Notes under the pieces: generated by a model
What the model saw: the letters and a program-made list of their open reading frames with translations, nothing else
The model's database searches: none
What the model was told of the DNA's origin: nothing
Program-made: the position numbers and the translations under genes
Assembly (NCBI RefSeq): GCF_009996735.1
Contig: NZ_JAACYI010000001.1
Coordinates: 132,522 to 196,521, forward strand
Source: Cellulomonas sp. APG4
GTDB taxonomy: Bacteria; Actinomycetota; Actinomycetes; Actinomycetales; Cellulomonadaceae
Length of the DNA: 64,000 bases
Reading direction: 5' to 3'
Part shown: piece after piece, positions 1 to 64,000 of the stretch
Position numbering within the stretch: position 1 is the first letter of the stretch
Layout: every line of letters starts with the position of its first letter

Positions 1-651
1 GAGCCGTCCCCCACCGCGCCCGACGCGACGCCCGAGGAGCCCGCCGAGCCCGAGCCGCTCGTCTACGGCGACGAGGGCCCCGAGGTGCTCGCGCTCCAGG
101 AACGGCTCACCGAGCTGGGGTACTTCCTGCCCGCGGCCGACGGCGACTTCGGCCCCGCGACCCAGCAGGCGGTGTGGGCCCTGCAGAAGGCGGCGGGCCT
201 GACGCGCGACGGGCTCGTCGGACCGAACACGCTCGCGGCGCTCGAGGCGGGCACGCGGCCCACGCCCCGCACGACGTCGGGCCGGGTGATCGAGGTCGAC
301 CTCGCACGCCAGCTGCTGCTCGCCGTCGACGACGGCGTGGTGACGCGCGTGGTCAACGCGTCCTCGGGCAACGGCGAGACCTACACGGCGCTCGGCCGGC
401 GGCAGCGCGCCGTCACACCCACGGGCGACTGGACGATCGTGCGCGAGGTCGACGGCGTGCGTGAGTCCTCGCTCGAGCTCGGCTCGATGTACCGGCCCAA
501 GTACTTCCACAAGGGCTGGGCCGTCCACGGCTCACCGTCGATCCCGCCGTGGCCGGCCTCGCACGGCTGCGTGCGGGTGTCGAACGCCGCGATGAACTGG
601 ATCTGGGACGTCTGGGGCGTACCGAAGGGCACGCGCGTCCTCGTCTACTAG
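1..651 (+). CDS. L,D-transpeptidase with peptidoglycan-binding domain (5' partial)
   Basis: The reading frame is open from base 1, so the gene's 5' end (probably a signal peptide or lipobox and a Pro/Glu-rich linker) lies outside the window. The visible part starts with a low-complexity P/E/A linker, then a peptidoglycan-binding domain of the PG_binding_1 type (YGDEGPEVLALQERL ... DGDFGPATQQAV), then a YkuD catalytic domain. The catalytic motif SHGCVRVSN is present, with the Cys codon at 568-570, and the family His is seen in AVHGS. The family forms 3-3 cross-links in peptidoglycan, or attaches proteins to it, outside the membrane. The gene stands apart from the next operon, which runs convergently, with a 100-base gap showing no clear signal. 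Function is well supported; substrate is not. Confidence 0.9.
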   Translation, partial: EPSPTAPDATPEEPAEPEPLVYGDEGPEVLALQERLTELGYFLPAADGDFGPATQQAVWALQKAAGLTRDGLVGPNTLAALEAGTRPTPRTTSGRVIEVDLARQLLLAVDDGVVTRVVNASSGNGETYTALGRRQRAVTPTGDWTIVREVDGVRESSLELGSMYRPKYFHKGWAVHGSPSIPPWPASHGCVRVSNAAMNWIWDVWGVPKGTRVLVY

Positions 652-750
652 CGCCCGCACCGCCCACGCGCCGCACCTGACCGAGCCGCTCGCGGCGTCG
701 CACGGACGACCCGACGAGCGCCGGCGTCGCGACCTCCTCGCCCGGTCGCG

Positions 751-1707
751 TCACCCCTGCGCGCAGGCCGCGTACACGTGGCCCGGAGCGGCCGACGGCA
801 CGAGGTCCACGTCACGCAGGATCATCAGCGGGGCGCGGTCACCACGTGCGCACGCGTCGGCGAACGTGAGCCCGGCCTCGGCGAGCGCCTCGGGGTACTC
901 GACCTGGAGCACGTGGTCGCCGTACACGTCGGTGTACGCCGCGCACTCGTCCCAGGCGGCGCACTCCTCGGTCACGGCGAAGTCGAAGCCGAGCTCGTCG
1001 TGCGCGATCGCCGAGGCCTCGGCAGCGTTCTTCTGCCCGATCGCCAGCCCCACGCCGTGCGCGAGGTCGACGTACGCCGCGGCGAGCGCGTGCGCCCCGG
1101 CCTCGTCCACGCCGTCGAACCTCGTCCAGGTGTCGAGGTTGTCGACCTCGACCGCGTCGAAGCCCGCGTCGGCGCAGCCGGTGAGCACGGGCCCGAGCAC
1201 CTCGAGGATCCCCGCGCGCTGCCCGGGCGTGGACGGGTCGAGCACGTACTCGTCGGGCCATGCGGGGTCCCGCACGGGCTCACCCTCGGCATCGCGCAGC
1301 AGCAGCTCGGGACGCGCGAGCCACAGCTCGTCGTCGCCCGGCTGCGTCTGGAAGCCGTTGACGTAGCAGACGTCGTACGCACCCTCGAGCGGCGAGGCGG
1401 TCGCGTCCCGGACGACGACGTCGGGCCGTACCGCCGCGCCGTCGATCTCGACCTCGTCGTACGCGCCCCCGAGCTGGTAGTCGAAGGTCCCCACCACGGG
1501 CGGCAGGACGACGGGCTGCGCGGTCGCCGGCGGCTCGGCTGTCTCGGACGGCGCAGCTGTCCCGGACGGCCCGGTTGTCCCGGACGGCCCGGCCGGGCGT
1601 GCCACCCCTGCGGACGCCCGGTCCGCCGTCGGGGCGGTCGGCGCGCAGGCGACCGCGAGGAGGCCGACGGCGACCGCGAGCGCCGTCGCGCGCAGCGCGG
1701 GCCTCAC
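751..1707 (-). CDS. GH114-like (endo-alpha-1,4-polygalactosaminidase family) lipoprotein
   Basis: The protein has 318 residues, a GTG start and a lipobox (LLAVAC, Cys21), followed by a Pro/Ser/Thr/Gly linker (about 22-65). The rest resembles the GH114 TIM barrel: VCYVNGFQTQ near the start of the domain and GFDAVEVDNLDTW with acidic candidate catalytic residues. Family members cleave galactosaminogalactan-type polymers, and some bacterial members have other or unknown substrates. GTG 1707-1705 overlaps the TGA of the upstream peptidase in a GTGA quadruplet, which fixes the start and implies translational coupling. It is the last gene of the operon transporter - peptidase - GH114. Why a glycosidase-like lipoprotein is tied to peptide use is unclear. 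Confidence 0.75.
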   Translation of the reverse strand: MRPALRATALAVAVGLLAVACAPTAPTADRASAGVARPAGPSGTTGPSGTAAPSETAEPPATAQPVVLPPVVGTFDYQLGGAYDEVEIDGAAVRPDVVVRDATASPLEGAYDVCYVNGFQTQPGDDELWLARPELLLRDAEGEPVRDPAWPDEYVLDPSTPGQRAGILEVLGPVLTGCADAGFDAVEVDNLDTWTRFDGVDEAGAHALAAAYVDLAHGVGLAIGQKNAAEASAIAHDELGFDFAVTEECAAWDECAAYTDVYGDHVLQVEYPEALAEAGLTFADACARGDRAPLMILRDVDLVPSAAPGHVYAACAQG

Positions 1708-2825
1708 GCCTCGACCACGACCAGCTCGTGCGTGGTGAGGTTGAGCGGCTCCACGCCGTCCTGCGTGCACACCACGATGTCCTCGATCCGGGCGCCGTGC
1801 CGGCCCGGGTGGTAGATGCCGGGCTCGACCGAGAACGCCATGCCGGGCTCGAGCAGGCGCTCGTTGCCCGCCACCACGTACGGGTGCTCGTGGGTCTCGA
1901 GGCCGATGCCGTGACCCGTGCGGTGGATGAACCGCTCGCCGAGGCCCGCCGCCGCGATCACCTCGCGCGCCGCGGCGTCCACCGAGGCGCACGTGACGCC
2001 CGGGCGCACGGCCTCGACGGCGCGGGCCTGCGCGCGCTGCAGCACCTCGTAGGACGCGAGGACGTCGTCGGCGGGCTCCCCCACCACGTACGTGCGGGTC
2101 GAGTCGGAGCAGTAGCCGGCCGCAGTGGTGCCGCCGATGTCCACCACCACGGGGTCGCCCGCCTCGATCACGCGGTCCGAGAGCTCGTGGTGCGGGCTCG
2201 CGCCGTTGGGGCCCGAGCCGACGATGACGAAGTCGACGCTCGCGTGCCCCTCGGCCGTGATCGCCGCGGCGATGTCGGCCCCCACCTCGCGCTCGGTCCG
2301 GCCGGCGCGCAGCCAGCCCGGCACCTGCGCGTGCACGCGGTCGATGGCCCGCGCGGCCTCGCGCAGCGCGTCGACCTCGGCCGGCGCCTTGCGCATGCGC
2401 AGCTCGCCCAGCACCTCCCCCGCCAGGCGCTGCGTCGCGTCCGGCAGCGCGACGCGCAGGGCGAGCACCTTCTCGGCCCACATGTGGTCGTCCAGCCCGA
2501 CGGCGCGGGCACCGGGCACCAAGGACGCGACGAGGGCGTACGGGTCGTCGGTCTCGTCCCACCCCACCACCTCGATGCCGAGCGCACCCACGGGGGACGC
2601 CGTCGCGGCCGCGACCTCGAGCCGCGGTGCGACCAGCACGGGATCGGCGCCGGACCGCACGACGAGGCATGTGAGCCGCTCGAGCGGGAGCGCGCGGTAG
2701 CCGGTCAGGTGGTGCAGGTCTGGTCCGGGCGTCACGAGCAGGGCGTCGATGCCCGCCCGCGCCGCGGTGCTCGCTGCCGTCGCGAGCCGCTCGGTCAGCA
2801 GCTCGGCCGCCCACGGGTCACGCAT
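1704..2825 (-). CDS. Xaa-Pro aminopeptidase / M24 metallopeptidase
   Basis: The protein has 373 residues, as usual for short Xaa-Pro peptidases: an N-terminal creatinase-like domain (about 1-140) and a C-terminal pita-bread M24 domain. All five metal ligands are visible: Asp229 (VVVDIGG), Asp241 (CSDSTRTY), His305 (RTGHGIGLETHEHP), Glu334 (FSVEPGIY) and Glu348 (ARIEDIV). It should remove N-terminal residues ahead of proline, or split Xaa-Pro dipeptides, in the cytoplasm. ATG 2825 is preceded by GAGGGGAGA. The oligopeptide transporter ends 29 bases upstream, so import and cleavage of proline-containing peptides probably form one unit. The 3' end overlaps the GH114 gene by four bases. Confidence 0.9.
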   Translation of the reverse strand: MRDPWAAELLTERLATAASTAARAGIDALLVTPGPDLHHLTGYRALPLERLTCLVVRSGADPVLVAPRLEVAAATASPVGALGIEVVGWDETDDPYALVASLVPGARAVGLDDHMWAEKVLALRVALPDATQRLAGEVLGELRMRKAPAEVDALREAARAIDRVHAQVPGWLRAGRTEREVGADIAAAITAEGHASVDFVIVGSGPNGASPHHELSDRVIEAGDPVVVDIGGTTAAGYCSDSTRTYVVGEPADDVLASYEVLQRAQARAVEAVRPGVTCASVDAAAREVIAAAGLGERFIHRTGHGIGLETHEHPYVVAGNERLLEPGMAFSVEPGIYHPGRHGARIEDIVVCTQDGVEPLNLTTHELVVVEA

Positions 2826-2854
2826 GCCGGTCTCCCCTCGTCGGTGGCCGCTGG

Positions 2855-4360
2855 TCAGCGCACCCCTCGCATCATCCTCGTGATGCGCGGCGCGAGCGCC
2901 AGCAGCACCACGCCGATGCCGATCGTGACGGCACCGAGCGTGCCGAAGTACGCCGCCTCGTTCTCCTCGCTGTAGAAGCCCGCGAGGGTGCCCGACAGCG
3001 CGGTGCCGAGCGCGAGGGACAGGTAGAACAGCGCGACCATGAGCACGGGGTACGCGCGCGGCGCGAGCTTGGTCGTCAAGGACAGTCCCACGGGTGAGAG
3101 CAGCAGCTCGCCCAGGGTCGCGACCAGCAGGATCAGCGCGGCCCACAGCACGGGCACGGCCTGCACGCCCACCATCGGCAGGAACACGAGGAACGCGCTG
3201 CCCATGAGCGTGATGCCCAGCCCGAACTTCACGGGGGTCGTGGGCTGACGGTCGCCGAGCCGCGTCCACAGGGCCGCGAACACGGGTGCGAGCAGGATGA
3301 TGAAGAACGGGTTGAACGACTGGACCCACGGGATCGGCATCGTCCAGTCCCCGATCAGGGGGAGCCCCTCGAGGCGTCGGTCCAGGCGCGTGTCCGAGTA
3401 GATCGTGATCACCGTGAACTGCTGCTGGAACAGCGCCCAGAACGCCGTCGAGCCGATGAACATGGGGATGAACGACAGCACGCGCGAACGCTCGTCCGCG
3501 TCCACGCGCCTGCTCGTGAGGAGCACCGCGAATAGCCCGATCGCAGCCACCGCGGTGGCCGCGACCACGACGTCGGCGAGGTTGCCCGCGTCGAGCAGCC
3601 CGGTGACCACGAGCACCGCGAGCACGACGACGGCGCCCGCCGCGAGCGCCGCGTAGCGGCCGTACTGCTCGCGCGGGAGCGGGTCCGGCACGCGGTGCAC
3701 GTCGTCGGGCAGGTTCTTGCGGCCCAGCGCGTACTGCGTGAGGCCGATCGCCATGCCGATCGCGGCGAGGCCGAAGCCCAGGTGGAAGCCGTAGCGCTGC
3801 TGCGCGAGGCCCGTGAGCAGCGGGCCTACGAGGCCACCGATGTTGATCCCCATGTAGAAGATCGAGAACCCCGCGTCGCGACGCGGGTCGCGGGCCGGGT
3901 ACAGCGAGCCCACGAGGTTGGTGATCGTCGCCTTGAGCCCGCCCGAACCCACCGCGATGAGCACGAGCCCGACGGCGAGCCCCGCGGCTCCGGGCAGCAG
4001 CGCGAGGCTGATGTGGCCGAGCATGATGAGCACCGCGCTGCCGAGCATCGTGCGCTCGGAGCCGAACAACCTGTCGGCCACCCAGCCGCCGAGCACCGAG
4101 AACAGGTACACCGAGCCGCCGTAGGCGCCGACGATGCCCGCGGCCACGCCCTGGTCCATGCCGAGGCCGCCGTCGGCGACCTCGAAGTACATGTAGAGCA
4201 GGACGATGCCCTGCATGCCGTAGAACGAGAAGCGTTCCCAGAGCTCGACGCTGAAGAGGTTGGCGAGCCCACGGGGCTGCCCCAGGAACGTGGGGCCGCG
4301 CCCGTCGTCGGACGGTGCGGGGGCTGCGGCGCCGGTGCGTGCGGGTTCATCCGTGGCCAT
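2855..4360 (-). CDS. POT/PTR-family proton-dependent oligopeptide transporter
   Basis: The protein has 501 residues and many hydrophobic segments spread over its length, as in the 12-14 helix POT/NRT1 family. The signature ExxERFxYYG appears as ELWERFSFYG (39-48), and the region GFSIFYMGINIGGLVGPLL matches the second POT signature. It should import di- and tripeptides with protons. I chose ATG 4360 (MATDEPART) because it leaves a normal-length cytoplasmic tail; an in-frame GTG at 4396 would add 12 residues, and neither has a strong ribosome site. It is the first gene of an operon with the Xaa-Pro peptidase (29-base gap) and the GH114 lipoprotein. Confidence 0.9.
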   Translation of the reverse strand: MATDEPARTGAAAPAPSDDGRGPTFLGQPRGLANLFSVELWERFSFYGMQGIVLLYMYFEVADGGLGMDQGVAAGIVGAYGGSVYLFSVLGGWVADRLFGSERTMLGSAVLIMLGHISLALLPGAAGLAVGLVLIAVGSGGLKATITNLVGSLYPARDPRRDAGFSIFYMGINIGGLVGPLLTGLAQQRYGFHLGFGLAAIGMAIGLTQYALGRKNLPDDVHRVPDPLPREQYGRYAALAAGAVVVLAVLVVTGLLDAGNLADVVVAATAVAAIGLFAVLLTSRRVDADERSRVLSFIPMFIGSTAFWALFQQQFTVITIYSDTRLDRRLEGLPLIGDWTMPIPWVQSFNPFFIILLAPVFAALWTRLGDRQPTTPVKFGLGITLMGSAFLVFLPMVGVQAVPVLWAALILLVATLGELLLSPVGLSLTTKLAPRAYPVLMVALFYLSLALGTALSGTLAGFYSEENEAAYFGTLGAVTIGIGVVLLALAPRITRMMRGVR

Positions 4361-4421
4361 CCGGCCATGGTTCACCCGCGTCGGTCGACCGACCACTCGA
4401 CCCGGGTGCGGGCCGGCGTCG

Positions 4422-5438
4422 TCAGCTGAAGCCGATCGCCCGCTGGGCCACCCGGTACGCGAGCACCGACGCGTGACGTCCGGCGGGGCCCGGCAGGTTC
4501 GAGATCTGACCGAGCACCGACCAGCGCACGCGGCGGTAGAGCCACGGGTCCTCGGTCCGCAGCCTGGCCCACAGCAGGTCCTTCTGGTCGAGGGAGGCGG
4601 GGGTGCCCGCGCGCAGCAGCAGGATCGAGGAGACCGCGCAGATGATCTCGACGTAGTGCAGCAGGTAGCGCCGCAGGCGTCGGTCGTCCACCTCGGTGCG
4701 CGAGACGTGCTGGAGCATGAGCCAGTTGACCCGCAGCTGCTGGTCGAGCCGGCGCAGCATCACGGCCTCGTGGACCGACTGGTCGGCCCGCCCGATGAAG
4801 TACCTGTACAGGTCGACGTCGAGGTAGAAGAGCGTGCGCACGCGGTGCAGCGGCACCAGGGCGTAGAGGTTGTCGACGTAGAAGGTGTGCTCGGGCAGCC
4901 GCAGGCCGGCGTCACGCAGGACCTGGGTGCGGTAGGTGAGCGCGTGCATCATCAGGTACTGCCGCTTGGCGAACCTGCGCGTGCGCGCCCAGGTGAGCAC
5001 ACGACCCCGGGGCAGGGCACCCGTGTAGCGGACGGCGGTCTTGGTGCGCTTGCCCACCTTCTCGTAGACGAAGTTCGTCACGAGCAGGTCCACCGCGCGC
5101 TCCTCACGCACCAGCTCGCGCAGCGTCGCGAGCACACGGCCCAGCGCCTGGCGGTCGAGCCAGTCGTCGGCGTCGACCACCTTCAGGTAGGTGCCGCGTG
5201 CGTGGTCGAGGCCCGTGTTGATGGCCGAGCCGTGGCCGCCGTTGGGCTTGCTCAGCACGCGCACCTCGGGGTGCCGCTCGGCGTAGGCGTGCCCGACGGC
5301 GGCCGTGGCGTCGGTCGAGCCGTCGTCGACCACCAGCACCTCGACCTCGGCCCCGAACCCGACGACCGAGTCGAGCGCACGGCCCAGGTAGGCCTCGGCC
5401 TGGTAGGCCGGGATCACGACGGTGAGCAGCGGGGTCAC
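4422..5438 (-). CDS. Family 2 glycosyltransferase
   Basis: The protein has 338 residues. The N-terminal GT-A fold is clear: LTVVIPAYQAEAYLGRAL, the nucleotide-binding VVDDGSTD (36-43), PNGGHGSAINTG, and the metal-binding DAD at about 89-91 (VVDADDW). The C-terminal half, rich in Arg/Leu/Tyr, carries no recognisable extra domain and no clear membrane helix. GTG 5438 overlaps the stop of the GtrA gene as GTGA, so the two are translationally coupled. Pairing with a GtrA-type membrane protein suggests transfer of a sugar to a lipid carrier or a surface glycan. The acceptor is unknown; the upstream GH3 in the same operon may trim the product. Confidence 0.88.
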   Translation of the reverse strand: MTPLLTVVIPAYQAEAYLGRALDSVVGFGAEVEVLVVDDGSTDATAAVGHAYAERHPEVRVLSKPNGGHGSAINTGLDHARGTYLKVVDADDWLDRQALGRVLATLRELVREERAVDLLVTNFVYEKVGKRTKTAVRYTGALPRGRVLTWARTRRFAKRQYLMMHALTYRTQVLRDAGLRLPEHTFYVDNLYALVPLHRVRTLFYLDVDLYRYFIGRADQSVHEAVMLRRLDQQLRVNWLMLQHVSRTEVDDRRLRRYLLHYVEIICAVSSILLLRAGTPASLDQKDLLWARLRTEDPWLYRRVRWSVLGQISNLPGPAGRHASVLAYRVAQRAIGFS

Positions 5439-6058
5439 GGCGCTGCCACCCTGGCGGGCGTGGGCGGTGCCGCGGGCACCTGCTTGAAGATCACCTTGAA
5501 GATGGGGAAGAACACCCAGAACGAGATCGCCGCGTTGATGATCATCGTCAGGACGTCGGCCAGGGTCTCCCCCGTGCCGCCCAGCGCCCACGTGTCGATG
5601 AAGAGCTCGTAGATCGGCGCCTTGTAGAGACCTTGTGCGGCCGCCGCGAGCAGGGTGATCGCGACGTAGGCGATCGCGTACCACATCGCCGCCTTGCCGA
5701 CCGACGAGTTCGACTTGAACGTGATGTTCCGCTGGGCGAAGAAGTTGATCACCTGCGCGATCAGCAGGGTGATCTGCACGGCGAGGAAGTATGCCAGCCC
5801 CCCGCCGCCGGCCGGCAGCGCGCCCGCGGCGTAGTCGAACACGAAGTACTGCGAGCCGTCGGGGTTGGAGCCGATCGGCCACACCTGGAACGCGGTGTCG
5901 ACCAGCGGGGTCATGCCGAAGGCCCACTTGATGAGTGGCATGAGGGCCAGCTGGAGCACGGTGATGCCGTTGCTCAGCAGGAAGAAGACGACGAACTGGG
6001 CGACGCCCGGTCGCCGCTCGGCGAACGAGCGCCACCAGGCGCGCAGGCGGGTGATCAT
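5435..6058 (-). CDS. GtrA-family membrane protein (putative lipid-linked sugar flippase)
   Basis: The protein has 207 residues with four hydrophobic segments (about 22-45, 80-105, 120-142, 165-190). The loop FAQRNITFKS between helices 2 and 3 matches the Arg-x-(W/x)-x-F signature of GtrA proteins. Family members are thought to move undecaprenyl- or decaprenyl-linked sugars across the membrane, acting with a GT2 enzyme such as the one coupled downstream. It is longer than the usual 120-150 residues because of an inserted Gly/Pro-rich segment (about 60-80) between helices 1 and 2. ATG 6058 follows the GH3 stop by 25 bases, giving an operon GH3 - gtrA - GT2. Confidence 0.85.
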   Translation of the reverse strand: MITRLRAWWRSFAERRPGVAQFVVFFLLSNGITVLQLALMPLIKWAFGMTPLVDTAFQVWPIGSNPDGSQYFVFDYAAGALPAGGGGLAYFLAVQITLLIAQVINFFAQRNITFKSNSSVGKAAMWYAIAYVAITLLAAAAQGLYKAPIYELFIDTWALGGTGETLADVLTMIINAAISFWVFFPIFKVIFKQVPAAPPTPARVAAP

Positions 6059-6083
6059 GATCGGGTTCTCCGGGTCGGTGGGG

Positions 6084-8483
6084 TCACGCGCCGAGGCGCA
6101 GGTCGCGGGACGTGCGGCGGTTGGCGCGCCAGTTGCGTAGGTAGGCGCGCAGCGCCGCGCCCGCGCCGGCGAGGAACCGGCCGTTGACGAGGCGCACGAG
6201 GCCGTCGACCGTCGCCGCGTCGACCTGGCCGTTGGTCATCTTCCCGATGGCCCGCAGCGGCATGTTCTGCAGGAACAGCAGGTTCAGGTCCGGGGCGCCC
6301 TTGCGCTCGGCCGCAGCGAGGCGCCAGGTGAGCACGCGGGCCGCAAGGCGTGCGAGCGGGGACCGGGCGTCGGCCATGCGCCCCAGGGGGTCGTTGGCGG
6401 TGAGCGGGCCCGAGCGCCGGTCCGCCGGCAGCGGGCGGCCGAGCAGCGCCGCGAAGCTCGCGTCGTCGACGTCACGCACGTCGCCGGTGCGGTAGCACGC
6501 CGGCACGTCCTCGTCGCGCGCCGGCACCGTGCCCGGCACGTCGACCCGCGCGCTCAGCGGGAGCTCGTCCACGTGGGCGCCCGCGAGCACCTCCCACGTC
6601 CCCTGCTCGACCTCCCAGGCCCCGGTGCGCACGTCCCAGTGGCGCACCGCGTCGTCGCCCAGCGGCACGGTGACCGTCGCGGACGCCCCGGGCTCGAGCT
6701 CGACACGCGCGAAACCCGCGAGCACCCGGTCGGGACGGTGCACACCGGGCGAGACCCGCCGCACGTACACCTGCACGACGTCGGCGCCCGCGCGGTCACC
6801 CGTGTTCGTCACGGTCACGGTCGCGGCCTGCGCCGTCGCCCGCAGGTCGGAGTACGCGAAGCTCGTGTACGACAGGCCGAAGCCGAAGGGGAACGCGACC
6901 GGAACGCCGGCCGTCGCGAAGTAGCGGTAGCCCACGTAGAGGCCCTCGCGGTACTCGGCGGTCGCACCCGTCGCGGGGAAGCTTCCGGCGGTGGGGTGGT
7001 CCGCGAGGCGCACGGGCAGCGTCTCGGCGAGGCGACCGGACGGGTCGACGACGCCCGTGAGCACGTCGAGCAGCCCACCCGCACCGGCCTGACCTGCGAG
7101 GTAGCCGTGCACCAGGGCCCGCGCCGAGCCGAGCCACGGCGTGGCGATCGCCCCACCGCCCGCGAGCACCACGACCACCTGCGGGTTCACCTCGGCGACC
7201 GCGGTGAGCACGTCGAGCTGCGCCTGGTGCAGGTCGAGGTGCGCCCGGTCCAGGCCCTCGGACTCGGCGACCTCGTCGAGGCCCAGGAAGAGCAGCACGA
7301 CGTCGGCGCCGCGTGCAGCCTCGACGGCCTCGGCACGCAGCGCGGCGTCCGGGGTGCCGTCGCGCCGGAACCCCGCAGCGAACGCCGTCATGACCAGCCC
7401 GGACGCGTCGACGAGGTCGACCACCGAGTCGAGCCGGGTCGGGTTCACGGCGGACGAGCCGGCGCCCTGGTAGCGCGGGGTGCGCGCGAAGTCGCCGATC
7501 ACGGCCACCCGCGTGCCGGCCGCGAGCGGGAGCACGCCGTCGTCGTTCTTGAGGAGCACGGCCGAGCGCGCGGCGGCCTCACGGGCCAGCGCGTGGTGCG
7601 CGTCGGGGTCCACGGGTGGCGCGGTGCCGGGCTCGCGTGCCTCGGCCGCGAGCCGCAGCACCTCGGCGGCGCGGGCGTCGAGGTCGGCCTCCGCGAGCCG
7701 GCCGGCGCGCACCGCGGCGACGAGCTCACGCGTCGAGGCGTGCCCCGCCGCGGGCATCTCGAGCGTGCCGCCCGCGGCCGCGGCCGCGACGACGTCGTTC
7801 GACCCGCCCCAGTCCGAGACCACCGCGCCGTCGAAGCCCCACTCCTCGCGCAGCACCTGCGTCAGGAGGAACGGGTTCTCGTGCGCGTAGACGCCGTTGA
7901 CGAGGTTGTACGACGACATCACCGTGCGCGGTGCGGCCTCCCGGACGACCACCTCGAACGCCGTCAGGTAGATCTCGCGCAGCGTGCGCTCGTCGACCAC
8001 CGAGTCCGAGACCATCCGGCGCAGCTCCTGGGAGTTCGCCGCGAAGTGCTTGGGGCATGCCGCGACGCCGTGGGACTGGATGCCACGGACGTAGCCCGCG
8101 GCCATGCGGCCCGACAGCAGCGGGTCCTCCGAGAAGTACTCGAAGTTGCGACCGCCCACGGGTGAGCGCTTGACGTTGAGGCCCGGGCCCAGCAGCACGT
8201 CCACGCCCTGGGCCGCCGCCTCGGCACCGATCGCCGCTCCCACGCGCTCGGCGAGCTGCGGGTCCCAGCTGTTGGCGACCGCGGCCGCCGTCGGGAAGCA
8301 CGTGGCGGGCTCGGAGGCGTTCAGGCCCAGGTGGTCCGCGGAGCCCACCTGCTTGCGCACGCCGTGGGGCCCGTCGGCGAGCCACAGCGAGCGGACGCCG
8401 TGGCGCGGGAGGTCGTGGGTCTCCCAGACGGACTTCCCCGTCAGCAGGGCTGCCTTCTCGAGCAGCGACAGGTTCTCGATCAT
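6084..8483 (-). CDS. Glycoside hydrolase family 3 (beta-glucosidase-like), cytoplasmic
   Basis: The protein has 799 residues, no signal peptide and standard GH3 order: TIM barrel (1-280), alpha/beta sandwich (300-510), FnIII-like domain (550-660), then an unusual Arg/Ala-rich C-terminal extension (about 680-799). Substrate-binding KH (145-146, CPKHFAANSQE) and the nucleophile Asp224 (AVVSDWGG) are present; the start matches WLADGPHGVRKQ. It should release non-reducing-end sugars from beta-glycosides inside the cell. The extension includes DLNLLFLQNMPLRAIGKMTNG, which resembles the tail of some actinobacterial GH3s, but its role is unknown. Upstream is a strong hairpin separating it from the next GH3. 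It leads the operon with gtrA and GT2, an unusual partnership. Confidence 0.92.
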   Translation of the reverse strand: MIENLSLLEKAALLTGKSVWETHDLPRHGVRSLWLADGPHGVRKQVGSADHLGLNASEPATCFPTAAAVANSWDPQLAERVGAAIGAEAAAQGVDVLLGPGLNVKRSPVGGRNFEYFSEDPLLSGRMAAGYVRGIQSHGVAACPKHFAANSQELRRMVSDSVVDERTLREIYLTAFEVVVREAAPRTVMSSYNLVNGVYAHENPFLLTQVLREEWGFDGAVVSDWGGSNDVVAAAAAGGTLEMPAAGHASTRELVAAVRAGRLAEADLDARAAEVLRLAAEAREPGTAPPVDPDAHHALAREAAARSAVLLKNDDGVLPLAAGTRVAVIGDFARTPRYQGAGSSAVNPTRLDSVVDLVDASGLVMTAFAAGFRRDGTPDAALRAEAVEAARGADVVLLFLGLDEVAESEGLDRAHLDLHQAQLDVLTAVAEVNPQVVVVLAGGGAIATPWLGSARALVHGYLAGQAGAGGLLDVLTGVVDPSGRLAETLPVRLADHPTAGSFPATGATAEYREGLYVGYRYFATAGVPVAFPFGFGLSYTSFAYSDLRATAQAATVTVTNTGDRAGADVVQVYVRRVSPGVHRPDRVLAGFARVELEPGASATVTVPLGDDAVRHWDVRTGAWEVEQGTWEVLAGAHVDELPLSARVDVPGTVPARDEDVPACYRTGDVRDVDDASFAALLGRPLPADRRSGPLTANDPLGRMADARSPLARLAARVLTWRLAAAERKGAPDLNLLFLQNMPLRAIGKMTNGQVDAATVDGLVRLVNGRFLAGAGAALRAYLRNWRANRRTSRDLRLGA

Positions 8484-8516
8484 GGTTCCTCGATCGTGGG
8501 GAGGCGGACGCCGGGC

Positions 8517-8547
8517 CGGTGGGTGGGTGTGCGGGGCCCACCCACCG
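8517..8547. terminator. GC-rich inverted repeat, likely terminator/attenuator between two GH3 genes
   Basis: Perfect 11-base arms CGGTGGGTGGG (8517-8527) and CCCACCCACCG (8537-8547) are separated by 9 bases. A second stem (CCACCGTC 8542-8549 with GACGGTGG 8555-8562) shares bases with the first, so two exclusive hairpins are possible. It lies between the end of the membrane-bound GH3 (8607) and the start of the next GH3 (8483) on the same strand. No T-tract follows, so a terminator role is inferred from position and stability. Confidence 0.5.
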
Positions 8548-8606
8548 TCAGGCCGACGGTGGTGGGCGCCGCCGGCCTGACGGTGAGCTCGGTGGGGTGG
8601 GGTGGG

Positions 8607-11600
8607 TCAGCCGCGCCCGGCGAGCACGGGCTCGTCGGCGCCGCTCGACGTCGCGGGGTCGGTCACGCGGCGGTGCCGCACGACCCGGCGGGCGACCAGG
8701 AGGCCACCGACCACGACCACGAGGCCCAGCAGGATCGAGACCCCGATCTGGACGTAGACCCAGGTGGGCGGCGTGTAGGTGACCGTCGCACCGGGCGCGA
8801 GCCCGTTCATCGCGTTGGAGTTCGCGACCGTGAACAGGATGTTGTGCGTCGCCTCACGGATGTCGGTCACCGCCTTGGCCGACGTCGTGTCCGCGAAGGA
8901 CTTCGACGGCTGGAAGGTGAGCGTCAGGTCCGTCCCCGCGTGGATCCCCTGGTTCGGGTTCATGTACGGGTAGAGGTTGAAGTCCGAGATCGCGAAGCCC
9001 TCGAAGCCCCACTCGTCGCGCAGCACGTCCGTCATGAGCGCCTGCGAGCCGCCGGCCCACGTGGCGCCGACCCGGTTGAACGAGCTCATCACGCCGCCCG
9101 CGCCCACGGTGCTCTCGGCGAGGGTGCCCTCGTCGTCGGCCACGTACTCGACGTCCATCGAGACACCCTTGACGGCCATCTCGAACGGCTTGAGGTAGAG
9201 CTCGCGGATCGTCTGCTCGGTGGCCCACGTCGCGATGCCGTTGTTGACGCGGTTGGTCTCCTGCTCGTTGAGCGCGAAGTGCTTGAGCATCGTGTAGACG
9301 CCCTTGTCCGCGGCGCCGTCGGCCACGGCCGTCATCATCGCGCCCGAGAGGAACGGGTCCTCCGAGTAGTACTCGAAGTTGCGTCCGCCGAACGGCGAGC
9401 GGTGCAGGTTCGCCGCCGGGGCGTACCACCCGTTGATGCCCTTGTGCAGCGCCTCGTTGCCGAGCATCTGCCCCATCGCCGTGCCGAGCTCGACGTCCCA
9501 CGTCTGCGCGATGAGGAACTGCGACGGGTAGGCGACGCCGTTGATCGAGGAGTTGATGAACGACGAGAACCCCGCGGGGCCGTCGGGCTCGACGGTCTGC
9601 GGCTTCGCGATCGAGGCGATGGCCGCGGTCTGGTACGCGCCGTTGAGCAGCATGTCCGTCATCTCGCCGACCGTGAGCGAGTCGAGCAGCTCGGCCCACT
9701 GCGGGTCGTCCTTGGGCAGGCCGCGCAGGTCGGCGAGCGTCAGGTCGGAGTCGGCGCCGGTGGTCGGCATCTCGCCGTCGAACGCCTCGGCCGCGGCCTC
9801 TGCGTCCCACGGCGCGAAGCCCTCGGCCACGGCCTCGTCGGCGACGTACAGGTCGGGCGTCGGCGGGGTGGGGAACGTCCCGGCGAAGTCGGCGCGCGAC
9901 ATCGCGAGGATCTTGCCCTCCTGCGGCTCCGTGCTGAACTCGGCCGAGACGTCGTCGAACCGGTTGGTGACCTCGGCCGCGTCGGTGGAGCGGTGGTCCT
10001 CACCCGCGTAGACGACGTCGGAGTCGACCGTGTAGCCGATCGGCTCGGTGCCCGCCGCGACGGTGTGCGAGTCGGTGCGGAGCGTGAGCTCGTACTCCCC
10101 CGCCTCGAGCACGTAGGCACGCTCACCCAGGTGGTCGTAGGACGCCATGTCCTCGACGGCGAGCTCGAGCGTCACCGTCTCGCTCTGCCCGGGCTCGATG
10201 AGCGCGGTCTTGTCGAACGCCCCGAGCACGACCTCGGCCTTCTCGATGCCGCCCGGCGTGTAGGGCGCCGAGTAGTAGAGCTCGACGACCTCACGGCCCG
10301 CGACGTCGCCGGTGTTGGTGACCTCGACGGTCACCGCGACCGTCCCGTCGACCGCGCCGAGCTGCGTGTCGACGACCTCCCACGCGAAGTCGGTGTAGCC
10401 CAGGCCGTAGCCGAACGGGTAGACGACGGCCTCGTCGTAGTCGAGGAAGCCCTCGGCGGCCGCGGTCTCGTAGTACCGGTAGCCCACGTAGATGCCCTCG
10501 GCGTAGTTCACGAACGGCGCCTGGGTGGTCACGGTCGCGTTGGAGCTCGCGCTCTCGATCGCCGAGACCGGATAGCTCACCTCGAGGTCCTCGTAGACGA
10601 ACTCGCCGAAGTTCACGAACGTCGGGTCGGCCGTGAAGTCGGCGGCCCAGACGTCGGCCGTGCGTCCGGACGGGTTCACGTCACCCGCGAGGATGCTGCC
10701 CAGCGCGCTGAAGCCGGTCGCCCCCGGCGAGCCCGCGAGCAGCACGGCGTCCACGCCCGGGTCGTCCTGGACGGGACCCATCTCGATGGTGGTCGAGGAG
10801 TTCACCACGACGACGACGGTCTCGAAGCTGTCGGTCGCGAGGGCGAGCAGGTCGAGCTCGTCCTGGTTGAGCTCGAGCTGGTGCTGGCCCTCCACCGCGT
10901 CCTCGTCCCGGCCGGTCATGTCGCGCGCGAGGTCGCCGCCCTCACCGCCGGGGCGGCCCAGGTAGACGACGGCGGCGTCGGCGTAGTCCGCGAACGATGC
11001 CTGCTGCGCCTCGTACTGCTCGACGGGGAGCTCACCGATCTGGTAGCTCGACGCCTCGGGGTTGTCCATCTCGATGTGGCCGCGCGGGTTCTCCGCGGTG
11101 AAGGCCTCGATGGTCGCGTACACCGTGTCGTTGACCTCGAAGCCGGCCTCCTCGAGGCCTGCGCGCGGGGTCACCGCGGAGTTCGTGTCGACCGAGCCCG
11201 AGCCCGAGCCGCCGAACACCGGGTCGGCCGCCGCGCGGCCGAGCATCGTGACGCGGCCTCCGGGCGCGAGCGGCAGCGCCGCACCCTCGTTCTTCGCCAG
11301 CACGATCCCGTTGCCCGCGATCTCCTCGACGAGCTCGCGCGCCGCGGCGTCGACCTCGTCCATGTCCGCGTAGTCGGACGTGTAGTACTCCGTGTCCCAG
11401 CCCGCGGACTCCTCCGCGTTGGTGAACGTGTACGTCCCGCTGCCGAGCTGGGACGCGACCCAGCCGCCCGCGACGCTGAGCCCGATGTTCGCGACGACCG
11501 TGAGCACCGCCACGGTCGTGAGCACCGGCACCCAGATCCACAGGAACTTCTTGTTCGACATCGGCTTCCTCGCGCGCACGGACCTCGCCCTGGCGTTCAC
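8607..11600 (-). CDS. Membrane-anchored GH3 glycosidase with permuted domain order
   Basis: The protein has 997 residues. Domains are in reversed order: N-terminal membrane segment (about 19-46), GH3 alpha/beta sandwich (VLAKNEGAALPLAPGG at about 90), FnIII-like domain (GYGLGYTDFAW then VTVEVTNTGDVAGREVVELYY), and only then the TIM barrel with PAANLHRSPFGGRNFEYYSED, KHFALNEQE and the putative nucleophile Asp873 in FAISDFN (SDF instead of SDW). A second hydrophobic segment (about 948-970) with a basic tail closes the protein. The enzyme is thus tethered at both ends with its catalytic part outside. Reversed GH3s are known from some rumen bacteria. GTG 11600 is supported by GAGGAGGAAT 6-8 bases upstream. 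Likely role: trimming surface or extracellular beta-glycans. Confidence 0.88.
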   Translation of the reverse strand: MNARARSVRARKPMSNKKFLWIWVPVLTTVAVLTVVANIGLSVAGGWVASQLGSGTYTFTNAEESAGWDTEYYTSDYADMDEVDAAARELVEEIAGNGIVLAKNEGAALPLAPGGRVTMLGRAAADPVFGGSGSGSVDTNSAVTPRAGLEEAGFEVNDTVYATIEAFTAENPRGHIEMDNPEASSYQIGELPVEQYEAQQASFADYADAAVVYLGRPGGEGGDLARDMTGRDEDAVEGQHQLELNQDELDLLALATDSFETVVVVVNSSTTIEMGPVQDDPGVDAVLLAGSPGATGFSALGSILAGDVNPSGRTADVWAADFTADPTFVNFGEFVYEDLEVSYPVSAIESASSNATVTTQAPFVNYAEGIYVGYRYYETAAAEGFLDYDEAVVYPFGYGLGYTDFAWEVVDTQLGAVDGTVAVTVEVTNTGDVAGREVVELYYSAPYTPGGIEKAEVVLGAFDKTALIEPGQSETVTLELAVEDMASYDHLGERAYVLEAGEYELTLRTDSHTVAAGTEPIGYTVDSDVVYAGEDHRSTDAAEVTNRFDDVSAEFSTEPQEGKILAMSRADFAGTFPTPPTPDLYVADEAVAEGFAPWDAEAAAEAFDGEMPTTGADSDLTLADLRGLPKDDPQWAELLDSLTVGEMTDMLLNGAYQTAAIASIAKPQTVEPDGPAGFSSFINSSINGVAYPSQFLIAQTWDVELGTAMGQMLGNEALHKGINGWYAPAANLHRSPFGGRNFEYYSEDPFLSGAMMTAVADGAADKGVYTMLKHFALNEQETNRVNNGIATWATEQTIRELYLKPFEMAVKGVSMDVEYVADDEGTLAESTVGAGGVMSSFNRVGATWAGGSQALMTDVLRDEWGFEGFAISDFNLYPYMNPNQGIHAGTDLTLTFQPSKSFADTTSAKAVTDIREATHNILFTVANSNAMNGLAPGATVTYTPPTWVYVQIGVSILLGLVVVVGGLLVARRVVRHRRVTDPATSSGADEPVLAGRG

Positions 11601-11685
11601 AGCATTCCTCCTCGAGTGTGGCCGACGTGCGGGGCCCGTCCGACAGGTCGTGGGACGGGCGCCCGACGTCGCCCGGGGCCGATGG

Positions 11686-12090
11686 CTACTCGGTCACCTG
11701 GGTGATGGCGCCGTCCTGGTCGATCTGCCAGGTCTCGCCGGTCTCGGCGGACTCGGCCTCGATCACGAAGTCGCCCCCGTCGATGTTCACGGTGCCCGTG
11801 ACGCGCTCGGCCGCCTCCGAGGGGACGAAAGGCATCACCATCAGGCCGTACTTGACCGTGGGGTTGGTGACGTCGCTCGCGAGCATCACCTGCGCCCAGT
11901 CCTCCTCGGCGAGCGCGTCCAGGACGGCCTGGCGCGCGGTCTGGAGGTCCTCCGCGACGTCCACGTCGGCCGTCGCGGTCTCGGCCGCCTCGCCCGACGG
12001 GGCGTCGTCGCTGCTGCACGCCGTGAGGCCGAGCACGCCGGTGGTGGCGACCAGCAGGCCGAGGCCGGTGGTCAGAACCTTGCGCTTCAC
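11686..12090 (-). CDS. Small lipoprotein, unknown function
   Basis: The protein has 134 residues. After VKRKVLTTGLGLLVATTGVLG comes a lipobox LTAC followed by SSDD and an Ala/Glu/Thr-rich spacer, then a domain of about 90 residues ending GETWQIDQDGAITQVTE. I recognise no family; the size and pattern resemble small exported NTF2-like or DUF lipoproteins, but this is not established. GTG 12090 is chosen because AAGGAG sits 6 bases upstream and it gives an exact signal peptide. It sits between two GH3 genes on the same strand (gaps 85 and 136 bases), suggesting a role at the cell surface with the GH3 enzymes. Confidence 0.75.
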   Translation of the reverse strand: MKRKVLTTGLGLLVATTGVLGLTACSSDDAPSGEAAETATADVDVAEDLQTARQAVLDALAEEDWAQVMLASDVTNPTVKYGLMVMPFVPSEAAERVTGTVNIDGGDFVIEAESAETGETWQIDQDGAITQVTE

Positions 12091-12179
12091 ATCTGCTCCT
12101 TGAGAGGTCTGGCTGCGGGCCCACCCCGCAGCCGGTCGTGCGTCACCGCGCACGCACCGGGAGATGCGGGGCGGTGGGT

Positions 12180-12217
12180 GCCCGCGGGCGGCCGACGCAC
12201 GGCCGGCCACCCGCGGG
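12180..12217. terminator. Imperfect GC hairpin downstream of GH3 lipoprotein gene
   Basis: CCCGCGGG at 12181-12188 and again at 12210-12217, with GGCCG/CGGCC between them, can fold into a long GC-rich stem just after the stop of the GH3 lipoprotein gene (12227). A second small stem (GGCTGCGG/CCGCAGCC) lies at about 12111-12134 in the same intergenic space. No T-run is visible, so this is a candidate terminator or processing site only. Confidence 0.4.
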
Positions 12218-12226
12218 CGCGGGCGA

Positions 12227-16158
<3,932 letters not shown>

Positions 16159-16162
16159 GCGG

Positions 16163-17572
16163 TCACCGGGGCCGTGCGTCGCGTGCCGCACCGCGCACCG
16201 CCGTGACGCGCGGCGCCCCGCCGACGGCGCCGTCCTGCGGCAGCGGCAGCAGCACGCGGAGCACGAACCAGTGCTCCTCGACGTTGACCGTCATCGAGCC
16301 GCCGTACTTCTCGGCGGTGTAGCGGATCGACTTGAGGCCGTACCCGTGCCGCGTCCTGTCCTGGCGGCGCGTGACGATGTCGCCGTCCTCGGTGCGCAGC
16401 TCGCCCGTGAACCAGTTCTCGAAGGTGAGCAGCGCGAACCGGTCCCGCGTGTAGACGGCCACCTTGATGAGCCGCTTCTCGGGCTCGGGCACCGCCATGA
16501 CACCGTCGATCGCGTTGTCGAGCGCGTTGCCGAAGACGGCGGCGACGTCCATCGCGGACATGAAGTCGAGCACCCCGCCGTCGACCACCGACGTCAGGTC
16601 GATCCCGCGCTCCGCGCACTCCATGCTCTTGGTCGTCAGGATGACGTCGAGCACGCCGTTACCCGTGTCGGCCTGGGCCGCGTAGTCCGCGACGCTCGCC
16701 TCGAGGTCGTCGAGGTAGGACGCGCGTCTGGCCGGGTCGCCCTCGGCACGGATCACGCCGATCTGGTGCTTGAGGTCGTGGTACTTGCGGTTGACGATCT
16801 CGATGCTGCGCTTGGACTGCAGGTACTGCTCGTGCTGACGGCGCAGCATCTCGTCGATCGCGCGCACCTCCGCACGCGCCCGGTGCTGGAGGCGCTGCCC
16901 CTGCTGGGCGTAGAGCGCGACGAACCCGCAGAGGTCCACGAGCGTGCGGATGTAGAAGATCTCGAGGCCGAGCCGCCCGCTGAAGGGGGTGTTCGCGTTG
17001 AGGAAGCTGATGTTGCTCATGAAGAAGGTCACGAGCGCGATGGCGACGGCCGAGGCGAGCTCGACGTGGGTCACGTCGAGGGCCTGCGTGGGCCGGAAGT
17101 GGCGCGCCTCGACGACGAACGCACCGACGAACGAGGCCGCGTAGACCAGGACGAAGAAGGCGACCTGCCAGCTCAGCCCGGGGCGCCCGTCGGGCAGGAA
17201 GAAGAAGCAGTGCATCTGCCAGTGCAGGGCCGCGACCAGCTCCGCGAGCACCAGGGCGCGGGCCGCGAAGTACCCGGCGTCGCGCACCGACACCCTGGCC
17301 GCCGCGATGATGAAGCCGTACATCGAGGCGACCGCGGCCGCCATCCCGAGGGTCCACAGCTGGAGCGGCAGCTGACCCGCGAGCTGCTGGACCCCCACCT
17401 GCACGCCGAGCGCGCCGACGGCGAGCAGCGCGAGCCGCGCCCGCGGCAGCCGGGGACGCCGCAGCAGCACGTAGACCACGCACGCCAGCCACTCCGCGAG
17501 CCCCGTGAGCGGGCGCGGGATGTCGGGGAGCGTCGCGAGGATCGACGCGTCGGGCAGCACGTCGCCGATCAT
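16163..17572 (-). CDS. GHKL-type sensor histidine kinase (AgrC/LytS-like)
   Basis: The protein has 469 residues. The first ~220 residues carry about six hydrophobic segments; a coiled-coil stretch (about 225-262) leads to the phospho-acceptor motif YHDLKHQ (His265), typical of the HPK10/AgrC group rather than classical HisKA kinases. The ATPase part has the N box FGNALDNAID (about 346-355) and G box GYGLKS (about 405). It should phosphorylate the LytTR regulator whose gene overlaps its start (ATGA, 17572-17569). No ligand-binding domain is recognisable outside the membrane helices, so the signal is unknown; AgrC-type kinases often sense peptides, but no peptide precursor gene is seen nearby. 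Confidence 0.88.
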   Translation of the reverse strand: MIGDVLPDASILATLPDIPRPLTGLAEWLACVVYVLLRRPRLPRARLALLAVGALGVQVGVQQLAGQLPLQLWTLGMAAAVASMYGFIIAAARVSVRDAGYFAARALVLAELVAALHWQMHCFFFLPDGRPGLSWQVAFFVLVYAASFVGAFVVEARHFRPTQALDVTHVELASAVAIALVTFFMSNISFLNANTPFSGRLGLEIFYIRTLVDLCGFVALYAQQGQRLQHRARAEVRAIDEMLRRQHEQYLQSKRSIEIVNRKYHDLKHQIGVIRAEGDPARRASYLDDLEASVADYAAQADTGNGVLDVILTTKSMECAERGIDLTSVVDGGVLDFMSAMDVAAVFGNALDNAIDGVMAVPEPEKRLIKVAVYTRDRFALLTFENWFTGELRTEDGDIVTRRQDRTRHGYGLKSIRYTAEKYGGSMTVNVEEHWFVLRVLLPLPQDGAVGGAPRVTAVRGAARDARPR

Positions 17573-18288
17573 GTGTGCCGCGCCCCGAGGTAGTCGGTGA
17601 GCGCGGCGAGGAACGCCTTCTTGCGCGAGCGGCTGACGAGCAGGTCGTGCCCGCCGACGAGCAGCGAGCTGTTCCCGTGCACGCCGAGCACGTGCCGCAG
17701 GTTGACGAGGTAGCCGCTGTTGCTGCGGAAGAAGTGCTTGCCCTCGAGCTGCGCCTCGAGCGCCTTGAGCGGCGCCACCACCGAGTGCCTGCCGTCGACC
17801 GTGTGGACCGTGGTGCGGTGCTTGGCGGACTCGAGGAACACGATGTCGTCGGTGGGCACCCGCACCAGGCCGCCCTCGACCTGGAGCAGCAGGTAGTCGG
17901 CCGACTGGCGCCGCAGCCGCGCCACCGAGCGCTTGATCTCCTGCGCGAACGCGAAGTACGGCACGGGCTTGACCACGTAGCTGAGCGCGTCCACCTCGTA
18001 GCCCTTGATCGCGTACTGCGTCATGTTGGTGATGAAGATGATCACCACCGTCGGGTCCACGAGGCGGATGCGCTCGGCCGCGCTGAAGCCGTCGAGCCGC
18101 GGCATCTCGATGTCGAGCAGCAGGATGTCGAAGTCGGGTCGGTAGCCCGCCACGACGTCCTCGCCGTCGGGGAAGGTCGTCACGGCGAACTGCTCGTCGT
18201 GCTCGCGCTCATAGCGGCGCAGGTAGTCGACGAGGAGCGCGGCGCTGGCCGGGTCGTCCTCGGCGATGCCGATCCTGATCACTGTCAC
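17569..18288 (-). CDS. LytTR-family response regulator
   Basis: The protein has 239 residues. The receiver domain (1-120) has acidic residues AEDD (9-12), phospho-acceptor Asp59 (LLLDIEMP) and the conserved Lys in VVKPV. The LytTR DNA-binding domain (about 137-239) contains DIVFLESAKHRTTVHT, FFRSNSGYLVNL and the basic end SRSRKKAFLAAL. Such regulators bind paired direct repeats and control cell-wall, competence or quorum genes. GTG 18288 has GAGGAA 2-4 bases upstream; a second in-frame GTG two codons on is possible. It is co-transcribed and overlaps the kinase by four bases. The phased repeats upstream of glf are one possible target, which is speculation. Confidence 0.9.
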   Translation of the reverse strand: MTVIRIGIAEDDPASAALLVDYLRRYEREHDEQFAVTTFPDGEDVVAGYRPDFDILLLDIEMPRLDGFSAAERIRLVDPTVVIIFITNMTQYAIKGYEVDALSYVVKPVPYFAFAQEIKRSVARLRRQSADYLLLQVEGGLVRVPTDDIVFLESAKHRTTVHTVDGRHSVVAPLKALEAQLEGKHFFRSNSGYLVNLRHVLGVHGNSSLLVGGHDLLVSRSRKKAFLAALTDYLGARHT

Positions 18289-18380
18289 GGTTCCTCGGGG
18301 CTCGCGCGCACGGGTGCGCGTACGGCCGGGCTGGCTCCCGCGTGGCCCCCACCACCCGGGCCCGGCGTGTCGCGCAGATG

Positions 18381-19088
18381 CTAGGTGAGCCCCGCACGCG
18401 GTGTCATGCCGGTGCCCCCTGCGGCCGCCCGCACAGCCGCCGAGAGATCCCGCAGGTCGGTGGCCACGTCGTCGGCGCCCGCCTCGAGCAGCGCCTCTCC
18501 CGGGTAGGTCGTGGCCATGCCGATCACGTGCGCCACCCCCGCGGCCCGCGCCGCGTCGATGCCCGCGGGCGTGTCCTCGGCGACGACGGCGGCCGCGACC
18601 GTCACGTCGAGCACCTGCGCACCGCGCAGGTACGGCTCGGGATGCGGCTTCCCTCGCGTGCAGTCCTCGGCCGTCACCGTCGCGACGGGCCACCCGCCGA
18701 GCCCGCGCAGCACCTGCTCGGCCCACGAGCGCCGGGCGGACGTGACCACGGCGGTCGGCACCGCGAGCTCGCGGCACGCGGTCAGCAGCGACGCGGCCCC
18801 CGGGACCGGGAGCGGGCGCGTCGTGGTGCGCAGCAGCGCGTCGACCACGCCCTGGGTCAGCTCTGCCGGGTCCTCGCCTGCCCACGGCCCGTCCACCTGG
18901 GCGAACGCCTCGTGGCCGCGCCTGCCCGCGAACTGCCGCACGACGTCGTCGGGCACGTCCCAGCCGCGCAGCGCGAAGTAGGCCGCAAAGGCCGCGCGGT
19001 GCATCGGCTCGCTGTCGACCAGGGTCCCGTCGAGGTCGAGCAGCAGGGCACCGCCCGCGCGCACGAGCTCGGTGACGCGGCCGCTCAC
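18381..19088 (-). CDS. HAD-superfamily sugar phosphatase / beta-phosphoglucomutase-like
   Basis: The protein has 235 residues. HAD motif I is DLDGT (Asp18, Asp20), motif II is VVTSARR, motif III the Lys in RGKPHPEPY and motif IV AEDTPAG. The helical cap after motif I is of the beta-PGM/GPP type. It probably removes phosphate from, or isomerises, a sugar phosphate in the cytoplasm. GTG 19088 overlaps the stop of the PTS EIIA gene as GTGA, so it is coupled to sugar uptake and likely prevents sugar-phosphate stress or routes the imported sugar. Exact substrate unknown. The gap to the response-regulator gene downstream is 92 bases. Confidence 0.87.
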   Translation of the reverse strand: MSGRVTELVRAGGALLLDLDGTLVDSEPMHRAAFAAYFALRGWDVPDDVVRQFAGRRGHEAFAQVDGPWAGEDPAELTQGVVDALLRTTTRPLPVPGAASLLTACRELAVPTAVVTSARRSWAEQVLRGLGGWPVATVTAEDCTRGKPHPEPYLRGAQVLDVTVAAAVVAEDTPAGIDAARAAGVAHVIGMATTYPGEALLEAGADDVATDLRDLSAAVRAAAGGTGMTPRAGLT

Positions 19089-19576
19089 TCCCACGCGAAC
19101 AGCGGGTCGCCCGCGGTCACGGCAGCCCCGGGCGCCACTCGGCCCGCGACCTCGGTGGGCCCGTCGAGTGCGACCACCGGGCACACCGGCGAGCGTCCGC
19201 CCGCCTCGACCGCGGCGGGGTCCCACCGCACGACGACGTCGCCCACGTCCACGCGGTCCCCCTCGGCGACGACGAGCTCGAAGCCCTCACCGGCGAGCTG
19301 CACGGTGTCGAGGCCGAGGTGGACCAGCACCGCACGGCCGTCCGCCGCGACGACGAAGGCGTGCGGGTGGAGCTTGGCGATCGTGCCGGCCACGGGGGCG
19401 ACCGCCGCCACCGCACCGCCGTCGACCCGCGGGGCGATCGCGAGCCCCGGACCCACCATCGCGCCGGCGAACACCGGGTCGGGCACGTCGGCGAGCGCGA
19501 GGACCGTCCCGTCCACGGGCGCATGCACGACGAGCGGTGTGGTGGGCGCAGCCGCCTCGGGTCGGGTCTCGCTCAC
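19085..19576 (-). CDS. PTS glucose-type EIIA component
   Basis: The protein has 163 residues forming one EIIA-Glc (Crr-like) domain. The two active-site histidines are visible as His72 (HPHAFVV) and His86 (VLVHLGLDTV). It receives phosphate from HPr and passes it to EIIB. The start is GTG 19576, preceded by GGAGGAACC. It is encoded 26 bases after EIIB and overlaps the HAD gene. A separate EIIA, EIIB and EIIC of the glucose/N-acetylglucosamine family is the arrangement known from Streptomyces (Crr, NagF, NagE2), here compressed into one divergent cluster. Confidence 0.92.
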   Translation of the reverse strand: MSETRPEAAAPTTPLVVHAPVDGTVLALADVPDPVFAGAMVGPGLAIAPRVDGGAVAAVAPVAGTIAKLHPHAFVVAADGRAVLVHLGLDTVQLAGEGFELVVAEGDRVDVGDVVVRWDPAAVEAGGRSPVCPVVALDGPTEVAGRVAPGAAVTAGDPLFAWE

Positions 19577-19602
19577 GGTTCCTCCGTCGTGGGGTCCAGG
19601 TG

Positions 19603-19842
19603 TCACATCAGCTCCTCGAGGTCGGAGGCGAGCACGTCGACCGTCGGACCGACGACCACCTGCACCACGTGGCCGGCGATCATCACGCCGTGCGCGCCGG
19701 CGGCACGCAGCGCGGCGGCGTCGACCAGTGCCGGATCGCGCACCTCTGAGCGCAGCCGCGTGGTGCACGGCTCGATCTCGACGATGTTGGTGACCCCGCC
19801 GAGCCCGGCGAGGATCCGGGTCGCCTGGTCCTGGTACGTCAT
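19603..19842 (-). CDS. PTS glucose/N-acetylglucosamine-type EIIB component
   Basis: The protein has 79 residues, one EIIB-Glc domain. The phosphorylated Cys is Cys26 in IEPCTTRLR, the family signature; VMIAGHVVQVVVGP follows as expected. ATG 19842 overlaps the GntR stop (ATGA). It carries phosphate from EIIA to the sugar bound by EIIC, which is encoded divergently at 20818. The nearest known analogue is NagF-like EIIB, but glucose or another hexosamine cannot be excluded. Confidence 0.92.
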   Translation of the reverse strand: MTYQDQATRILAGLGGVTNIVEIEPCTTRLRSEVRDPALVDAAALRAAGAHGVMIAGHVVQVVVGPTVDVLASDLEELM

Positions 19843-20615
19843 CCGTCCACCTTCCCGAGGGGTCCCGCGGCGGAGGCGGCGGCGACGGCGCCCCCGCGGG
19901 GTGTGAGCGCCGGTCTGGGCTGGCGCAGCGGGACCCAGAGCACGTACCGGTCCGCCCGGTAGGCGGACCGGGAGTACACGAGGGCGACGTCGCCCGTGAA
20001 GGTCCGTCGCTCGACACGCAGCACGGCCGCGCCGGGACGCAGGCCCAGGTGCTCGGCGTCCTCGGCGTCCGCCTCCGAGGCAGCGACGGTGTCCTCGCCC
20101 CAGTCGGGCTCGAGGCCGCGGCGGCGCAGGTCGCCGTAGACGCTCTCGGGCACGCCGTCGGCCAGGAGGTTGGGCACCAGCGCCACCGGGAGCCAGGCCT
20201 GCTCGATCGCCATGGGGGTGCCGTCGGCGTAGCGCACGCGGTGCAGGTGGTGCACGGGCTCACCGGGCTGCAGGTCGAGCGCGTCGGCGACGTCGGGGGC
20301 CGCCGGCGCCTGCTCGGCGACGAGCACGTGCGACGAGGGCTCCATGCCGCGGCGGCGCATCTCCTCGCCGAACGAGGTGAGGCGCACCTCCATGTCCATC
20401 TTCGTCGGGGCGACGAACGTGCCACGTCCCTGCTCACGCACCAGCAGCCCCTCGACCACCAACGCGTCGACCGCCTGGCGCACCGTCATGCGCGAGATCC
20501 CGAAGCGCTCGCACAGCACGCGCTCCGAGGGGATCACGTCCCCGGGCTCGAGCTCGTGGGTCACGAGCGAGCGCAGGTAGTCGCGCACACGCACGTACTT
20601 GAGCGAGTGACCCAC
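19839..20615 (-). CDS. GntR/HutC-family repressor, DasR/NagR-like
   Basis: The protein has 258 residues from GTG 20615 (VGHSLKYVRVRDYL); an in-frame GTG at 20663 would add 16 residues without a better ribosome site. The winged-helix domain (to about 75) has IPSERVLCERFGISRMTVRQAV, and the UTRA effector domain follows (GEPVHHLHRVRYADGTPMAIEQAWLP). This is the subgroup of DasR and NagR, which bind aminosugar phosphates and repress PTS genes. Support comes from dre-like sites upstream of this gene/EIIC (20693-20708) and of HPr (22490-22505). It is first in the operon gntR - EIIB - EIIA - HAD, so it is likely autoregulated. Confidence 0.85.
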   Translation of the reverse strand: MGHSLKYVRVRDYLRSLVTHELEPGDVIPSERVLCERFGISRMTVRQAVDALVVEGLLVREQGRGTFVAPTKMDMEVRLTSFGEEMRRRGMEPSSHVLVAEQAPAAPDVADALDLQPGEPVHHLHRVRYADGTPMAIEQAWLPVALVPNLLADGVPESVYGDLRRRGLEPDWGEDTVAASEADAEDAEHLGLRPGAAVLRVERRTFTGDVALVYSRSAYRADRYVLWVPLRQPRPALTPRGGAVAAASAAGPLGKVDG

Positions 20616-20692
20616 GTCCGTCGCAACCCCTTCGTCGCACCCTCGGCACCGACCCCTTGACACTGCGGGGCCATCCCATCATGGTGGGGCCG

Positions 20693-20708
20693 ACTGGTCC
20701 AGACATCT
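20693..20708. promoter_or_regulatory. dre-like DasR operator between gntR and EIIC
   Basis: ACTGGTCCAGACATCT matches 13 of 16 positions of the DasR responsive element consensus as I know it (ACTGGTCTAGACCACT). It lies in the divergent region between the GntR gene and EIIC, where it could control both. The better half is TGGTC-CAGAC; the right arm is degenerate. Confidence 0.6.
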
Positions 20709-20817
20709 AGCACAGCATGTCCCCAGCACGGTCCTGCGGGCAGTGACGCCCGCCCCAGGACGCGCAGCGCGCCGGCGCCCGCCGTCGCGCACCGCACACG
20801 ACGAGGAGTGCACGCGC

Positions 20818-22179
20818 ATGACCGCCACGACAGCCCCCGAGGTCCGCGAGAAGCGACCGATCCCCGGCTTCGCCCAGCTGCAACGCATGGGGCGTTCCCT
20901 CATGCTCCCGATCGCGTCGCTGCCCGCGGCGGCCCTGCTCCTCCGGCTCGGGCAGCCGGACATGCTGGGTGCCGACGGCCTCGCGGGCGCCTGGGGCGAC
21001 TGGCTGCTGCCCGTGGCGTCGGTGCTCGGATCGGCCGGCAACGCGCTCTTCGCCAACCTGCCGCTGCTGTTCGCCGTCGGCATCGCGGTCGGATACGCAC
21101 GCAAGTCGGACGGCTCGACCGGCCTGGCCGCCGTCATCGGCTACCTCGTGTTCAAGGGCGTCACCGACGCGCTGTCCCCGTTCGCGCTGGGCGAGGCGGC
21201 CGAGGGCGAGACGCAGGAGCTCATCAACTACGGCGTGCTGGGCGGCATCGTCATCGGCGTGGTCACCGCGCTGCTGTACCAGCGCTTCTACCGGATCAAG
21301 CTGCCCCCGTACCTCGCGTTCTTCGGCGGGCGCCGGTTCGTGCCGATCGTCACCGCGGGCTCGGCCGTGCTCATCGCCGTCATCGGGACGCTCGTCTACC
21401 CCGTGTTCGACGCGGGCCTCACCGCGGTCGGGCAGTTCGTGACCGGCAGCACGATCCTCGGCGGGTTCGTCTACGGCACGGCCAACCGCCTGCTCGTGCC
21501 CATCGGCCTGCACCACCTGCTCAACTCGCTCCCGTGGTTCCAGTTCGGCGAGTTCGAGGCCGACGGCGAGATCTGGCAGGGCGACATCAACCGGTTCCTG
21601 CACGGCGACCCGACGGCGGGCACGTTCATGACGGGCTTCTTCCCGATCATGATGTTCGCGCTGCCGGCCGCGGCGCTCGCGATCGTCCACACGGCCAAGC
21701 CCGCCAAGCGCAAGATCGTCGCGGGCATCATGGGATCGGCGGCGCTCGTCTCGTTCGTCACCGGCGTCACCGAGCCCCTCGAGTTCGCGTTCGTCTACGT
21801 GGCCTACCCGCTCTACGCGATCCACGCCGTGCTCACCGGGACGTCGCTCGCCCTGGTCAACGCACTCGACATCCGCAGCGGGTTCGGCTTCAGCGCGGGC
21901 GCGATCGACTACCTGCTCAACTTCCGGATCGCCGAGCAGCCGCTGCTGCTCATCCCGATCGGGCTCGCCTACGGCGCGCTGTACTACGTGCTGTTCCGGT
22001 TCGTCATCACGCGCTGGAACCTGCGGACGCCGGGCCGCGAGGACGACGACACCGTCGCCGACAACAACGTGCTCGTGGACCAGCCGGTCGACGCCTCCGC
22101 GGCGGGGGCGAGCGCGACCGCCGGCGCCGGCACGGTGCGGACGGGCGACGAGCCCGCGCCCGGCCGGACGTCGGGCTGA
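20818..22179 (+). CDS. PTS EIIC, N-acetylglucosamine/glucose type
   Basis: The protein has 453 residues with about ten membrane segments. It starts FAQLQRMGRSLMLPIASLPAAALLLRLGQ, the standard entry of NagE/PtsG EIIC domains, and carries the substrate-loop signature VTGVTEPLEF (about 335). GLHHLLNS also matches. A non-conserved, charged tail (about 425-453) follows the last helix, with no EIIB or EIIA fused. ATG 20818 has GAGGAG about 11 bases upstream. It is the sugar channel for the EIIA and EIIB encoded divergently. The dre-like site and GntR gene upstream favour N-acetylglucosamine as the substrate. Confidence 0.92.
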   Translation: MTATTAPEVREKRPIPGFAQLQRMGRSLMLPIASLPAAALLLRLGQPDMLGADGLAGAWGDWLLPVASVLGSAGNALFANLPLLFAVGIAVGYARKSDGSTGLAAVIGYLVFKGVTDALSPFALGEAAEGETQELINYGVLGGIVIGVVTALLYQRFYRIKLPPYLAFFGGRRFVPIVTAGSAVLIAVIGTLVYPVFDAGLTAVGQFVTGSTILGGFVYGTANRLLVPIGLHHLLNSLPWFQFGEFEADGEIWQGDINRFLHGDPTAGTFMTGFFPIMMFALPAAALAIVHTAKPAKRKIVAGIMGSAALVSFVTGVTEPLEFAFVYVAYPLYAIHAVLTGTSLALVNALDIRSGFGFSAGAIDYLLNFRIAEQPLLLIPIGLAYGALYYVLFRFVITRWNLRTPGREDDDTVADNNVLVDQPVDASAAGASATAGAGTVRTGDEPAPGRTSG

Positions 22180-22197
22180 CGACGCGCGGCGCGCGGG

Positions 22198-22461
22198 CTA
22201 CGGCTCGGACGTCGTGAGGAACGCCTCGAGGGCGTCGAGCGCCGCACCGGCCTCGGCGCCCTCGGCCGCGAGCACCACCTCGTCGCCCTGCTTCGCGCCC
22301 AACGCCATGACGGACAGGATGCTCGACGCGGGCTGCGCCGCGGCGCCGTCCTTGGCGATCGTCACCGGGACCGGCTGGGAGCCCGCGAGCTTGACGAAGA
22401 GCGCCGCGGGGCGGGCGTGCAGCCCCTCGGCGAAGGCGACGGTGACGCGACGTTCGGGCAC
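22198..22461 (-). CDS. ptsH: PTS phosphocarrier HPr
   Basis: The protein has 87 residues, the usual HPr length. The active histidine is His15 (GLHARPAALFV) and the regulatory-type serine is Ser46 (PASSILSVMALG). It passes phosphate from Enzyme I to EIIA; no Enzyme I gene is in the window. GTG 22461 has GGAGG 5 bases upstream. It converges on EIIC, with stops only 18 bases apart. A strong dre-like palindrome ends 29 bases upstream of the start, so it is probably in the same regulon. Confidence 0.93.
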   Translation of the reverse strand: MPERRVTVAFAEGLHARPAALFVKLAGSQPVPVTIAKDGAAAQPASSILSVMALGAKQGDEVVLAAEGAEAGAALDALEAFLTTSEP

Positions 22462-22489
22462 GGGGGCCTCCGGACGGACGGGGACGACA

Positions 22490-22505
22490 AGTGGTCTGGA
22501 CCACC
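22490..22505. promoter_or_regulatory. dre-like DasR operator upstream of HPr
   Basis: AGTGGTCTGGACCACC includes perfect arms GTGGTC and GACCAC around TG (22491-22504) and matches 13 of 16 positions of the known dre consensus. It sits just upstream of the HPr start on the minus strand, where a repressor would block transcription. Confidence 0.7.
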
Positions 22506-22734
22506 GTAGCGCCGTCGAGAGCCCGCCGCCACGGGACCGGGGAGGGTGCGTGCCGTCGCCCGGCACGCAGCCTCCCCGTCGTCCAAGGTGTCGGCCGACG
22601 GTCCCGCCCCCTGTACGCCCAGGGCAGACACCCCGACGGCGTGCCGCGCCGCGTGCGCGGCTAGCGTCCGAAGGAGCCGCCGGGCCCTCGGGGCACCGAC
22701 GGGCCACGACCCACCCGGGCCCACAGGAGACGTC

Positions 22735-23133
22735 ATGAGCCGCACCGCCGCGAGGCCGCTCGCACTCACCCGCCCCGCGCCGCCCCCGCTGCTGCGCCAC
22801 GTCGTCGGGCGGATCCTGCGAGACCGGCGGACCGACGCCGACCGCACGCTGCGCGACGTCGCGCACGAGGCACGCGTGTCGGTCGCCTACCTGTCCGAGA
22901 TCGAACGAGGCCGCAAGGAGGCGTCGTCGGAGGTGCTCGTCGCCGTATGCGGAGCGCTCGGCCTGTCGCTCGCGGACCTGCTCGCACGCGCCCACGACCA
23001 GCTCGTCGGGCCCGGCGCACGCGTCCTGAGCCTCACCTCCCGCGCCGCCGGACCCGCGACCGCCGGTGCCCCGTCCGCACCGTCCGCTGGGACCGTGCAG
23101 GTCGGGGCGCGCGTCATGGCGCTGGCCGCTTGA
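22735..23133 (+). CDS. Xre-family regulator, PopR/ClgR-like
   Basis: The protein has 132 residues. An Xre helix-turn-helix occupies about 18-80, with [31 protein letters not shown], a close match in pattern to the actinobacterial Clp regulators ClgR and PopR. The protein ends in VMALAA; ClgR and PopR are known to be degraded by Clp through C-terminal alanines, so the tail is probably a degron. ATG 22735 has AGGAGA 4 bases upstream. The gene converges on, and overlaps by 20 bases, the clpP pair. A dyad with TCTGCC/GGCAGA arms upstream of the clpP genes (24427-24466) fits the half-sites reported for PopR. Confidence 0.8.
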
Positions 23134-23719
23134 GGGAGGTCACGACGGCGTCCACCACCCCGTACTCGACCGCGCGCGGAGCGGTGAGCACGAGGTCCCT
23201 GTCGGTGTCGGCGCGCAGGCGCTCGACCGGCTGACCCGTGTGACGCGCGAGGACCTCCTCGACCTCGGCGCGCATCCGCAGCACCTCACGGGCCTGGATC
23301 TCGAGGGCCGCCGCGGTGCCCTGGGCACCGCCCGAGGGCTGGTGCAGGAGCACGCGCGCGTGCTCGAGCGCGAACCGCTTGCCCGGCGCCCCGGCCGCGA
23401 GCAGCACGGCCGCCGCCGACGCCGCCTGCCCCAGGCAGAAGGTCGCGACGTCGGGACGCACGTACTGCATCGTGTCGTAGATCGCCATGAGCGCCGTGAG
23501 CGAGCCGCCCGGGGAGTTCAGGTACAGGTGGATGTCCGCGTCCGGGTTCTCGGACTGCAGGTGCAGCAGCTGCGCCACCACCACGTTCGCGACGCCGTCG
23601 TCGATCTCGGTCCCGAGCACGATGATGCGGTCGGAGAGCAGGCGACTGAAGACGTCGGCCGCGCGCTCCCCGCGCGGCAGGCGCTCGACGACCGTGGGGA
23701 TCGTGTACTGGCCGGCCAT
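23114..23719 (-). CDS. ATP-dependent Clp protease proteolytic subunit (second of pair)
   Basis: The protein has 201 residues. Catalytic Ser101 ([10 protein letters not shown]), His126 (VLLHQPSGG) and the Asp in DTDRD (172-176) are present, as is the YLNSPGGS oxyanion segment. It should assemble with the upstream ClpP into a mixed 14-mer fed by a Clp ATPase encoded elsewhere. Its ATG shares one base with the TGA of the upstream clpP (TGATG), so the two are coupled. The adjacent PopR-like gene suggests these match the clpP3/clpP4 pair of Streptomyces rather than the housekeeping clpP1/clpP2 next to clpX; no clpX or tig is nearby. Confidence 0.92.
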
Positions 23720-24342
23720 CAGAGCCCCACCGTCCGCGCGTCGCCCTCGGGCCGGATGTCGTCGAGGCTCGCGACCACGCGGTCGACGAACCCGTAGTCG
23801 CGGGCCTCGTCGGCCGTGAACCACCGGTCCCGGTCGGCATCCGCCTCGATCCGCTCGACGGGGTGGCCCGTGTGCTCGGCGATGAGCCCGAGCATCGTGC
23901 GCTTGGTGTGGCTGAGGTTCTCGGCCTGGATCGCGATGTCGACTGCGGTGCCCTGGAAGCCACCCGAGGGCTGGTGCATGAGCACCCGGGCGTGCGGGAG
24001 GGCGAAGCGTTTGCCCGGGGTGCCGGCGCTCAGCAGGAACTGCCCCGCGCTCGCCGCGAGCCCCATCGCGAGGGTCGCGACGTCGTTGGGCACCAGGCGC
24101 ATCGTGTCGTAGATCGCGAGCGCCGCACTGATCGAGCCCCCGGGCGAGTTCACGTACAGCGCGATGTCGCGCCTCGGGTCCTCGGCGGAGAGCAGCAGCA
24201 GGCCCGCGCACAGCCGGTTCGCGACCGCGTCGTCCACCTGCTGCCCCAGCACCAGGATGCGCTGGTGGAGCAGGCGGGTCGCGAGCTGGTCGTCGAAGCC
24301 GCCGACGGCGGGTGGGGCGGTCGCCAGGGTGGCGGCGGTCAT
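23719..24342 (-). CDS. ATP-dependent Clp protease proteolytic subunit (first of pair)
   Basis: The protein has 207 residues with a short N-terminal propeptide-like stretch. Catalytic Ser98 ([10 protein letters not shown]), His123 (VLMHQPSGG) and Asp in the DADRD region are visible. The second-position Gly in GLAAS differs from the more common GQAAS. ATG 24342 has GGAGG about 7 bases upstream. The gene is first of a two-gene clpP operon and is divergent from the epimerase gene across a 139-base region that carries a large inverted repeat. It probably forms a hetero-oligomer with the next ClpP. Confidence 0.92.
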
Positions 24343-24426
24343 GGTCGTCCTCCGGTGGTCGGTGCGTGCGACCGGCGCGTCCGGTGGCACGAGCCCATGC
24401 GACCACCGGCTCCCACGCCCGGGGTG

Positions 24427-24466
24427 CGACGTCTGCCGTCGGCGGATCCGCCCGCGGCAGACGCCG
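24427..24466. promoter_or_regulatory. 40-base dyad, PopR-like operator candidate
   Basis: Two concentric inverted repeats share the centre 24446.5: outer arms GTCTGCCG (24431-24438) and CGGCAGAC (24455-24462), inner perfect palindrome GGCGGATCCGCC (24441-24452), with partial symmetry out to 24427/24466. It lies between the clpP operon and the divergent epimerase gene. The outer half-sites TCTGCC/GGCAGA are those I recall for the Streptomyces regulator PopR, though there the spacing is 3 bases and here it is 18. Confidence 0.6.
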
Positions 24467-24481
24467 CCCTAGGGTGGGGCG

Positions 24482-25489
24482 ATGAAGATCGTCATCCCCG
24501 GCGGCACGGGACAGGTCGGTGGGCAGCTGCGCCGTGCGCTCAGCGCGCAGGGACACGAGGTCACCGTGCTGAGCCGGCGCCGCGAGCAGCTCGAGGACGG
24601 CGTGCGGCACGCGGTCTGGGACGGCCGCACCCTCGGCCCGTGGGCTGCCGAGATCGACGGCGCAGACGCCGTGATCAACCTCGCGGGACGCAGCGTGAGC
24701 TGTCGGTACACGGACGCGAACCTGCGGGCGATGATGTCGTCCCGGGTCGACTCGACGCGCGTGGTGGGCGAGGCGATCGCCCGCGCCGAGCGGCCGCCGT
24801 CCGTCTGGCTCCAGATGAGCACGGCCACGATCTACGCCGACTCCCGCAGCCGCGGCGACGACCGTCCGCACAACGAGGCAACCGGTGTGATCGGCGGCGA
24901 CGAGCCCGACGTCCCCCTGTCCTGGGAGTACAGCGTGCGGATCGCGCGGCGGTGGGAGGCCGCGCTCGCCGAGGCGGACCTCCCGGCCACCCGGCGCGTC
25001 GCCCTGCGCACCGCGATGGTGATGACGCCCGATCGCGGCGGCGTGTTCGACTACCTGTCCTGGATGGCCCGCCTGGGGCTCGGCGGGCCGGTCGCGGGCG
25101 GAGGCCAGTACGTGTCCTGGGTCCACGGTGACGACCTGGTGCGGACCGTGACGTTCCTGCTCGCACGCGAGGACCTCGACGGCCCCGTGATCGTGGCGGC
25201 TCCCGAGCCCCTCCCCCAGCGGGTGTTCATGCGATCCCTCCGCCGCGCCTGGGGTGTGCCGGTCGGCCTGCCTGCGACCCGGTTGATGGCCGAGCTCGGC
25301 GCGCTCGTGCTGCGCACCGACACCGAGCTGCTGCTCAAGAGCCGGCGCGTGGTGCCGGGTCGCCTGCTCGACGCCGGCTTCGCGTTCGAGCACCCCGCGT
25401 GGGAGCGTGCCGCGCTCGATCTCGTGGGCCGAAGGCGCCGCGGCGACCTCGGCGGTGTGGCGGCGGCGTCCCGTCCGTCGATCACGTGA
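24482..25489 (+). CDS. SDR39U1/TIGR01777-type NAD(P)-dependent epimerase-like protein
   Basis: The protein has 335 residues. The nucleotide-binding motif is GGTGQVG (7-13), followed by [12 protein letters not shown] and [11 protein letters not shown], and it ends with a DUF1731-type helical segment ([20 protein letters not shown]), the diagnostic pair of this family (YfcH/SULA-like). A normal YxxxK is not obvious: the region reads [16 protein letters not shown], so catalysis may be lost or different. The reaction of this family is unknown. It may share the clpP promoter region. Its stop overlaps the convergent membrane-protein gene by 8 bases. Confidence 0.85.
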
Positions 25490-25874
25490 CCAGCCGTCGC
25501 ACCCCGAGACGCGCGAGCAGGAGCACCGCGATCAGCGCGGTGACCGCCCAGAACCCGCCGAGGCGCACCGCGTCGCCGAAGACGAGGTCCACCACCCAGA
25601 GCACCAGGAGCTTCGATCCCGGCAGGACGAGCACGAGCATCCCGCCGGCAACGAGGCGTCCTGCGGCCGAACCCGCTGCACGCAGGTGCCCGACGACGGC
25701 GGCCTTGACGCGCACCACCACCTCGAGGACCGCCTTGAGCAGGACGGCGGTGAGGAGGGACAGGCTGAACGTCTCGCTGAGCACCGCCGGCACGTACTCG
25801 ACGGCGAGGTTCAGCACCGTCACGTAGACGAACACGTCGACGACGTGCACCGCCGGCGGGCGCGTCGTGCTCAT
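25482..25874 (-). CDS. Small integral membrane protein, unknown function
   Basis: The protein has 130 residues from ATG 25874. Three or four hydrophobic segments are visible (about 10-30, 38-58, 70-92, 103-125), separated by short Arg/Lys loops, with little else. I do not recognise the family with certainty; conserved actinobacterial membrane proteins of this length and layout are common. It ends 8 bases inside the epimerase gene on the other strand. Codon use and hydrophobic periodicity support a real gene. Confidence 0.7.
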
Positions 25875-26133
25875 CCGCCGACGGCCGAGACCGTCACGGC
25901 TGCGCCGGGGAGCCCCGGTCCGGCTGGACACGCGCACCACGCGAAACCCTTCTCCGGTCCTGCGGCGAGCGTAGACCCCACGGCGCGCGCTGCATCACCC
26001 GAGGACACGCCGGTTCGCGCATCGGTTCGAGGATGTGCGTCGTGGGACACCCGCCTGGGCAAAGGAGTCCGGGCAGCCGGCGCCCGCCGCGACCCGAGGT
26101 GAGCGCCTTGAGGTCGAGGGACACCACACACGA

Positions 26134-26165
26134 CGAAGGCCCGGACCATCAGGTCCGGGCCTTCG
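26134..26165. terminator. Strong hairpin beside tRNA fragment (terminator)
   Basis: Perfect 14-base arms CGAAGGCCCGGACC (26134-26147) and GGTCCGGGCCTTCG (26152-26165) with a 4-base loop, followed on the plus strand by TCTTCTTG. It sits 8 bases beyond the 3' end of the minus-strand tRNA fragment, where a tRNA terminator would be expected. Confidence 0.8.
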
Positions 26166-26173
26166 TCTTCTTG

Positions 26174-26215
26174 TAGCGGGGGCAGGATTTGAACCTGCGA
26201 CCTCTGGGTTATGAG
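26174..26215 (-). other. att site: 3' half of an elongator tRNA-Met gene
   Basis: Read on the minus strand, this 42-base piece begins in the anticodon loop (CTCATAA, anticodon CAT) and continues through CCCAG, the variable loop, a perfect T-arm (GCAGG-TTCAAAT-CCTGC) and the acceptor strand CCCCGCT with discriminator A. The bases before the loop (GCGTCG) cannot pair with CCCAG, so the 5' half is missing. No CCA is encoded. An isolated tRNA 3' half next to an integrase gene is the hallmark of an integration junction. Confidence 0.8.
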
Positions 26216-26366
26216 CGACGCAACCTTGCCCGAAACCGTGGCCACAGCTAGCGTCGATACCAGCATCTTCACAGGTCAGGAGGCACATCACTGTCCGCCG
26301 GTGTCCGGCCACGTACGTGCCCGTACGGGTACGGCTGCTGACCATCTGCTCACCAGAGGAGGTTCG

Positions 26367-27479
26367 ATGGGCTGGGTGGTCGAGCGGCCGAGGCAACGCG
26401 GACGGCGGTACACCGGGGTCTACCGCGACACCCACGGGCGCCTTCGCTCCGCCGGCACGTTCGACTCCCGCCGAGAGGCGGAGCGGGCAGCGATGCGCGC
26501 GGAGGAAAGGATCACAGACGGCACGTGGGTCGATCGACGCGCAGGCCGGGTGACGTTCCGGGCGTATGCAGAGGACGTCTGGCTGCCGTCCCGCCACCTT
26601 GAGGTCTCGACGCTCGCTGCGTACCGCTCCTATCTGCGCCGGCACTTCATCCCGTTCTTCGGCGAGATGCGGCTGGCGCAGATCACCGCGTCGAACGTGC
26701 AGACCTGGGTCCGGTCTGCCCTCGACCAGGGCTTGTCCCCTCGGTCGATCGCCAAATACCACGTGATGCTGCACTCGGTCTTCGCCCGGGCGGTCCGGGA
26801 CCGGCTCATCGCCTTCAACCCCTGCGAGAGCACGGAGTTGCCCAAGGTGGTCACCAAGAAGGCTCGGACCTTGACACCTGAGGAGTACTCCGCCGTCCTG
26901 GCCGAGATCCCGCCGAGGTTCAAGCCGATGGTGATGACGGCGATCGAGACCGGGCTGCGGTGGGGCGAGCTCGTCGCGCTGCGACCGCGGCACGTCGACT
27001 TCCTGCGCCGCACGATCACCGTCGAGGAGACGATCGTCGAGGTCTCGCGCAAGGACTCCCCGACCGGCGAGCGCCTCATCGTCAAGCCCTACCCGAAAGA
27101 CGACGAGCCCCGAACACTCCGCGTGTCGCAGGGCCTGCTCGACGTCCTTGCTGGCCGCATTGCCGAGCTCGGCCTGACTCGTGACGATCTACTCTTCCCG
27201 TCGCGCGAGACCGCCGGAGGACAGCCGCTGTCGCGTGCGACGTTCAACACACGGCACTGGAGGCCCGCAGTCGAGCGCTCCGAGGTGGACTTCACGGTGC
27301 GCATGCACGACCTTCGGCACGCGCACGCCTCGTGGCTGCTCGCAGGTGGCGCAGACCTGAAGACGGTCATGGAGCGCATGGGGCACTCGCAGATCATGAC
27401 GACGCAGCGGTACCTTCACACCCTTCCGGAGGCGCAGGACGAGGCGCTCGCCGCATTCGAGAGGATTCGGACCCGGTAG
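26367..27479 (+). CDS. int: Tyrosine site-specific integrase
   Basis: The protein has 370 residues. The N-terminal arm-binding region (1-55, GRRYTGVYRDTHGRLRSAGTF) and SAM-like core-binding domain (about 60-150, LAAYRSYLRRHFIPFFGEMRL) precede the catalytic domain. Catalytic residues seen: Arg198 (TGLRWGEL), His314 and Arg317 (MHDLRHAH), the GHS motif and nucleophile Tyr349 (TTQRYLH). ATG 26367 is fixed by GAGGAGG 5 bases upstream, although the frame is open further back into the tRNA fragment. It lies 151 bases from the tRNA fragment and most likely catalysed integration there. No excisionase gene is visible next to it. The gene looks intact. Confidence 0.93.
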   Translation: MGWVVERPRQRGRRYTGVYRDTHGRLRSAGTFDSRREAERAAMRAEERITDGTWVDRRAGRVTFRAYAEDVWLPSRHLEVSTLAAYRSYLRRHFIPFFGEMRLAQITASNVQTWVRSALDQGLSPRSIAKYHVMLHSVFARAVRDRLIAFNPCESTELPKVVTKKARTLTPEEYSAVLAEIPPRFKPMVMTAIETGLRWGELVALRPRHVDFLRRTITVEETIVEVSRKDSPTGERLIVKPYPKDDEPRTLRVSQGLLDVLAGRIAELGLTRDDLLFPSRETAGGQPLSRATFNTRHWRPAVERSEVDFTVRMHDLRHAHASWLLAGGADLKTVMERMGHSQIMTTQRYLHTLPEAQDEALAAFERIRTR

Positions 27480-27714
27480 CTCGCCAGCCGGCGAATCCCC
27501 GGCCGCCGCGAGACGTCTTCCGGTCCCCGACGTCACTCGGGCCGAGGGCGATCTGAGTCTGCTGTCGTTGACGGTGAATGCCGCCAACGGCGTCCCCCTG
27601 CGGCCAACCGCACTTGCCGCATGCGCATACCGGTGGCCTCATCCACATGGCCCAACTCCGTTCCCTTTCCTTGCTCGGATCCCGAGGCGGCCGCTCAAGG
27701 CGCGGGGCGACCGG

Positions 27715-30700
27715 TCAGTCGTGGGCCGCCGGGCGGGGCGCGACCGCGTGGTGCATCACCAGAAGGGCACGCGGCGGTCGTCGATCGTGCGCACGGTCCC
27801 GCAGTGCCTCAAGGAGTGCGTCGGCGTCAGCGGCAGCGAGCCCGGCGGTCGGTTCGTCCAGGACCAGTACGGCCGGGTCACGCAGCAGCGCGCGCGCAAG
27901 GACGAGCCGTCGCCGCTCCCCCCCGGAGATCGTCGCCCCGCTCAGCCACGTGTCGAGCCCGTCCTCCAGGCCGGCGAACCACCCGCCCAGATGGGCGTCG
28001 TGCAGCGCCCGCACCAGGGCGTCGTCTGGGGCGTCCGGGCACGCGAGGCGAAGGTTCTCGCGCAGAGTCGTCGCGAAGACGTGGTCGGCGTCGCCGGCGA
28101 GCGCCACGAGGCCCTCCCGACGGGCGTCCGCCGGCTCCCGTCCGCACACCACGACCCGGCCGGCTGCGGGAGCCCTCAGCCCCACGAGCACCGCGGCCAG
28201 GGTCGACTTGCCGCCGCCGGAGGGCCAGGTGATCTCGCGCACCTGGGCAGGTGCGACAGTGAGGTCGACGCCATCCAGGACAGGTCGGCCGCCCCACCCC
28301 GCGTGCAGGCCCGCGACGACGACGCCCTCGCAGGCGTCGCTCTGCTGGGTCCGGCGGGCGCCGGCATCGGAGGCGACGGCGGGGGCGCCGGCTACCGCAC
28401 CGAGTGCGGCGAGCCGGTTCGCGGCGGAGGCGCCGCGATGACGGGCCCGGGCCGCTGGCAGGAGCTCCAGGAGCACCTCCCCGGTCGCGACCGCACCGAG
28501 CAGGAGCACCGCTACCTCCTCCGGTCCGAGGTCGCTGCGCGGGGCGAGCGCGGCGGCGAGTGCCGCGCCCACGACCGCCACCGCGCCACCGACCTCTGCG
28601 ACCGCGCGCCCGAGGCCGTCGGTCCGCGCGTCCTGCGCGCGGGCCGCCTCCGCCGCCTGCTCGCGGGCGGCGAGCTCGCGGCGTACCGCCCGGTCGAGCC
28701 CGTCAGCGCCCTCGACCGCGGCCACGACGGCGTCGTGCAGCGCCTCGCCGGTCGACTCCAGGACCGGACCGTGCTGCCGGTCGGCACGGAGGACGGTCCA
28801 GGGTGCGAGGATACCCGCGGTCACCACCGCGAGCGCCCACGGCAGGAGGGTCGCTGGATGCAGCCACGCGAGGCCCGCCGTCGCGACGGCGAGCGCTGTC
28901 AGTGCGGCCGCGATCGGCACAGCCCCGCGGACGCGCCCGTCGAGCCTGGTGTCGACGTCCTCCACGACGCGGAGCAGGAGCGTCCCCCGGCGGGCGGTGA
29001 GACGACCGGGCACCTGCGGGATCAGCGCCGCGACCACGTCCCCGCGCCACCCCGCCAGAAGGGACAACCCGGCGTCGTGGGAGGCGAGTCGCTCGAGGTA
29101 GCGGAAGAGGGGCCGCGCGATGGCGAAGCTGCGCACGGCGACCACCGCGAGCGACAGGGTGAGGATCGGCGGCTGGGCGGAGGCGCGCACGATCATCCAG
29201 CTGGCGGCCACCGTCAGGCCGATCCCTGAGAGCAGGGACGCTGCCCCCGCGACGGCCGCGACCGCGAACCGGGCGCGCGCGTCCATCGCGGACCACTGCC
29301 GCCGGACCCCCACGAGGAGGCCGGTGTCCTCCGTGGTGCCGTCGGAGGCGACCGGCAGCTCACGGCCCGTCACGTCGTCGTGCGGCGCCGCGGCCCCACC
29401 CGACCCTGCGCGCTCGGGCGTCGCACCGGGCGCCCGCTCGGTCAGACGGGCCTGCTCGACGCGAACCACCCGGTCCGCGGCCCGGGACACCGGTTCGCGG
29501 TGGGTGGCGACCAGCACCGCGACCCCGCGCGCCGCCGCATCGCGCAGGCGCCGGAGGACGGCCTGCTCAGCGCCCGCGTCGAGGTGCGCAGTGGGCTCGT
29601 CCAGCAGCAGCGCGACGTCCTCCCCCGCCGCCCCGGCGTCCTCGGCCAGCACGAGCGCCCGTGCGAGCGCGAGGCGGTGCCTCTGCCCGGTCGAGAGACC
29701 GCCGCCGTCGTCCCCGAGCGGCGTGCCGAGGGCCACCTCGCCCAGCCCGAGCGCCGCGAGCACCTCCGCAGCACGCTCGTCGCCGGTGTCGAGCGCCTCA
29801 CGGACCGTACGAGCCGGCGGCAGCTGGGGCCGTTGGGGCACGTGCAGGGCGCCACGCGCCCAGACCCGGCCGCGGTCGGGCGTGCCGTGCCCGGCCATCA
29901 GCCGCAGGAGCGTCGTCTTGCCGCTGCCGGACCGCCCGACGATGGCGACCAGTTCCCCGGCTCGCACCGTCACGTCCGGGAGGACCACCGGCCGCCGGCG
30001 CCCCGCGAACCGAACGGAGGCGCCCTGTGCCCCCGCGGCCGACCCCTCCTCCCCCTCGCCGTCCTCACGTGCGGTGCCCCCGCCTGCCCCTGCCATCGCG
30101 TCGAGGCGGTCCATCACGGCGCTCGCCTGCGCGGACTCGTGGAACTGCGCCCCGGCTTCCCGCAGCGGGCGGTATGCCTCGGGCGCGAGCATGATCGCCG
30201 CGAGGGCCGGCCAGAGAGCCATCTCGCCGCCCGCCAGCCGCACCCCGGCGCCCACGGCGACGATCCCGACGGACACGGTCGCCACGAGGTCGAGCGCGGT
30301 CGAGGACAGGAAGGCCACGCCCAGCACCCGGGTCGTGGCTCGGGCGTACGCCCGACTGGACCGCCTGACCTGCTCGACCTGGCGCTCGGCGCGGTCGTAG
30401 AGCCTCAGCGTCACCAGCCCGCGGACCACGTCGAGGAAGTGCCCGGCGAGCCGGCCGCCGTGCGCGTACTGCTGGTCGGCGCCGCGTCGGGTGGCCCACC
30501 CGACGAGCGCCGCGAATAGGGGCACCAGCGGCAGGGTGAGCAGCACGGTCATGGCGGACGGCCAGTCGACCAGCACGAGCAGCGCGAGCACGACCGGAGG
30601 CAGCACGCCAGCGACCACGAGCGCGGGCAGGTAGGCCGCGAACCAGGGCCGGAGTGGGTCGAGTCCCGTGGACAGGACCGCGGCCGGGTCACCGCCCGCC

Positions 30701-31047
30701 CGGACCGCGGCGCCAGGATCGCGCGTGAGCGACTTGAGGCCGACCGCGCGTGCGCCCGCGACCGCAGCGCCGCTGACGCGTTGGGCGACCGTCGGCTGCG
30801 CGTGGGCGAGCCCCGTGCGCACGACGAGCGCCGCGGACAGGACGAGCAGGGCCTGCTCCCACCGCGCACCCTCGACCAGAGCCACCACCAGCCACGTCAG
30901 CGTGAGCGCCACCGCGACCGTCGTCAGGGCCTGCGCGACGGCCACCGCGACGAGCGCCGCGAGGGCACCGCGGACGGGCGCGGCGAGGCGGAGCAGCCGC
31001 AGGTCCACCGGGCCGGGACCACTACCGCGAGACGGGGCCGCGCTCAT
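27715..31047 (-). CDS. cydDC: Fused heterodimeric ABC exporter CydDC
   Basis: The protein has 1110 residues, two ABC half-transporters in one chain. CydD-like half: membrane domain (about 15-320) and ATPase with Walker A GRSGSGKTT (about 374), signature LSTGQRHR and Walker B VALLLDEPT. CydC-like half: membrane domain (about 610-850) and ATPase with ISGGERRRL and VLVLDEPT. In the second Walker A the first Gly is replaced by Trp: TWPSGGGKST, Trp codon 28225-28227, which is atypical. CydDC exports thiols and/or handles haem and is needed to assemble cytochrome bd. The start ATG overlaps the cydB stop (ATGA), completing the operon cydA - cydB - cydDC. Confidence 0.93.
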   Translation of the reverse strand: MSAAPSRGSGPGPVDLRLLRLAAPVRGALAALVAVAVAQALTTVAVALTLTWLVVALVEGARWEQALLVLSAALVVRTGLAHAQPTVAQRVSGAAVAGARAVGLKSLTRDPGAAVRAGGDPAAVLSTGLDPLRPWFAAYLPALVVAGVLPPVVLALLVLVDWPSAMTVLLTLPLVPLFAALVGWATRRGADQQYAHGGRLAGHFLDVVRGLVTLRLYDRAERQVEQVRRSSRAYARATTRVLGVAFLSSTALDLVATVSVGIVAVGAGVRLAGGEMALWPALAAIMLAPEAYRPLREAGAQFHESAQASAVMDRLDAMAGAGGGTAREDGEGEEGSAAGAQGASVRFAGRRRPVVLPDVTVRAGELVAIVGRSGSGKTTLLRLMAGHGTPDRGRVWARGALHVPQRPQLPPARTVREALDTGDERAAEVLAALGLGEVALGTPLGDDGGGLSTGQRHRLALARALVLAEDAGAAGEDVALLLDEPTAHLDAGAEQAVLRRLRDAAARGVAVLVATHREPVSRAADRVVRVEQARLTERAPGATPERAGSGGAAAPHDDVTGRELPVASDGTTEDTGLLVGVRRQWSAMDARARFAVAAVAGAASLLSGIGLTVAASWMIVRASAQPPILTLSLAVVAVRSFAIARPLFRYLERLASHDAGLSLLAGWRGDVVAALIPQVPGRLTARRGTLLLRVVEDVDTRLDGRVRGAVPIAAALTALAVATAGLAWLHPATLLPWALAVVTAGILAPWTVLRADRQHGPVLESTGEALHDAVVAAVEGADGLDRAVRRELAAREQAAEAARAQDARTDGLGRAVAEVGGAVAVVGAALAAALAPRSDLGPEEVAVLLLGAVATGEVLLELLPAARARHRGASAANRLAALGAVAGAPAVASDAGARRTQQSDACEGVVVAGLHAGWGGRPVLDGVDLTVAPAQVREITWPSGGGKSTLAAVLVGLRAPAAGRVVVCGREPADARREGLVALAGDADHVFATTLRENLRLACPDAPDDALVRALHDAHLGGWFAGLEDGLDTWLSGATISGGERRRLVLARALLRDPAVLVLDEPTAGLAAADADALLEALRDRAHDRRPPRALLVMHHAVAPRPAAHD

Positions 31048-32042
31048 GTGGGCACGGGGTCGCTCGCCACGCGCCGCCGGAACACCCAGTACGCCAGCCC
31101 CTGGTACGCGAGGACGCCGGGCAGGAGGACCAGAGCCGCCCAGCTGATGGTGCTGAGCGCGTACGCGCTCGCCCGCGCAGACTCGATCGTCACCGACCAC
31201 GCCGGGTCGAGCGTGCTGGACAGCAGCACCGGGGCGTCCTGCACAAGCAGGGCGACGACGACGACAGCCTGGACGGCTACGGAGAGGGCAAACGCCCAGC
31301 CCTCCCTGCCGGCACGGGCCGCGAGGGCCGCAGCGCCGAGGACGGCGACGCACGCGCCGACGACGGTGCCCGGGAGCCCTCCCCCGATGCCGGCGACCAG
31401 CACCACGGCGGCGAGGACACCGGCGGACGGGCCGACCCACGCCCGGGCCCGGTCCCGGACGCCACCCGTCGTGCGGAGGCCGAGGTACGTCGCGCCGAGC
31501 AGGGTCGCGGCGGCAAGGCCGCCGAGGGCGCCCAGGAGGGCACCGGGCTGGGCGAGCGTCCCTGCGGTCCGGGCGAGCGCGCCGCCGTCCGCCGCGACCT
31601 CCCCGTCCGGGCCGAGCGCGAGCCCGCCCGCGAGCACGCCGACCACCGCGCCGAGCAGCGAGGCCGTGGCGGCCGAGCTGACGGCGAGGGCCGCGTCGCA
31701 GCGCGCGCGCCACCGCTCGTCGTCGCGCTTGCCCCGGAACTCCAGGGCCACACCCCGCACTGCGAGGCACAGCAGCAGGGCCGCCATGGGCAGGTAGAGA
31801 CCGGACAGCGCGGAGGCGTACCAGTCGGGGAACGCGGCGAACATCGCCCCGATCGCCGCGACGAGCCACACCTCGTTGCCGTCCCACACCGGCGCGATGG
31901 TCCGCAGCGCTGCGCCGCGCTGCGCGCCGCCGCGGCCGAGGACGGGGGCGAGCATCCCGACACCGAAGTCGAAGCCCTCGAGCACCAGGAAGAGCGCCCA
32001 GCACAGGACCACGAGGCCGAACCACAGCAGGGCAAGATCCAC
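31044..32042 (-). CDS. cydB: Cytochrome bd oxidase subunit II
   Basis: The protein has 332 residues with about eight to nine membrane helices. The N-terminus LLWFGLVVLCWALFLVLEGFDFGVGML and WDGNEVWLVAAIGAMFAAFPDWYA are diagnostic for CydB. Together with CydA it forms the quinol oxidase that reduces oxygen with high affinity in the membrane. GTG 32042 is preceded by GAGGAG. The gap to cydA is 8 bases and the 3' end overlaps cydDC by four bases. Confidence 0.95.
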   Translation of the reverse strand: MDLALLWFGLVVLCWALFLVLEGFDFGVGMLAPVLGRGGAQRGAALRTIAPVWDGNEVWLVAAIGAMFAAFPDWYASALSGLYLPMAALLLCLAVRGVALEFRGKRDDERWRARCDAALAVSSAATASLLGAVVGVLAGGLALGPDGEVAADGGALARTAGTLAQPGALLGALGGLAAATLLGATYLGLRTTGGVRDRARAWVGPSAGVLAAVVLVAGIGGGLPGTVVGACVAVLGAAALAARAGREGWAFALSVAVQAVVVVALLVQDAPVLLSSTLDPAWSVTIESARASAYALSTISWAALVLLPGVLAYQGLAYWVFRRRVASDPVPT

Positions 32043-32050
32043 GGGACTCC

Positions 32051-33550
32051 TCAGTAGGTGGGGACGGGCGCGCGGTCGCCGTCGTCGGCGTCGGCCCCGT
32101 TGGTGCGGACGGGGCGCGAGGTGAGGTCCTCTGCGACGAGGTGCCGGACAGCCCGGTACCAGACGAGCGCGAGGACGCCGTAGACCAGTCCGAAGCCGAC
32201 GAGGGAAGTGAGCACCTCGGCGCTGGTGAGGCCCGAGCCCACGCCGTCCTCCGTGCGGAACAGCCCGAAGACGAGCCACGGCTGACGGGCGGTCTCGGTG
32301 AAGACCCACCCGAAGGTGTTGGCGAGCACCGGCAGCGCGGGCAGCAGCGGCAGGCAGGCGAGCACGCCGGTGCCGAGGAGGGTCCGCAGGCTGCCCCGGC
32401 CGGCGAGCACGCCCCGGGTGGCGCCCGCGAGGCCGCCTCCGTGCCGCACGAGGCCCTGGCCGCGACGCGTGACCCACAAGAACAGGACGGCGAGGGTGGC
32501 CGCCAGCATGCCGGTGCCGATCATCAGCCGGAAGGTCCAGTAGGCGACGGGGACCCACGGCACGTAGTCGCCGGGGCCGTGCTCCTGCACGTACTGCGCC
32601 TGGAGGTCGTCGATGCCCTGGACGGTCGCGCCGGGGTCGCCGTGCGCGAGGAGCGAGAGCAAGTACGGGACGTCGAGGGAGAGCAAGGGCTCTCCGCCGC
32701 TACGTGGGTCCCCGATCGCGAAGACGGAGAACGGCGCGCCGGCCTGCGTGACGTACAGGGCCTCCGCCGCGGCCATCTTCATCGGCTGGACGGCCGTCAT
32801 GACCTTGCCGAGCAGGTCCCCCGTGATCGCGACGGCAAGCCCGGCGACCGCCGTGACCCATCCGCCGAGGCGGGCGAGGGTGCGCCATGCCAGGTGGTCT
32901 TGCTCCCCCCGCGCGGTGGGACCGCGGCCCCATGCACGCCAGGCGCCGACGGCCATGAGCAGCGCGCCGCCGGTCATGGCGGCGCCGGCGATGGTGTGCG
33001 GGTACGCCACGAGGTTGACCTCGTTGACCATGAGGGCCCAGAAGCTGTCCAGCTGCGCCCGGCCCGTCCGCGGGTCGACCTGGTACGCGACGGGGTTCTG
33101 CATGAACGAATTGGCGGCGAGGATGATGAAGGCGGACAGCAGCGTCCCGATGGCGACCACCCAGATGGTCGCGAGGTGCGCGAGCCGGGGCAGGCGGTCC
33201 CAGCCGAAGAACCACAGGCCCAGGAATGTGGCCTCCAGGAAGAAGGCAAGCATGCCCTCGATCGCGAGGGTGGGGCCGAAGACGTCCCCGTAGAAGCGGG
33301 CGAAGTCGCTCCAGGACAGGCCGAACTGGAACTCCTGCACCAGGCCGGTCACGACGCCCACGGCGAAGGTGACCATGAGAAGCTTGCCCACAAGCAACGT
33401 GAGCTCTCTGTAGTGCGGGCGCCCCGTGCGGTGCCACGCCGTCTGGAGGCCCGCAGTCAGGGCCGCCAGGGAGATCGACAGGGGGACGAAGAAGTAGTGG
33501 TAGATCGTCACGACCGCGAACTGCAGGCGTGCGAGCTCCAGGGTGTCCAC
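32051..33550 (-). CDS. cydA: Cytochrome bd oxidase subunit I
   Basis: The protein has 499 residues with nine expected helices. Haem ligands are recognisable: His18 (IYHYFFVPLS) and the His in VAYPHTIAGA, with GKLLMVTFAVGVVTGLVQEFQFG near the haem pocket. The Q-loop (around GDPRSGGEPLL) is the short form typical of actinobacteria. It oxidises quinol and reduces oxygen. GTG 33550 has AGGAGA about 8 bases upstream. The promoter region is shared with a divergent BlaI/MecI-type gene and holds dyads and a minus-strand TTGACA (33618-33623), so expression is probably controlled by that regulator. Confidence 0.95.
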   Translation of the reverse strand: MDTLELARLQFAVVTIYHYFFVPLSISLAALTAGLQTAWHRTGRPHYRELTLLVGKLLMVTFAVGVVTGLVQEFQFGLSWSDFARFYGDVFGPTLAIEGMLAFFLEATFLGLWFFGWDRLPRLAHLATIWVVAIGTLLSAFIILAANSFMQNPVAYQVDPRTGRAQLDSFWALMVNEVNLVAYPHTIAGAAMTGGALLMAVGAWRAWGRGPTARGEQDHLAWRTLARLGGWVTAVAGLAVAITGDLLGKVMTAVQPMKMAAAEALYVTQAGAPFSVFAIGDPRSGGEPLLSLDVPYLLSLLAHGDPGATVQGIDDLQAQYVQEHGPGDYVPWVPVAYWTFRLMIGTGMLAATLAVLFLWVTRRGQGLVRHGGGLAGATRGVLAGRGSLRTLLGTGVLACLPLLPALPVLANTFGWVFTETARQPWLVFGLFRTEDGVGSGLTSAEVLTSLVGFGLVYGVLALVWYRAVRHLVAEDLTSRPVRTNGADADDGDRAPVPTY

Positions 33551-33577
33551 CGGGGCGATCTCCTGACGTTCGTGTTG

Positions 33578-33657
33578 TCTACTACAGAACGTCGTAGATG
33601 TTACACGGCCTAGTACGTGTCAAGTAGTACGACAAGGTCCAAAGGTCCCGGTAGGAT
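33578..33657. promoter_or_regulatory. Divergent cydA/blaI promoter-operator region
   Basis: A dyad TCTACTAC (33578-33585) / GTCGTAGA (33591-33598), one mismatch, sits upstream of cydA, and TAGTAC occurs twice 14 bases apart (33611-33616, 33625-33630). BlaI-type repressors bind TACTACA/TGTAGTA-like dyads, so these are candidate operators. On the minus strand TTGACA (33618-33623) could be the -35 of cydA. On the plus strand TAGGAT (33652-33657) lies 7 bases before the ATG of the BlaI-like gene, which predicts a leaderless transcript. Confidence 0.55.
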
Positions 33658-33664
33658 CTGCGCC

Positions 33665-34027
33665 ATGGCGATGGGTGAGCTCGAGAGCGCCGTCATGGCG
33701 CATCTGTGGGACGCCGAGCAGCCGTGCACCGTCCGCGAGGTGCACGAGGCGCTCCAGGCGGACCGGCCGCTCGCCTACACCACTGTGATGACCGTCATGG
33801 ACCGCCTCGCCAAGAAGGGCGCGGTCACGCAGCTCCGGGAGGGCCGCGCCTATCGCTATGCCCCGCTGCGCAGCCGCGAGCAGACCACGGCCGAGCTCAT
33901 GCTGGATGCCCTCGGCCTGAGCGACGGGACCGACGCCCGCGTCGCCGCCCTCCAGCACTTCATCGGGCGGGTCAGCTCCGCCGAGGCCGATGCGCTCCGC
34001 GCCGCCCTCGGGCGTCCCGCGCTCTGA
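33665..34027 (+). CDS. BlaI/MecI/CopY-family transcriptional repressor
   Basis: The protein has 120 residues. The winged helix (about 1-75) reads GELESAVMAHLWDAEQPCTVREVHEAL and PLAYTTVMTVMDRLAKKGAVTQ, a clear BlaI pattern, followed by a short dimerisation helix region. Such repressors are inactivated by proteolysis when a membrane M56 peptidase senses a signal; that peptidase is encoded next (34067). No beta-lactamase gene is near. The gene is divergent from cydABCD, suggesting control of cytochrome bd, as well as of itself. The start is the first ATG after a -10-like TAGGAT, so the mRNA may be leaderless. Confidence 0.88.
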   Translation: MAMGELESAVMAHLWDAEQPCTVREVHEALQADRPLAYTTVMTVMDRLAKKGAVTQLREGRAYRYAPLRSREQTTAELMLDALGLSDGTDARVAALQHFIGRVSSAEADALRAALGRPAL

Positions 34028-34066
34028 CCGGCAGCCCGCGACCGTGACCGCCCCGCGCGGAGCACC

Positions 34067-34975
34067 GTGACGGCACTGTCCCTCGCAGCCCTCGCCGTCC
34101 TGCTGTCGGTCGCTGCGCCTGTCGCGCTCGCGCGGCTCCGACCGCTGCACCGGGCGCCCCGGGCGGCCGTGGTGCTCTGGCAGGCTGGGGCGCTTGCCGC
34201 GGTGCTCGCCGCCGTCGGCGCCGCCCTCGCCGCGCCGGAGGAGATCTGGCGGGCGGTGCGGAGCGAGCAGGGCGCGCGCGACGCCTGGCTGCTGGTCGCG
34301 GCCTCCGTCGCCGCGCTCACCGCGGGCACCATCGTCCTGCGGCTGACCGTCACCACCCTGCGGCTCGGCGTCGTACTGCGACGCCGTCGCCGTCGGCAGC
34401 GGGACGCCCTTGATCTCCTGGGCGCGTTCGACGACGACGCCGCCCGGCTCCACGTTCTGAGCGGCACCGTCCCGCTGGCGTACTGCGTCCCCGGTCGGCC
34501 CGCGCGCGTCGTCGTGACCGAGAGGGTGCTCCAGGTGCTCGACGAGGCCGAGACGCGCGCCGTCGTCGAGCACGAGCGGGCCCATCTGCGCGCCCGCCAC
34601 GACCTCGTCCTGGAGGCGTTCACCGCCCTGCACGTCGCCTTCCCCCGCGTGGTCCGCAGTCGCCTCGCCCTGGACGCCGTCAGCACCCTGCTGGAGATGC
34701 TCGCCGACGACGTCGCGGCACAGCGCACCGGGCCCGGGCCCCTGCGCCGTGCCCTCTGTGCCCTTGAGCCGAAGGCCGCAGGGCACGAGGTCGCGCTGCG
34801 CCGCGCGCGCCTGGAAGACGTCTACCCCGACGACGGGCCTCGGGGGCACGCCCGGGCAGTTGCCGCCGGCGCCTACCTCGCCGGCGCCGCCGTGCTCGCG
34901 GTCCCCACCGTTGCCCTCGTCACGCCCTGGCTCCGCGCGGCGGTGAGCGCCCTTACCGGTGCGCCGTCCGAATGA
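34067..34975 (+). CDS. M56-family membrane metallopeptidase (BlaR1-like, no sensor domain)
   Basis: The protein has 302 residues with hydrophobic segments at about 2-20, 35-55, 75-100 and 270-292. The zinc motif HExxH is HERAH (His169, Glu170, His173) in VVEHERAHLRARHD. There is no C-terminal penicillin-binding domain as in BlaR1, so the stimulus must be sensed by the membrane part or another protein. GTG 34067 follows GCGGAGC, 39 bases after the repressor stop. Likely role: cleave the neighbouring BlaI-like repressor and induce cydABCD. This role is inferred from gene order. Confidence 0.85.
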   Translation: MTALSLAALAVLLSVAAPVALARLRPLHRAPRAAVVLWQAGALAAVLAAVGAALAAPEEIWRAVRSEQGARDAWLLVAASVAALTAGTIVLRLTVTTLRLGVVLRRRRRRQRDALDLLGAFDDDAARLHVLSGTVPLAYCVPGRPARVVVTERVLQVLDEAETRAVVEHERAHLRARHDLVLEAFTALHVAFPRVVRSRLALDAVSTLLEMLADDVAAQRTGPGPLRRALCALEPKAAGHEVALRRARLEDVYPDDGPRGHARAVAAGAYLAGAAVLAVPTVALVTPWLRAAVSALTGAPSE

Positions 34976-35191
34976 CACCGACGAGAGATCCTCGATCCAT
35001 GCGGGCCAGAGCGGCCACGGCACTCACTCGCGGCACGCCAGACCGCTCGACCGGATCTACCCGGTAGTCTCCCTGCACGCGGTCACCTGCGCGGCCCGCT
35101 CTCTCCGTGGGTGCCCAGCGCCGGCTCGTCATACCGATTGAAGAGAAGCGCCGGCCGAAGGACGGGGCAGGCGGTCCTTAATCAGGGAGGG

Positions 35192-35524
35192 ATGCACGTG
35201 CTGGAGATCCTCGGTGCCCTCGCCCCGAGTGCAGGCGTCGGCCTGATCTTCTGGCTCGCGATGCGCAAGATCGTTCATGCGGACCGCAACGAGCGGGCAG
35301 CCCTGGCGGCGCTCGATCGACAGCACCTGCTCCAGTCCGAGCGGGAGCTAGATGCGGGACGTCAAGCGAGCGTCCTTGCCGGCGATACCCAACGAGTTGG
35401 GGCACCGGATGCGGAGGAGTGGCCAGGCGGTAGGCCTGCGCGTGCCGAACACGTGTCAACGTCGTCTGAATGGCAGACTCCCGAATCGTCCGATGTGGCA
35501 CGTGCAGGAGGGGAAGATGACTAA
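35192..35524 (+). CDS. Small single-pass membrane protein
   Basis: The protein has 110 residues from ATG 35192, which directly follows GGGAGGG. One membrane segment (about 2-22, EILGALAPSAGVGLIFWLAM) is followed by a basic/acidic amphipathic helix (RKIVHADRNERAALAALDR) of a type common in short actinobacterial membrane proteins; the second half is Ser/Gly/Glu-rich and probably disordered. The function is unknown. It overlaps a 36-codon membrane gene by 8 bases. The tail may be an extension by drift of a normally 50-60 residue protein. Confidence 0.55.
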   Translation: MHVLEILGALAPSAGVGLIFWLAMRKIVHADRNERAALAALDRQHLLQSERELDAGRQASVLAGDTQRVGAPDAEEWPGGRPARAEHVSTSSEWQTPESSDVARAGGEDD

Positions 35525-35627
35525 GCCGCGCAAGCGGCCTTCCCGGCTCGGATTGGTGCTGCCGCTGGTCGCATTCGGGCTGGTCATCGCGGTTTACGCG
35601 GTCTCCCTCGTCATCGAGCTGACCTAG
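35517..35627 (+). CDS. 36-residue single-helix membrane peptide
   Basis: This short gene has an excellent ribosome site (AGGAGGGGAAG before ATG 35517) and overlaps the preceding gene by 8 bases. The peptide has a basic start (MTKPRKRPSR) and one helix (LGLVLPLVAFGLVIAVYAVSL), with a short tail. It may be a small regulatory subunit of a membrane complex, comparable in type to CydX-like peptides; the cydAB genes are 3 kb away, so that link is only speculation. Confidence 0.55.
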   Translation: MTKPRKRPSRLGLVLPLVAFGLVIAVYAVSLVIELT

Positions 35628-35655
35628 CCCCCCGGGGCGCCCGCCACGGCGAGTT

Positions 35656-35706
35656 CCCGTCCGACGATCCCGCCACGTCTCGCGGTCCGCCCACCGGTCG
35701 GACGGG
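35656..35706. repeat. 10-base inverted repeat, possible terminator
   Basis: CCCGTCCGAC (35656-35665) and GTCGGACGGG (35697-35706) are perfectly complementary across 31 bases. It lies between the small membrane peptide gene and fliL. The long loop makes a classical terminator less likely; it may be an operator pair or a processing stem. Confidence 0.4.
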
Positions 35707-35818
35707 GACAGATGGCATCTCGCCCGTTGCTCATGCTTCTTTCGTGCGGTGACCGGCCGATCTCTTCGGTGGCTCACGATGCTCCGCGGGGCCGTCCAAC
35801 GAGAGATGTGGCCACGAT

Positions 35819-36322
35819 GTGACTGAGCAGCGCGTTATCGCCAACAAGCCGAAGATCGGCGCCCAGAGCGGCGCCGCGCCAGCCAAGCCGTCGGATGCGG
35901 AGGCCCCGCGGACGCGGCGCAGCATGAAGATGGTCGTCATCCTGGCGGTCCTCGCCCTCCTCGGCGCGGCGGCGGGCTACTGGTTCCTCATGGGTCCAGG
36001 GGCAGACGCTGAGGAGGGCGTGGTGCAGGAAGCGCCGGAGGCTGGTGTGGTGCAGGAGCTCGAGCCGATCAGCCTCAACCTGGCCGGCGGCCGGTACCTC
36101 CTGATCGGCTTGGGGCTGCAGCTCACGGCAGAGGTCGAGGAGGAAGTCGAACCATCAATCGCGCTGGACCGCACGATCGCCCTGTTCTCGGGGCGGACCA
36201 TCGAGGAGGTCAGCAGTGCGGACGGGCGCGCGGCGCTGAAGGCGGAGCTCGCTGCTGTGCTGGCGAAGGACTACCACGGCGAGGTGATGGGCGTGTTCAT
36301 CACGACCTTCGTGACGCAGTAG
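35819..36322 (+). CDS. FliL-like flagellar basal-body protein, isolated
   Basis: The protein has 167 residues from GTG 35819. A charged N-terminus, one membrane helix (about 36-56, MKMVVILAVLALLGAAAGYWF) and the FliL domain follow: EPISLNLAGGRYLLIGLGLQLT, ALDRTIALFSGRTIEEV and the end GEVMGVFITTFVTQ are typical. FliL binds the stator and supports torque. No other flagellar gene is in the window, so this is an orphan copy, probably moved with the island. The start has no clear ribosome site. A broken gene overlaps its end by 23 bases on the other strand. Confidence 0.8.
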   Translation: MTEQRVIANKPKIGAQSGAAPAKPSDAEAPRTRRSMKMVVILAVLALLGAAAGYWFLMGPGADAEEGVVQEAPEAGVVQELEPISLNLAGGRYLLIGLGLQLTAEVEEEVEPSIALDRTIALFSGRTIEEVSSADGRAALKAELAAVLAKDYHGEVMGVFITTFVTQ

Positions 36323-36880
36323 TGGCAGAACGCTTGCCGTGCGCCTGGGTCCTCAGCGCTGTGTCTGCCAGGGCTGACTGCCGGAGGAAGTCGTCGGAAC
36401 GCTGTGCATCGAGGGCGGCGGACAGAGCCGACTCAGCCATGTCTCCCTTGCACGTGTCGCGCGCTATCTGCCCGACGGCCGCGCGGATGTCCTCGGCGCG
36501 GTCGGTGTCTGCATCGACCTGCGCGGTGATGTTCTCCTCCTCCGCCCGTGCGGCCTCGAGCCATTGGGCGATGAGGTCGGCCTCACGCTGGAGCCGTGTG
36601 AGCTCTGCCTCAGCGGCGACGGTTTCCGCCTCGGCAACCGGGATCGCCGCGTCCAGGGCCTGGCGCTCGGGGTAGGCCCGCACCAGGTGCGGCGTCGGTG
36701 TGGGCGAACTCCTCCTCAGCGTGGACTGCGCCAGGATCCCGTGGACGAGGCGATGTCGACTCGTCCTCGCTGCGGCGGTCGTCGTACTCATCGGCATGAG
36801 CCGGCTCGAGAGGCGCCCCAACCGTGAGCACCGAACCGACGACGAGCGCGCTCAGCCCTGCGCGAAGTCGAGTCCTTCAT
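36300..36880 (-). pseudogene. Truncated, frameshifted secreted coiled-coil/NlpC-P60-type protein
   Basis: On the minus strand one frame encodes a good signal peptide (SALVVGSVLTVGAPLEPAHA followed by DEYDDRR, about 36780-36850). A second frame continues with a long coiled coil: QALDAAIPVAEAETVAAEAE, then QREADLIAQWLEAARAEEEN and DIRAAVGQIARDTCKGDMAE (about 36310-36680). This order matches the N-terminus of actinobacterial secreted NlpC/P60 hydrolases. At least one frameshift separates signal peptide and coiled coil, a further shift affects the start near ATG 36880, and the catalytic C-terminus is missing where fliL begins. A decayed remnant is the best reading; the family assignment comes from layout only. 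Confidence 0.6.
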
Positions 36881-37142
36881 GTGAGGGTCTCATCGCTCAC
36901 CGACGGTGGTGACGTCAGGTCGAGCGGCGCGCCGGTCCATCCGACTGGGACGCCGCTCGGTGTGCGCTGCTCGGCGCCGGTGGTGCCAGGCCCGACTCGG
37001 GCCTTGACGTCGGGCGAGCCGGGGGGAAGTGCCTACACGCGGTCGGTGCACAGTCGGCGTCGGGCAGGATGGCGGGAAGTTCGCGCTCAGGACTTCGCGC
37101 GCCGGACGGGTACCAGAAGACGACGAAAGAGGGTTCGAACCC

Positions 37143-37817
37143 ATGGCCTCGACAGCCCATCCGCAAGTGTTGCCCCACGCCCGGGCGGGAGTGTGCCTTG
37201 CCCGTGCCGGCGCGGTGTTGGTTGCCTCGCTGCTGCTCCTGGGCTGGGCCCCGGGCCAGGCGGTGGCCCACGACGCCCTGGTGAGCACCGCGCCTGGTGA
37301 CGGGACGACGGTCGAGGAACCCGACGCGGTGGTGCTGACGTTCTCCGCTGACCAGCTCGCCGTGGGGGCCGTCGTCGCGGTGACCGGACCCGATGGGCAG
37401 GAGTGGGGCGACGGTGCCGCGACGGTGTCCGGCGTCACCGTGGCCCAGCCGCTTCGCGAAGGCCTCCCGTCCGGGGAGTACCAAGTGAACTGGCGCTCCG
37501 TGTCCGGTGACGGACATCCTGTTGACGGGACCTTCCGCTTCACCGCCGAGGCGCCGGAAAGCCTGAGCGCACCTGAGCCGTCACCGAGCGGGCCTGCGAC
37601 GTCGCCTCCGCCGGAGCCCTCGGCGGCGTCGGAGCAGGCCGGCCCCGGCGCCGGGGAGCCGCAACCGGATCAGGGTGAGCCGGAGGACAGGAGCGGCCGC
37701 GGCATTGGTGCGCCGACGGCTGTGGGGCTTGCGATCGCCGCCGCCGCGATCGTGGCGGTTGGTGGAGCGGTCTTCCTGCGGCGGCGCAGCGGCGGTGAGC
37801 GGCGCACTGAGCCGTGA
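37143..37817 (+). CDS. copC: CopC-domain copper-binding protein with C-terminal membrane anchor
   Basis: The protein has 224 residues. The signal peptide ends at AVA before His43, so the mature protein begins HDALVSTAPGDGTTV, where the N-terminal His is the CopC copper ligand; the second ligand region is GDGHPVDGTFRF. A Pro/Ser/Glu spacer (about 140-190) and one membrane helix (about 195-215) with RRR end the protein. It should bind copper outside and pass it to CopD. ATG 37143 is preceded by GAGGG and by a perfect palindrome GGGTTCGAACCC (37131-37142). The stop overlaps the copD start (GTGA). Confidence 0.9.
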   Translation: MASTAHPQVLPHARAGVCLARAGAVLVASLLLLGWAPGQAVAHDALVSTAPGDGTTVEEPDAVVLTFSADQLAVGAVVAVTGPDGQEWGDGAATVSGVTVAQPLREGLPSGEYQVNWRSVSGDGHPVDGTFRFTAEAPESLSAPEPSPSGPATSPPPEPSAASEQAGPGAGEPQPDQGEPEDRSGRGIGAPTAVGLAIAAAAIVAVGGAVFLRRRSGGERRTEP

Positions 37818-39922
37818 GCAGGGTGCTTCCACCTCGAGCCGGGGCAGCGCCCGACGCGGACCCGGGAGAGGCACGCGCTCGGCGCCGTCGCCTCGGCGTG
37901 ATCGTGGGTGCCGTGGTTGCAGTGGTCGTGGTGCTGGCCAGCGGCGGGTGGTCTGGTGCATGGCAGGCGACGGCGCTGGCCGACCCCGGTGCACTGGTCC
38001 GCTGGTCCTCGCCGATCGTCACCGTGCTGTCGGAGCTGGCAGCGGCGGTGACTGTAGGGGCGTTGTTCCTTGTGGTGGCGATCCTTCCCAGTGGATCTTC
38101 CCGCGAAGCCGTGGGGGCCAAGGCCTGGCCTGCCGCGGGGGTGGTGGCCGGGGCGGGCGCCGGTATGTGGACGGTGCTGAGCATCGTTGACGCGGTACTG
38201 ACGTACGCCAGGATCACCGGGACGTCGCCGCAGGCCGAAGGGTTCGGCAGCCAGCTCGCGCTGTACGTGGGGTCGGTCTCCGGTGGGCGCACCCTGCTGG
38301 GCGTTACCGTGCTGGCGGCGATCACCACGGTCCTCGCGCTGCTGGTCACAGGACCACGCAGTGCGGTTGTCGCGGCCGTGCCTGCGTTGACGGCGTTCGC
38401 GCTGTGGTCCCAGACGGGGCACGCGTCGGGTGACGCAAACCATGAGCTCGCAGTGGGCGCGATGTTCTTGCACCTGGTCGGTGCCGCGCTGTGGATCGGG
38501 GGGCTCGCGGCGATCGCGCTCGTGGCTCGTCATCTCGGCGGCGCCCTGGGCACCACCGTCGCGCGCTGGTCGCCGGTAGCGGCGTGGTCGCTGGCCGCTG
38601 TCGTGGTCTCAGGGCTGGTCAACGTAGTCCTGCGCACCGACGGGCCCGAGGATCTGACGACGCCCTACGGAACGCTGATCGTCGCCAAGGTGCTGCTGAC
38701 CGGAGGCCTGGCGCTCCTGGGCCTGGTGCATCGCCGGTCCGTGATACCCCGCCTCGGGCCGACAGCGTCGGGCCGAGCACCCGCGCTGTTCTGGCGCCTC
38801 GTGGCCGTCGAGCTCGCGGTCATGGGCGCTGTGTCCGGTGTCGCGGTCGGGCTCGGCAGCACCGAACCACCCGGCGCCGTGACGGCCAGCGGTGACCTCA
38901 CCCCGGCCGAGGTCATCACCGGCCATCCGCTGCCGCCGGCCCCGACCGTCGAGCTGTGGCTGACGTCCTTCCGGTGGGACCTGATCATCGCGGCCGGCTG
39001 CGCCAGCGCCCTGGTCGTCTACCTGCGGTGGGTGCGCCGCCTACGTGCTCGCGGGGACCGGTGGCCGCTCACCCGGACGGCGTGTGCCGTCACGGGGCTC
39101 GTGCTGCTGGGATGGGTGACCTCCGGTGGCCCGGCGGTGTACGGGCACGTGCTGTTCAGCGCGCACATGATCCAGCACATGGTCCTGATCATGGTCGTGC
39201 CGATCTTCCTGGCCCTGTCGGCGCCGGTGACGCTCGCCGCACGTGCTCTGCCGGTGCGGCACGACGCCTCCTGGGGGCCACGGGAGTGGCTGCTGGGACT
39301 CGTCCACTCGCGCTGGGCGCGGTTCTGGTCGCACCCGGTCGTGGCTGCGGTGAACTTCGCCGGGTCGCTGGTGATCTTCTACTACACGCCGGCGTTCGAG
39401 TACGCCCTTCGGTGGCAGATCGGAACCGTGCTGATGGTGGCGCACTTCACGCTCGCCGGTTACCTGTTCGTCAACGCCCTGGTCGGCATCGACCCGGGCC
39501 CACGGCGGCCCGCGTTCCCGATCCGACTCCTGCTGCTCTTCGCGACCATGGTGTTCCACGCGTTCTTCGGCGTCGCCTTGGTCATGCAGGAGACCCTCCT
39601 TGTCCCTGAGTGGTTCGGGATGCTGGGTCGACCGTGGGGGCCGTCCGCGCTGGAGGACCAGCGGGACGGTGGCGCGATCGCGTGGGGCATCAGCGAGGTG
39701 CCGATGCTCGCCCTGGCCATCGGTATCGCCCTGGCGTGGACCAAGGACGACGAGCGCACCGCGAAACGTCTGGACCGCGCCGCGGACCGCAGCGGCCACG
39801 CCGATCTGGCCGCCTACAACGCGATGCTCACTCGCATGGCCGAGCGCGCCGACGCCAATGACCCCGGGGGCACGGAGCAACCTGGGTCCCCCAAGCGCTC
39901 GGCGGGGACGCCGGTCGATTGA
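37814..39922 (+). CDS. CopD-CtaG fusion: copper transport and oxidase assembly membrane protein
   Basis: The protein has 702 residues. The N-terminal half (about 65-360) is a CopD domain with paired histidines (TGHASGDANHELAVGAMFLHLVGAALWIGG); the C-terminal half (about 380-670) is a caa3_CtaG domain (YGHVLFSAHMIQHMVLIM, FFGVALVMQETLL). It probably takes copper from CopC across the membrane and supplies it to cytochrome c oxidase assembly or lowers toxicity. GTG 37814 overlaps the copC stop. Such fusions are common in actinobacteria. A second, stand-alone CtaG is encoded at 41360. Confidence 0.92.
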   Translation: MSRVLPPRAGAAPDADPGEARARRRRLGVIVGAVVAVVVVLASGGWSGAWQATALADPGALVRWSSPIVTVLSELAAAVTVGALFLVVAILPSGSSREAVGAKAWPAAGVVAGAGAGMWTVLSIVDAVLTYARITGTSPQAEGFGSQLALYVGSVSGGRTLLGVTVLAAITTVLALLVTGPRSAVVAAVPALTAFALWSQTGHASGDANHELAVGAMFLHLVGAALWIGGLAAIALVARHLGGALGTTVARWSPVAAWSLAAVVVSGLVNVVLRTDGPEDLTTPYGTLIVAKVLLTGGLALLGLVHRRSVIPRLGPTASGRAPALFWRLVAVELAVMGAVSGVAVGLGSTEPPGAVTASGDLTPAEVITGHPLPPAPTVELWLTSFRWDLIIAAGCASALVVYLRWVRRLRARGDRWPLTRTACAVTGLVLLGWVTSGGPAVYGHVLFSAHMIQHMVLIMVVPIFLALSAPVTLAARALPVRHDASWGPREWLLGLVHSRWARFWSHPVVAAVNFAGSLVIFYYTPAFEYALRWQIGTVLMVAHFTLAGYLFVNALVGIDPGPRRPAFPIRLLLLFATMVFHAFFGVALVMQETLLVPEWFGMLGRPWGPSALEDQRDGGAIAWGISEVPMLALAIGIALAWTKDDERTAKRLDRAADRSGHADLAAYNAMLTRMAERADANDPGGTEQPGSPKRSAGTPVD

Positions 39923-39926
39923 GCGG

Positions 39927-40841
39927 CTACCAGGTCAGGTCCGAGCACTCGTGCTGCTGCTGAGCCGTTTCCACCTGGAGCGTGGCATGGGCGATGCCGA
40001 AGCCATCGCGCAGGACGTCCCGGGCACCGGCCAGGACCGCGGCGTGATCGGCGCCGCTGCTCGCGACGAGGTGAGCGGTGGCGACGTTCATCCCGGAGGT
40101 CAGCACCCACAGGTGAAGGTCGTGGATGGCGCTCACGCCCGGCACGGCGCCCAGCTCTCGGCTGACGGCCTCCGGGTCGATGCCGACGGGTGCGTGCTGG
40201 CCCAGTACCGCGAGGACCTGCCGCCCCAGCGTGACGGCACGGACGATGACGAAGACGGCGATCGCCAGCGCGACGACGAGGTCCCAGACCGGCCGCCCGG
40301 TGGCGATGATCAGAACACCGGCGACCATGACGCCGACCGAACCGGCAGCGTCGGCCACCACCTCGAAGTAGGCGCCCCGGACATTGAGGCTGTCCTTGGA
40401 CCCGCTGCGCAGCAGCAGCATGGAGACAACGTTGATCACCAGGCCCACGAAACCGACCACGAGCATCACGCCCGAGGGCAGGGACGGGTCCTCGCCGATC
40501 CGACTGATCGCCTCGACCACCACGTACACCCCGACACCGAGCATGATCAGCACCGTCAGGCCGGAAGCGAACACTTCCGCGCGGTACGAGCCGTAGGTTC
40601 GCCGCCCCGTCGGATCAGGGCGGGTTGCGATCCGGGTGGCGAGCAGGGATGCGCCGAGGGCCACGACGTCGGCGGCCATGTGCCCGGCGTCGGAGATCAG
40701 TGCGAGCGAGCCGGAGACCAACCCCGCTGCCAGCTCGACCGCGAAGAACGTCGCGGTCAGGAGGAACGCTCCGGCTAGGCGGCGGCGGTAGCGCCCACCC
40801 GCGTGTTCAGCGACGGGGCCGTGACCGTGCCCGGCGCCCAT
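39927..40841 (-). CDS. Cation diffusion facilitator (CzcD-like) metal exporter
   Basis: The protein has 304 residues with six helices. Zinc-site motifs in helices 2 and 5 are present: SDAGHMAADVVAL and EVVADAAGS (HxxxD/DxxxD types). The C-terminal domain has SAIHDLHLWVLTSGM. The N-terminus is His-rich (GAGHGHGPVAEHAGG). It should export Zn, Co or Cd by proton antiport. ATG 40841 shares one base with the stop of the ArsR-type gene (TGATG), so both are expressed together and the regulator probably senses the exported metal. Confidence 0.92.
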   Translation of the reverse strand: MGAGHGHGPVAEHAGGRYRRRLAGAFLLTATFFAVELAAGLVSGSLALISDAGHMAADVVALGASLLATRIATRPDPTGRRTYGSYRAEVFASGLTVLIMLGVGVYVVVEAISRIGEDPSLPSGVMLVVGFVGLVINVVSMLLLRSGSKDSLNVRGAYFEVVADAAGSVGVMVAGVLIIATGRPVWDLVVALAIAVFVIVRAVTLGRQVLAVLGQHAPVGIDPEAVSRELGAVPGVSAIHDLHLWVLTSGMNVATAHLVASSGADHAAVLAGARDVLRDGFGIAHATLQVETAQQQHECSDLTW

Positions 40842-41218
40842 CAGCGGCTGCCCTCGTGTCCGGTGTGCTCCCGGCACACGTCCAGCAGCATCCGCACGTG
40901 GGCATCGGCCAACCGGTAGTACACCCGGCGGCCCTCACGCCGGTTGTCCACCACCCCCGAGGCCCGCAGCAGACGCATCGTCTGGGACACCGACGCCTCG
41001 GGGACCTGCACCGCCGCGGAGATGTCGCAGACGCACAGCTCACCGGCCTCCAGCAGCGCGTAGAGGATCTTGGTACGCCGTACGTCACCGAGCAGTCGGA
41101 ACAGCGCGGCCAGCGTCCCTGCCTCGGCGTCGTCCGGGACGCTGGCGCGGACCAGTGCCACGCGTTGGGACTGCGGATCACCACCGATGCAGCCGTCCAG
41201 CGGCAAGACCCGACCCAT
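40841..41218 (-). CDS. ArsR/SmtB-family metal sensor controlling the CDF exporter
   Basis: The protein has 125 residues. The winged helix includes LLGDVRRTKILYALLEAGELCVCDI with the Cys62-x-Cys64 pair (ELCVC) used by CadC-type sensors, and VPEASVSQTMRLLRASGVV as recognition helix; the C-terminal helix ends with CREHTGHEG, candidate extra ligands. I chose ATG 41218 because GAGGAG lies 6 bases upstream; an ATG two codons earlier (41224) directly abuts that site. It likely represses itself and the CDF gene until Zn/Cd/Pb binds. A dyad sits just upstream of the ribosome site. Confidence 0.88.
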   Translation of the reverse strand: MGRVLPLDGCIGGDPQSQRVALVRASVPDDAEAGTLAALFRLLGDVRRTKILYALLEAGELCVCDISAAVQVPEASVSQTMRLLRASGVVDNRREGRRVYYRLADAHVRMLLDVCREHTGHEGSR

Positions 41219-41230
41219 GGTCATCTCCTC

Positions 41231-41250
41231 ATCTGCGCGGATCTTCAGAT
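41231..41250. promoter_or_regulatory. Dyad upstream of CDF-linked arsR
   Basis: ATCTG (41231-41235) and CAGAT (41246-41250) are inverted copies 10 bases apart, directly upstream of the GAGGAG ribosome site of the ArsR-type gene. ArsR-family operators are imperfect dyads in this position. Confidence 0.4.
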
Positions 41251-41359
41251 AACGTCACCCTAGCGCGCTGTGGTGACCCAGCCCTCGCGGCCCGGACGAT
41301 GGCCTGCAAACCCGTGTGGCCGTCGGAAGGGCAGCGCGCAGACACGGAGGAGGAGCGGG

Positions 41360-42352
41360 GTGCAGGACGACCCGGGCGTCACGGGGCCGGTGTGGCTGCC
41401 GACCGCACCACCGTCCCTGGAGACGATGCTGGCCCCGACGCTGCAGCCGGTGCCGGTCCTTCCGGTGCTGGCCGTGGTGCTGCTGGTGCTGTACCTGGCG
41501 GGCGCGTGCCGGCTGTGGCTGCGAGGGCGGCGCTGGTCGATCGGCGCGACCATCTCGTTCACGGTGGGTTGTGTGGTGCTGGCGGTCGTGACGGGCGCGG
41601 GCATCGAGGGGTACGGGCTGCGGCTGTTCTCGGCGTTCATGTTCCAGCAGCTGACGTTGATGATGCTCGTCCCGCCGCTGCTGGTGCTGGGGCGCCCCGG
41701 CACGTTGCTGCTGCGCGCGACCCCGCACCGGGGGGTGGGCCTGTTGGTGCTGGTCACGGCGCGGCGGGCCCTGCGCAGCCGGGTCAGTCGGGTGGTGCTG
41801 CACCCGGCGGTGATGGTGCCGTTGTTCTTGCTGGCGTTCTACGGGTTGTACCTGGCCGAGCTCGCCGACCCGTTGCTGCGGACGTGGACCGGGCACCTGG
41901 GTCTGGAGGTGGGGTTCTTGGTGGCCGGGTTGCTGTTCACGGTGCCGGTGCTGTCCACCGACCCCTTGCCGATCCGGCAGACGCATCATGGGCGGGCACT
42001 GGACCTGGTGCTGGAGATGCCCCTGCACGCGTTCTTCGGGGTGATCGTGATGATGGCCACCGCGCCGATGGTCCCCTTGTTCGCTGCGCCGCCGGTCGGC
42101 TGGGAGATCGATCCCGTGCGGGACCAGCAGCTGGCCGGCGGGCTGGCCTGGTCCTACGGGGAGGCACCGGGACTGCTGATGCTCCTGCTGATCGCCAGCA
42201 GGTGGCAGCGCAACGACACCCAGCGGTCCAGGGCGCGGGACCGGCAGATCGACCGCGACGGCGGCGCCGACGCCGAGCTCGAGGAGTACAACGCCTACCT
42301 CGCGCGCTTGAACGCCTCGGGGCCCTCGGGGGCGCCACCGGGGCAACCGTGA
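41360..42352 (+). CDS. CtaG-family cytochrome c oxidase assembly protein (second copy)
   Basis: The protein has 330 residues with seven or so helices. The caa3_CtaG pattern is clear: LRLFSAFMFQQLTLMMLVPPLLVLG, MPLHAFFGVIVMMATAPMV and a charged tail ELEEYNAYLARLN, which closely echoes the tail of the CopD-CtaG fusion (DLAAYNAMLTRM). It helps insert copper into cytochrome c oxidase. GTG 41360 is selected since GGAGGAGGAG sits 4-6 bases upstream. The gene is convergent with lnt. Confidence 0.88.
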   Translation: MQDDPGVTGPVWLPTAPPSLETMLAPTLQPVPVLPVLAVVLLVLYLAGACRLWLRGRRWSIGATISFTVGCVVLAVVTGAGIEGYGLRLFSAFMFQQLTLMMLVPPLLVLGRPGTLLLRATPHRGVGLLVLVTARRALRSRVSRVVLHPAVMVPLFLLAFYGLYLAELADPLLRTWTGHLGLEVGFLVAGLLFTVPVLSTDPLPIRQTHHGRALDLVLEMPLHAFFGVIVMMATAPMVPLFAAPPVGWEIDPVRDQQLAGGLAWSYGEAPGLLMLLLIASRWQRNDTQRSRARDRQIDRDGGADAELEEYNAYLARLNASGPSGAPPGQP

Positions 42353-42362
42353 TGGTCGAGCT

Positions 42363-44153
42363 TCACGGGGCCGCGGCATCGGACGTTGTCGACACCGTGG
42401 TGGTGGTCTTCTCGACGATGTCCTGGCCGAGCCGCACCCCGGTGTAGACCGCGAGGGCCATCAGCACGAGGAGCCCGACGATCAGGCGCCACTCCAGCCA
42501 CGGGGGCCACACGCGGGTGACCCATTCCCGGCCCGGCACCCGCAGGGCCCGCACGCGAAGCGTCGGGGCCCGGTCGCCCAGCACGCGGAGCCGCCGCCGG
42601 AAGGGACCCCGGCTGCGGTCGCGGCCGCGTCGTCGGCTGCCTGCCAGCGCACCGCTGACGATGGCGGCCGCCGCCACAAGGTAGACGGCGGTCTGCGGCG
42701 TGCTGCCCAGTCGCGCCGCCGGGGTAAGCGCGGTGCGCAGCGGCAGCGAGGCGATGAGCTCCTGGTCGGTGAACAGACCGGTGCGCGCGAGGACCGTTCC
42801 GTCCGGCGTGATCATGGCGCTGACGCCCACGGTGGAGACCTGGACGGTCGACCTGCCGTGCTCCACCGCGCGGAAGCGGGACATCGCCAGCTGCTGGGTC
42901 GACTCCGGGGTGCGCCCGAACGAGGCGTTGTTGGTCGGGATGAGAATCAGCTCCGCCCCGTCGAGGACTCCCTCGCGGATGAGGCCCGCGTAGGCGACCT
43001 CGAAGCAGATCCCGGTGGCGAGGCGCACGTCACGTCCGAGCGCGGCGATCCGCACATCGATGACCGCGGGGGCGCCGCCGGCGGCCATGTCCGTGGCGAC
43101 CCGGTCGACGAGCGGAGTCAGCTGCCGGAAGAAGGCGCGGAAGGGGACATACTCTCCGAAGGGCACCGGGTGCTGCTTGGCGTACGTGTCGCCGGCCCCC
43201 GCACCGGCGGTCCAGGTGATGATCTCGTTGTAGCGGATGTCCTGCCCTTGGGGGAACCGCTGGGTGCCGAGCAGCAGTGGGGCGCCGACCGCTGCGGCGG
43301 CGCGATCCACGGTCGACGCCTGTGCCGGGTCGGTTCGGGGGTCGATGTCGGCGGCACTCTCCGGCCACACCACCAGGTCCAGCTGGCGTCTTCCGGCGGT
43401 CGCCGCGAGCCGCTCGGTACCTTCGGCGTGGTTGGCCGTGACGTCGCGGGCCTGCTCGGCCCAGTCGGCGCCCTGCTGCGGGACGTTGCCCTGGACCGCT
43501 CCTACCAGGAGTGAGCCGCTCTCCTGGCCGGTGTTCAGGGGAAGCAGGCCCGGGGCGCCGGCCAGGAGCACTCCGGCGAGCAGGGTCCGAGCCGCGGCCG
43601 TCACCGCTGTGCGGCGCAGGTACTGCAGTGCCAGTGCCATCAGCGCCCCAGTCGCGGCGACGAACGCGGAGACCAGGACCTCCCCACCGTAGGGCGCGAG
43701 TCGCAGCAGGGGCGCCTCGGTCTGGGAGAAGGCCAGGAAGCCCCACGGGAAGCCCCCGAACGGCCAGGAGCCGCGGACCTGCTCGATGGCGACCCACAGC
43801 ACGGCTGCGGTGACCGCCTGGGCCAGCGGGCGGCCGGTGATCCAGACGGCTCTGCGCGCGTGGGCCCACAGCGCGCCGAAGCCGGCGACGTACAGCGCCT
43901 GGAACGCGCTGAGCGCGACCCACGGCAGCACCGATCCGGTGGCCTGCAGCGCCCAGTGCACCAGCGGCAGGAAGAAGGTCAGGCCCCAGACCAGGCCGAT
44001 ACCGGCGGCGCGGACCGGTGACGCGCCGCGCATCGCCAGCAGCAGGCACGCCATGCCGGCGTAGGCCAGCGGCCACCATCCCCGGTCAGGAAACGCCAGG
44101 CTCGTCGCCCAGCCACCCACCCCTGCTCCGACGAGCGCCAGCCCGGGCGGCAT
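42363..44153 (-). CDS. lnt: Apolipoprotein N-acyltransferase
   Basis: The protein has 596 residues: about six N-terminal helices, a nitrilase-type domain and a C-terminal helix followed by a basic extension with another membrane segment (about 555-580). Catalytic Glu (LVVWPESA, about 266), Lys (YAKQHPVPFGEYVPF, about 325) and Cys (ATGICFEVAY, about 383) are all visible. It adds the third acyl chain to lipoproteins. The extra C-terminal region is longer than in E. coli Lnt (512 residues). ATG 44153 has no ribosome site, so a start further upstream is possible. Occurrence on an island next to lspA and lipoprotein genes is notable. Confidence 0.9.
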   Translation of the reverse strand: MPPGLALVGAGVGGWATSLAFPDRGWWPLAYAGMACLLLAMRGASPVRAAGIGLVWGLTFFLPLVHWALQATGSVLPWVALSAFQALYVAGFGALWAHARRAVWITGRPLAQAVTAAVLWVAIEQVRGSWPFGGFPWGFLAFSQTEAPLLRLAPYGGEVLVSAFVAATGALMALALQYLRRTAVTAAARTLLAGVLLAGAPGLLPLNTGQESGSLLVGAVQGNVPQQGADWAEQARDVTANHAEGTERLAATAGRRQLDLVVWPESAADIDPRTDPAQASTVDRAAAAVGAPLLLGTQRFPQGQDIRYNEIITWTAGAGAGDTYAKQHPVPFGEYVPFRAFFRQLTPLVDRVATDMAAGGAPAVIDVRIAALGRDVRLATGICFEVAYAGLIREGVLDGAELILIPTNNASFGRTPESTQQLAMSRFRAVEHGRSTVQVSTVGVSAMITPDGTVLARTGLFTDQELIASLPLRTALTPAARLGSTPQTAVYLVAAAAIVSGALAGSRRRGRDRSRGPFRRRLRVLGDRAPTLRVRALRVPGREWVTRVWPPWLEWRLIVGLLVLMALAVYTGVRLGQDIVEKTTTTVSTTSDAAAP

Positions 44154-44368
44154 TGGGCCACGCGATGAGGCGCCACCGGTGCGGCGTCGCGCGTCGCCGC
44201 GCTCGACCTCCTGGGCGGGGGTGGCGTGGACACGAGGATCCCCACCGGCCGCAGCGGCTGGACCAGGCCGCGTGGCCGACGAGGGGGGGGCCGTCGGATC
44301 GCGTACTCACCCGGCGCGTCCCCGTTGGGTCGTCCCGCACCCTTCGGGTGCGCAGCGGCATCGGCGGG

Positions 44369-45355
44369 TCAGACGCCGGCATAGGAGTGCAGGCCGGTGA
44401 TGAACAGGTTGACGCCGACGAAGTTGAACAGGAACGCGGCGTATCCGGCCAGGGCGAGCCACCCGGCCTTCCTGCCCCGCCATCCGGCGGTGGACTGGGC
44501 GTGCAGGTAGGCGGCGTACAGCACCCAGGTGATGAAGGCCCAGGTCTCCTTGGGGTCCCAGCCCCAGTACCGGCCCCAGGAGTCCTCGGCCCAGATCGCG
44601 CCGGCCAGGACGGCGAAGGTCCAGACTGGGAAGGCGAACAGGTGGGCGGTGTGGGCGACGCGTTCCAGGGTGGTGGCGGCCGGCAGCCGGCCGGCGTAGC
44701 CGCGGGTCGCCTGGCCGCCAGGGTCGCGCGCGTCGGCGCGGCGGCGCAGGAGGTACAGGCCGGTTGCGGCGGCGCCGACGGTGAAGACGCCACCGGCGAT
44801 GATGGCCGCCGCGACGTGGATGACCAACCAGTAGGAGTTCAGCGCCGGGACCAGGTCCCCCGCGGGGGTGTACAGCACCGTCACGGCCAGCCCCAGGCAC
44901 AAGGTGACCAGCGCGAGGATCCACACACCCAGGTCCCGTACCGGCTGGCGGCGCAGGAACACCAGGTAGGCGGCCGTGGCGGCCAGTGTGGCGGCGGCCG
45001 TGAACTCGTACATGTTGCCCCACGGTGCGCGGCCCGTCGCCAGACCCCGGGCCACGACCCCGGCCAGGTGCAGCACGAACGCGAGCGTGGTCAGGGACGC
45101 AGCGATCCGTTCCAGGCGACCAGTCAGCGCGCCGACGCTGGTGGGTGGGCTCACGGGCGCTACAGCGGTCGAGGAAGGGGTTGGTGTCGTCCGAGCGCCC
45201 ACGGCTACCGGTTGGGCCGGCTGCGCCTCGCTGTCCAGGTGCTGGGCGCGTCTGGCGGCGTGGTAGGCGTAGGTGAGCATCGCCAGGGCGTAGACGGCGA
45301 TGGCGCTGTAGATCAGTCGGTCGCTGAGCTCGGCCAGGAGGGTGGGGTCGGGCAC
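44369..45355 (-). CDS. ccsB: Cytochrome c biogenesis protein CcsB/CcsA type (haem handling)
   Basis: The protein has 328 residues with about eight helices. The haem-binding WWD-type motif is WGRYWGWDPKETWAFITW (about 249-266), and histidines that ligate haem occur near LVIHVAAA and LHLAGVV. With ResB it exports haem and attaches it to apocytochrome c (System II). A Pro/Thr/Ser-rich insert (about 45-75) separates the first helix from the rest. GTG 45355 follows the resB stop by two bases. The 215-base gap downstream to lnt contains a run of eight G but no gene that I can see. Confidence 0.9.
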   Translation of the reverse strand: MPDPTLLAELSDRLIYSAIAVYALAMLTYAYHAARRAQHLDSEAQPAQPVAVGARTTPTPSSTAVAPVSPPTSVGALTGRLERIAASLTTLAFVLHLAGVVARGLATGRAPWGNMYEFTAAATLAATAAYLVFLRRQPVRDLGVWILALVTLCLGLAVTVLYTPAGDLVPALNSYWLVIHVAAAIIAGGVFTVGAAATGLYLLRRRADARDPGGQATRGYAGRLPAATTLERVAHTAHLFAFPVWTFAVLAGAIWAEDSWGRYWGWDPKETWAFITWVLYAAYLHAQSTAGWRGRKAGWLALAGYAAFLFNFVGVNLFITGLHSYAGV

Positions 45356-45357
45356 GG

Positions 45358-47070
45358 TCAGTCCTCTCGGTCGTGCGGGGAAGCATCGGGGCGGGTCAGC
45401 TCGGCGCCCGGCAGGTCCCGAAGCAGCGATGTGAGCTCGTCGGGGACCGGTCCGCGGCGGGTCAGGGTGTAGGTGGCGGCCTCGACCGTGGCCGCGCCAC
45501 CGTCGGGCGCGGGGGTGACGCGGACCCAGATCCGGCGCCGGCGGACGTACAGCGACACCGTCAGGCCGAGCAGGAGGGCGACGGCTGCCGCGAGGGAGAT
45601 CTCCTTGCCCGGGTCGTGGGCGATCTGGAAGTTCGCGAACCGCGACACTGATTCGAACGTCAAGGTGCCTTGGCCGTCGGGCAGGGTCATGGACTCTCCC
45701 GGACGCAGGGCCTGGGCGAACGGCTGGTCCCCGTCCATCACCTGGGTGAGGTCGCTCTTGTCCAGGCGGAACACCGACTGCGGTGCGCCGTCGCCCAGGC
45801 CGAGATCTCCGGTGTAGGCGGTCAGCAGCAGCTGGGGGTCGCCCAGGTCCGGGTAGAGCGATCGAGGCCCGGCCTCGGGATCGACGGATGCGGTGGGGAG
45901 GAAGAACCCTTCGAAACCGAGCTGGGTTGGTTGCCCGTCCGGGACCTTGATCACCCCTTCGGAGGACAGGTTGCCGTCGAAGGGCACGAACACCACCGGT
46001 CCGGTGAACACCGGTCGCCCGCGGCCATCGGTGACGCTGACCACCGGAGCGTAACCGTGGCCGGTGAGGAACACCTTGGTCCCGTCGACCTGCAGCGGGT
46101 GGTTGACCTCAACTGTGACGTCCTCAGGGACGCCGCTGGGTGTGCGCAGCACGGCCAGGTCGGCCTGGAAGTCCCGGGCGCTGCCGCGTTGGGGGCCGGA
46201 CGTCTCGAATCTGGCGGTGAAGTCGTTCAGCGTGATCGAGAACGGGGTCAGGGCCTCGGTGTCGGTCAGCGGCCCGGGGGTGAACTCGTCGTACTGCAGG
46301 CGGGTGTTGGTGAAGGTACCCCCTTCCACGACGATGACCCGTCCCTCGAAGCCGAGCAGTGACCCGATGGCGACTCCGACGAGCAGGACCAGCAGGGACA
46401 GGTGGAATACCAGGTTGCCGACCTCGCGCAGGTATCCCTTCTCCGCGCGGACCGAGTCGGCGTCGACCACGACCCGGAACCTCCTGGCGCGCAGGTGCGC
46501 CGCTGCGGCCTGAAGGACCTGAGCCGGTTCAGCGGTCGTCGTGGTGCGGCGGTATTCGTCCAGGCGTGCCAGGTTGGTCGGGGCGCGAGGTGGTTCGGCG
46601 CGCACCGACCGCCACAGGCGTGCCACGCGTGGTAGCACGCAGCCCGTCATGGACACCATGAGCAGCAGGTAGATCGCGGCGAACCAGGGTGAGGAGTACA
46701 CCTCGAAGAACCCCAGCCGGTCCAGCCACGGGCCTACCACCGGGTTGTCAGCCACGAACCGGGTCACGGCGCCGGGGTCGAACGCGACACCTCGTTGGGG
46801 TAGCAGCGACCCCGGCACGGCAGCCAGGGCCAACGCCAGCAGCAGCAGCACCGCGGTCCGCATGGACGTCAGCGTCCGCCACGCCCACCGGGCCCATGCC
46901 AGCAGCCCCTGCCCCGCCGGGCGCGGCGGAATGGCCATCAGCCCAGGTCGCGCGTCCCTCTCCCCGAGGCGCTCCGTGACCGCTGCGCCCTCCAGTGCGT
47001 CTTCGCTTGGCGAGGGTGCAGCGGCCCCGGGGGCGGCGTCGGGTCGCAGGGCACCGGTCGGTTTCGTCAT
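45358..47070 (-). CDS. resB: Cytochrome c biogenesis protein ResB
   Basis: The protein has 570 residues. Membrane segments lie at about 70-92, 125-150, 215-240 and 475-497, with a large external domain between the third and fourth. LTSMRTAVLLLLALALAAVPG, FFEVYSSPWFAAIYLLLMVS and EKGYLREVGNLVFHLSLLV are the ResB hallmarks. It partners with CcsB for cytochrome c maturation. ATG 47070 overlaps the DUF305 stop (ATGA). It is sixth in an operon headed by a metal sensor. Confidence 0.92.
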   Translation of the reverse strand: MTKPTGALRPDAAPGAAAPSPSEDALEGAAVTERLGERDARPGLMAIPPRPAGQGLLAWARWAWRTLTSMRTAVLLLLALALAAVPGSLLPQRGVAFDPGAVTRFVADNPVVGPWLDRLGFFEVYSSPWFAAIYLLLMVSMTGCVLPRVARLWRSVRAEPPRAPTNLARLDEYRRTTTTAEPAQVLQAAAAHLRARRFRVVVDADSVRAEKGYLREVGNLVFHLSLLVLLVGVAIGSLLGFEGRVIVVEGGTFTNTRLQYDEFTPGPLTDTEALTPFSITLNDFTARFETSGPQRGSARDFQADLAVLRTPSGVPEDVTVEVNHPLQVDGTKVFLTGHGYAPVVSVTDGRGRPVFTGPVVFVPFDGNLSSEGVIKVPDGQPTQLGFEGFFLPTASVDPEAGPRSLYPDLGDPQLLLTAYTGDLGLGDGAPQSVFRLDKSDLTQVMDGDQPFAQALRPGESMTLPDGQGTLTFESVSRFANFQIAHDPGKEISLAAAVALLLGLTVSLYVRRRRIWVRVTPAPDGGAATVEAATYTLTRRGPVPDELTSLLRDLPGAELTRPDASPHDRED

Positions 47071-47750
47071 TGGCCCGCCGACGCGGATTCCCGCTCGTCG
47101 AGCATGTCGTTGAGGACGGTGAGCTCTGCGGTCTGGGAGCTGACGATCGCCTGCGCCAGGCGGCGCACATCGTCGTCCTGGACCAGGTCCAGGGCGGCCT
47201 GCGCCATCGCGACGCCGCCTTGGTGGTGGGCCACCATGAGCCGCAGGTAGCGGATCTCCGCGTCCACGTCGACGGCCTCGTCCAGCTGTTCCAGGTCCTC
47301 TTGGGTTGCCATGCCGGGCATCACCGCATCGGAGGCGGGCCTCGTCGTGGTGTCGTCGCCGTGGTCCATGGTGCCCGCGCCGGGGTCGGTCATCCACTGC
47401 ATCGGCGCGGCCAGGCTGGCCTGCGGCAGGTCCCACTGCTCCAGCCAGCCGTACATCTGCCCAGCCTGCTGCTGCTGGGTCAGCATGATGTCCAGCGCCA
47501 GGGACCGGACCTCGGGATCCTCCGTGGCGTCACGGACCATCGTGGACATCTGCACCGCCTGGGCGTGATGGGCTTGCATGTCGCGGGCGAACCCAGCCTC
47601 GGCTGACCCCTCCACCGGCCGTGAGACAGGGTCGCCACCGTTCGTCAGGGCAGAGCCCGCGACCAGGCCGGCGACCCCGACCGCGGCGGCCACCAGGATC
47701 ACCACCGCAGCGGTCGGCACCCTGCGCGGCGCGGCAGCGATCTTGCTCAT
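47067..47750 (-). CDS. DUF305-domain membrane-anchored protein
   Basis: The protein has 227 residues. A signal anchor (about 14-40) precedes two ferritin-like DUF305 repeats: FARDMQAHHAQAVQMSTMV and, later, YLRLMVAHHQGGVAMAQAAL. Many His, Met and Asp residues (MQAHHAQAVQM, MDHGDD) suggest metal binding outside; DUF305 proteins often occur in copper and metal loci. The exact role is unknown. ATG 47750 shares a base with the upstream stop (TGATG). It is encoded between DUF3105 and resB. Confidence 0.88.
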   Translation of the reverse strand: MSKIAAAPRRVPTAAVVILVAAAVGVAGLVAGSALTNGGDPVSRPVEGSAEAGFARDMQAHHAQAVQMSTMVRDATEDPEVRSLALDIMLTQQQQAGQMYGWLEQWDLPQASLAAPMQWMTDPGAGTMDHGDDTTTRPASDAVMPGMATQEDLEQLDEAVDVDAEIRYLRLMVAHHQGGVAMAQAALDLVQDDDVRRLAQAIVSSQTAELTVLNDMLDERESASAGQ

Positions 47751-48388
47751 CAGGCGTCCACCCCACCGGTGCACGGCGCACCCGGCTCCGGGGTCTGCTC
47801 ACCCTGCTGGTACTTGACCACGAACTGCTCCAGGCGCGGGTCATCCGCCGTCTCCAGCGCCAGCTGGGTACCCCAGGCGCTGGCCACCACGGGCTCCTCG
47901 GGCAGCCCATCGAAGGGGCTGAGCAGCACGTACGCGTTGCCCTCGGCCAGGTCGGCCAGCTGCTGCACCTGGGCAGCCGGCAGGTCCGGGCTGTAGGTGA
48001 GCCACACGGCACCGTGCTCCAGGGAGTGCACCGCCAGCTCGCTGGTGATCGGCTCGGTGTACGTGCCGCAGTTGGCCCACACGCCCGCGTGGTCGCCACC
48101 GACCGGCGGTGTCTGCTCGTACTGCACCGGCTGCTGGACGTGGCCGGCCGTCAGGTCGCTGAAGGTCGCAACACCGTCGATGTCTCCGGCGGCTGCCTCA
48201 GCGACTTCGGCGGTGCGCCGCTGCTCGCCGACGAGCACGATAGCCGTCGCCGCGATGAGGGCCCCCGCCACGAAGACGCTCGTGCCGGTGATGACCGCGG
48301 TGCGGCGACGCTCGGCGCGCCGCTGCTGCTCGCGGATCTCGGCCAGACGGGCGGCGCGTTCGGCCGCTTCGTGCTTACGGTTCGCCAT
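47750..48388 (-). CDS. DUF3105-domain membrane-anchored protein
   Basis: The protein has 212 residues: a basic coiled start (about 1-30), one membrane helix (31-53) and an extracytoplasmic DUF3105 domain with TPPVGGDHAGVWANCGTYTEPI and VHSLEHGAVWLTYSPDL, where His and Cys residues could bind metal. The last residues include a Cys (GAPCTGG). The function of the family is unknown; it is frequent next to DUF305 genes in actinobacterial metal clusters. ATG 48388 has GAAAGG 9 bases upstream. Confidence 0.87.
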   Translation of the reverse strand: MANRKHEAAERAARLAEIREQQRRAERRRTAVITGTSVFVAGALIAATAIVLVGEQRRTAEVAEAAAGDIDGVATFSDLTAGHVQQPVQYEQTPPVGGDHAGVWANCGTYTEPITSELAVHSLEHGAVWLTYSPDLPAAQVQQLADLAEGNAYVLLSPFDGLPEEPVVASAWGTQLALETADDPRLEQFVVKYQQGEQTPEPGAPCTGGVDA

Positions 48389-48418
48389 CAGTAGGGGCCT
48401 TTCGCTCGTCGACGTCGT

Positions 48419-49165
48419 TCACAGGACAGTGGTGTAGCCAGAGATCGTGGACTGCATGGCGCGCATGAGGTGGTCCCACACCCCGGTGGCCAGCAGCAGA
48501 CCGGTGGTCATGAGCATGACCGCGCCAGCGCGCTTGATCCCGACGGTGTGCCGACGCGCCCATGTGGTCGCGGTCAGTGCCCGCCGCATGCCCAGCCCGA
48601 CCGCGATGAACGGAAGGCCCAGACCGGCGGCGTAGACGCCGGCCAGCGCCGCGCCGCGCCCGGCGCTGGCCTCGGTGAACGCCAAGGTCTGCACGGTCGC
48701 CAGGGTCGGTCCCAGGCACGGGGTCCAGCCCAGCCCGAAGGTGACTCCCATCAGCGGGGCGCCCACCAGACCGGACGTCGGGCGCAGCCGGGGCAGCAGC
48801 TGGCGCTGGGACCGGGGCAGCCAGCCGGCGAAGACCAGACCCATGACCACGACCACGACGCCCAGGACACGGGTGAGCACCGCTTGCGAGGACTGCAGCG
48901 TCGCGCCCAGACCGCCGAAGAGGGCCCCGTAGGCGACGAAGACCGAGGCGAACCCCAGGATGAACAAGGCCGTACCCGCCACCACCGGACGTCGCCGCGT
49001 CGCGACACCCTCATCGAGCAAGGGGCCGCCAGCGACGTAGGACACGTACCCGGGCACCACGGGCAACACGCAGGGGGACACGAAGGAGACCAGCCCCGCC
49101 ACGGCCGCGACGACCGCGGCCGCAAGCAACGGGCCGGTCGCGACCAGATCCTGGACCGCGCTCAC
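48419..49165 (-). CDS. ccdA: CcdA/DsbD-like thiol-disulfide membrane transporter
   Basis: The protein has 248 residues with six helices. The two redox cysteines are in [13 protein letters not shown] and [10 protein letters not shown]. CcdA carries electrons across the membrane to reduce ResA, which in turn reduces apocytochrome c. GTG 49165 overlaps the ResA stop (GTGA). It is the third gene of the sensor-led cytochrome c operon. Confidence 0.93.
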
Positions 49166-49839
49166 GACGACCCAGCGATCGGCGCGGCCAGGACCGTGTC
49201 CACCAGCGCGGTCAGGGTCGACTCCTGCACCGCGCCCAGGACGCGCGCCGCCGGCCTCCCGTCACGGTCCAGGAGCAGGGTCACCGGGACCCCGGCTCCG
49301 GGGAGGTGCTCGGCCAGGCTCAGCAGGGCCTTTCCATTGCTGTCGTCGATGCTCGGGTAGTTGATCCCGTAGCTCTCCTCGAACGCGATCGCCGCGGCCG
49401 AATTGTCGCGCACGTTGATTCCGACGAACCGCACCCCCTGGTCCGCGTACGCAGCCGACGTGGCGGCCAGGATCGGTGCCTCCTCACGGCACGGCGCACA
49501 CCACGAACCCCACACGTTGATCACCACGACATCGCCGCGCCATGCGGCGATGTCGATCGCCTCACCAGTCAGCCCGGTTCCCGACAGGGCCACCGGTTCG
49601 CCTCGGTCCTCGGGTGCGTATTCCGTCACCGTCCTGTTGCCCGCAGCCACCGGGGACCGTTCTGCCGCCGGGCCTTGGCCTGCCGACAGGAAGCCGGCCA
49701 GCTGGACCGCCACCACAGCTCCGGTGACGACGACCAGGGCCAGGAGGATTGCCCGCGGGCCGGTCAGTGGCCGGCCCGACCGTGCCGGGGCGGCCGAGCC
49801 TTGAGCCGGAGGTCCGCCGGCTGCGGTCGGCTCATCCAC
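49162..49839 (-). CDS. resA: ResA/TlpA-like membrane-anchored thioredoxin
   Basis: The protein has 225 residues. One membrane helix (about 29-52) anchors an external thioredoxin domain with the active site [13 protein letters not shown] and the cis-Pro region [10 protein letters not shown]. It should reduce apocytochrome c haem-binding cysteines using electrons from CcdA. GTG 49839 overlaps the ArsR-type gene by 8 bases, so it is coupled to the metal sensor gene. Confidence 0.9.
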
Positions 49840-50233
49840 TGACGGACGCCTTCATCAGCTCAGACTCTGCCGCCCACAGACTCTCATCCGGTGCGGCGAC
49901 GCCCAGGGCGTCCAGTAGCGCCGCGCCCAGGGATGTCAGCCGGCACATGACCAGCTTGCCTTGTCGGCGGGAGGTCACCAGGCCAGCGCGGCGCAAGACG
50001 CGCAGGTGGTGCGAGACCAGGTTCGGCGCGGCCCCGACGACCCACGCCAAATCGCAGACACACAACTCGGCCCCCAGGGCCAGGGCCATCGCCGTGCGAA
50101 GGCGCACCGGGTCCGCCAGTGCCTTGGCGGTGATCGCCATCGCCTGGGAGCGGTGCGCCTTTGGCAGTGCTGCACGGACTGCCTCGGCGCGCGACACGTC
50201 CAGGCACAGCAGGTCGCACCCCTCGGTCGCCAT
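49832..50233 (-). CDS. CadC-like ArsR-family metal sensor heading the cytochrome c operon
   Basis: The protein has 133 residues from ATG 50233. It shows the four CadC ligands: Cys6 and Cys10 in GCDLLCLD and Cys58/Cys60 in ELCVCDL, almost the numbering of CadC of plasmid pI258 (7, 11, 58, 60). The recognition helix is PNLVSHHLRVLRRAGL. It should release DNA when Cd, Pb, Zn or a related metal binds. It is the first gene of a seven-gene, overlapping operon (sensor, resA, ccdA, DUF3105, DUF305, resB, ccsB), implying metal-controlled cytochrome c maturation. A palindrome AACGAACGTT lies 11 bases upstream. Confidence 0.9.
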   Translation of the reverse strand: MATEGCDLLCLDVSRAEAVRAALPKAHRSQAMAITAKALADPVRLRTAMALALGAELCVCDLAWVVGAAPNLVSHHLRVLRRAGLVTSRRQGKLVMCRLTSLGAALLDALGVAAPDESLWAAESELMKASVSG

Positions 50234-50244
50234 ACGGTCATCGT

Positions 50245-50254
50245 AACGAACGTT
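50245..50254. promoter_or_regulatory. AACGAACGTT palindrome upstream of the CadC-like gene
   Basis: The near-palindrome AACG-AA-CGTT is flanked by ATC and GAT on the two sides and sits just upstream of the sensor start codon, a likely operator place. The same ten bases recur at 57251-57260, next to a P1B ATPase fossil. Confidence 0.4.
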
Positions 50255-50319
50255 GATGTGAGCATCGGCCGCCGATCGCACTCGTGGCGGTGCTCAACGC
50301 GAGGCCTGCTCGGGTTCCC

Positions 50320-50850
50320 TCACCGGGCACCGATCGTGCCGTTCTCGCTCGGTGTTGCGGGTGCGGGCTGTTGCAGGGTGGACAGCACCAGCAGGGCGGC
50401 GCCGGTGACGATGGCGGTGTCGGCGAGGTTGAAGGTCGGGAACCACCCGCTGTGCAGGTAGTCGGTGACGACGCCGTCTGCGGCGCGGTCGGCGAGGTTG
50501 GCGGTGGCGCCGCCGAGGACCAGGGCCAAGGCAGCCAGCCGCACGTTGGTGCTGGCAGCGGCGGTGCGCCAGGCGACCACGCCGACCGCAGCGGTGACGA
50601 TCGCGGTCACGGTCAGCACCAGCCATGCCGGTGCACCGGCACCGACGGAGAAGGCGACCCCGGGATTGTACGCCAGGCGCAGGTCGACCACGCCCAGGCT
50701 GATCACCCGATCCTGCAGCCCGTTCACCGCCCACGCCTTCACACCGAGGTCGGTGGCCGCGACCAGGACGACACCCACGCCTGCCGCCAGGCGTCGCCTC
50801 ACCGGTGAGACCGCCGGCCGGACCGGCCTGTCAGTGGTCGGGGCGGTCAA
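50320..50850 (-). CDS. lspA: Lipoprotein signal peptidase
   Basis: The protein has 176 residues with four helices. LspA motifs are present: AYNPGVAFSV, GGATANLADRAADGVVTDYL and TFNLADTAIV, with the two catalytic Asp residues in the last two. It cuts prolipoproteins before the lipidated Cys. The start is TTG 50850 overlapping the ATPase stop (TTGA), so translation is coupled to the metal pump. A P1B pump with a linked signal peptidase II recalls the pbrA-pbrB/C lead-resistance arrangement. Probably a second copy beside a housekeeping lspA. Confidence 0.92.
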   Translation of the reverse strand: MTAPTTDRPVRPAVSPVRRRLAAGVGVVLVAATDLGVKAWAVNGLQDRVISLGVVDLRLAYNPGVAFSVGAGAPAWLVLTVTAIVTAAVGVVAWRTAAASTNVRLAALALVLGGATANLADRAADGVVTDYLHSGWFPTFNLADTAIVTGAALLVLSTLQQPAPATPSENGTIGAR

Positions 50851-52814
50851 CGCTCGGCCATCGCTGCACGCTCGGCCTTCGCGGTCGTGTCTGGGATCGT
50901 GTCGTGGGGAAGGGGCCGCGTCCGGCCGGCGCGGACGCCGTTGGCGATGACGAAGACCTCGGCGACCTCGTGAACGAGGACCACGGCGGCCAAGCCGAGG
51001 ACACCGGTCAGGGCCAGGGGCATGAGCACGATGATGATCGCCAGGGACAGGCCGACGTTCTGGAGCATGATGCGCCTGGCCCTGCGGGCGTGGGCGAACG
51101 CCTGGGGCAGGTGACGCAGGTCCTCGCCCATGAGCGCGACGTCGGCGGTCTCGATCGCGACGTCGGTGCCCATCGCGCCCATCGCGATGCCGAGGTCGGC
51201 GGTCGCGAGGGCGGGGGCGTCGTTGACGCCGTCGCCGACCATCGCGGTGCGGCGCTGGGTGCGCAGCTGGGCGACCAGTGCGGCCTTGTCCTCGGGTCGC
51301 AGATCTGCGTAGACGTCCTGGATGCCGACCTCGCGGGCCAGGGCGGTCGCGGTCAGTGTGTTGTCGCCGGTGAGCATGGTGACGTGGTATCCGTCGCGGC
51401 GCAGCTGGGCCACGACCTGCGCGGCCTCGGGCCGCAGCTCGTCGCGCACCGCGACGGCACCGAGCAGCGTGCCGTCCTCCTCGATCAGGACGGCGGTCGC
51501 GCCGGCCTGCTGCATCCGCTCCACCTCACCGGCCAGGGACCTGGCGTGGACCCAGCCCGGTCGCCCGAGACGGACCGGCCGACCCTCGAACGTCCCGATG
51601 AGACCCGCCCCCGGTACGGCCTCCACGTCGCTCGCGGGGCTGAGTGCGGGTACGGCGGCCAGGATGGCGCGCGCCAGGGGGTGCTCGCTGCGCGCTTCGA
51701 GGGCGGCCGCGACCTGCAGGACGCGCGCCTCGGTCCGGCCGGGCGCGGCGACGACGGCCACGACGGCCGGGGCGTTGCGGGTCAACGTCCCGGTCTTGTC
51801 CAGGGCGACCCCGCGGATCGCGCCGAGGGCCTCCACGGCCGCGCCGCCCTTGATGAGCACACCCTGCTTGGAGGCGGCCCCGACGGCGGCGACCACGGAC
51901 ACCGGGACGGAGATCGCCAGGGCGCACGGGGACGCTGCGACGAGCACGACCAGGGCCCGCTCGATCCACGTGCCCGGGTCGCCCAGGAGGCTCCCGGCGA
52001 CGGCGATGAGCGCGGCGGCGATCATCACACCGGGCACCAGCGGCTTGGCGATGCGGTCGGCCAGGCGCTGCGCTTCGCCCTTGCGGGACTGCTCGGCCTC
52101 GACGATCCGCACGATCCGCGCCAGGGAGTTGTCCTGCGCGGTGGTGGTCACCTCTACCTCGAGGACCCCGGATCCGTTGATCGACCCCGCGTAGACGTCC
52201 TGCCCGGCTCCGGCCTCCACGGGCACCGACTCACCGGTGATGGCCGAGACGTCCAGGGCGGTGCGACCGGTGCGGATGATCCCGTCCGTGGCGACCCGCT
52301 CCCCGGGCTTGACCACCATCAAGTCCCCGACGCGCAGCTCAGCGGGAGCCACCGTGGTCTCTGCACCGTCGCGCAGAACCGTCGCGGTAGCGGGCACGAG
52401 GCTCAGCAGTGCACGCAAGCCGCGGCGGGTGCGGGCAAGGGAGTACTCCTCCAGGCCCTCGCTGATGGAGAACAAGAACGCCAGCGCGGCCGCCTCAGCG
52501 ACCTCACCCAGCAGCACCGCGCCGATCGCGGCGATCGTCATCAGTGTCCCGACGCCGATCTTGCCCTTGACCAGTCGCCGGATCGTGCTGGGGACGAACG
52601 TCCACGCACCGACCAGCAGCGCCACCCAGTTCAGCACCGTCCCAACTGCGGACTGATCCCTGGACCCTGCGACCAGGCCCGCCAGGAGCAGCACGCCGGC
52701 GACGGCGGCGAAGCGGAGCTCGCTGACCTCCCACAGCCGCTCGGCCTCGTGCTCCTCGGCTTCCTTGCCGCTGGGGGTGGTCTCGTCGTCGCTGCAGCCG
52801 CAGGCGTCGCTCAT
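50847..52814 (-). CDS. P1B-type heavy-metal ATPase with SPC motif
   Basis: The protein has 655 residues. Its short N-terminus has only a CGC motif and no folded metal-binding domain. The actuator has ITGES, the membrane motif is AASPCALAISVP, the phosphorylation site is DKTGTLT, followed by SEHPLA and GDGVNDAPAL; the last helix region includes VHEVAEVF. SPC instead of CPC and a His-Glu in helix 6 are features of the P1B-4 group (Co/Zn/Fe/Cd pumps), so the substrate is not certain. ATG 52814 overlaps the CmtR-like stop (ATGA), pointing to Cd/Pb control. Confidence 0.92.
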   Translation of the reverse strand: MSDACGCSDDETTPSGKEAEEHEAERLWEVSELRFAAVAGVLLLAGLVAGSRDQSAVGTVLNWVALLVGAWTFVPSTIRRLVKGKIGVGTLMTIAAIGAVLLGEVAEAAALAFLFSISEGLEEYSLARTRRGLRALLSLVPATATVLRDGAETTVAPAELRVGDLMVVKPGERVATDGIIRTGRTALDVSAITGESVPVEAGAGQDVYAGSINGSGVLEVEVTTTAQDNSLARIVRIVEAEQSRKGEAQRLADRIAKPLVPGVMIAAALIAVAGSLLGDPGTWIERALVVLVAASPCALAISVPVSVVAAVGAASKQGVLIKGGAAVEALGAIRGVALDKTGTLTRNAPAVVAVVAAPGRTEARVLQVAAALEARSEHPLARAILAAVPALSPASDVEAVPGAGLIGTFEGRPVRLGRPGWVHARSLAGEVERMQQAGATAVLIEEDGTLLGAVAVRDELRPEAAQVVAQLRRDGYHVTMLTGDNTLTATALAREVGIQDVYADLRPEDKAALVAQLRTQRRTAMVGDGVNDAPALATADLGIAMGAMGTDVAIETADVALMGEDLRHLPQAFAHARRARRIMLQNVGLSLAIIIVLMPLALTGVLGLAAVVLVHEVAEVFVIANGVRAGRTRPLPHDTIPDTTAKAERAAMAER

Positions 52815-53200
52815 CGTGCGCTCTCCTTGGTGATCGGGTCAGAGGTGGTGGGACGTGCGTAGGTGGGGCACAAGGCCACCGCGTTGCCGGTCGCGGCCAG
52901 CAGGCCCTCGGCCACAGCCAGCAGGTCCAGCAGCTCCGGGCGGGTCAGGTGGTAGACCGACGCGCGTCCCTGCGCGCGGTAGTCGACCAACCCGCACTCC
53001 CGCAGACAGGCCAGGTGTGAGGACACGGTGGACTGGCTCAGGCCCAGCTCGGTGCACAGGTCCACGACCCGCGCCTCGCCTGTCGCCAGGCGGCGCACCA
53101 GCGCCAGGCGCGTCGGATCGCCCAGCCCTCGGAACAACGCCCCCGCAGGCGCCAGCTCGACCCGGCCACTCACATCAGGACTTGCGATAATCATCGGCAT
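52811..53200 (-). CDS. CmtR-like ArsR-family Cd/Pb sensor
   Basis: The protein has 129 residues. In the recognition helix, HLACLRECGL gives Cys65 and Cys69, and Cys111 (ALCPTY) follows 42 residues later; CmtR of Mycobacterium uses Cys57, Cys61 and Cys102 in the same arrangement. It probably represses the operon sensor - ATPase - lspA until Cd or Pb binds. ATG 53200 (a second Met is two codons on) lies within the near-palindrome 53197-53210. The gene is divergent from cadD. Confidence 0.88.
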   Translation of the reverse strand: MPMIIASPDVSGRVELAPAGALFRGLGDPTRLALVRRLATGEARVVDLCTELGLSQSTVSSHLACLRECGLVDYRAQGRASVYHLTRPELLDLLAVAEGLLAATGNAVALCPTYARPTTSDPITKESAR

Positions 53201-53210
53201 GGATCGATGC
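53197..53210. promoter_or_regulatory. Near-palindrome at cmtR-like start
   Basis: GCATGGATCGATGC is a 14-base inverted repeat with one mismatched pair and overlaps the start codon of the CmtR-like gene, so it could be an operator acting on this gene and divergent cadD. Confidence 0.35.
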
Positions 53211-53327
53211 TAGCGCCCCTCGGGTGTGGATTCGACCCCGGTCGTCCTCTCTATCGGCCGCCCCCGCCACAGCCGCGAAGTAGCGCGCCGGCGCCTCGCA
53301 CCGCAACCAACCGAAAGGGCCCCCTCG

Positions 53328-53921
53328 ATGGACCTGGCCGTAGCCGCCCTGCAAGCCGTCGGCCTGTTCCTGGTGACCAACATCGACGACATCATCGTGC
53401 TCTCACTGTTCTTCGCCCGCGGCGCCGGCGCCCCAGGCGCCACCGCCAAGATCATCGCCGGGCAGTACCTCGGCTTTGGCGCCATCCTCATCGCCTCCGT
53501 CCTGGTCGCACTCGGCGCCAACGCCTTCCTGCCCGAAGACGCCATCGCCTACTTCGGACTCATCCCCCTGCTCCTCGGCCTCTACGCCGCCTTGCGGGGC
53601 TGGCGTGGCCGCGACGACGACGATGACGACCCGGGCAAGGCCGCCGCCGTCTGGACCGTCGCAGCGGTCACCTTCGCCAACGGCGGCGACAACATCGGCG
53701 TCTACGTGCCGGTCTTCCTCACCGTCGGCCCCGCCGCGACCGCCGCGTACGCCGTCGTGTTCCTCGCCCTGGTCGCCGTGCTTGTCCTGGCCGCCAGGTA
53801 CGTCGCCACCCGACGACCCATCGCCGAAGTCCTCGAACGCTGGGAACACGTCCTGTTCCCCCTCGTCCTGATCGGCCTGGGCATCGTCATCCTCATCGAG
53901 GGCGGCGCCTTCGGGCTGTAG
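53328..53921 (+). CDS. cadD: CadD-family cadmium resistance transporter
   Basis: The protein has 197 residues with five to six helices. The family start FLVTNIDDIIVLSLFFARG and the middle motif FANGGDNIGVYVPVF are typical of CadD, with the Asp and Asn residues probably contacting the metal. A loop of six Asp (RGRDDDDDDPG) is unusual and may bind cations. ATG 53328 has AAAGGG about 10 bases upstream. Divergent from the CmtR-like gene, it probably shares its control and exports or sequesters Cd. Confidence 0.9.
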   Translation: MDLAVAALQAVGLFLVTNIDDIIVLSLFFARGAGAPGATAKIIAGQYLGFGAILIASVLVALGANAFLPEDAIAYFGLIPLLLGLYAALRGWRGRDDDDDDPGKAAAVWTVAAVTFANGGDNIGVYVPVFLTVGPAATAAYAVVFLALVAVLVLAARYVATRRPIAEVLERWEHVLFPLVLIGLGIVILIEGGAFGL

Positions 53922-54034
53922 AGCCGTTGTCCGTTGCCGGTAGCGGCGAGAAGGTCGTCGTCGGCGGGCGATTGCCGGTCACGGTTCTCCGCCGCCCCCT
54001 GACCTGCCGCCGATGCGCGAATGACGGTCGCGGC

Positions 54035-54424
54035 TCAGAGGTACCGACACACCGCGGTCGGGTCGCAGGCCCCTGGGTCAGGTTCGGCGGCGGCGTCCCG
54101 CAGCTCGGTGACGGTCTCGCGCAACGCCTGAAGGTGCGCGATCTGGCGGTCGAGCTGGTGGACGCGGCTGTCGAGCAGCTCGCGGACGTGGTGGCAGGGC
54201 GCCCCGCCGGCGTCTCGTACGTGCAGGACCTCTCGGATCTGCGCCAGGGTCAGGCCGGCGGCCTGACCACGGCGGATGAAGTTCAGTCGCTGGAGGGTCG
54301 CGGGCTCGTAGTCGCGGTAGCCGGTGATGGTGCGCTCGGGCGCCGGGAGGAGCCCCGCCTGTTCGTAGTAGCGCAGCGTCTTGGTCGTGGTGCCGCTCGC
54401 CTGGGCCAGCTCTCCGATACGCAC
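54035..54424 (-). CDS. merR: MerR-family metal-responsive activator
   Basis: The protein has 129 residues. The helix-turn-helix begins VRIGELAQASGTTTKTLRYYEQAGLL, followed by a dimerisation helix and candidate metal ligands Cys77 (GAPCHHV), Cys120 and Cys126 (ACDPTAVC). Cys spacing is between MerR and CadR/PbrR types. GTG 54424 has GGAGG 5 bases upstream. It is divergent from merA over a perfect MerR-style dyad, so it most likely activates merA with Hg(II) or another thiophilic metal. Confidence 0.88.
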   Translation of the reverse strand: MRIGELAQASGTTTKTLRYYEQAGLLPAPERTITGYRDYEPATLQRLNFIRRGQAAGLTLAQIREVLHVRDAGGAPCHHVRELLDSRVHQLDRQIAHLQALRETVTELRDAAAEPDPGACDPTAVCRYL

Positions 54425-54451
54425 ATCGCCTCCAGCTGCCGAGCCTACCGG

Positions 54452-54483
54452 CCTTGACCTTCCAGTGCGGTGGAAGGTCAAGG
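54452..54483. promoter_or_regulatory. MerR-type operator-promoter of merA
   Basis: Perfect 13-base arms CCTTGACCTTCCA (54452-54464) and TGGAAGGTCAAGG (54471-54483) surround GTGCGG. The left arm contains a -35 box TTGACC (54454-54459), and the spacing to a -10-like AAGGCT is about 20 bases, the overlong spacing that MerR proteins correct by twisting DNA. Confidence 0.85.
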
Positions 54484-54523
54484 CTGATGCCTGGAGCAAG
54501 GACCGGCGACGAAGGGATCTGGC

Positions 54524-55912
54524 ATGAGCGCGGGCCATGACGTGGACCTGGCGGTGGTCGGCTCCGGTGGTGCGGCGATGGCGGCTGCGATCACCGCGCG
54601 GCAGGCTGGGCACAGTGTCGTGCTGATCGAACGCGGCGTTCTCGGTGGGACCTGCGTGAACATCGGCTGCGTGCCGTCCAAGACGCTCCTGGCGGCCGCC
54701 GGCGCCCGTCACTCCGCTCTGACCAATCCCTTCGACGGCGCTCCCACCTCCGCAGGTGGAGTGGACCTACGGGCGTTGGTTCAGCAGAAGGACGAGCTGA
54801 TCGAGCAGCTGCGCGGTGCGAAGTACGCCGACGTCGCTGCCGCCAATGGGTTCGAGGTCGTGCCTGGGCACGCCGGGTTCCTTGATCGCGACACGCTCGC
54901 GGTCGAGGGCACGCCTCTGCGCGCCCAGGCGTACGTGGTGGCCACCGGGGCCGAGCCGGCGGTGCCCGAGCTGGCGGGTCTGGACGGCGTGGACTGGTTG
55001 ACGTCGACGACGGCCATGGAGCTCGATCAGGTGCCGAGGTCTCTGGTGCTGATCGGTGGCGGCTACGTCGGACTCGAACAGGCACAGCTCTTCGCCCACC
55101 TCGGTGCGAGGGTGTCCCTGGTCGGGCGCGTGGCTCCACGGGCCGAGCCGGAGCTGGCCGAACGCCTGCGCGCGGTCTTCGCCGACGACGGCATCGGCGT
55201 CCTCGAAGAGCACGCCGTCGCCGTCTCGGTCGACGGAGGCGAGGTCGTCGTAAGGACTGCGTCCGGTGTTGTGGTCCGCGGAGAGCGGCTGCTGATCGCC
55301 ACCGGTCGCGCGGCCCGCACCGACGGGCTGGGACTCGCCGCAGCAGGCGTCGACGTCGACGAGCGGGGTTTCGTCGTCACGGATGAGTTCCAGCGCACGA
55401 CCAACCCGCGCGTCTACGCCGCAGGCGACGTGTCCGGTGCCCCGCAGTACGTCTACGTCGCCGCCGCCGCAGGCCGCGCTGCCGCCGCCAACGCACTGGC
55501 CGGCCCGGACGGTCCTGGGGCGCGGGTCGACTACACCGGCCTGCCCACCGTGGTCTTCACCAACCCCCAGCTCGCCTCGGCCGGGCTGAGCGAGAAGGAG
55601 GCCCTCGAGCGCGGCCACGACTGCACGTCCCGAGTGCTGAACCTCTCAGAGGTCCCGCGCGCCTTGGTCAACCGCGACACCCGAGGGACCGTGAAGATCG
55701 TCGCCGACGCCGCAACAGGCAAGGTCCTGGGGGTGCACGCCCTCGCCGACAGCGCCGGCGAGATCATGCTCGCCGCGACCTACGCCATCAGAGCCGGCAT
55801 GACGGTCGACGACATCGCAGACACCTGGGCGCCCTACCTGACCATGGCCGAGAGCCTGCGGATCGCCGCAGGCCTGTTCCGCAACCAGATGCCGACGTCG
55901 TGCTGCGCCTGA
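54524..55912 (+). CDS. merA: Mercuric reductase
   Basis: The protein has 462 residues without the N-terminal NmerA domain. Redox cysteines Cys44 and Cys49 are in GGTCVNIGCVPSK; FAD and NADPH motifs are VVGSGGAAMAAA and IGGGYVGLEQAQ; the C-terminal vicinal pair that captures Hg is Cys460-Cys461 (PTSCCA). It reduces Hg(II) to Hg(0) with NADPH in the cytoplasm. ATG 54524 has GAAGGGA 8 bases upstream. No merT, merP or merB is nearby, so uptake must occur by other routes. Confidence 0.93.
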   Translation: MSAGHDVDLAVVGSGGAAMAAAITARQAGHSVVLIERGVLGGTCVNIGCVPSKTLLAAAGARHSALTNPFDGAPTSAGGVDLRALVQQKDELIEQLRGAKYADVAAANGFEVVPGHAGFLDRDTLAVEGTPLRAQAYVVATGAEPAVPELAGLDGVDWLTSTTAMELDQVPRSLVLIGGGYVGLEQAQLFAHLGARVSLVGRVAPRAEPELAERLRAVFADDGIGVLEEHAVAVSVDGGEVVVRTASGVVVRGERLLIATGRAARTDGLGLAAAGVDVDERGFVVTDEFQRTTNPRVYAAGDVSGAPQYVYVAAAAGRAAAANALAGPDGPGARVDYTGLPTVVFTNPQLASAGLSEKEALERGHDCTSRVLNLSEVPRALVNRDTRGTVKIVADAATGKVLGVHALADSAGEIMLAATYAIRAGMTVDDIADTWAPYLTMAESLRIAAGLFRNQMPTSCCA

Positions 55913-55976
55913 TCGCAGTGCCCGGCTGCGCCATCGGCGCCGAATCGGCCATCATGGATCATGACCGCGCCGCGCA

Positions 55977-56267
55977 GTGTCGCCCGCGACTCGGACCTGT
56001 GGTTGTTGCGGCCGACCTCGGCCCCATGCCGCGGAGCTGGGCAGCACCCCCAGCGTCTACATCTGCGTCGGATGCGCGCTCTGGGCAGCCCGCCGCTTGC
56101 TGATGAGCCGGTTCAGGGCCTCAGCCGCTGACGCAGAGCTGGCGCACTCGGGCAGCGCGGCGGCTGACGGCGCACTCGGCGGCCACGGCCACTGTTCCGG
56201 GCCATCGGGCTACTGGCTCCCGAAGGTGGAGAGGCCGCATCATGTGCCTCGGGTGACCGGAAGATGA
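55977..56267 (+). CDS. Possible zinc-ribbon small protein
   Basis: This frame from GTG 55977 encodes 96 residues with two Cys pairs, TCGCCGRP and YICVGCALWAARR, spaced as in small zinc ribbons of the ClpX-N type. There is no visible ribosome site, and the C-terminal half (from about 45) is low in structure signals. A short actinobacterial zinc-ribbon protein extended by read-through is possible, as is a chance frame. Weakly supported. Confidence 0.35.
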   Translation: MSPATRTCGCCGRPRPHAAELGSTPSVYICVGCALWAARRLLMSRFRASAADAELAHSGSAAADGALGGHGHCSGPSGYWLPKVERPHHVPRVTGR

Positions 56268-56422
56268 CCGCAGAACCTGTGGTGAGCCGCCCGACTACAA
56301 CACCGCCGCCGTCCCCCTCGTCGCCGGTGTTCTCGCTCAGTTGGGCTTCGTCCTGCCAATGGAGATCGGCGAGATGCTCGTGTCCCTGTCCACGATGCAC
56401 GACTGTGAGCGAGGATGTGCAC

Positions 56423-56974
56423 ATGCGTTCTCGGTTCCACGTCGCGACCGTTGTCCTCGCCAGCGCCGCTCTGCTTGCCGGCTGCTCCGCCACCACGTCA
56501 GAGGATGACGTGCTCGCCGATCTCGGTCTCGACGGCCTGACCGGTCAGGAGATCGTCGCGCAGCTCGACGCCTCCACCGAGAACCGGCCACTGGACTTCA
56601 CGGCTTCCGTGCGCGAGGGCGAGGTGCTCCTCGGCGACGGCTCCACAGAGATCGGCCTCCCCTTCGCCAAGGGTCAGTTCTACGTGTCGATCGCGCCCTA
56701 CATCCAGACCACGCACGAGTGCTTCTTCCACAGCCTCGCCACCTGCCAGGGCGAACTTGTCGACGAGCCGGTGGAGGTGACAATCACCGACTCCGACGGT
56801 GCGGTCCTCGTCGACGAGAGCGCCACGACGCACTCCAACGGCTTCGTCGGTTACTGGCTTCCCGAAGGCGTCGAGGGCACGATCGAGATCACCCAGGGCG
56901 ACCTGAGCGGCAGCGTTCCGTTCAGCACGACCGAGGGCAGCCCGACCTGTGTGACCACCCTCCAGCTCACCTGA
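56423..56974 (+). CDS. cueP: CueP-like copper-binding lipoprotein
   Basis: The protein has 183 residues with a lipobox LLAGC (Cys21). The rest matches the periplasmic copper protein CueP of Salmonella in pattern: LDGLTGQEIVAQLD, FYVSIAPYIQTTHECFFHSL, ATCQGELVDEPV, HSNGFVGYWLPEGVEGTIEI and the end SPTCVTTLQLT, with three conserved Cys. It should bind copper outside the membrane and may protect against copper or peroxide. In a Gram-positive cell the lipid anchor replaces the periplasm. ATG 56423 has GAGG 8 bases upstream. Confidence 0.87.
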   Translation: MRSRFHVATVVLASAALLAGCSATTSEDDVLADLGLDGLTGQEIVAQLDASTENRPLDFTASVREGEVLLGDGSTEIGLPFAKGQFYVSIAPYIQTTHECFFHSLATCQGELVDEPVEVTITDSDGAVLVDESATTHSNGFVGYWLPEGVEGTIEITQGDLSGSVPFSTTEGSPTCVTTLQLT

Positions 56975-57119
56975 TCCACCGCCCCTCCGGGCCGGCCTCG
57001 GCCGCTCCGGTCGCCATCGACGCACTGCCCGTGCAGTGGGCGCAGAGGCTGGGGCCCAGCGGGCTTGGCACTCACAGGTCATGACAGCACACGAGCACCT
57101 GCACCTGCCCACGCCTAAA

Positions 57120-57237
57120 CCCTCGCGCGAGAACTGGATGACCGACAGGACCGAGCGAGGGTCGCCCGAGGCCAAGACGACCCCGCCGGCGCGATCGCCA
57201 CGTCCGTGCCGGCGCCGATCGCCACACCGATGTCGGC
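57120..57237 (-). pseudogene. Fragment of a CopB-like P1B ATPase
   Basis: On the minus strand, ADIGVAIGAGTDVAIA (57191-57237) is followed, in a shifted frame, by GVVLASGDPRSVLSVIQFSR (57123-57190). Together they match the hinge region just after GDGVNDAPAL in copper-type P1B ATPases. Only about 40 residues remain, with one frameshift and no flanking domain. It is a fossil of a metal pump lost during rearrangement. The intergenic stretch 56975-57423 holds nothing else recognisable apart from the palindrome AAACGAACGTTT (57250-57261). Confidence 0.7.
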
Positions 57238-57423
57238 TGCGAGAGGCGTAAACGAACGTTTCCGCTACACCCGCCACAAGTCAGCCGACGCGGGTCTTCC
57301 AGCGGAAGGTGGCGGGAGTCTGCCGAAGCCGAGTGGCGGTCCGGCCGCTCTCTGACGTCGCCGAGCCACGCGGTCGCAGCAGCGCCGCTGGCGCGGGCTC
57401 GGGTCCCGGCGGAGGGTGGGGTG

Positions 57424-58319
57424 ATGACGTCGTACTGGCTCGTGCTCGGTCTGGCGGCGCTGCCCGCGCTGGGCAACTTCGCCGGTGGGGCACTTGCCGA
57501 GTTCTTCCGGGTCTCGGACCGCACGCTGAGCCTGGCGCTGCACCTGGCCGCTGGCATCGTGCTCGCGGTGGTGGGGCTGGAGCTGATGCCTGAGGCGCTG
57601 GCGGGTAGCCCCGCGTGGGTCCCCATGCTGGCCTTCGTCGCCGGCGGTGCGGCGTTCATCGGACTCGACCGGGTGGCCGTCTTCGTCCAGGCCAGGCTCG
57701 GCCGACCCGACGAGGACGCCACCGGCAGCAGGACACGCGCCGTGGGGATCTTCTCCGGGGTCTCCATGGACTTGTTCAGCGACGGCGTCATGATCGGTAC
57801 CGGTGCCGTCATCAACCGCCCGGACTCGCCGCGGCTGACGACCGGCGCGGAGGTCGAGCTCGTGGAGTTCCTCGACTTCGAGTGCGAGGCGTGCGGCGCG
57901 ATCTACGCGGTGGTCGAGGACCTCAAGGAGCGGTACGGCGCGTCGCGGTGGTCGTCCGCTACATGCCGCTGCACGCCAGCTCGGTGAACGCGGCCCTGGC
58001 GGCCGAGGCCGCAGGCGAGCAGGGGCGGCACGAGGAGATATCCGACCTGCTCTTCACCAGACAGGCGGAGTGCGGACACCAGCAGACCGCTGAGCGTGAC
58101 CTGTTCTTCGACTACGCGGAAGAGCTGGGCCTGGACGCAGCTCAGTTCGAGGAGGACTTCGACGACCCGGCGACACTGGCGCGCATCGAGCGCGATCAGG
58201 TGGACGGGCAGGCCGCTGGAGTCACCGGGACGCCGACGTTCTTCCTCGACGGCGCGCCGTTGCCCGTGGACAGCATCGATGACCTCGAGCGGGCGCTGAC
58301 CGCGGCCCTCGATGGCTAG
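57424..58319 (+). pseudogene. ZIP transporter-DsbA chimera with frameshift
   Basis: From ATG 57424 the frame encodes the first ~130 residues of a ZIP metal transporter (LGLAALPALGNFAGGALAEF ... SMDLFSDGVMIGTGAVIN). It runs without a break into a DsbA-like thioredoxin domain (ELVEFLDFECEACGAIYAV, active site CEAC). After KERYG the frame is lost: stop at 57987, while the rest of the DsbA domain (VVRYMPLHASSVNAALA ... GVTGTPTFFLDG) continues in another frame to 58319. A loss of about 4 bases near 57940-57950 explains it. So a recombination joined two genes and a later indel broke the product. A sequencing error at the shift is possible. Confidence 0.75.
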
Positions 58320-59000
58320 GCAGGCCGCCACCGGCACGGCCGGAACGCCCACGGGCCGCCCGGCCGAGGCCGCGCCCGCGCGCACGGCGACGGGGTGGCG
58401 CGCAGCTGTGGCGGCATCGCGCAGGCTCGGCCGGTCTGGTCATCATGGGCGGGATGGGGCTCGCCGCGCGGTCGCCCTCCTGCTGGAGCGGATCGCGATC
58501 CTGCTCGACTGGACCACATTCCCCAGCTGCACGCTCAACCCGGTGCTCTCCTGCGGCTCGGTGATGACGTCTCCGCAGGCGTCGGTGTTCGGCTTCCCCA
58601 ACCCGGTCATCGGCGTCGTCGGCTTCACCGTGGTCCTGACGACGGGCGTGGCGATCCTCGCCGGCGCCCGGCTCGCCCGCTGGTACTGGGCAGGGCTGCA
58701 GGTCGGGGCGACGGCCGCGTCCGTCTTCGTGCACTGGCTCGTCTTCCAGAGCCTGTACCGCATCGGCGCCCTGTGCCCGGACTGCCTCGTCGTGTGATCG
58801 TGACCATCCCGCTGTTCGTGGTCATGACCGCGCGCAACCTCCGCGCGATCCCGTCGCCACGGCTCCCGGGAGCGCAGAAGGCGGTCGACGTCGTGCAGGA
58901 GTACCAGCTGCCGATCGTGGTCGCCTGGTACCTGGTCATCACCGCGTCGGCGGCGCAGCGGTTCTGGGACGTATTGGATCACGCCCCTGCCCTGAGGAGG
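58312..59000 (+). pseudogene. VKOR-family disulfide-forming membrane protein, frameshifted
   Basis: The core frame (58312-58797) encodes FPSCTLNPVLSCGSVM and GFPNPVIGVVGF, then the redox motif GALCPDCLVV followed by a stop. One base lost there (GTGTG-ATC for an expected GTG-TGG-ATC) shifts the frame; the missing helix IVTIPLFVVMTARNLRAI and a last helix (QLPIVVAWYLVITASAA) continue in another frame. Before the core, helix 1 (GLVIMGGMGLAA) is also in another frame. VKOR reoxidises DsbA-type proteins, and its start overlaps the DsbA chimera. Both partners are broken. The right border is approximate. Confidence 0.75.
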
Positions 59001-59009
59001 GGGCGCCTC

Positions 59010-60287
59010 TCAGGTGGCCAGGTCCCACAGGAGGAAGACGTTGAGGGCGACGATGAGCGCCGCCACGACCCCGGCAGCCGCGGTCGTGACCGGGCGGTTG
59101 ACCAGCGAGCCCATCAGGGAGCGCCGCGCCGTGAAGATCAGCAGCGGCACAAGGGCGAAGGGGATACCGAAGCTCAGCACCACCTGGGACCAGACCAGGG
59201 CCGCTGTCGGGTCGATACCCAGGGAGAGGACCACCAGGGCCGGCGCAAGGGTCAGCGCCCGGCGCAGCCACAACGGGATCTGGCGCTGCAGGAACCCCGC
59301 CATGACCACCTGGCCTGCGTAGGTCCCCACAGACGACGCCGCGAAACCCGAGGCCAGCAGGGCGAGCGCGAAGGCCAACGCCGCGCCCTCGCCCGCAGCT
59401 GCAGCGAGGCTGGCGTGGGCACCCTCCAGGGTGGCGGCGCCCGGGTCGCCAGCGAAGAGCTGGGCGGCGACGATCAGCATCGTGGCGTTGATCAGGCCCG
59501 CCCCTCCCATCGCCAGCAGGACGTCCAACCGCTGGCTGCGCAGGACACGGCGCAGCGCCGCCGGCGCGACCGTGGCCCCGGCCGGACCGGCGAGCCCGTA
59601 CCGGCCAGGCATCAGCGCCGAGTGCACGTAGATCACGTGCGGCATGACGGTCGCCCCGAGGATGCCGGTGGCCAGCAGGACGCTGTCGGAGTCGACGAAC
59701 CCGGGCACGAGCCCGCCGGCCAGGGCCGCCGGCTCCGCGCCCGCGACCACCAACGTGTAGGCGAATCCGAGCGCGATCACAGCCAGCAGACCGGTGATCA
59801 CCAGCTCGAAGGGCCGGTGGCCACGCGACTGCGCAGCGAGGAGGCCGAACGCGACGACAGCGGTGATGAGTCCGCCGACGGGCAGCGGGACACCGAACAG
59901 CAGGTACAGGGCAACCGCACCACCGACCACCTCCGCAAGATCGGTCGCGATCGCCACGGCCTCGGCCTGCACCCACAGCAACCTCGTGACCGGGCGAGGT
60001 AGGTGCGCCCGGCACAGCGAGGCGAGGTCCTGGCCGGTGGCCAGGCCGAGCTTGGCCGTGAGCGCCTGGATCAGCATGGCCATGAGATTGGCGGCGACGA
60101 TCACCCACAGCAGCCGGTACTCGTAGCCGGCGCCACCCGCGAAGTTCGTCGCGAAGTTGCCGGGGTCGACGTAGGCAACCGCGGCCACGAACGCGGGCCC
60201 GAGCAGCACCCACGTGCCCCCGGACCGTCGCGACGCGTGAGCCCCCGCGGCACGCGCACGTGCCGACCGGTTATCGAGAACGCGCAC
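59010..60287 (-). CDS. mntH: NRAMP-family divalent metal transporter
   Basis: The protein has 425 residues with eleven helices. Metal ligands are in DPGNFATNF (41-49) and the helix 6 motif GATVMPHVIYVHSAL. It should import Mn(II) (or Fe) with protons. GTG 60287 has GGAGGAG 5-6 bases upstream. It ends just before the VKOR fossil, convergent with it. No MntR or DtxR box is recognisable upstream. On this island an Mn importer may help resist oxidative stress or metal replacement. Confidence 0.93.
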   Translation of the reverse strand: MRVLDNRSARARAAGAHASRRSGGTWVLLGPAFVAAVAYVDPGNFATNFAGGAGYEYRLLWVIVAANLMAMLIQALTAKLGLATGQDLASLCRAHLPRPVTRLLWVQAEAVAIATDLAEVVGGAVALYLLFGVPLPVGGLITAVVAFGLLAAQSRGHRPFELVITGLLAVIALGFAYTLVVAGAEPAALAGGLVPGFVDSDSVLLATGILGATVMPHVIYVHSALMPGRYGLAGPAGATVAPAALRRVLRSQRLDVLLAMGGAGLINATMLIVAAQLFAGDPGAATLEGAHASLAAAAGEGAALAFALALLASGFAASSVGTYAGQVVMAGFLQRQIPLWLRRALTLAPALVVLSLGIDPTAALVWSQVVLSFGIPFALVPLLIFTARRSLMGSLVNRPVTTAAAGVVAALIVALNVFLLWDLAT

Positions 60288-60630
60288 AGGTGCTCCTCCG
60301 GCGGCGGGGTGATGGGACCGAAACTAGCGTCGCGCAGCGGTGCGTCGCAGCCGCCGCGGGGTCCGTCCGTCGCGGTTCTGGTGGCGACCGGTGAGGAGGT
60401 GCGGCCGGCGTGACTTGCTCCCGTGCCTACGGCTCCTGCCGGGCGGACGGTGCCGAAGCCGGTCGACGGAACGGACTCACTCTGCGCGAGCCTCGCGAGC
60501 ATGGCGTTGTTCAGCGAGCACTGAACCTCGGTGCCGGGTCGCGTCCAGGTAACGGCGCTTTCGTGGTTGCCCCACAGATCGATGCGACTCGCGGTGTGAC
60601 TGACGTTCACCTTCCCGCCACTCGCCGGAA

Positions 60631-60674
60631 CCTTGTTTCAAGCCTCGTCTACCTAGATGATGGTCAAAACAAGG
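60631..60674. promoter_or_regulatory. Concentric dyad overlapping the ribosome site of the arsR-arsC fusion
   Basis: Outer arms CCTTGTTT (60631-60638) and AAACAAGG (60667-60674) and inner TCTACCTAGA (60648-60657) share the same centre (60652.5). The right outer arm contains the AAGG of the Shine-Dalgarno AAGGAG (60671-60676). It may be a double operator for an ArsR dimer pair, or an RNA stem that hides the ribosome site. The rest of 60288-60630 shows no recognisable gene or signal. Confidence 0.55.
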
Positions 60675-60686
60675 AGATGGGTGACG

Positions 60687-61664
60687 ATGACAGTCGCACA
60701 GAACACCGCTGTGCACGCGATGCCGCGTGACGTCGCGGACTCGGTGGTGCCGGTCGTCCGCGCGCTCGCGGACCCGCTGCGGCTGCAGATCGTCTCCGCG
60801 CTCGCCGCCGCGCCGGGTGGTCGGCTCGCCGCAGGCGAGATCGCCTCGTTCACCGAGCTCGCCGGTCCGACGGTCTCGCACCACCTCAAGTCCCTGCGCG
60901 AAGCAGGCGTAGTGCGGGCCGAGCGGCGCGGCACATGGATCTTCTACACGCTCGCGCCGGGGATGGGGCGAGTCGCCTCCGCGCTGCTCGACGGCCTCGC
61001 ACAGGCGGCCACCGGTCCCCGGCAGGACGAGGACCTCGAGGAGGGGCCGCGCCCGGACGCCGAGGCAGTCCTGGAGCGCGCGGTGGCGCGGCTTGGCGAC
61101 CGCTTCCCGCAGATCTCAGGAGACGTGGTGTGGCTGGTTGTACGCGAGTCCTACGCCGCGCTGGCACGGACCGCCACGGTGACGACGCACCTGTCCGTCC
61201 TCGCCGAGCGCTTCGCTCGGCAGCGGCTCGAGGACCAGGTTCGCACCGCCACGGGCGCGGACAGCCGACCCCAGGTGCTGTTCGTCTGCACGGCGAACGC
61301 GGGCCGCTCCCAGCTCGCCGCCGCACTGCTGCGCAAGATCGCCGGTGACCGGGTCGTGGTCCGCTCGGCCGGCTCGCTGCCCGCCGCGCACGTCCACGCC
61401 ACCGTCGCCCCGCTGCTGAGCGAGCTCCTCGCCGACCAGCCGGACGCCGAGGACCCGTTCCCCAAGCCGCTGACCGACGACGCCGTCCGCGCCGCCGACG
61501 TGGTCGTCACCATGGGCTGCGGCGACTCGTGCCCGGTACTGCCGGGCAAGCGGTACGAGGACTGGCCGATCGGCGACCCCGCCATGGCCTCTCCCGAAGG
61601 CGTGCGAGCGATCTACGACGATCTCGCTGCGCGCGTCGGGGCGCTCGCGGCAACCCTCAGCTGA
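60687..61664 (+). CDS. ArsR repressor-arsenate reductase fusion protein
   Basis: The protein has 325 residues from ATG 60687 (SD AAGGAG 10 bases upstream; GTG 60681 is an alternative). Domain 1 (about 10-105) is an ArsR winged helix (LADPLRLQIVSAL, GPTVSHHLKSLREAGVV) without an obvious Cys metal site. A linker and a helical domain like the N-terminal part of some actinobacterial ArsC proteins (VLERAVARLGDRFPQISGD, about 120-185) follow. The C-terminal domain (about 195-325) is a low-molecular-weight phosphatase-type arsenate reductase with P-loop CTANAGRS (Cys201) and MGCGDSCP. One chain thus combines sensing and reduction. It is first in the ars operon. Confidence 0.9.
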   Translation: MTVAQNTAVHAMPRDVADSVVPVVRALADPLRLQIVSALAAAPGGRLAAGEIASFTELAGPTVSHHLKSLREAGVVRAERRGTWIFYTLAPGMGRVASALLDGLAQAATGPRQDEDLEEGPRPDAEAVLERAVARLGDRFPQISGDVVWLVVRESYAALARTATVTTHLSVLAERFARQRLEDQVRTATGADSRPQVLFVCTANAGRSQLAAALLRKIAGDRVVVRSAGSLPAAHVHATVAPLLSELLADQPDAEDPFPKPLTDDAVRAADVVVTMGCGDSCPVLPGKRYEDWPIGDPAMASPEGVRAIYDDLAARVGALAATLS

Positions 61665-61693
61665 CCCGCCCCCACCCACATCCGAGGAGAGCC

Positions 61694-62122
61694 ATGACCG
61701 AGACCACCCGCCCGTCTGCCCTGTTCGTGTGCGTGCACAACGCCGGCCGCTCGCAGATGGCGGCCGGGTTCCTGCAGCACCTGTCCGGCGGCGCCGTCGA
61801 GGTCCGCTCCGCCGGGTCGATGCCGGCGGACCAGATCAACCCGGTCGCCGTCGAGGCGATGCTCGAGGTCGGCGTCGACATCCGCGACCAGCAGCCCAAG
61901 GTCCTGACCACCGACGCGGTCCGGGCGTCCGACGTCGTCATCACGATGGGCTGCGGCGACGTCTGCCCGATCTTCCCCGGCAAGCGCTACGAGGACTGGC
62001 AGCTCGACGACCCGGCGGGCCAGGGCATCGAGTCCGTCCGTCCGATCCGGGACGAGATCCGCACCCGTGTGCTCACCCTCCTCGACGAGCTCGGCGTCGA
62101 GCCCGCCGCGGCGACCGCCTGA
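61694..62122 (+). CDS. arsC: Arsenate reductase, low-molecular-weight phosphatase type
   Basis: The protein has 142 residues. The P-loop is CVHNAGRSQ (Cys13, Arg19); MGCGDVCP holds the additional cysteines for the thiol relay and DDPAGQ the general acid Asp. It reduces As(V) to As(III), probably with thioredoxin or mycothiol. ATG 61694 has GAGGAGA 3-4 bases upstream. It lies 29 bases after the fusion gene and one base before the oxidoreductase gene. No arsenite exporter (acr3 or arsB) is within the window. Confidence 0.93.
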   Translation: MTETTRPSALFVCVHNAGRSQMAAGFLQHLSGGAVEVRSAGSMPADQINPVAVEAMLEVGVDIRDQQPKVLTTDAVRASDVVITMGCGDVCPIFPGKRYEDWQLDDPAGQGIESVRPIRDEIRTRVLTLLDELGVEPAAATA

Positions 62123-62123
62123 C

Positions 62124-63536
62124 ATGCGCCTGATCGCCGTCGGCGGGAGCGACGCCGGCATCAGCGCCGCTCTGCGCGCCCGCGAGCTCGACCCCACCGC
62201 CGAGGTGACGGTCGTGCTCGCCGACGAGTACCCGAACTTCTCCATCTGCGGGATCCCGTACTACGTGTCCGGCGAGGTCGGTCACTGGCGCAACCTCGCC
62301 CACCGCACCCTGGACGACCTCTGTGACGCCGGTCTGGACGTCCGGGTCAACACGCGGGCCGTCGGCATCGACGTCTCGGGACGGCGCCTGCTCGTCGACG
62401 CACCGGACGGTAGAAGCGAGCTGCCGTACGACGCCCTGGTGGTGGGGACAGGCGCAGTCCCCGTCCGCCCGCCCGTCACCGGGTTGGACGCCCTTGGGCC
62501 CACCGACGGGGTGCACCTGCTGCACACGATCGGCGACACGCTCGCCCTGACCGCGGACCTGGACTCCCACCGCCCGTCCCGCGCGCTCATTGTCGGCGCC
62601 GGCTACGTCGGCCTGGAGATGGCCGAAGGGCTGACCGCCCGCGGCATCGACGTCGTCCAGGTCGAGGCCCTGCCCGAGGTGCTCCCCACCGTCGACCCGA
62701 CGCTGGGAGCGGTGGTGCGCGAGGAGCTCACCCGGCACGGCGTCGAGGTGCACACCGCCACGACCGTCACCGAGGTGACCGCCTCCGACGGTCCGACCCG
62801 GCTGAGCGTGCACGCCACGGGGGCGAACGGGCAGGCGCGCTGGGACGTGGACCTGGTGCTCGTGGTGGTCGGTGTGCGGCCGGACACCGAGCTGCTCGTC
62901 GCTGCCGGGGCGACCACCGGTCCGCGCGGGGCTGTCAGCGTGGAGCGCGACATGTCCACCGGGCTGCCGGGCGTGTGGGCGGCCGGGGACTGCGTGACGA
63001 CGCACCATCGCCTGCTCGGGCTGACGTATCTGCCGCTGGGCACGACCGCGCACAAGCAGGGCCGAGTCGCGGGCGAGAACGCACTCGGCGGATCGGCCGT
63101 CTACCCCGGCAGCCTCGGCACCCAGGTGGTCAAGGTCTTCGACCTGGTCATCGCCCGGACCGGCCTGCGCGACAGCGAGGCGGCCGAGGCCGGGTTCGCC
63201 CCTGCCACCGTCCAGTCCACCGGAGACGACCACAAGGCCTACTACCCGGGCGCCAAGCCGGTCACGATCCGCGTCATCGGGGACACCGCGACCGGCCGCC
63301 TGCTCGGCGCCCAGCTGGTCGGCACGCTCGGCGCGGAGATCGCCAAGCGGGTGGACGTCTACGCCACCGCCCTCACCCACGAGATGCGCGTCGCCGACGT
63401 CGACGGACTGGACCTGTCCTACACCCCACCGCTCGGCTCCCCCTGGGACGTCGTCCAGACGGCGACCATGGCCTGGGTACGGGAGCACGACCTGGACCGC
63501 CAGCGCGCGGCCCTGACCTCGAGGAGAACTGAGTGA
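62124..63536 (+). CDS. FAD/NAD(P)-dependent pyridine nucleotide-disulfide oxidoreductase (CoA-disulfide reductase-like)
   Basis: The protein has 470 residues. It has an FAD motif variant GGSDAGISAALRARE, the second dinucleotide motif VGAGYVGLEMAEGL and WAAGDCV near the FAD-contacting Asp. A single active Cys (Cys42, FSICGIPYY) instead of CxxxxC places it with CoA-disulfide reductases and NADH oxidases. Between two arsenate reductase genes it may supply thiol reduction, but its substrate is unknown. ATG 62124 is one base after the arsC stop; its own stop overlaps the next gene (GTGA). Confidence 0.9.
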   Translation: MRLIAVGGSDAGISAALRARELDPTAEVTVVLADEYPNFSICGIPYYVSGEVGHWRNLAHRTLDDLCDAGLDVRVNTRAVGIDVSGRRLLVDAPDGRSELPYDALVVGTGAVPVRPPVTGLDALGPTDGVHLLHTIGDTLALTADLDSHRPSRALIVGAGYVGLEMAEGLTARGIDVVQVEALPEVLPTVDPTLGAVVREELTRHGVEVHTATTVTEVTASDGPTRLSVHATGANGQARWDVDLVLVVVGVRPDTELLVAAGATTGPRGAVSVERDMSTGLPGVWAAGDCVTTHHRLLGLTYLPLGTTAHKQGRVAGENALGGSAVYPGSLGTQVVKVFDLVIARTGLRDSEAAEAGFAPATVQSTGDDHKAYYPGAKPVTIRVIGDTATGRLLGAQLVGTLGAEIAKRVDVYATALTHEMRVADVDGLDLSYTPPLGSPWDVVQTATMAWVREHDLDRQRAALTSRRTE

Positions 63537-63943
63537 CCACCCCGCCCGAGTCCGTGCTGTTCGTGTGCGTCCACAACTCCGGCAAGTCGCAGATCGCCGC
63601 CGCCATCGCGCGCCACGACTTCCCCGACGTGCGCGTCACCTCCGCCGGCACCGCACCCAGCCCGACGGTGCACCCCGGCTCGGCCGACACCCTGGCCGAG
63701 GTGGGCATCGACATCACCGGCGAGCAGCCCAAGCCGATCACCGACGAGCTGATTACCGACGCGGACCTGGTCGTGGTCCTCGGCACCGAGGCCCAGGTCG
63801 CCACCGCCGACGGCACGCCCGTCGTCCGTTGGGACGTCGACGAGCCCTCCTCACGGGGCATCGAAGGGACCGAGCGCATGCGGCTGGTGCGCGAGGACGT
63901 CCGGCGCCGGGTGCATGAGCTGCTCGGCGCAACAGCCCCGTGA
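63533..63943 (+). CDS. Arsenate-mycothiol transferase type arsenate reductase
   Basis: The protein has 136 residues. The P-loop reads CVHNSGKSQ (Cys12) with Lys in the place of the Arg of classical LMW phosphatases, as in the mycothiol-dependent ArsC1/ArsC2 of Corynebacterium. It lacks the extra cysteines of the thioredoxin-coupled type (VVLGTEAQV instead of MGCG), consistent with forming an arseno-mycothiol adduct resolved by mycoredoxin. GTG 63533 overlaps the upstream stop. It is the last complete gene in the window. Confidence 0.9.
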   Translation: MTTPPESVLFVCVHNSGKSQIAAAIARHDFPDVRVTSAGTAPSPTVHPGSADTLAEVGIDITGEQPKPITDELITDADLVVVLGTEAQVATADGTPVVRWDVDEPSSRGIEGTERMRLVREDVRRRVHELLGATAP

Positions 63944-63948
63944 CGACC

Positions 63949-63981
63949 GTCGGCGGTGAGCTGACGAGAGGGTCAGCCGAC
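63949..63981. terminator. Hairpin after the last arsC
   Basis: GCTGAC (63960-63965) and GTCAGC (63972-63977) form a stem with a 6-base loop, extended by GTCGG/CCGAC around a bulge. It starts 5 bases after the stop codon. No T-run follows; this is a probable terminator of the ars operon or a processing stem. Confidence 0.45.
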
Positions 63982-64000
63982 CGGCGTGGCGCACGCAGGC

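Follow-up and report, generated by a model that had tools for sequence, protein, structure and literature searches.

A genomic island of about 51.6 kb, with a tyrosine integrase and an apparent terminator of its own, at the single initiator tRNA gene of Cellulomonas sp. APG4

In the window, a stretch of 64,000 nucleotides from Cellulomonas sp. APG4, the 3' half of a tRNA gene lies close to the gene of a tyrosine integrase. The question is whether this half marks the end of an integrated element or has some other origin. Very probably, it is the left end of a genomic island of about 51.6 kb, which has its own tyrosine integrase, is inserted in the single initiator tRNA-fMet gene and carries its own putative hairpin terminator. 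Tyrosine-integrase islands and prophages at tRNA 3' ends were reportedly classified by Williams in 2002. A class IA example of a tRNA-integrated island is PFGI-1, in the available part of PMC2647930.

The displaced tRNA half and the empty site

The features at the two borders are as follows.

26110-26172, minus strand: native sequence past the 3' end of the initiator tRNA, including the putative terminator hairpin, displaced to the left (16-bp stem; likeness to the congener G002)
26173-26216, minus strand: displaced 3' half of tRNA-fMet, the left copy of a 44-bp direct repeat (pattern search, alignment)
Window-equivalent 77726-77769 (C11:210247-210290), outside the window, same strand: right copy of the 44-bp repeat (pattern search)
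C11:210247-210321 (window-equivalent 77726-77800; L007:14248-14322), same strand as the half: intact tRNA(CAT)
26173-64000 in the window, then on to window-equivalent 77769, unstranded: the island (repeats, G002, G011)

The genome gave 47 tRNA matches, and three of the tRNA sequences read have a CAT anticodon: a tRNA-Ile type, an elongator tRNA-Met and an initiator type. Initiator tRNAs are recognised by a mismatch between positions 1 and 72 and by three G-C pairs in the anticodon stem. The isotypes of the three CAT tRNAs were named by such commonly known sequence hallmarks. The target tRNA begins with CGCGGGG, its first base is unpaired, and GGG/CCC adjoins the anticodon loop. By these features the target of the island is the initiator tRNA-fMet, the sole initiator found in the assembly. 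The first-pass annotation had named an elongator tRNA-Met, which was rejected since a separate elongator gene is located elsewhere in the genome, as is the tRNA-Ile(CAT).

When the whole genome was searched for the pattern, with up to 3 mismatches allowed, two places matched: the half itself and an identical copy at C11:210248-210289 on the same contig and strand. The maximal identical block is 44 bp and extends no further at either side; it begins with the final base on the 5' side of the anticodon stem, includes the anticodon loop and ends one base beyond the discriminator. The half had been placed at 26174-26215 on the minus strand; the strand is right, and the exact block is 44 bp (26173-26216) rather than 42. 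The right copy lies inside an intact tRNA(CAT), at a core-to-core distance of 51,553 bp. The expectation of a rebuilt full tRNA beyond 64 kb was thus borne out. No tRNA was detected in the window by ARAGORN, or by Rfam at the gathering threshold, and the 5' half is therefore absent, as had been claimed. The direct repeat at both borders is the tRNA 3' end, and at one border the intact tRNA is rebuilt. Base composition was rejected as an island marker because the GC content of the island (0.719) hardly differs from that of the left side (0.726).

The congener G002, which has no island, shows the empty site: both flanks are contiguous around one intact tRNA. When the two flanks of APG4 were joined and aligned with G002, two mismatches were found from the hairpin through the tRNA; this is the comparison with an island-free relative that the first-pass annotation had proposed. 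Neither outcome that the annotation had named as refuting it was seen, given these contiguous flanks and the identical 3' end to the right. The conserved order of genes in the left flank was considered as support for the junction, and rejected since the congener loci that were examined do not keep it. In none of these loci did the genes left of the native terminator turn up beside the tRNA; one set of the loci reaches only about 1.5 kb beyond its match. A chromosomal stretch at 19898-22176 of the window is inverted in G011 (C5:59829-62177), about 38 kb from the attachment site there, so that the left region has been rearranged. The evidence for the left junction is hence the native hairpin, the alignment with the empty site and the boundary in G011.

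The island is also present in G011, the genome of a second species, where it occupies the same tRNA. Counting only pieces longer than 1 kb and above 85% identity, 45,542 of the 51,628 bp align at 96.6% identity. The identity of the right chromosomal flank is 81% (among the matches listed), and that of the best left-flank stretch is 78%. At the left end the identity ends exactly at the half tRNA, with 150 of 150 bases identical inside and 18 of 60 outside. This comparison is strong sequence evidence that the island has recently passed from one species to another and entered the same site. The repeat, the empty site and the G011 boundary agree that the chromosome lies on the left and a large island begins on the right.

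Partial tRNA copies may have several origins, according to the part of PMC9897764 that was available, and the APG4 genome is a draft assembly of 48 contigs (completeness 99.98%). The half might then be a decayed duplicate or an assembly artefact and no integration junction at all. However, its 44 bp are identical without decay, the native terminator is attached to it, and an intact partner stands in register. Moreover, the same type of junction was seen at 20 of 23 integrase relatives, and G011 has the same boundary. The empty-site alignment and the shared island contradict such an origin, which is very improbable.

As a mechanism, the attachment site of the island would hold the last 44 bp of the tRNA-fMet gene. 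Strand exchange in the anticodon arm would swap the native 3' half for the copy of the island; this would restore an intact tRNA at the right border and leave the native half, together with the native terminator, at the left one. The displaced half of G011 carries a T-loop change that is absent from its rebuilt tRNA, and the same changed half occurs in two further genomes. The changed base is a conserved T-loop base, which we take to be C56; it is changed to A in the displaced halves of all three genomes (L010:4807, L020:4793, L028:4739). As the changed half was found in three genomes, the change probably predates integration. Provided that the variant is older than integration, the data are consistent with an exchange somewhere from the T-loop to the 5' strand of the anticodon stem. 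A crossover in the anticodon loop, as proposed before, is consistent with this on the anticodon-loop side. The halves with C56 changed to A stand next to a 13.8-kb element, and three different integrases come after them. Two explanations offer themselves: an earlier start tRNA with this change, or the use of displaced halves as targets.

The integrase and the paired end repeats

Three features near the borders may belong to the recombination machinery.

26367-27479, plus strand: tyrosine integrase of 370 aa (Pfam/NCBIfam scan, alignments)
26337-26355, minus strand: left repeat pair with an 11-bp period, putative integrase arm-type sites (repeat scan, permutation test)
L007:14169-14187 (window-equivalent 77647-77665): right partner repeat pair

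The longest open reading frame of the integrase starts at 26211; the start at 26367 was taken as the relatives align from there. It lies 150 bp past the half tRNA, which agrees with the intact integrase previously described at 151 bases. The catalytic residues are conserved: Arg198, a Lys (240 or 244), His314, Arg317, His340 and Tyr349 are invariant in the integrase and 18 relatives, and an alignment with XerD agrees. An intact tyrosine integrase with its catalytic residues therefore stands near the border. The alignment included the APG4 protein and 18 of the 23 relatives; those omitted were L019 (a long interrupted match), L028 and L030 (stops), and L029 and L032 (partial).

The 23 relatives were found in genomes named Cellulomonas, Actinotalea, Pengzhenrongella and Nocardioides, and in an Aeromicrobium MAG. 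In the 20 with the same junction, a tRNA half with up to 2 mismatches and in the same orientation starts 194-262 bp before the integrase. The other three are L015, whose half is degenerate (12 mismatches), and the partial integrase matches L029 and L032. No integrase match was found in plasmid records at E 1e-30. The 101 matches in phage records were all below 60% identity (34.7% in the first match, among the best 10 of 101), and a scan of viral contigs with the integrase gave 3 weak partial matches. One relative (L011), whose integrase is 95% identical to that of APG4, comes from a MAG with the name Aeromicrobium choanae; the native hairpin next to its tRNA half is Cellulomonas-like, and the contig is possibly misbinned. 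The translations of the integrase stretches L028:5001-6076 and L030:5001-6091 hold 1 and 5 stops, respectively. These integrases may be broken, and the stops are perhaps due to frameshifts.

Arm-type sites are known from lambda-like integrases. The paired repeats at both ends of the island are likely integrase arm sites, as judged by their position and pairing, and the integrase would bind them. With a threshold of at least 7 of 8 bases alike and an 11-bp period, a pair just before the integrase was found in 20 of 22 left ends, APG4 included; L011 and L025 have none at this threshold. Of 22 right ends of the element type, 14 have similar pairs past the hairpin, and the other 8 have none at the threshold used. 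In both sources, a pattern built from the two APG4 sites had no further match when up to 3 mismatches were allowed (chance expectation 0.17 and 0.07); since the pattern was derived from the two sites themselves, only its rarity elsewhere counts as evidence.

The left and right pairs were compared in 11 elements of which both ends could be read, and 13-16 of 16 positions agree in 10 of them. In the remaining one, the 13.8-kb element of G011, 8 positions agree. None of 100,000 permutations equalled the agreement of all 11 elements, whose repeat pairs were picked by eye with the pairing known beforehand. The 11 elements include two copies of the APG4 island and several of one repeat class, and hence a reduced set of 6 was also used, whose agreement was equalled by 54 of 20,000 permutations. 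In G009, the two ends are on different contigs. Neighbouring elements in the G017 and G013 arrays differ in their pairs, and each pair has its match within its own element.

Native and element-type hairpins

The native hairpin left of the half has a 16-bp stem, and a 67-nt stretch folds at -43.1 kcal/mol (z -8.3); a terminator-like hairpin past the 3' end of the half had been noted earlier. In G002 a near-identical native hairpin stands directly after the intact tRNA. At the right end, the island carries another hairpin beyond its tRNA half. The rebuilt tRNA would thereby retain a transcription stop, and the island-borne hairpin apparently replaces the native terminator.

The element-type hairpin was present in 22 of 71 distinct attachment contexts, namely 15 of 50 intact tRNAs and 7 of 21 halves. 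For the genus, 19 genomes were searched, APG4 included, and the intact tRNA with its 3' flank was read in 15 (among the matches listed). The element-type hairpin stands behind the intact tRNA in 12 of these 15, APG4 included; G002 has the native type, and G010 and G012 have others. No arm-like repeats follow the hairpin in 5 of the 12 genomes (G003, G005, G006, G007 and G018). Such hairpins are possibly remnants of lost elements; alternatively, the element-type hairpin might be a native type that was acquired by elements.

The pairing of the element-type hairpin is conserved as its sequence changes. Among 19 distinct hairpins, 98.8% of the pair cells are paired and 8 pairs are changed on both sides; none of 500 shuffles reached this covariation score. 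The alignment included 19 of 20 distinct trailers, and the one omitted is identical over 47 columns. The motif that defines the element-type class covers one side of pairs 5-11, so that independent evidence of covariation comes from pairs 12-21 only. Another hairpin, which GCTAC at the tRNA end would form with a GTAGC in the trailer, was rejected because its pairing is not kept among the elements.

It is rather unlikely that the element hairpin is a DNA structure related to recombination, or a protein site, instead of the terminator of the rebuilt tRNA. A motif like CAGGTCAGAGG occurs on both attachment-site arms, and a part of the hairpin may accordingly serve recombination; moreover, no T-run follows the element hairpin of APG4. 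However, the native hairpin of APG4 also has no T-run. The covariation preserves the pairing, and the element hairpin resembles the native one in position and in fold energy (-43.0 vs -43.1 kcal/mol), which argues for a terminator.

Cargo, mobility and related elements

Family names of the cargo were taken from Pfam and NCBIfam scans of chosen island ORFs.

27715-33550, minus strand: cytochrome bd set (cydA 32051-33550; cydB 31044 to about 32036; fused cydDC 27715 to about 30972)
33617-34975, plus strand: BlaI-type repressor and M48 peptidase
35819-42352, unstranded: FliL-like protein, CopC, CopD-CtaG fusion, cation efflux protein with ArsR-type regulator, CtaG
Within 42363-50281, minus strand: apolipoprotein N-acyltransferase, CcsA-/ResB-type cytochrome c biogenesis, DUF305, DUF3105; also DsbD-type protein, thioredoxin-like protein, ArsR-type regulator
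Within 50320-60287, unstranded: signal peptidase II, P-type ATPase, CadD-type transporter, flavoprotein disulphide reductase; also CueP, DsbA, VKOR, Nramp transporter
60657-64000, plus strand: start of an arsenic-resistance operon (ArsR-phosphatase fusion, arsenate-reductase-like proteins, flavoprotein)
Past the window: ArsD, ArsA, ArsB, MerR-type regulator, excisionase-like protein (L007:6668-7063)

The plasmid matches of the P-type ATPase are named heavy-metal translocating. None of the 149 plasmid records that match positions 28000-52800 of the window covers 80% of it, and the best 10 of the 149 cover at most 9%. An FtsK-like translocase (PF01580) had 5 matches in the genome, none of them between C11:158695 and 210290. 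The TrwC family relaxase was found only on contig C44 and not in the island, and the Pfam scans of chosen island ORFs gave no relaxase. No replication initiator was recognised in the scanned ORFs; four ORFs within L007:7142-10354 have no family. Phage structural or packaging families were also absent from the Pfam-scanned island ORFs, and PHROGs was run on 6 island proteins. As no FtsK-like, TrwC or phage structural genes were seen, the movement would be by another or a borrowed route. The island probably moves between cells by the machinery of a helper; helper-dependent elements are described in the available part of a review (PMC11389934).

The 51.6 kb might also be two or more nested or fused elements with one pair of ends. 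The copy in G011 exceeds that of APG4 by about 25 kb and is different in the right quarter, the excisionase-like gene is about 44 kb from the integrase, and congeners have tandem arrays at the same site. Nevertheless, no third tRNA half was found in the genome (up to 3 mismatches), the repeats are matched at the two outer ends, and about 39 collinear kb are common to the two islands at 97-98% identity. A composite origin is thus unlikely, and the stretch is better regarded as a single island.

At the initiator tRNA of G011, G013, G016 and G017, two or three islands stand in tandem (among the matches listed), and the array of G013 spans about 126 kb. The 13.8-kb element stands in tandem with other islands (L140:5248-19033, the same as G011:C5:101247-115032). 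In G011 its cargo includes an integrase, SDR, thioesterase, DoxX, RND pump, MFS pump and MarR regulator, and no transfer genes were found among the 9 ORFs scanned. Junctions with a spacing near-equal to this element, seen as junctions only, were found at G013:C1 117060-130845 and G016:C1 793042-806864.

The following comparisons are with the parts of the published descriptions that were available. The islands at tRNA 3' ends are alike in having the integrase at one end, a repeat that is the tRNA 3' part through the anticodon loop, a rebuilt intact tRNA and tandem arrays; for example, tandem insertion at one tRNA is described in PMC11476347. The APG4 island differs in that its target is the sole initiator tRNA, and its integrase is at the displaced-half end and does not adjoin the rebuilt tRNA. 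In ICEKp1 of Klebsiella (PMC13023037), integration likewise moves the native tRNA terminator to the far end; its integrase gene is placed after the tRNA and, since the terminator is lost, is transcribed from the promoter of the tRNA. In contrast, the APG4 element brings a hairpin, and its integrase is at the opposite end. The actinomycete ICEs (PMC3218068) are also actinobacterial, with tyrosine integrases and tRNA 3' ends as sites, and one of them, Faln5456, is in a tRNA-Met; whereas the APG4 island has no FtsK-like translocase, and no replication gene was recognised in its scanned ORFs. The tycheposons (PMC10872708, PMC11389934), likened here by description only, share a tyrosine recombinase, a tRNA border and large cargo, and tRNA-Met is named among their integration sites (PMC10872708); their hosts are unrelated.

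Islands integrated in tRNA genes are thus well known, and the initiator-tRNA hotspot together with a carried terminator is a less usual variant. In the accessible parts of the open-access literature, no description was found of islands that occupy a sole initiator tRNA gene and bring a terminator along. Phage HP1 may also carry a terminator at its tRNA attachment site, and if true, this would weaken the novelty of the carried terminator.

Base-exact ends are now given for a mobile metal-handling island. Compared with ICEKp1, it lands in a gene that is expected to be essential and single, and it appears to replace the lost terminator and not to exploit its loss. The rule that the element brings a terminator could aid the finding of element ends in other genomes. 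Tentatively, the island may represent an actinobacterial family of cargo islands specialised on the initiator tRNA gene, whose 3' end is taken over, so that transfer would rewrite the tRNA unit. If this doubtful reading is true, the half with C56 changed to A would stem from a tRNA rewritten in this way, or from displaced halves that served once more as targets.
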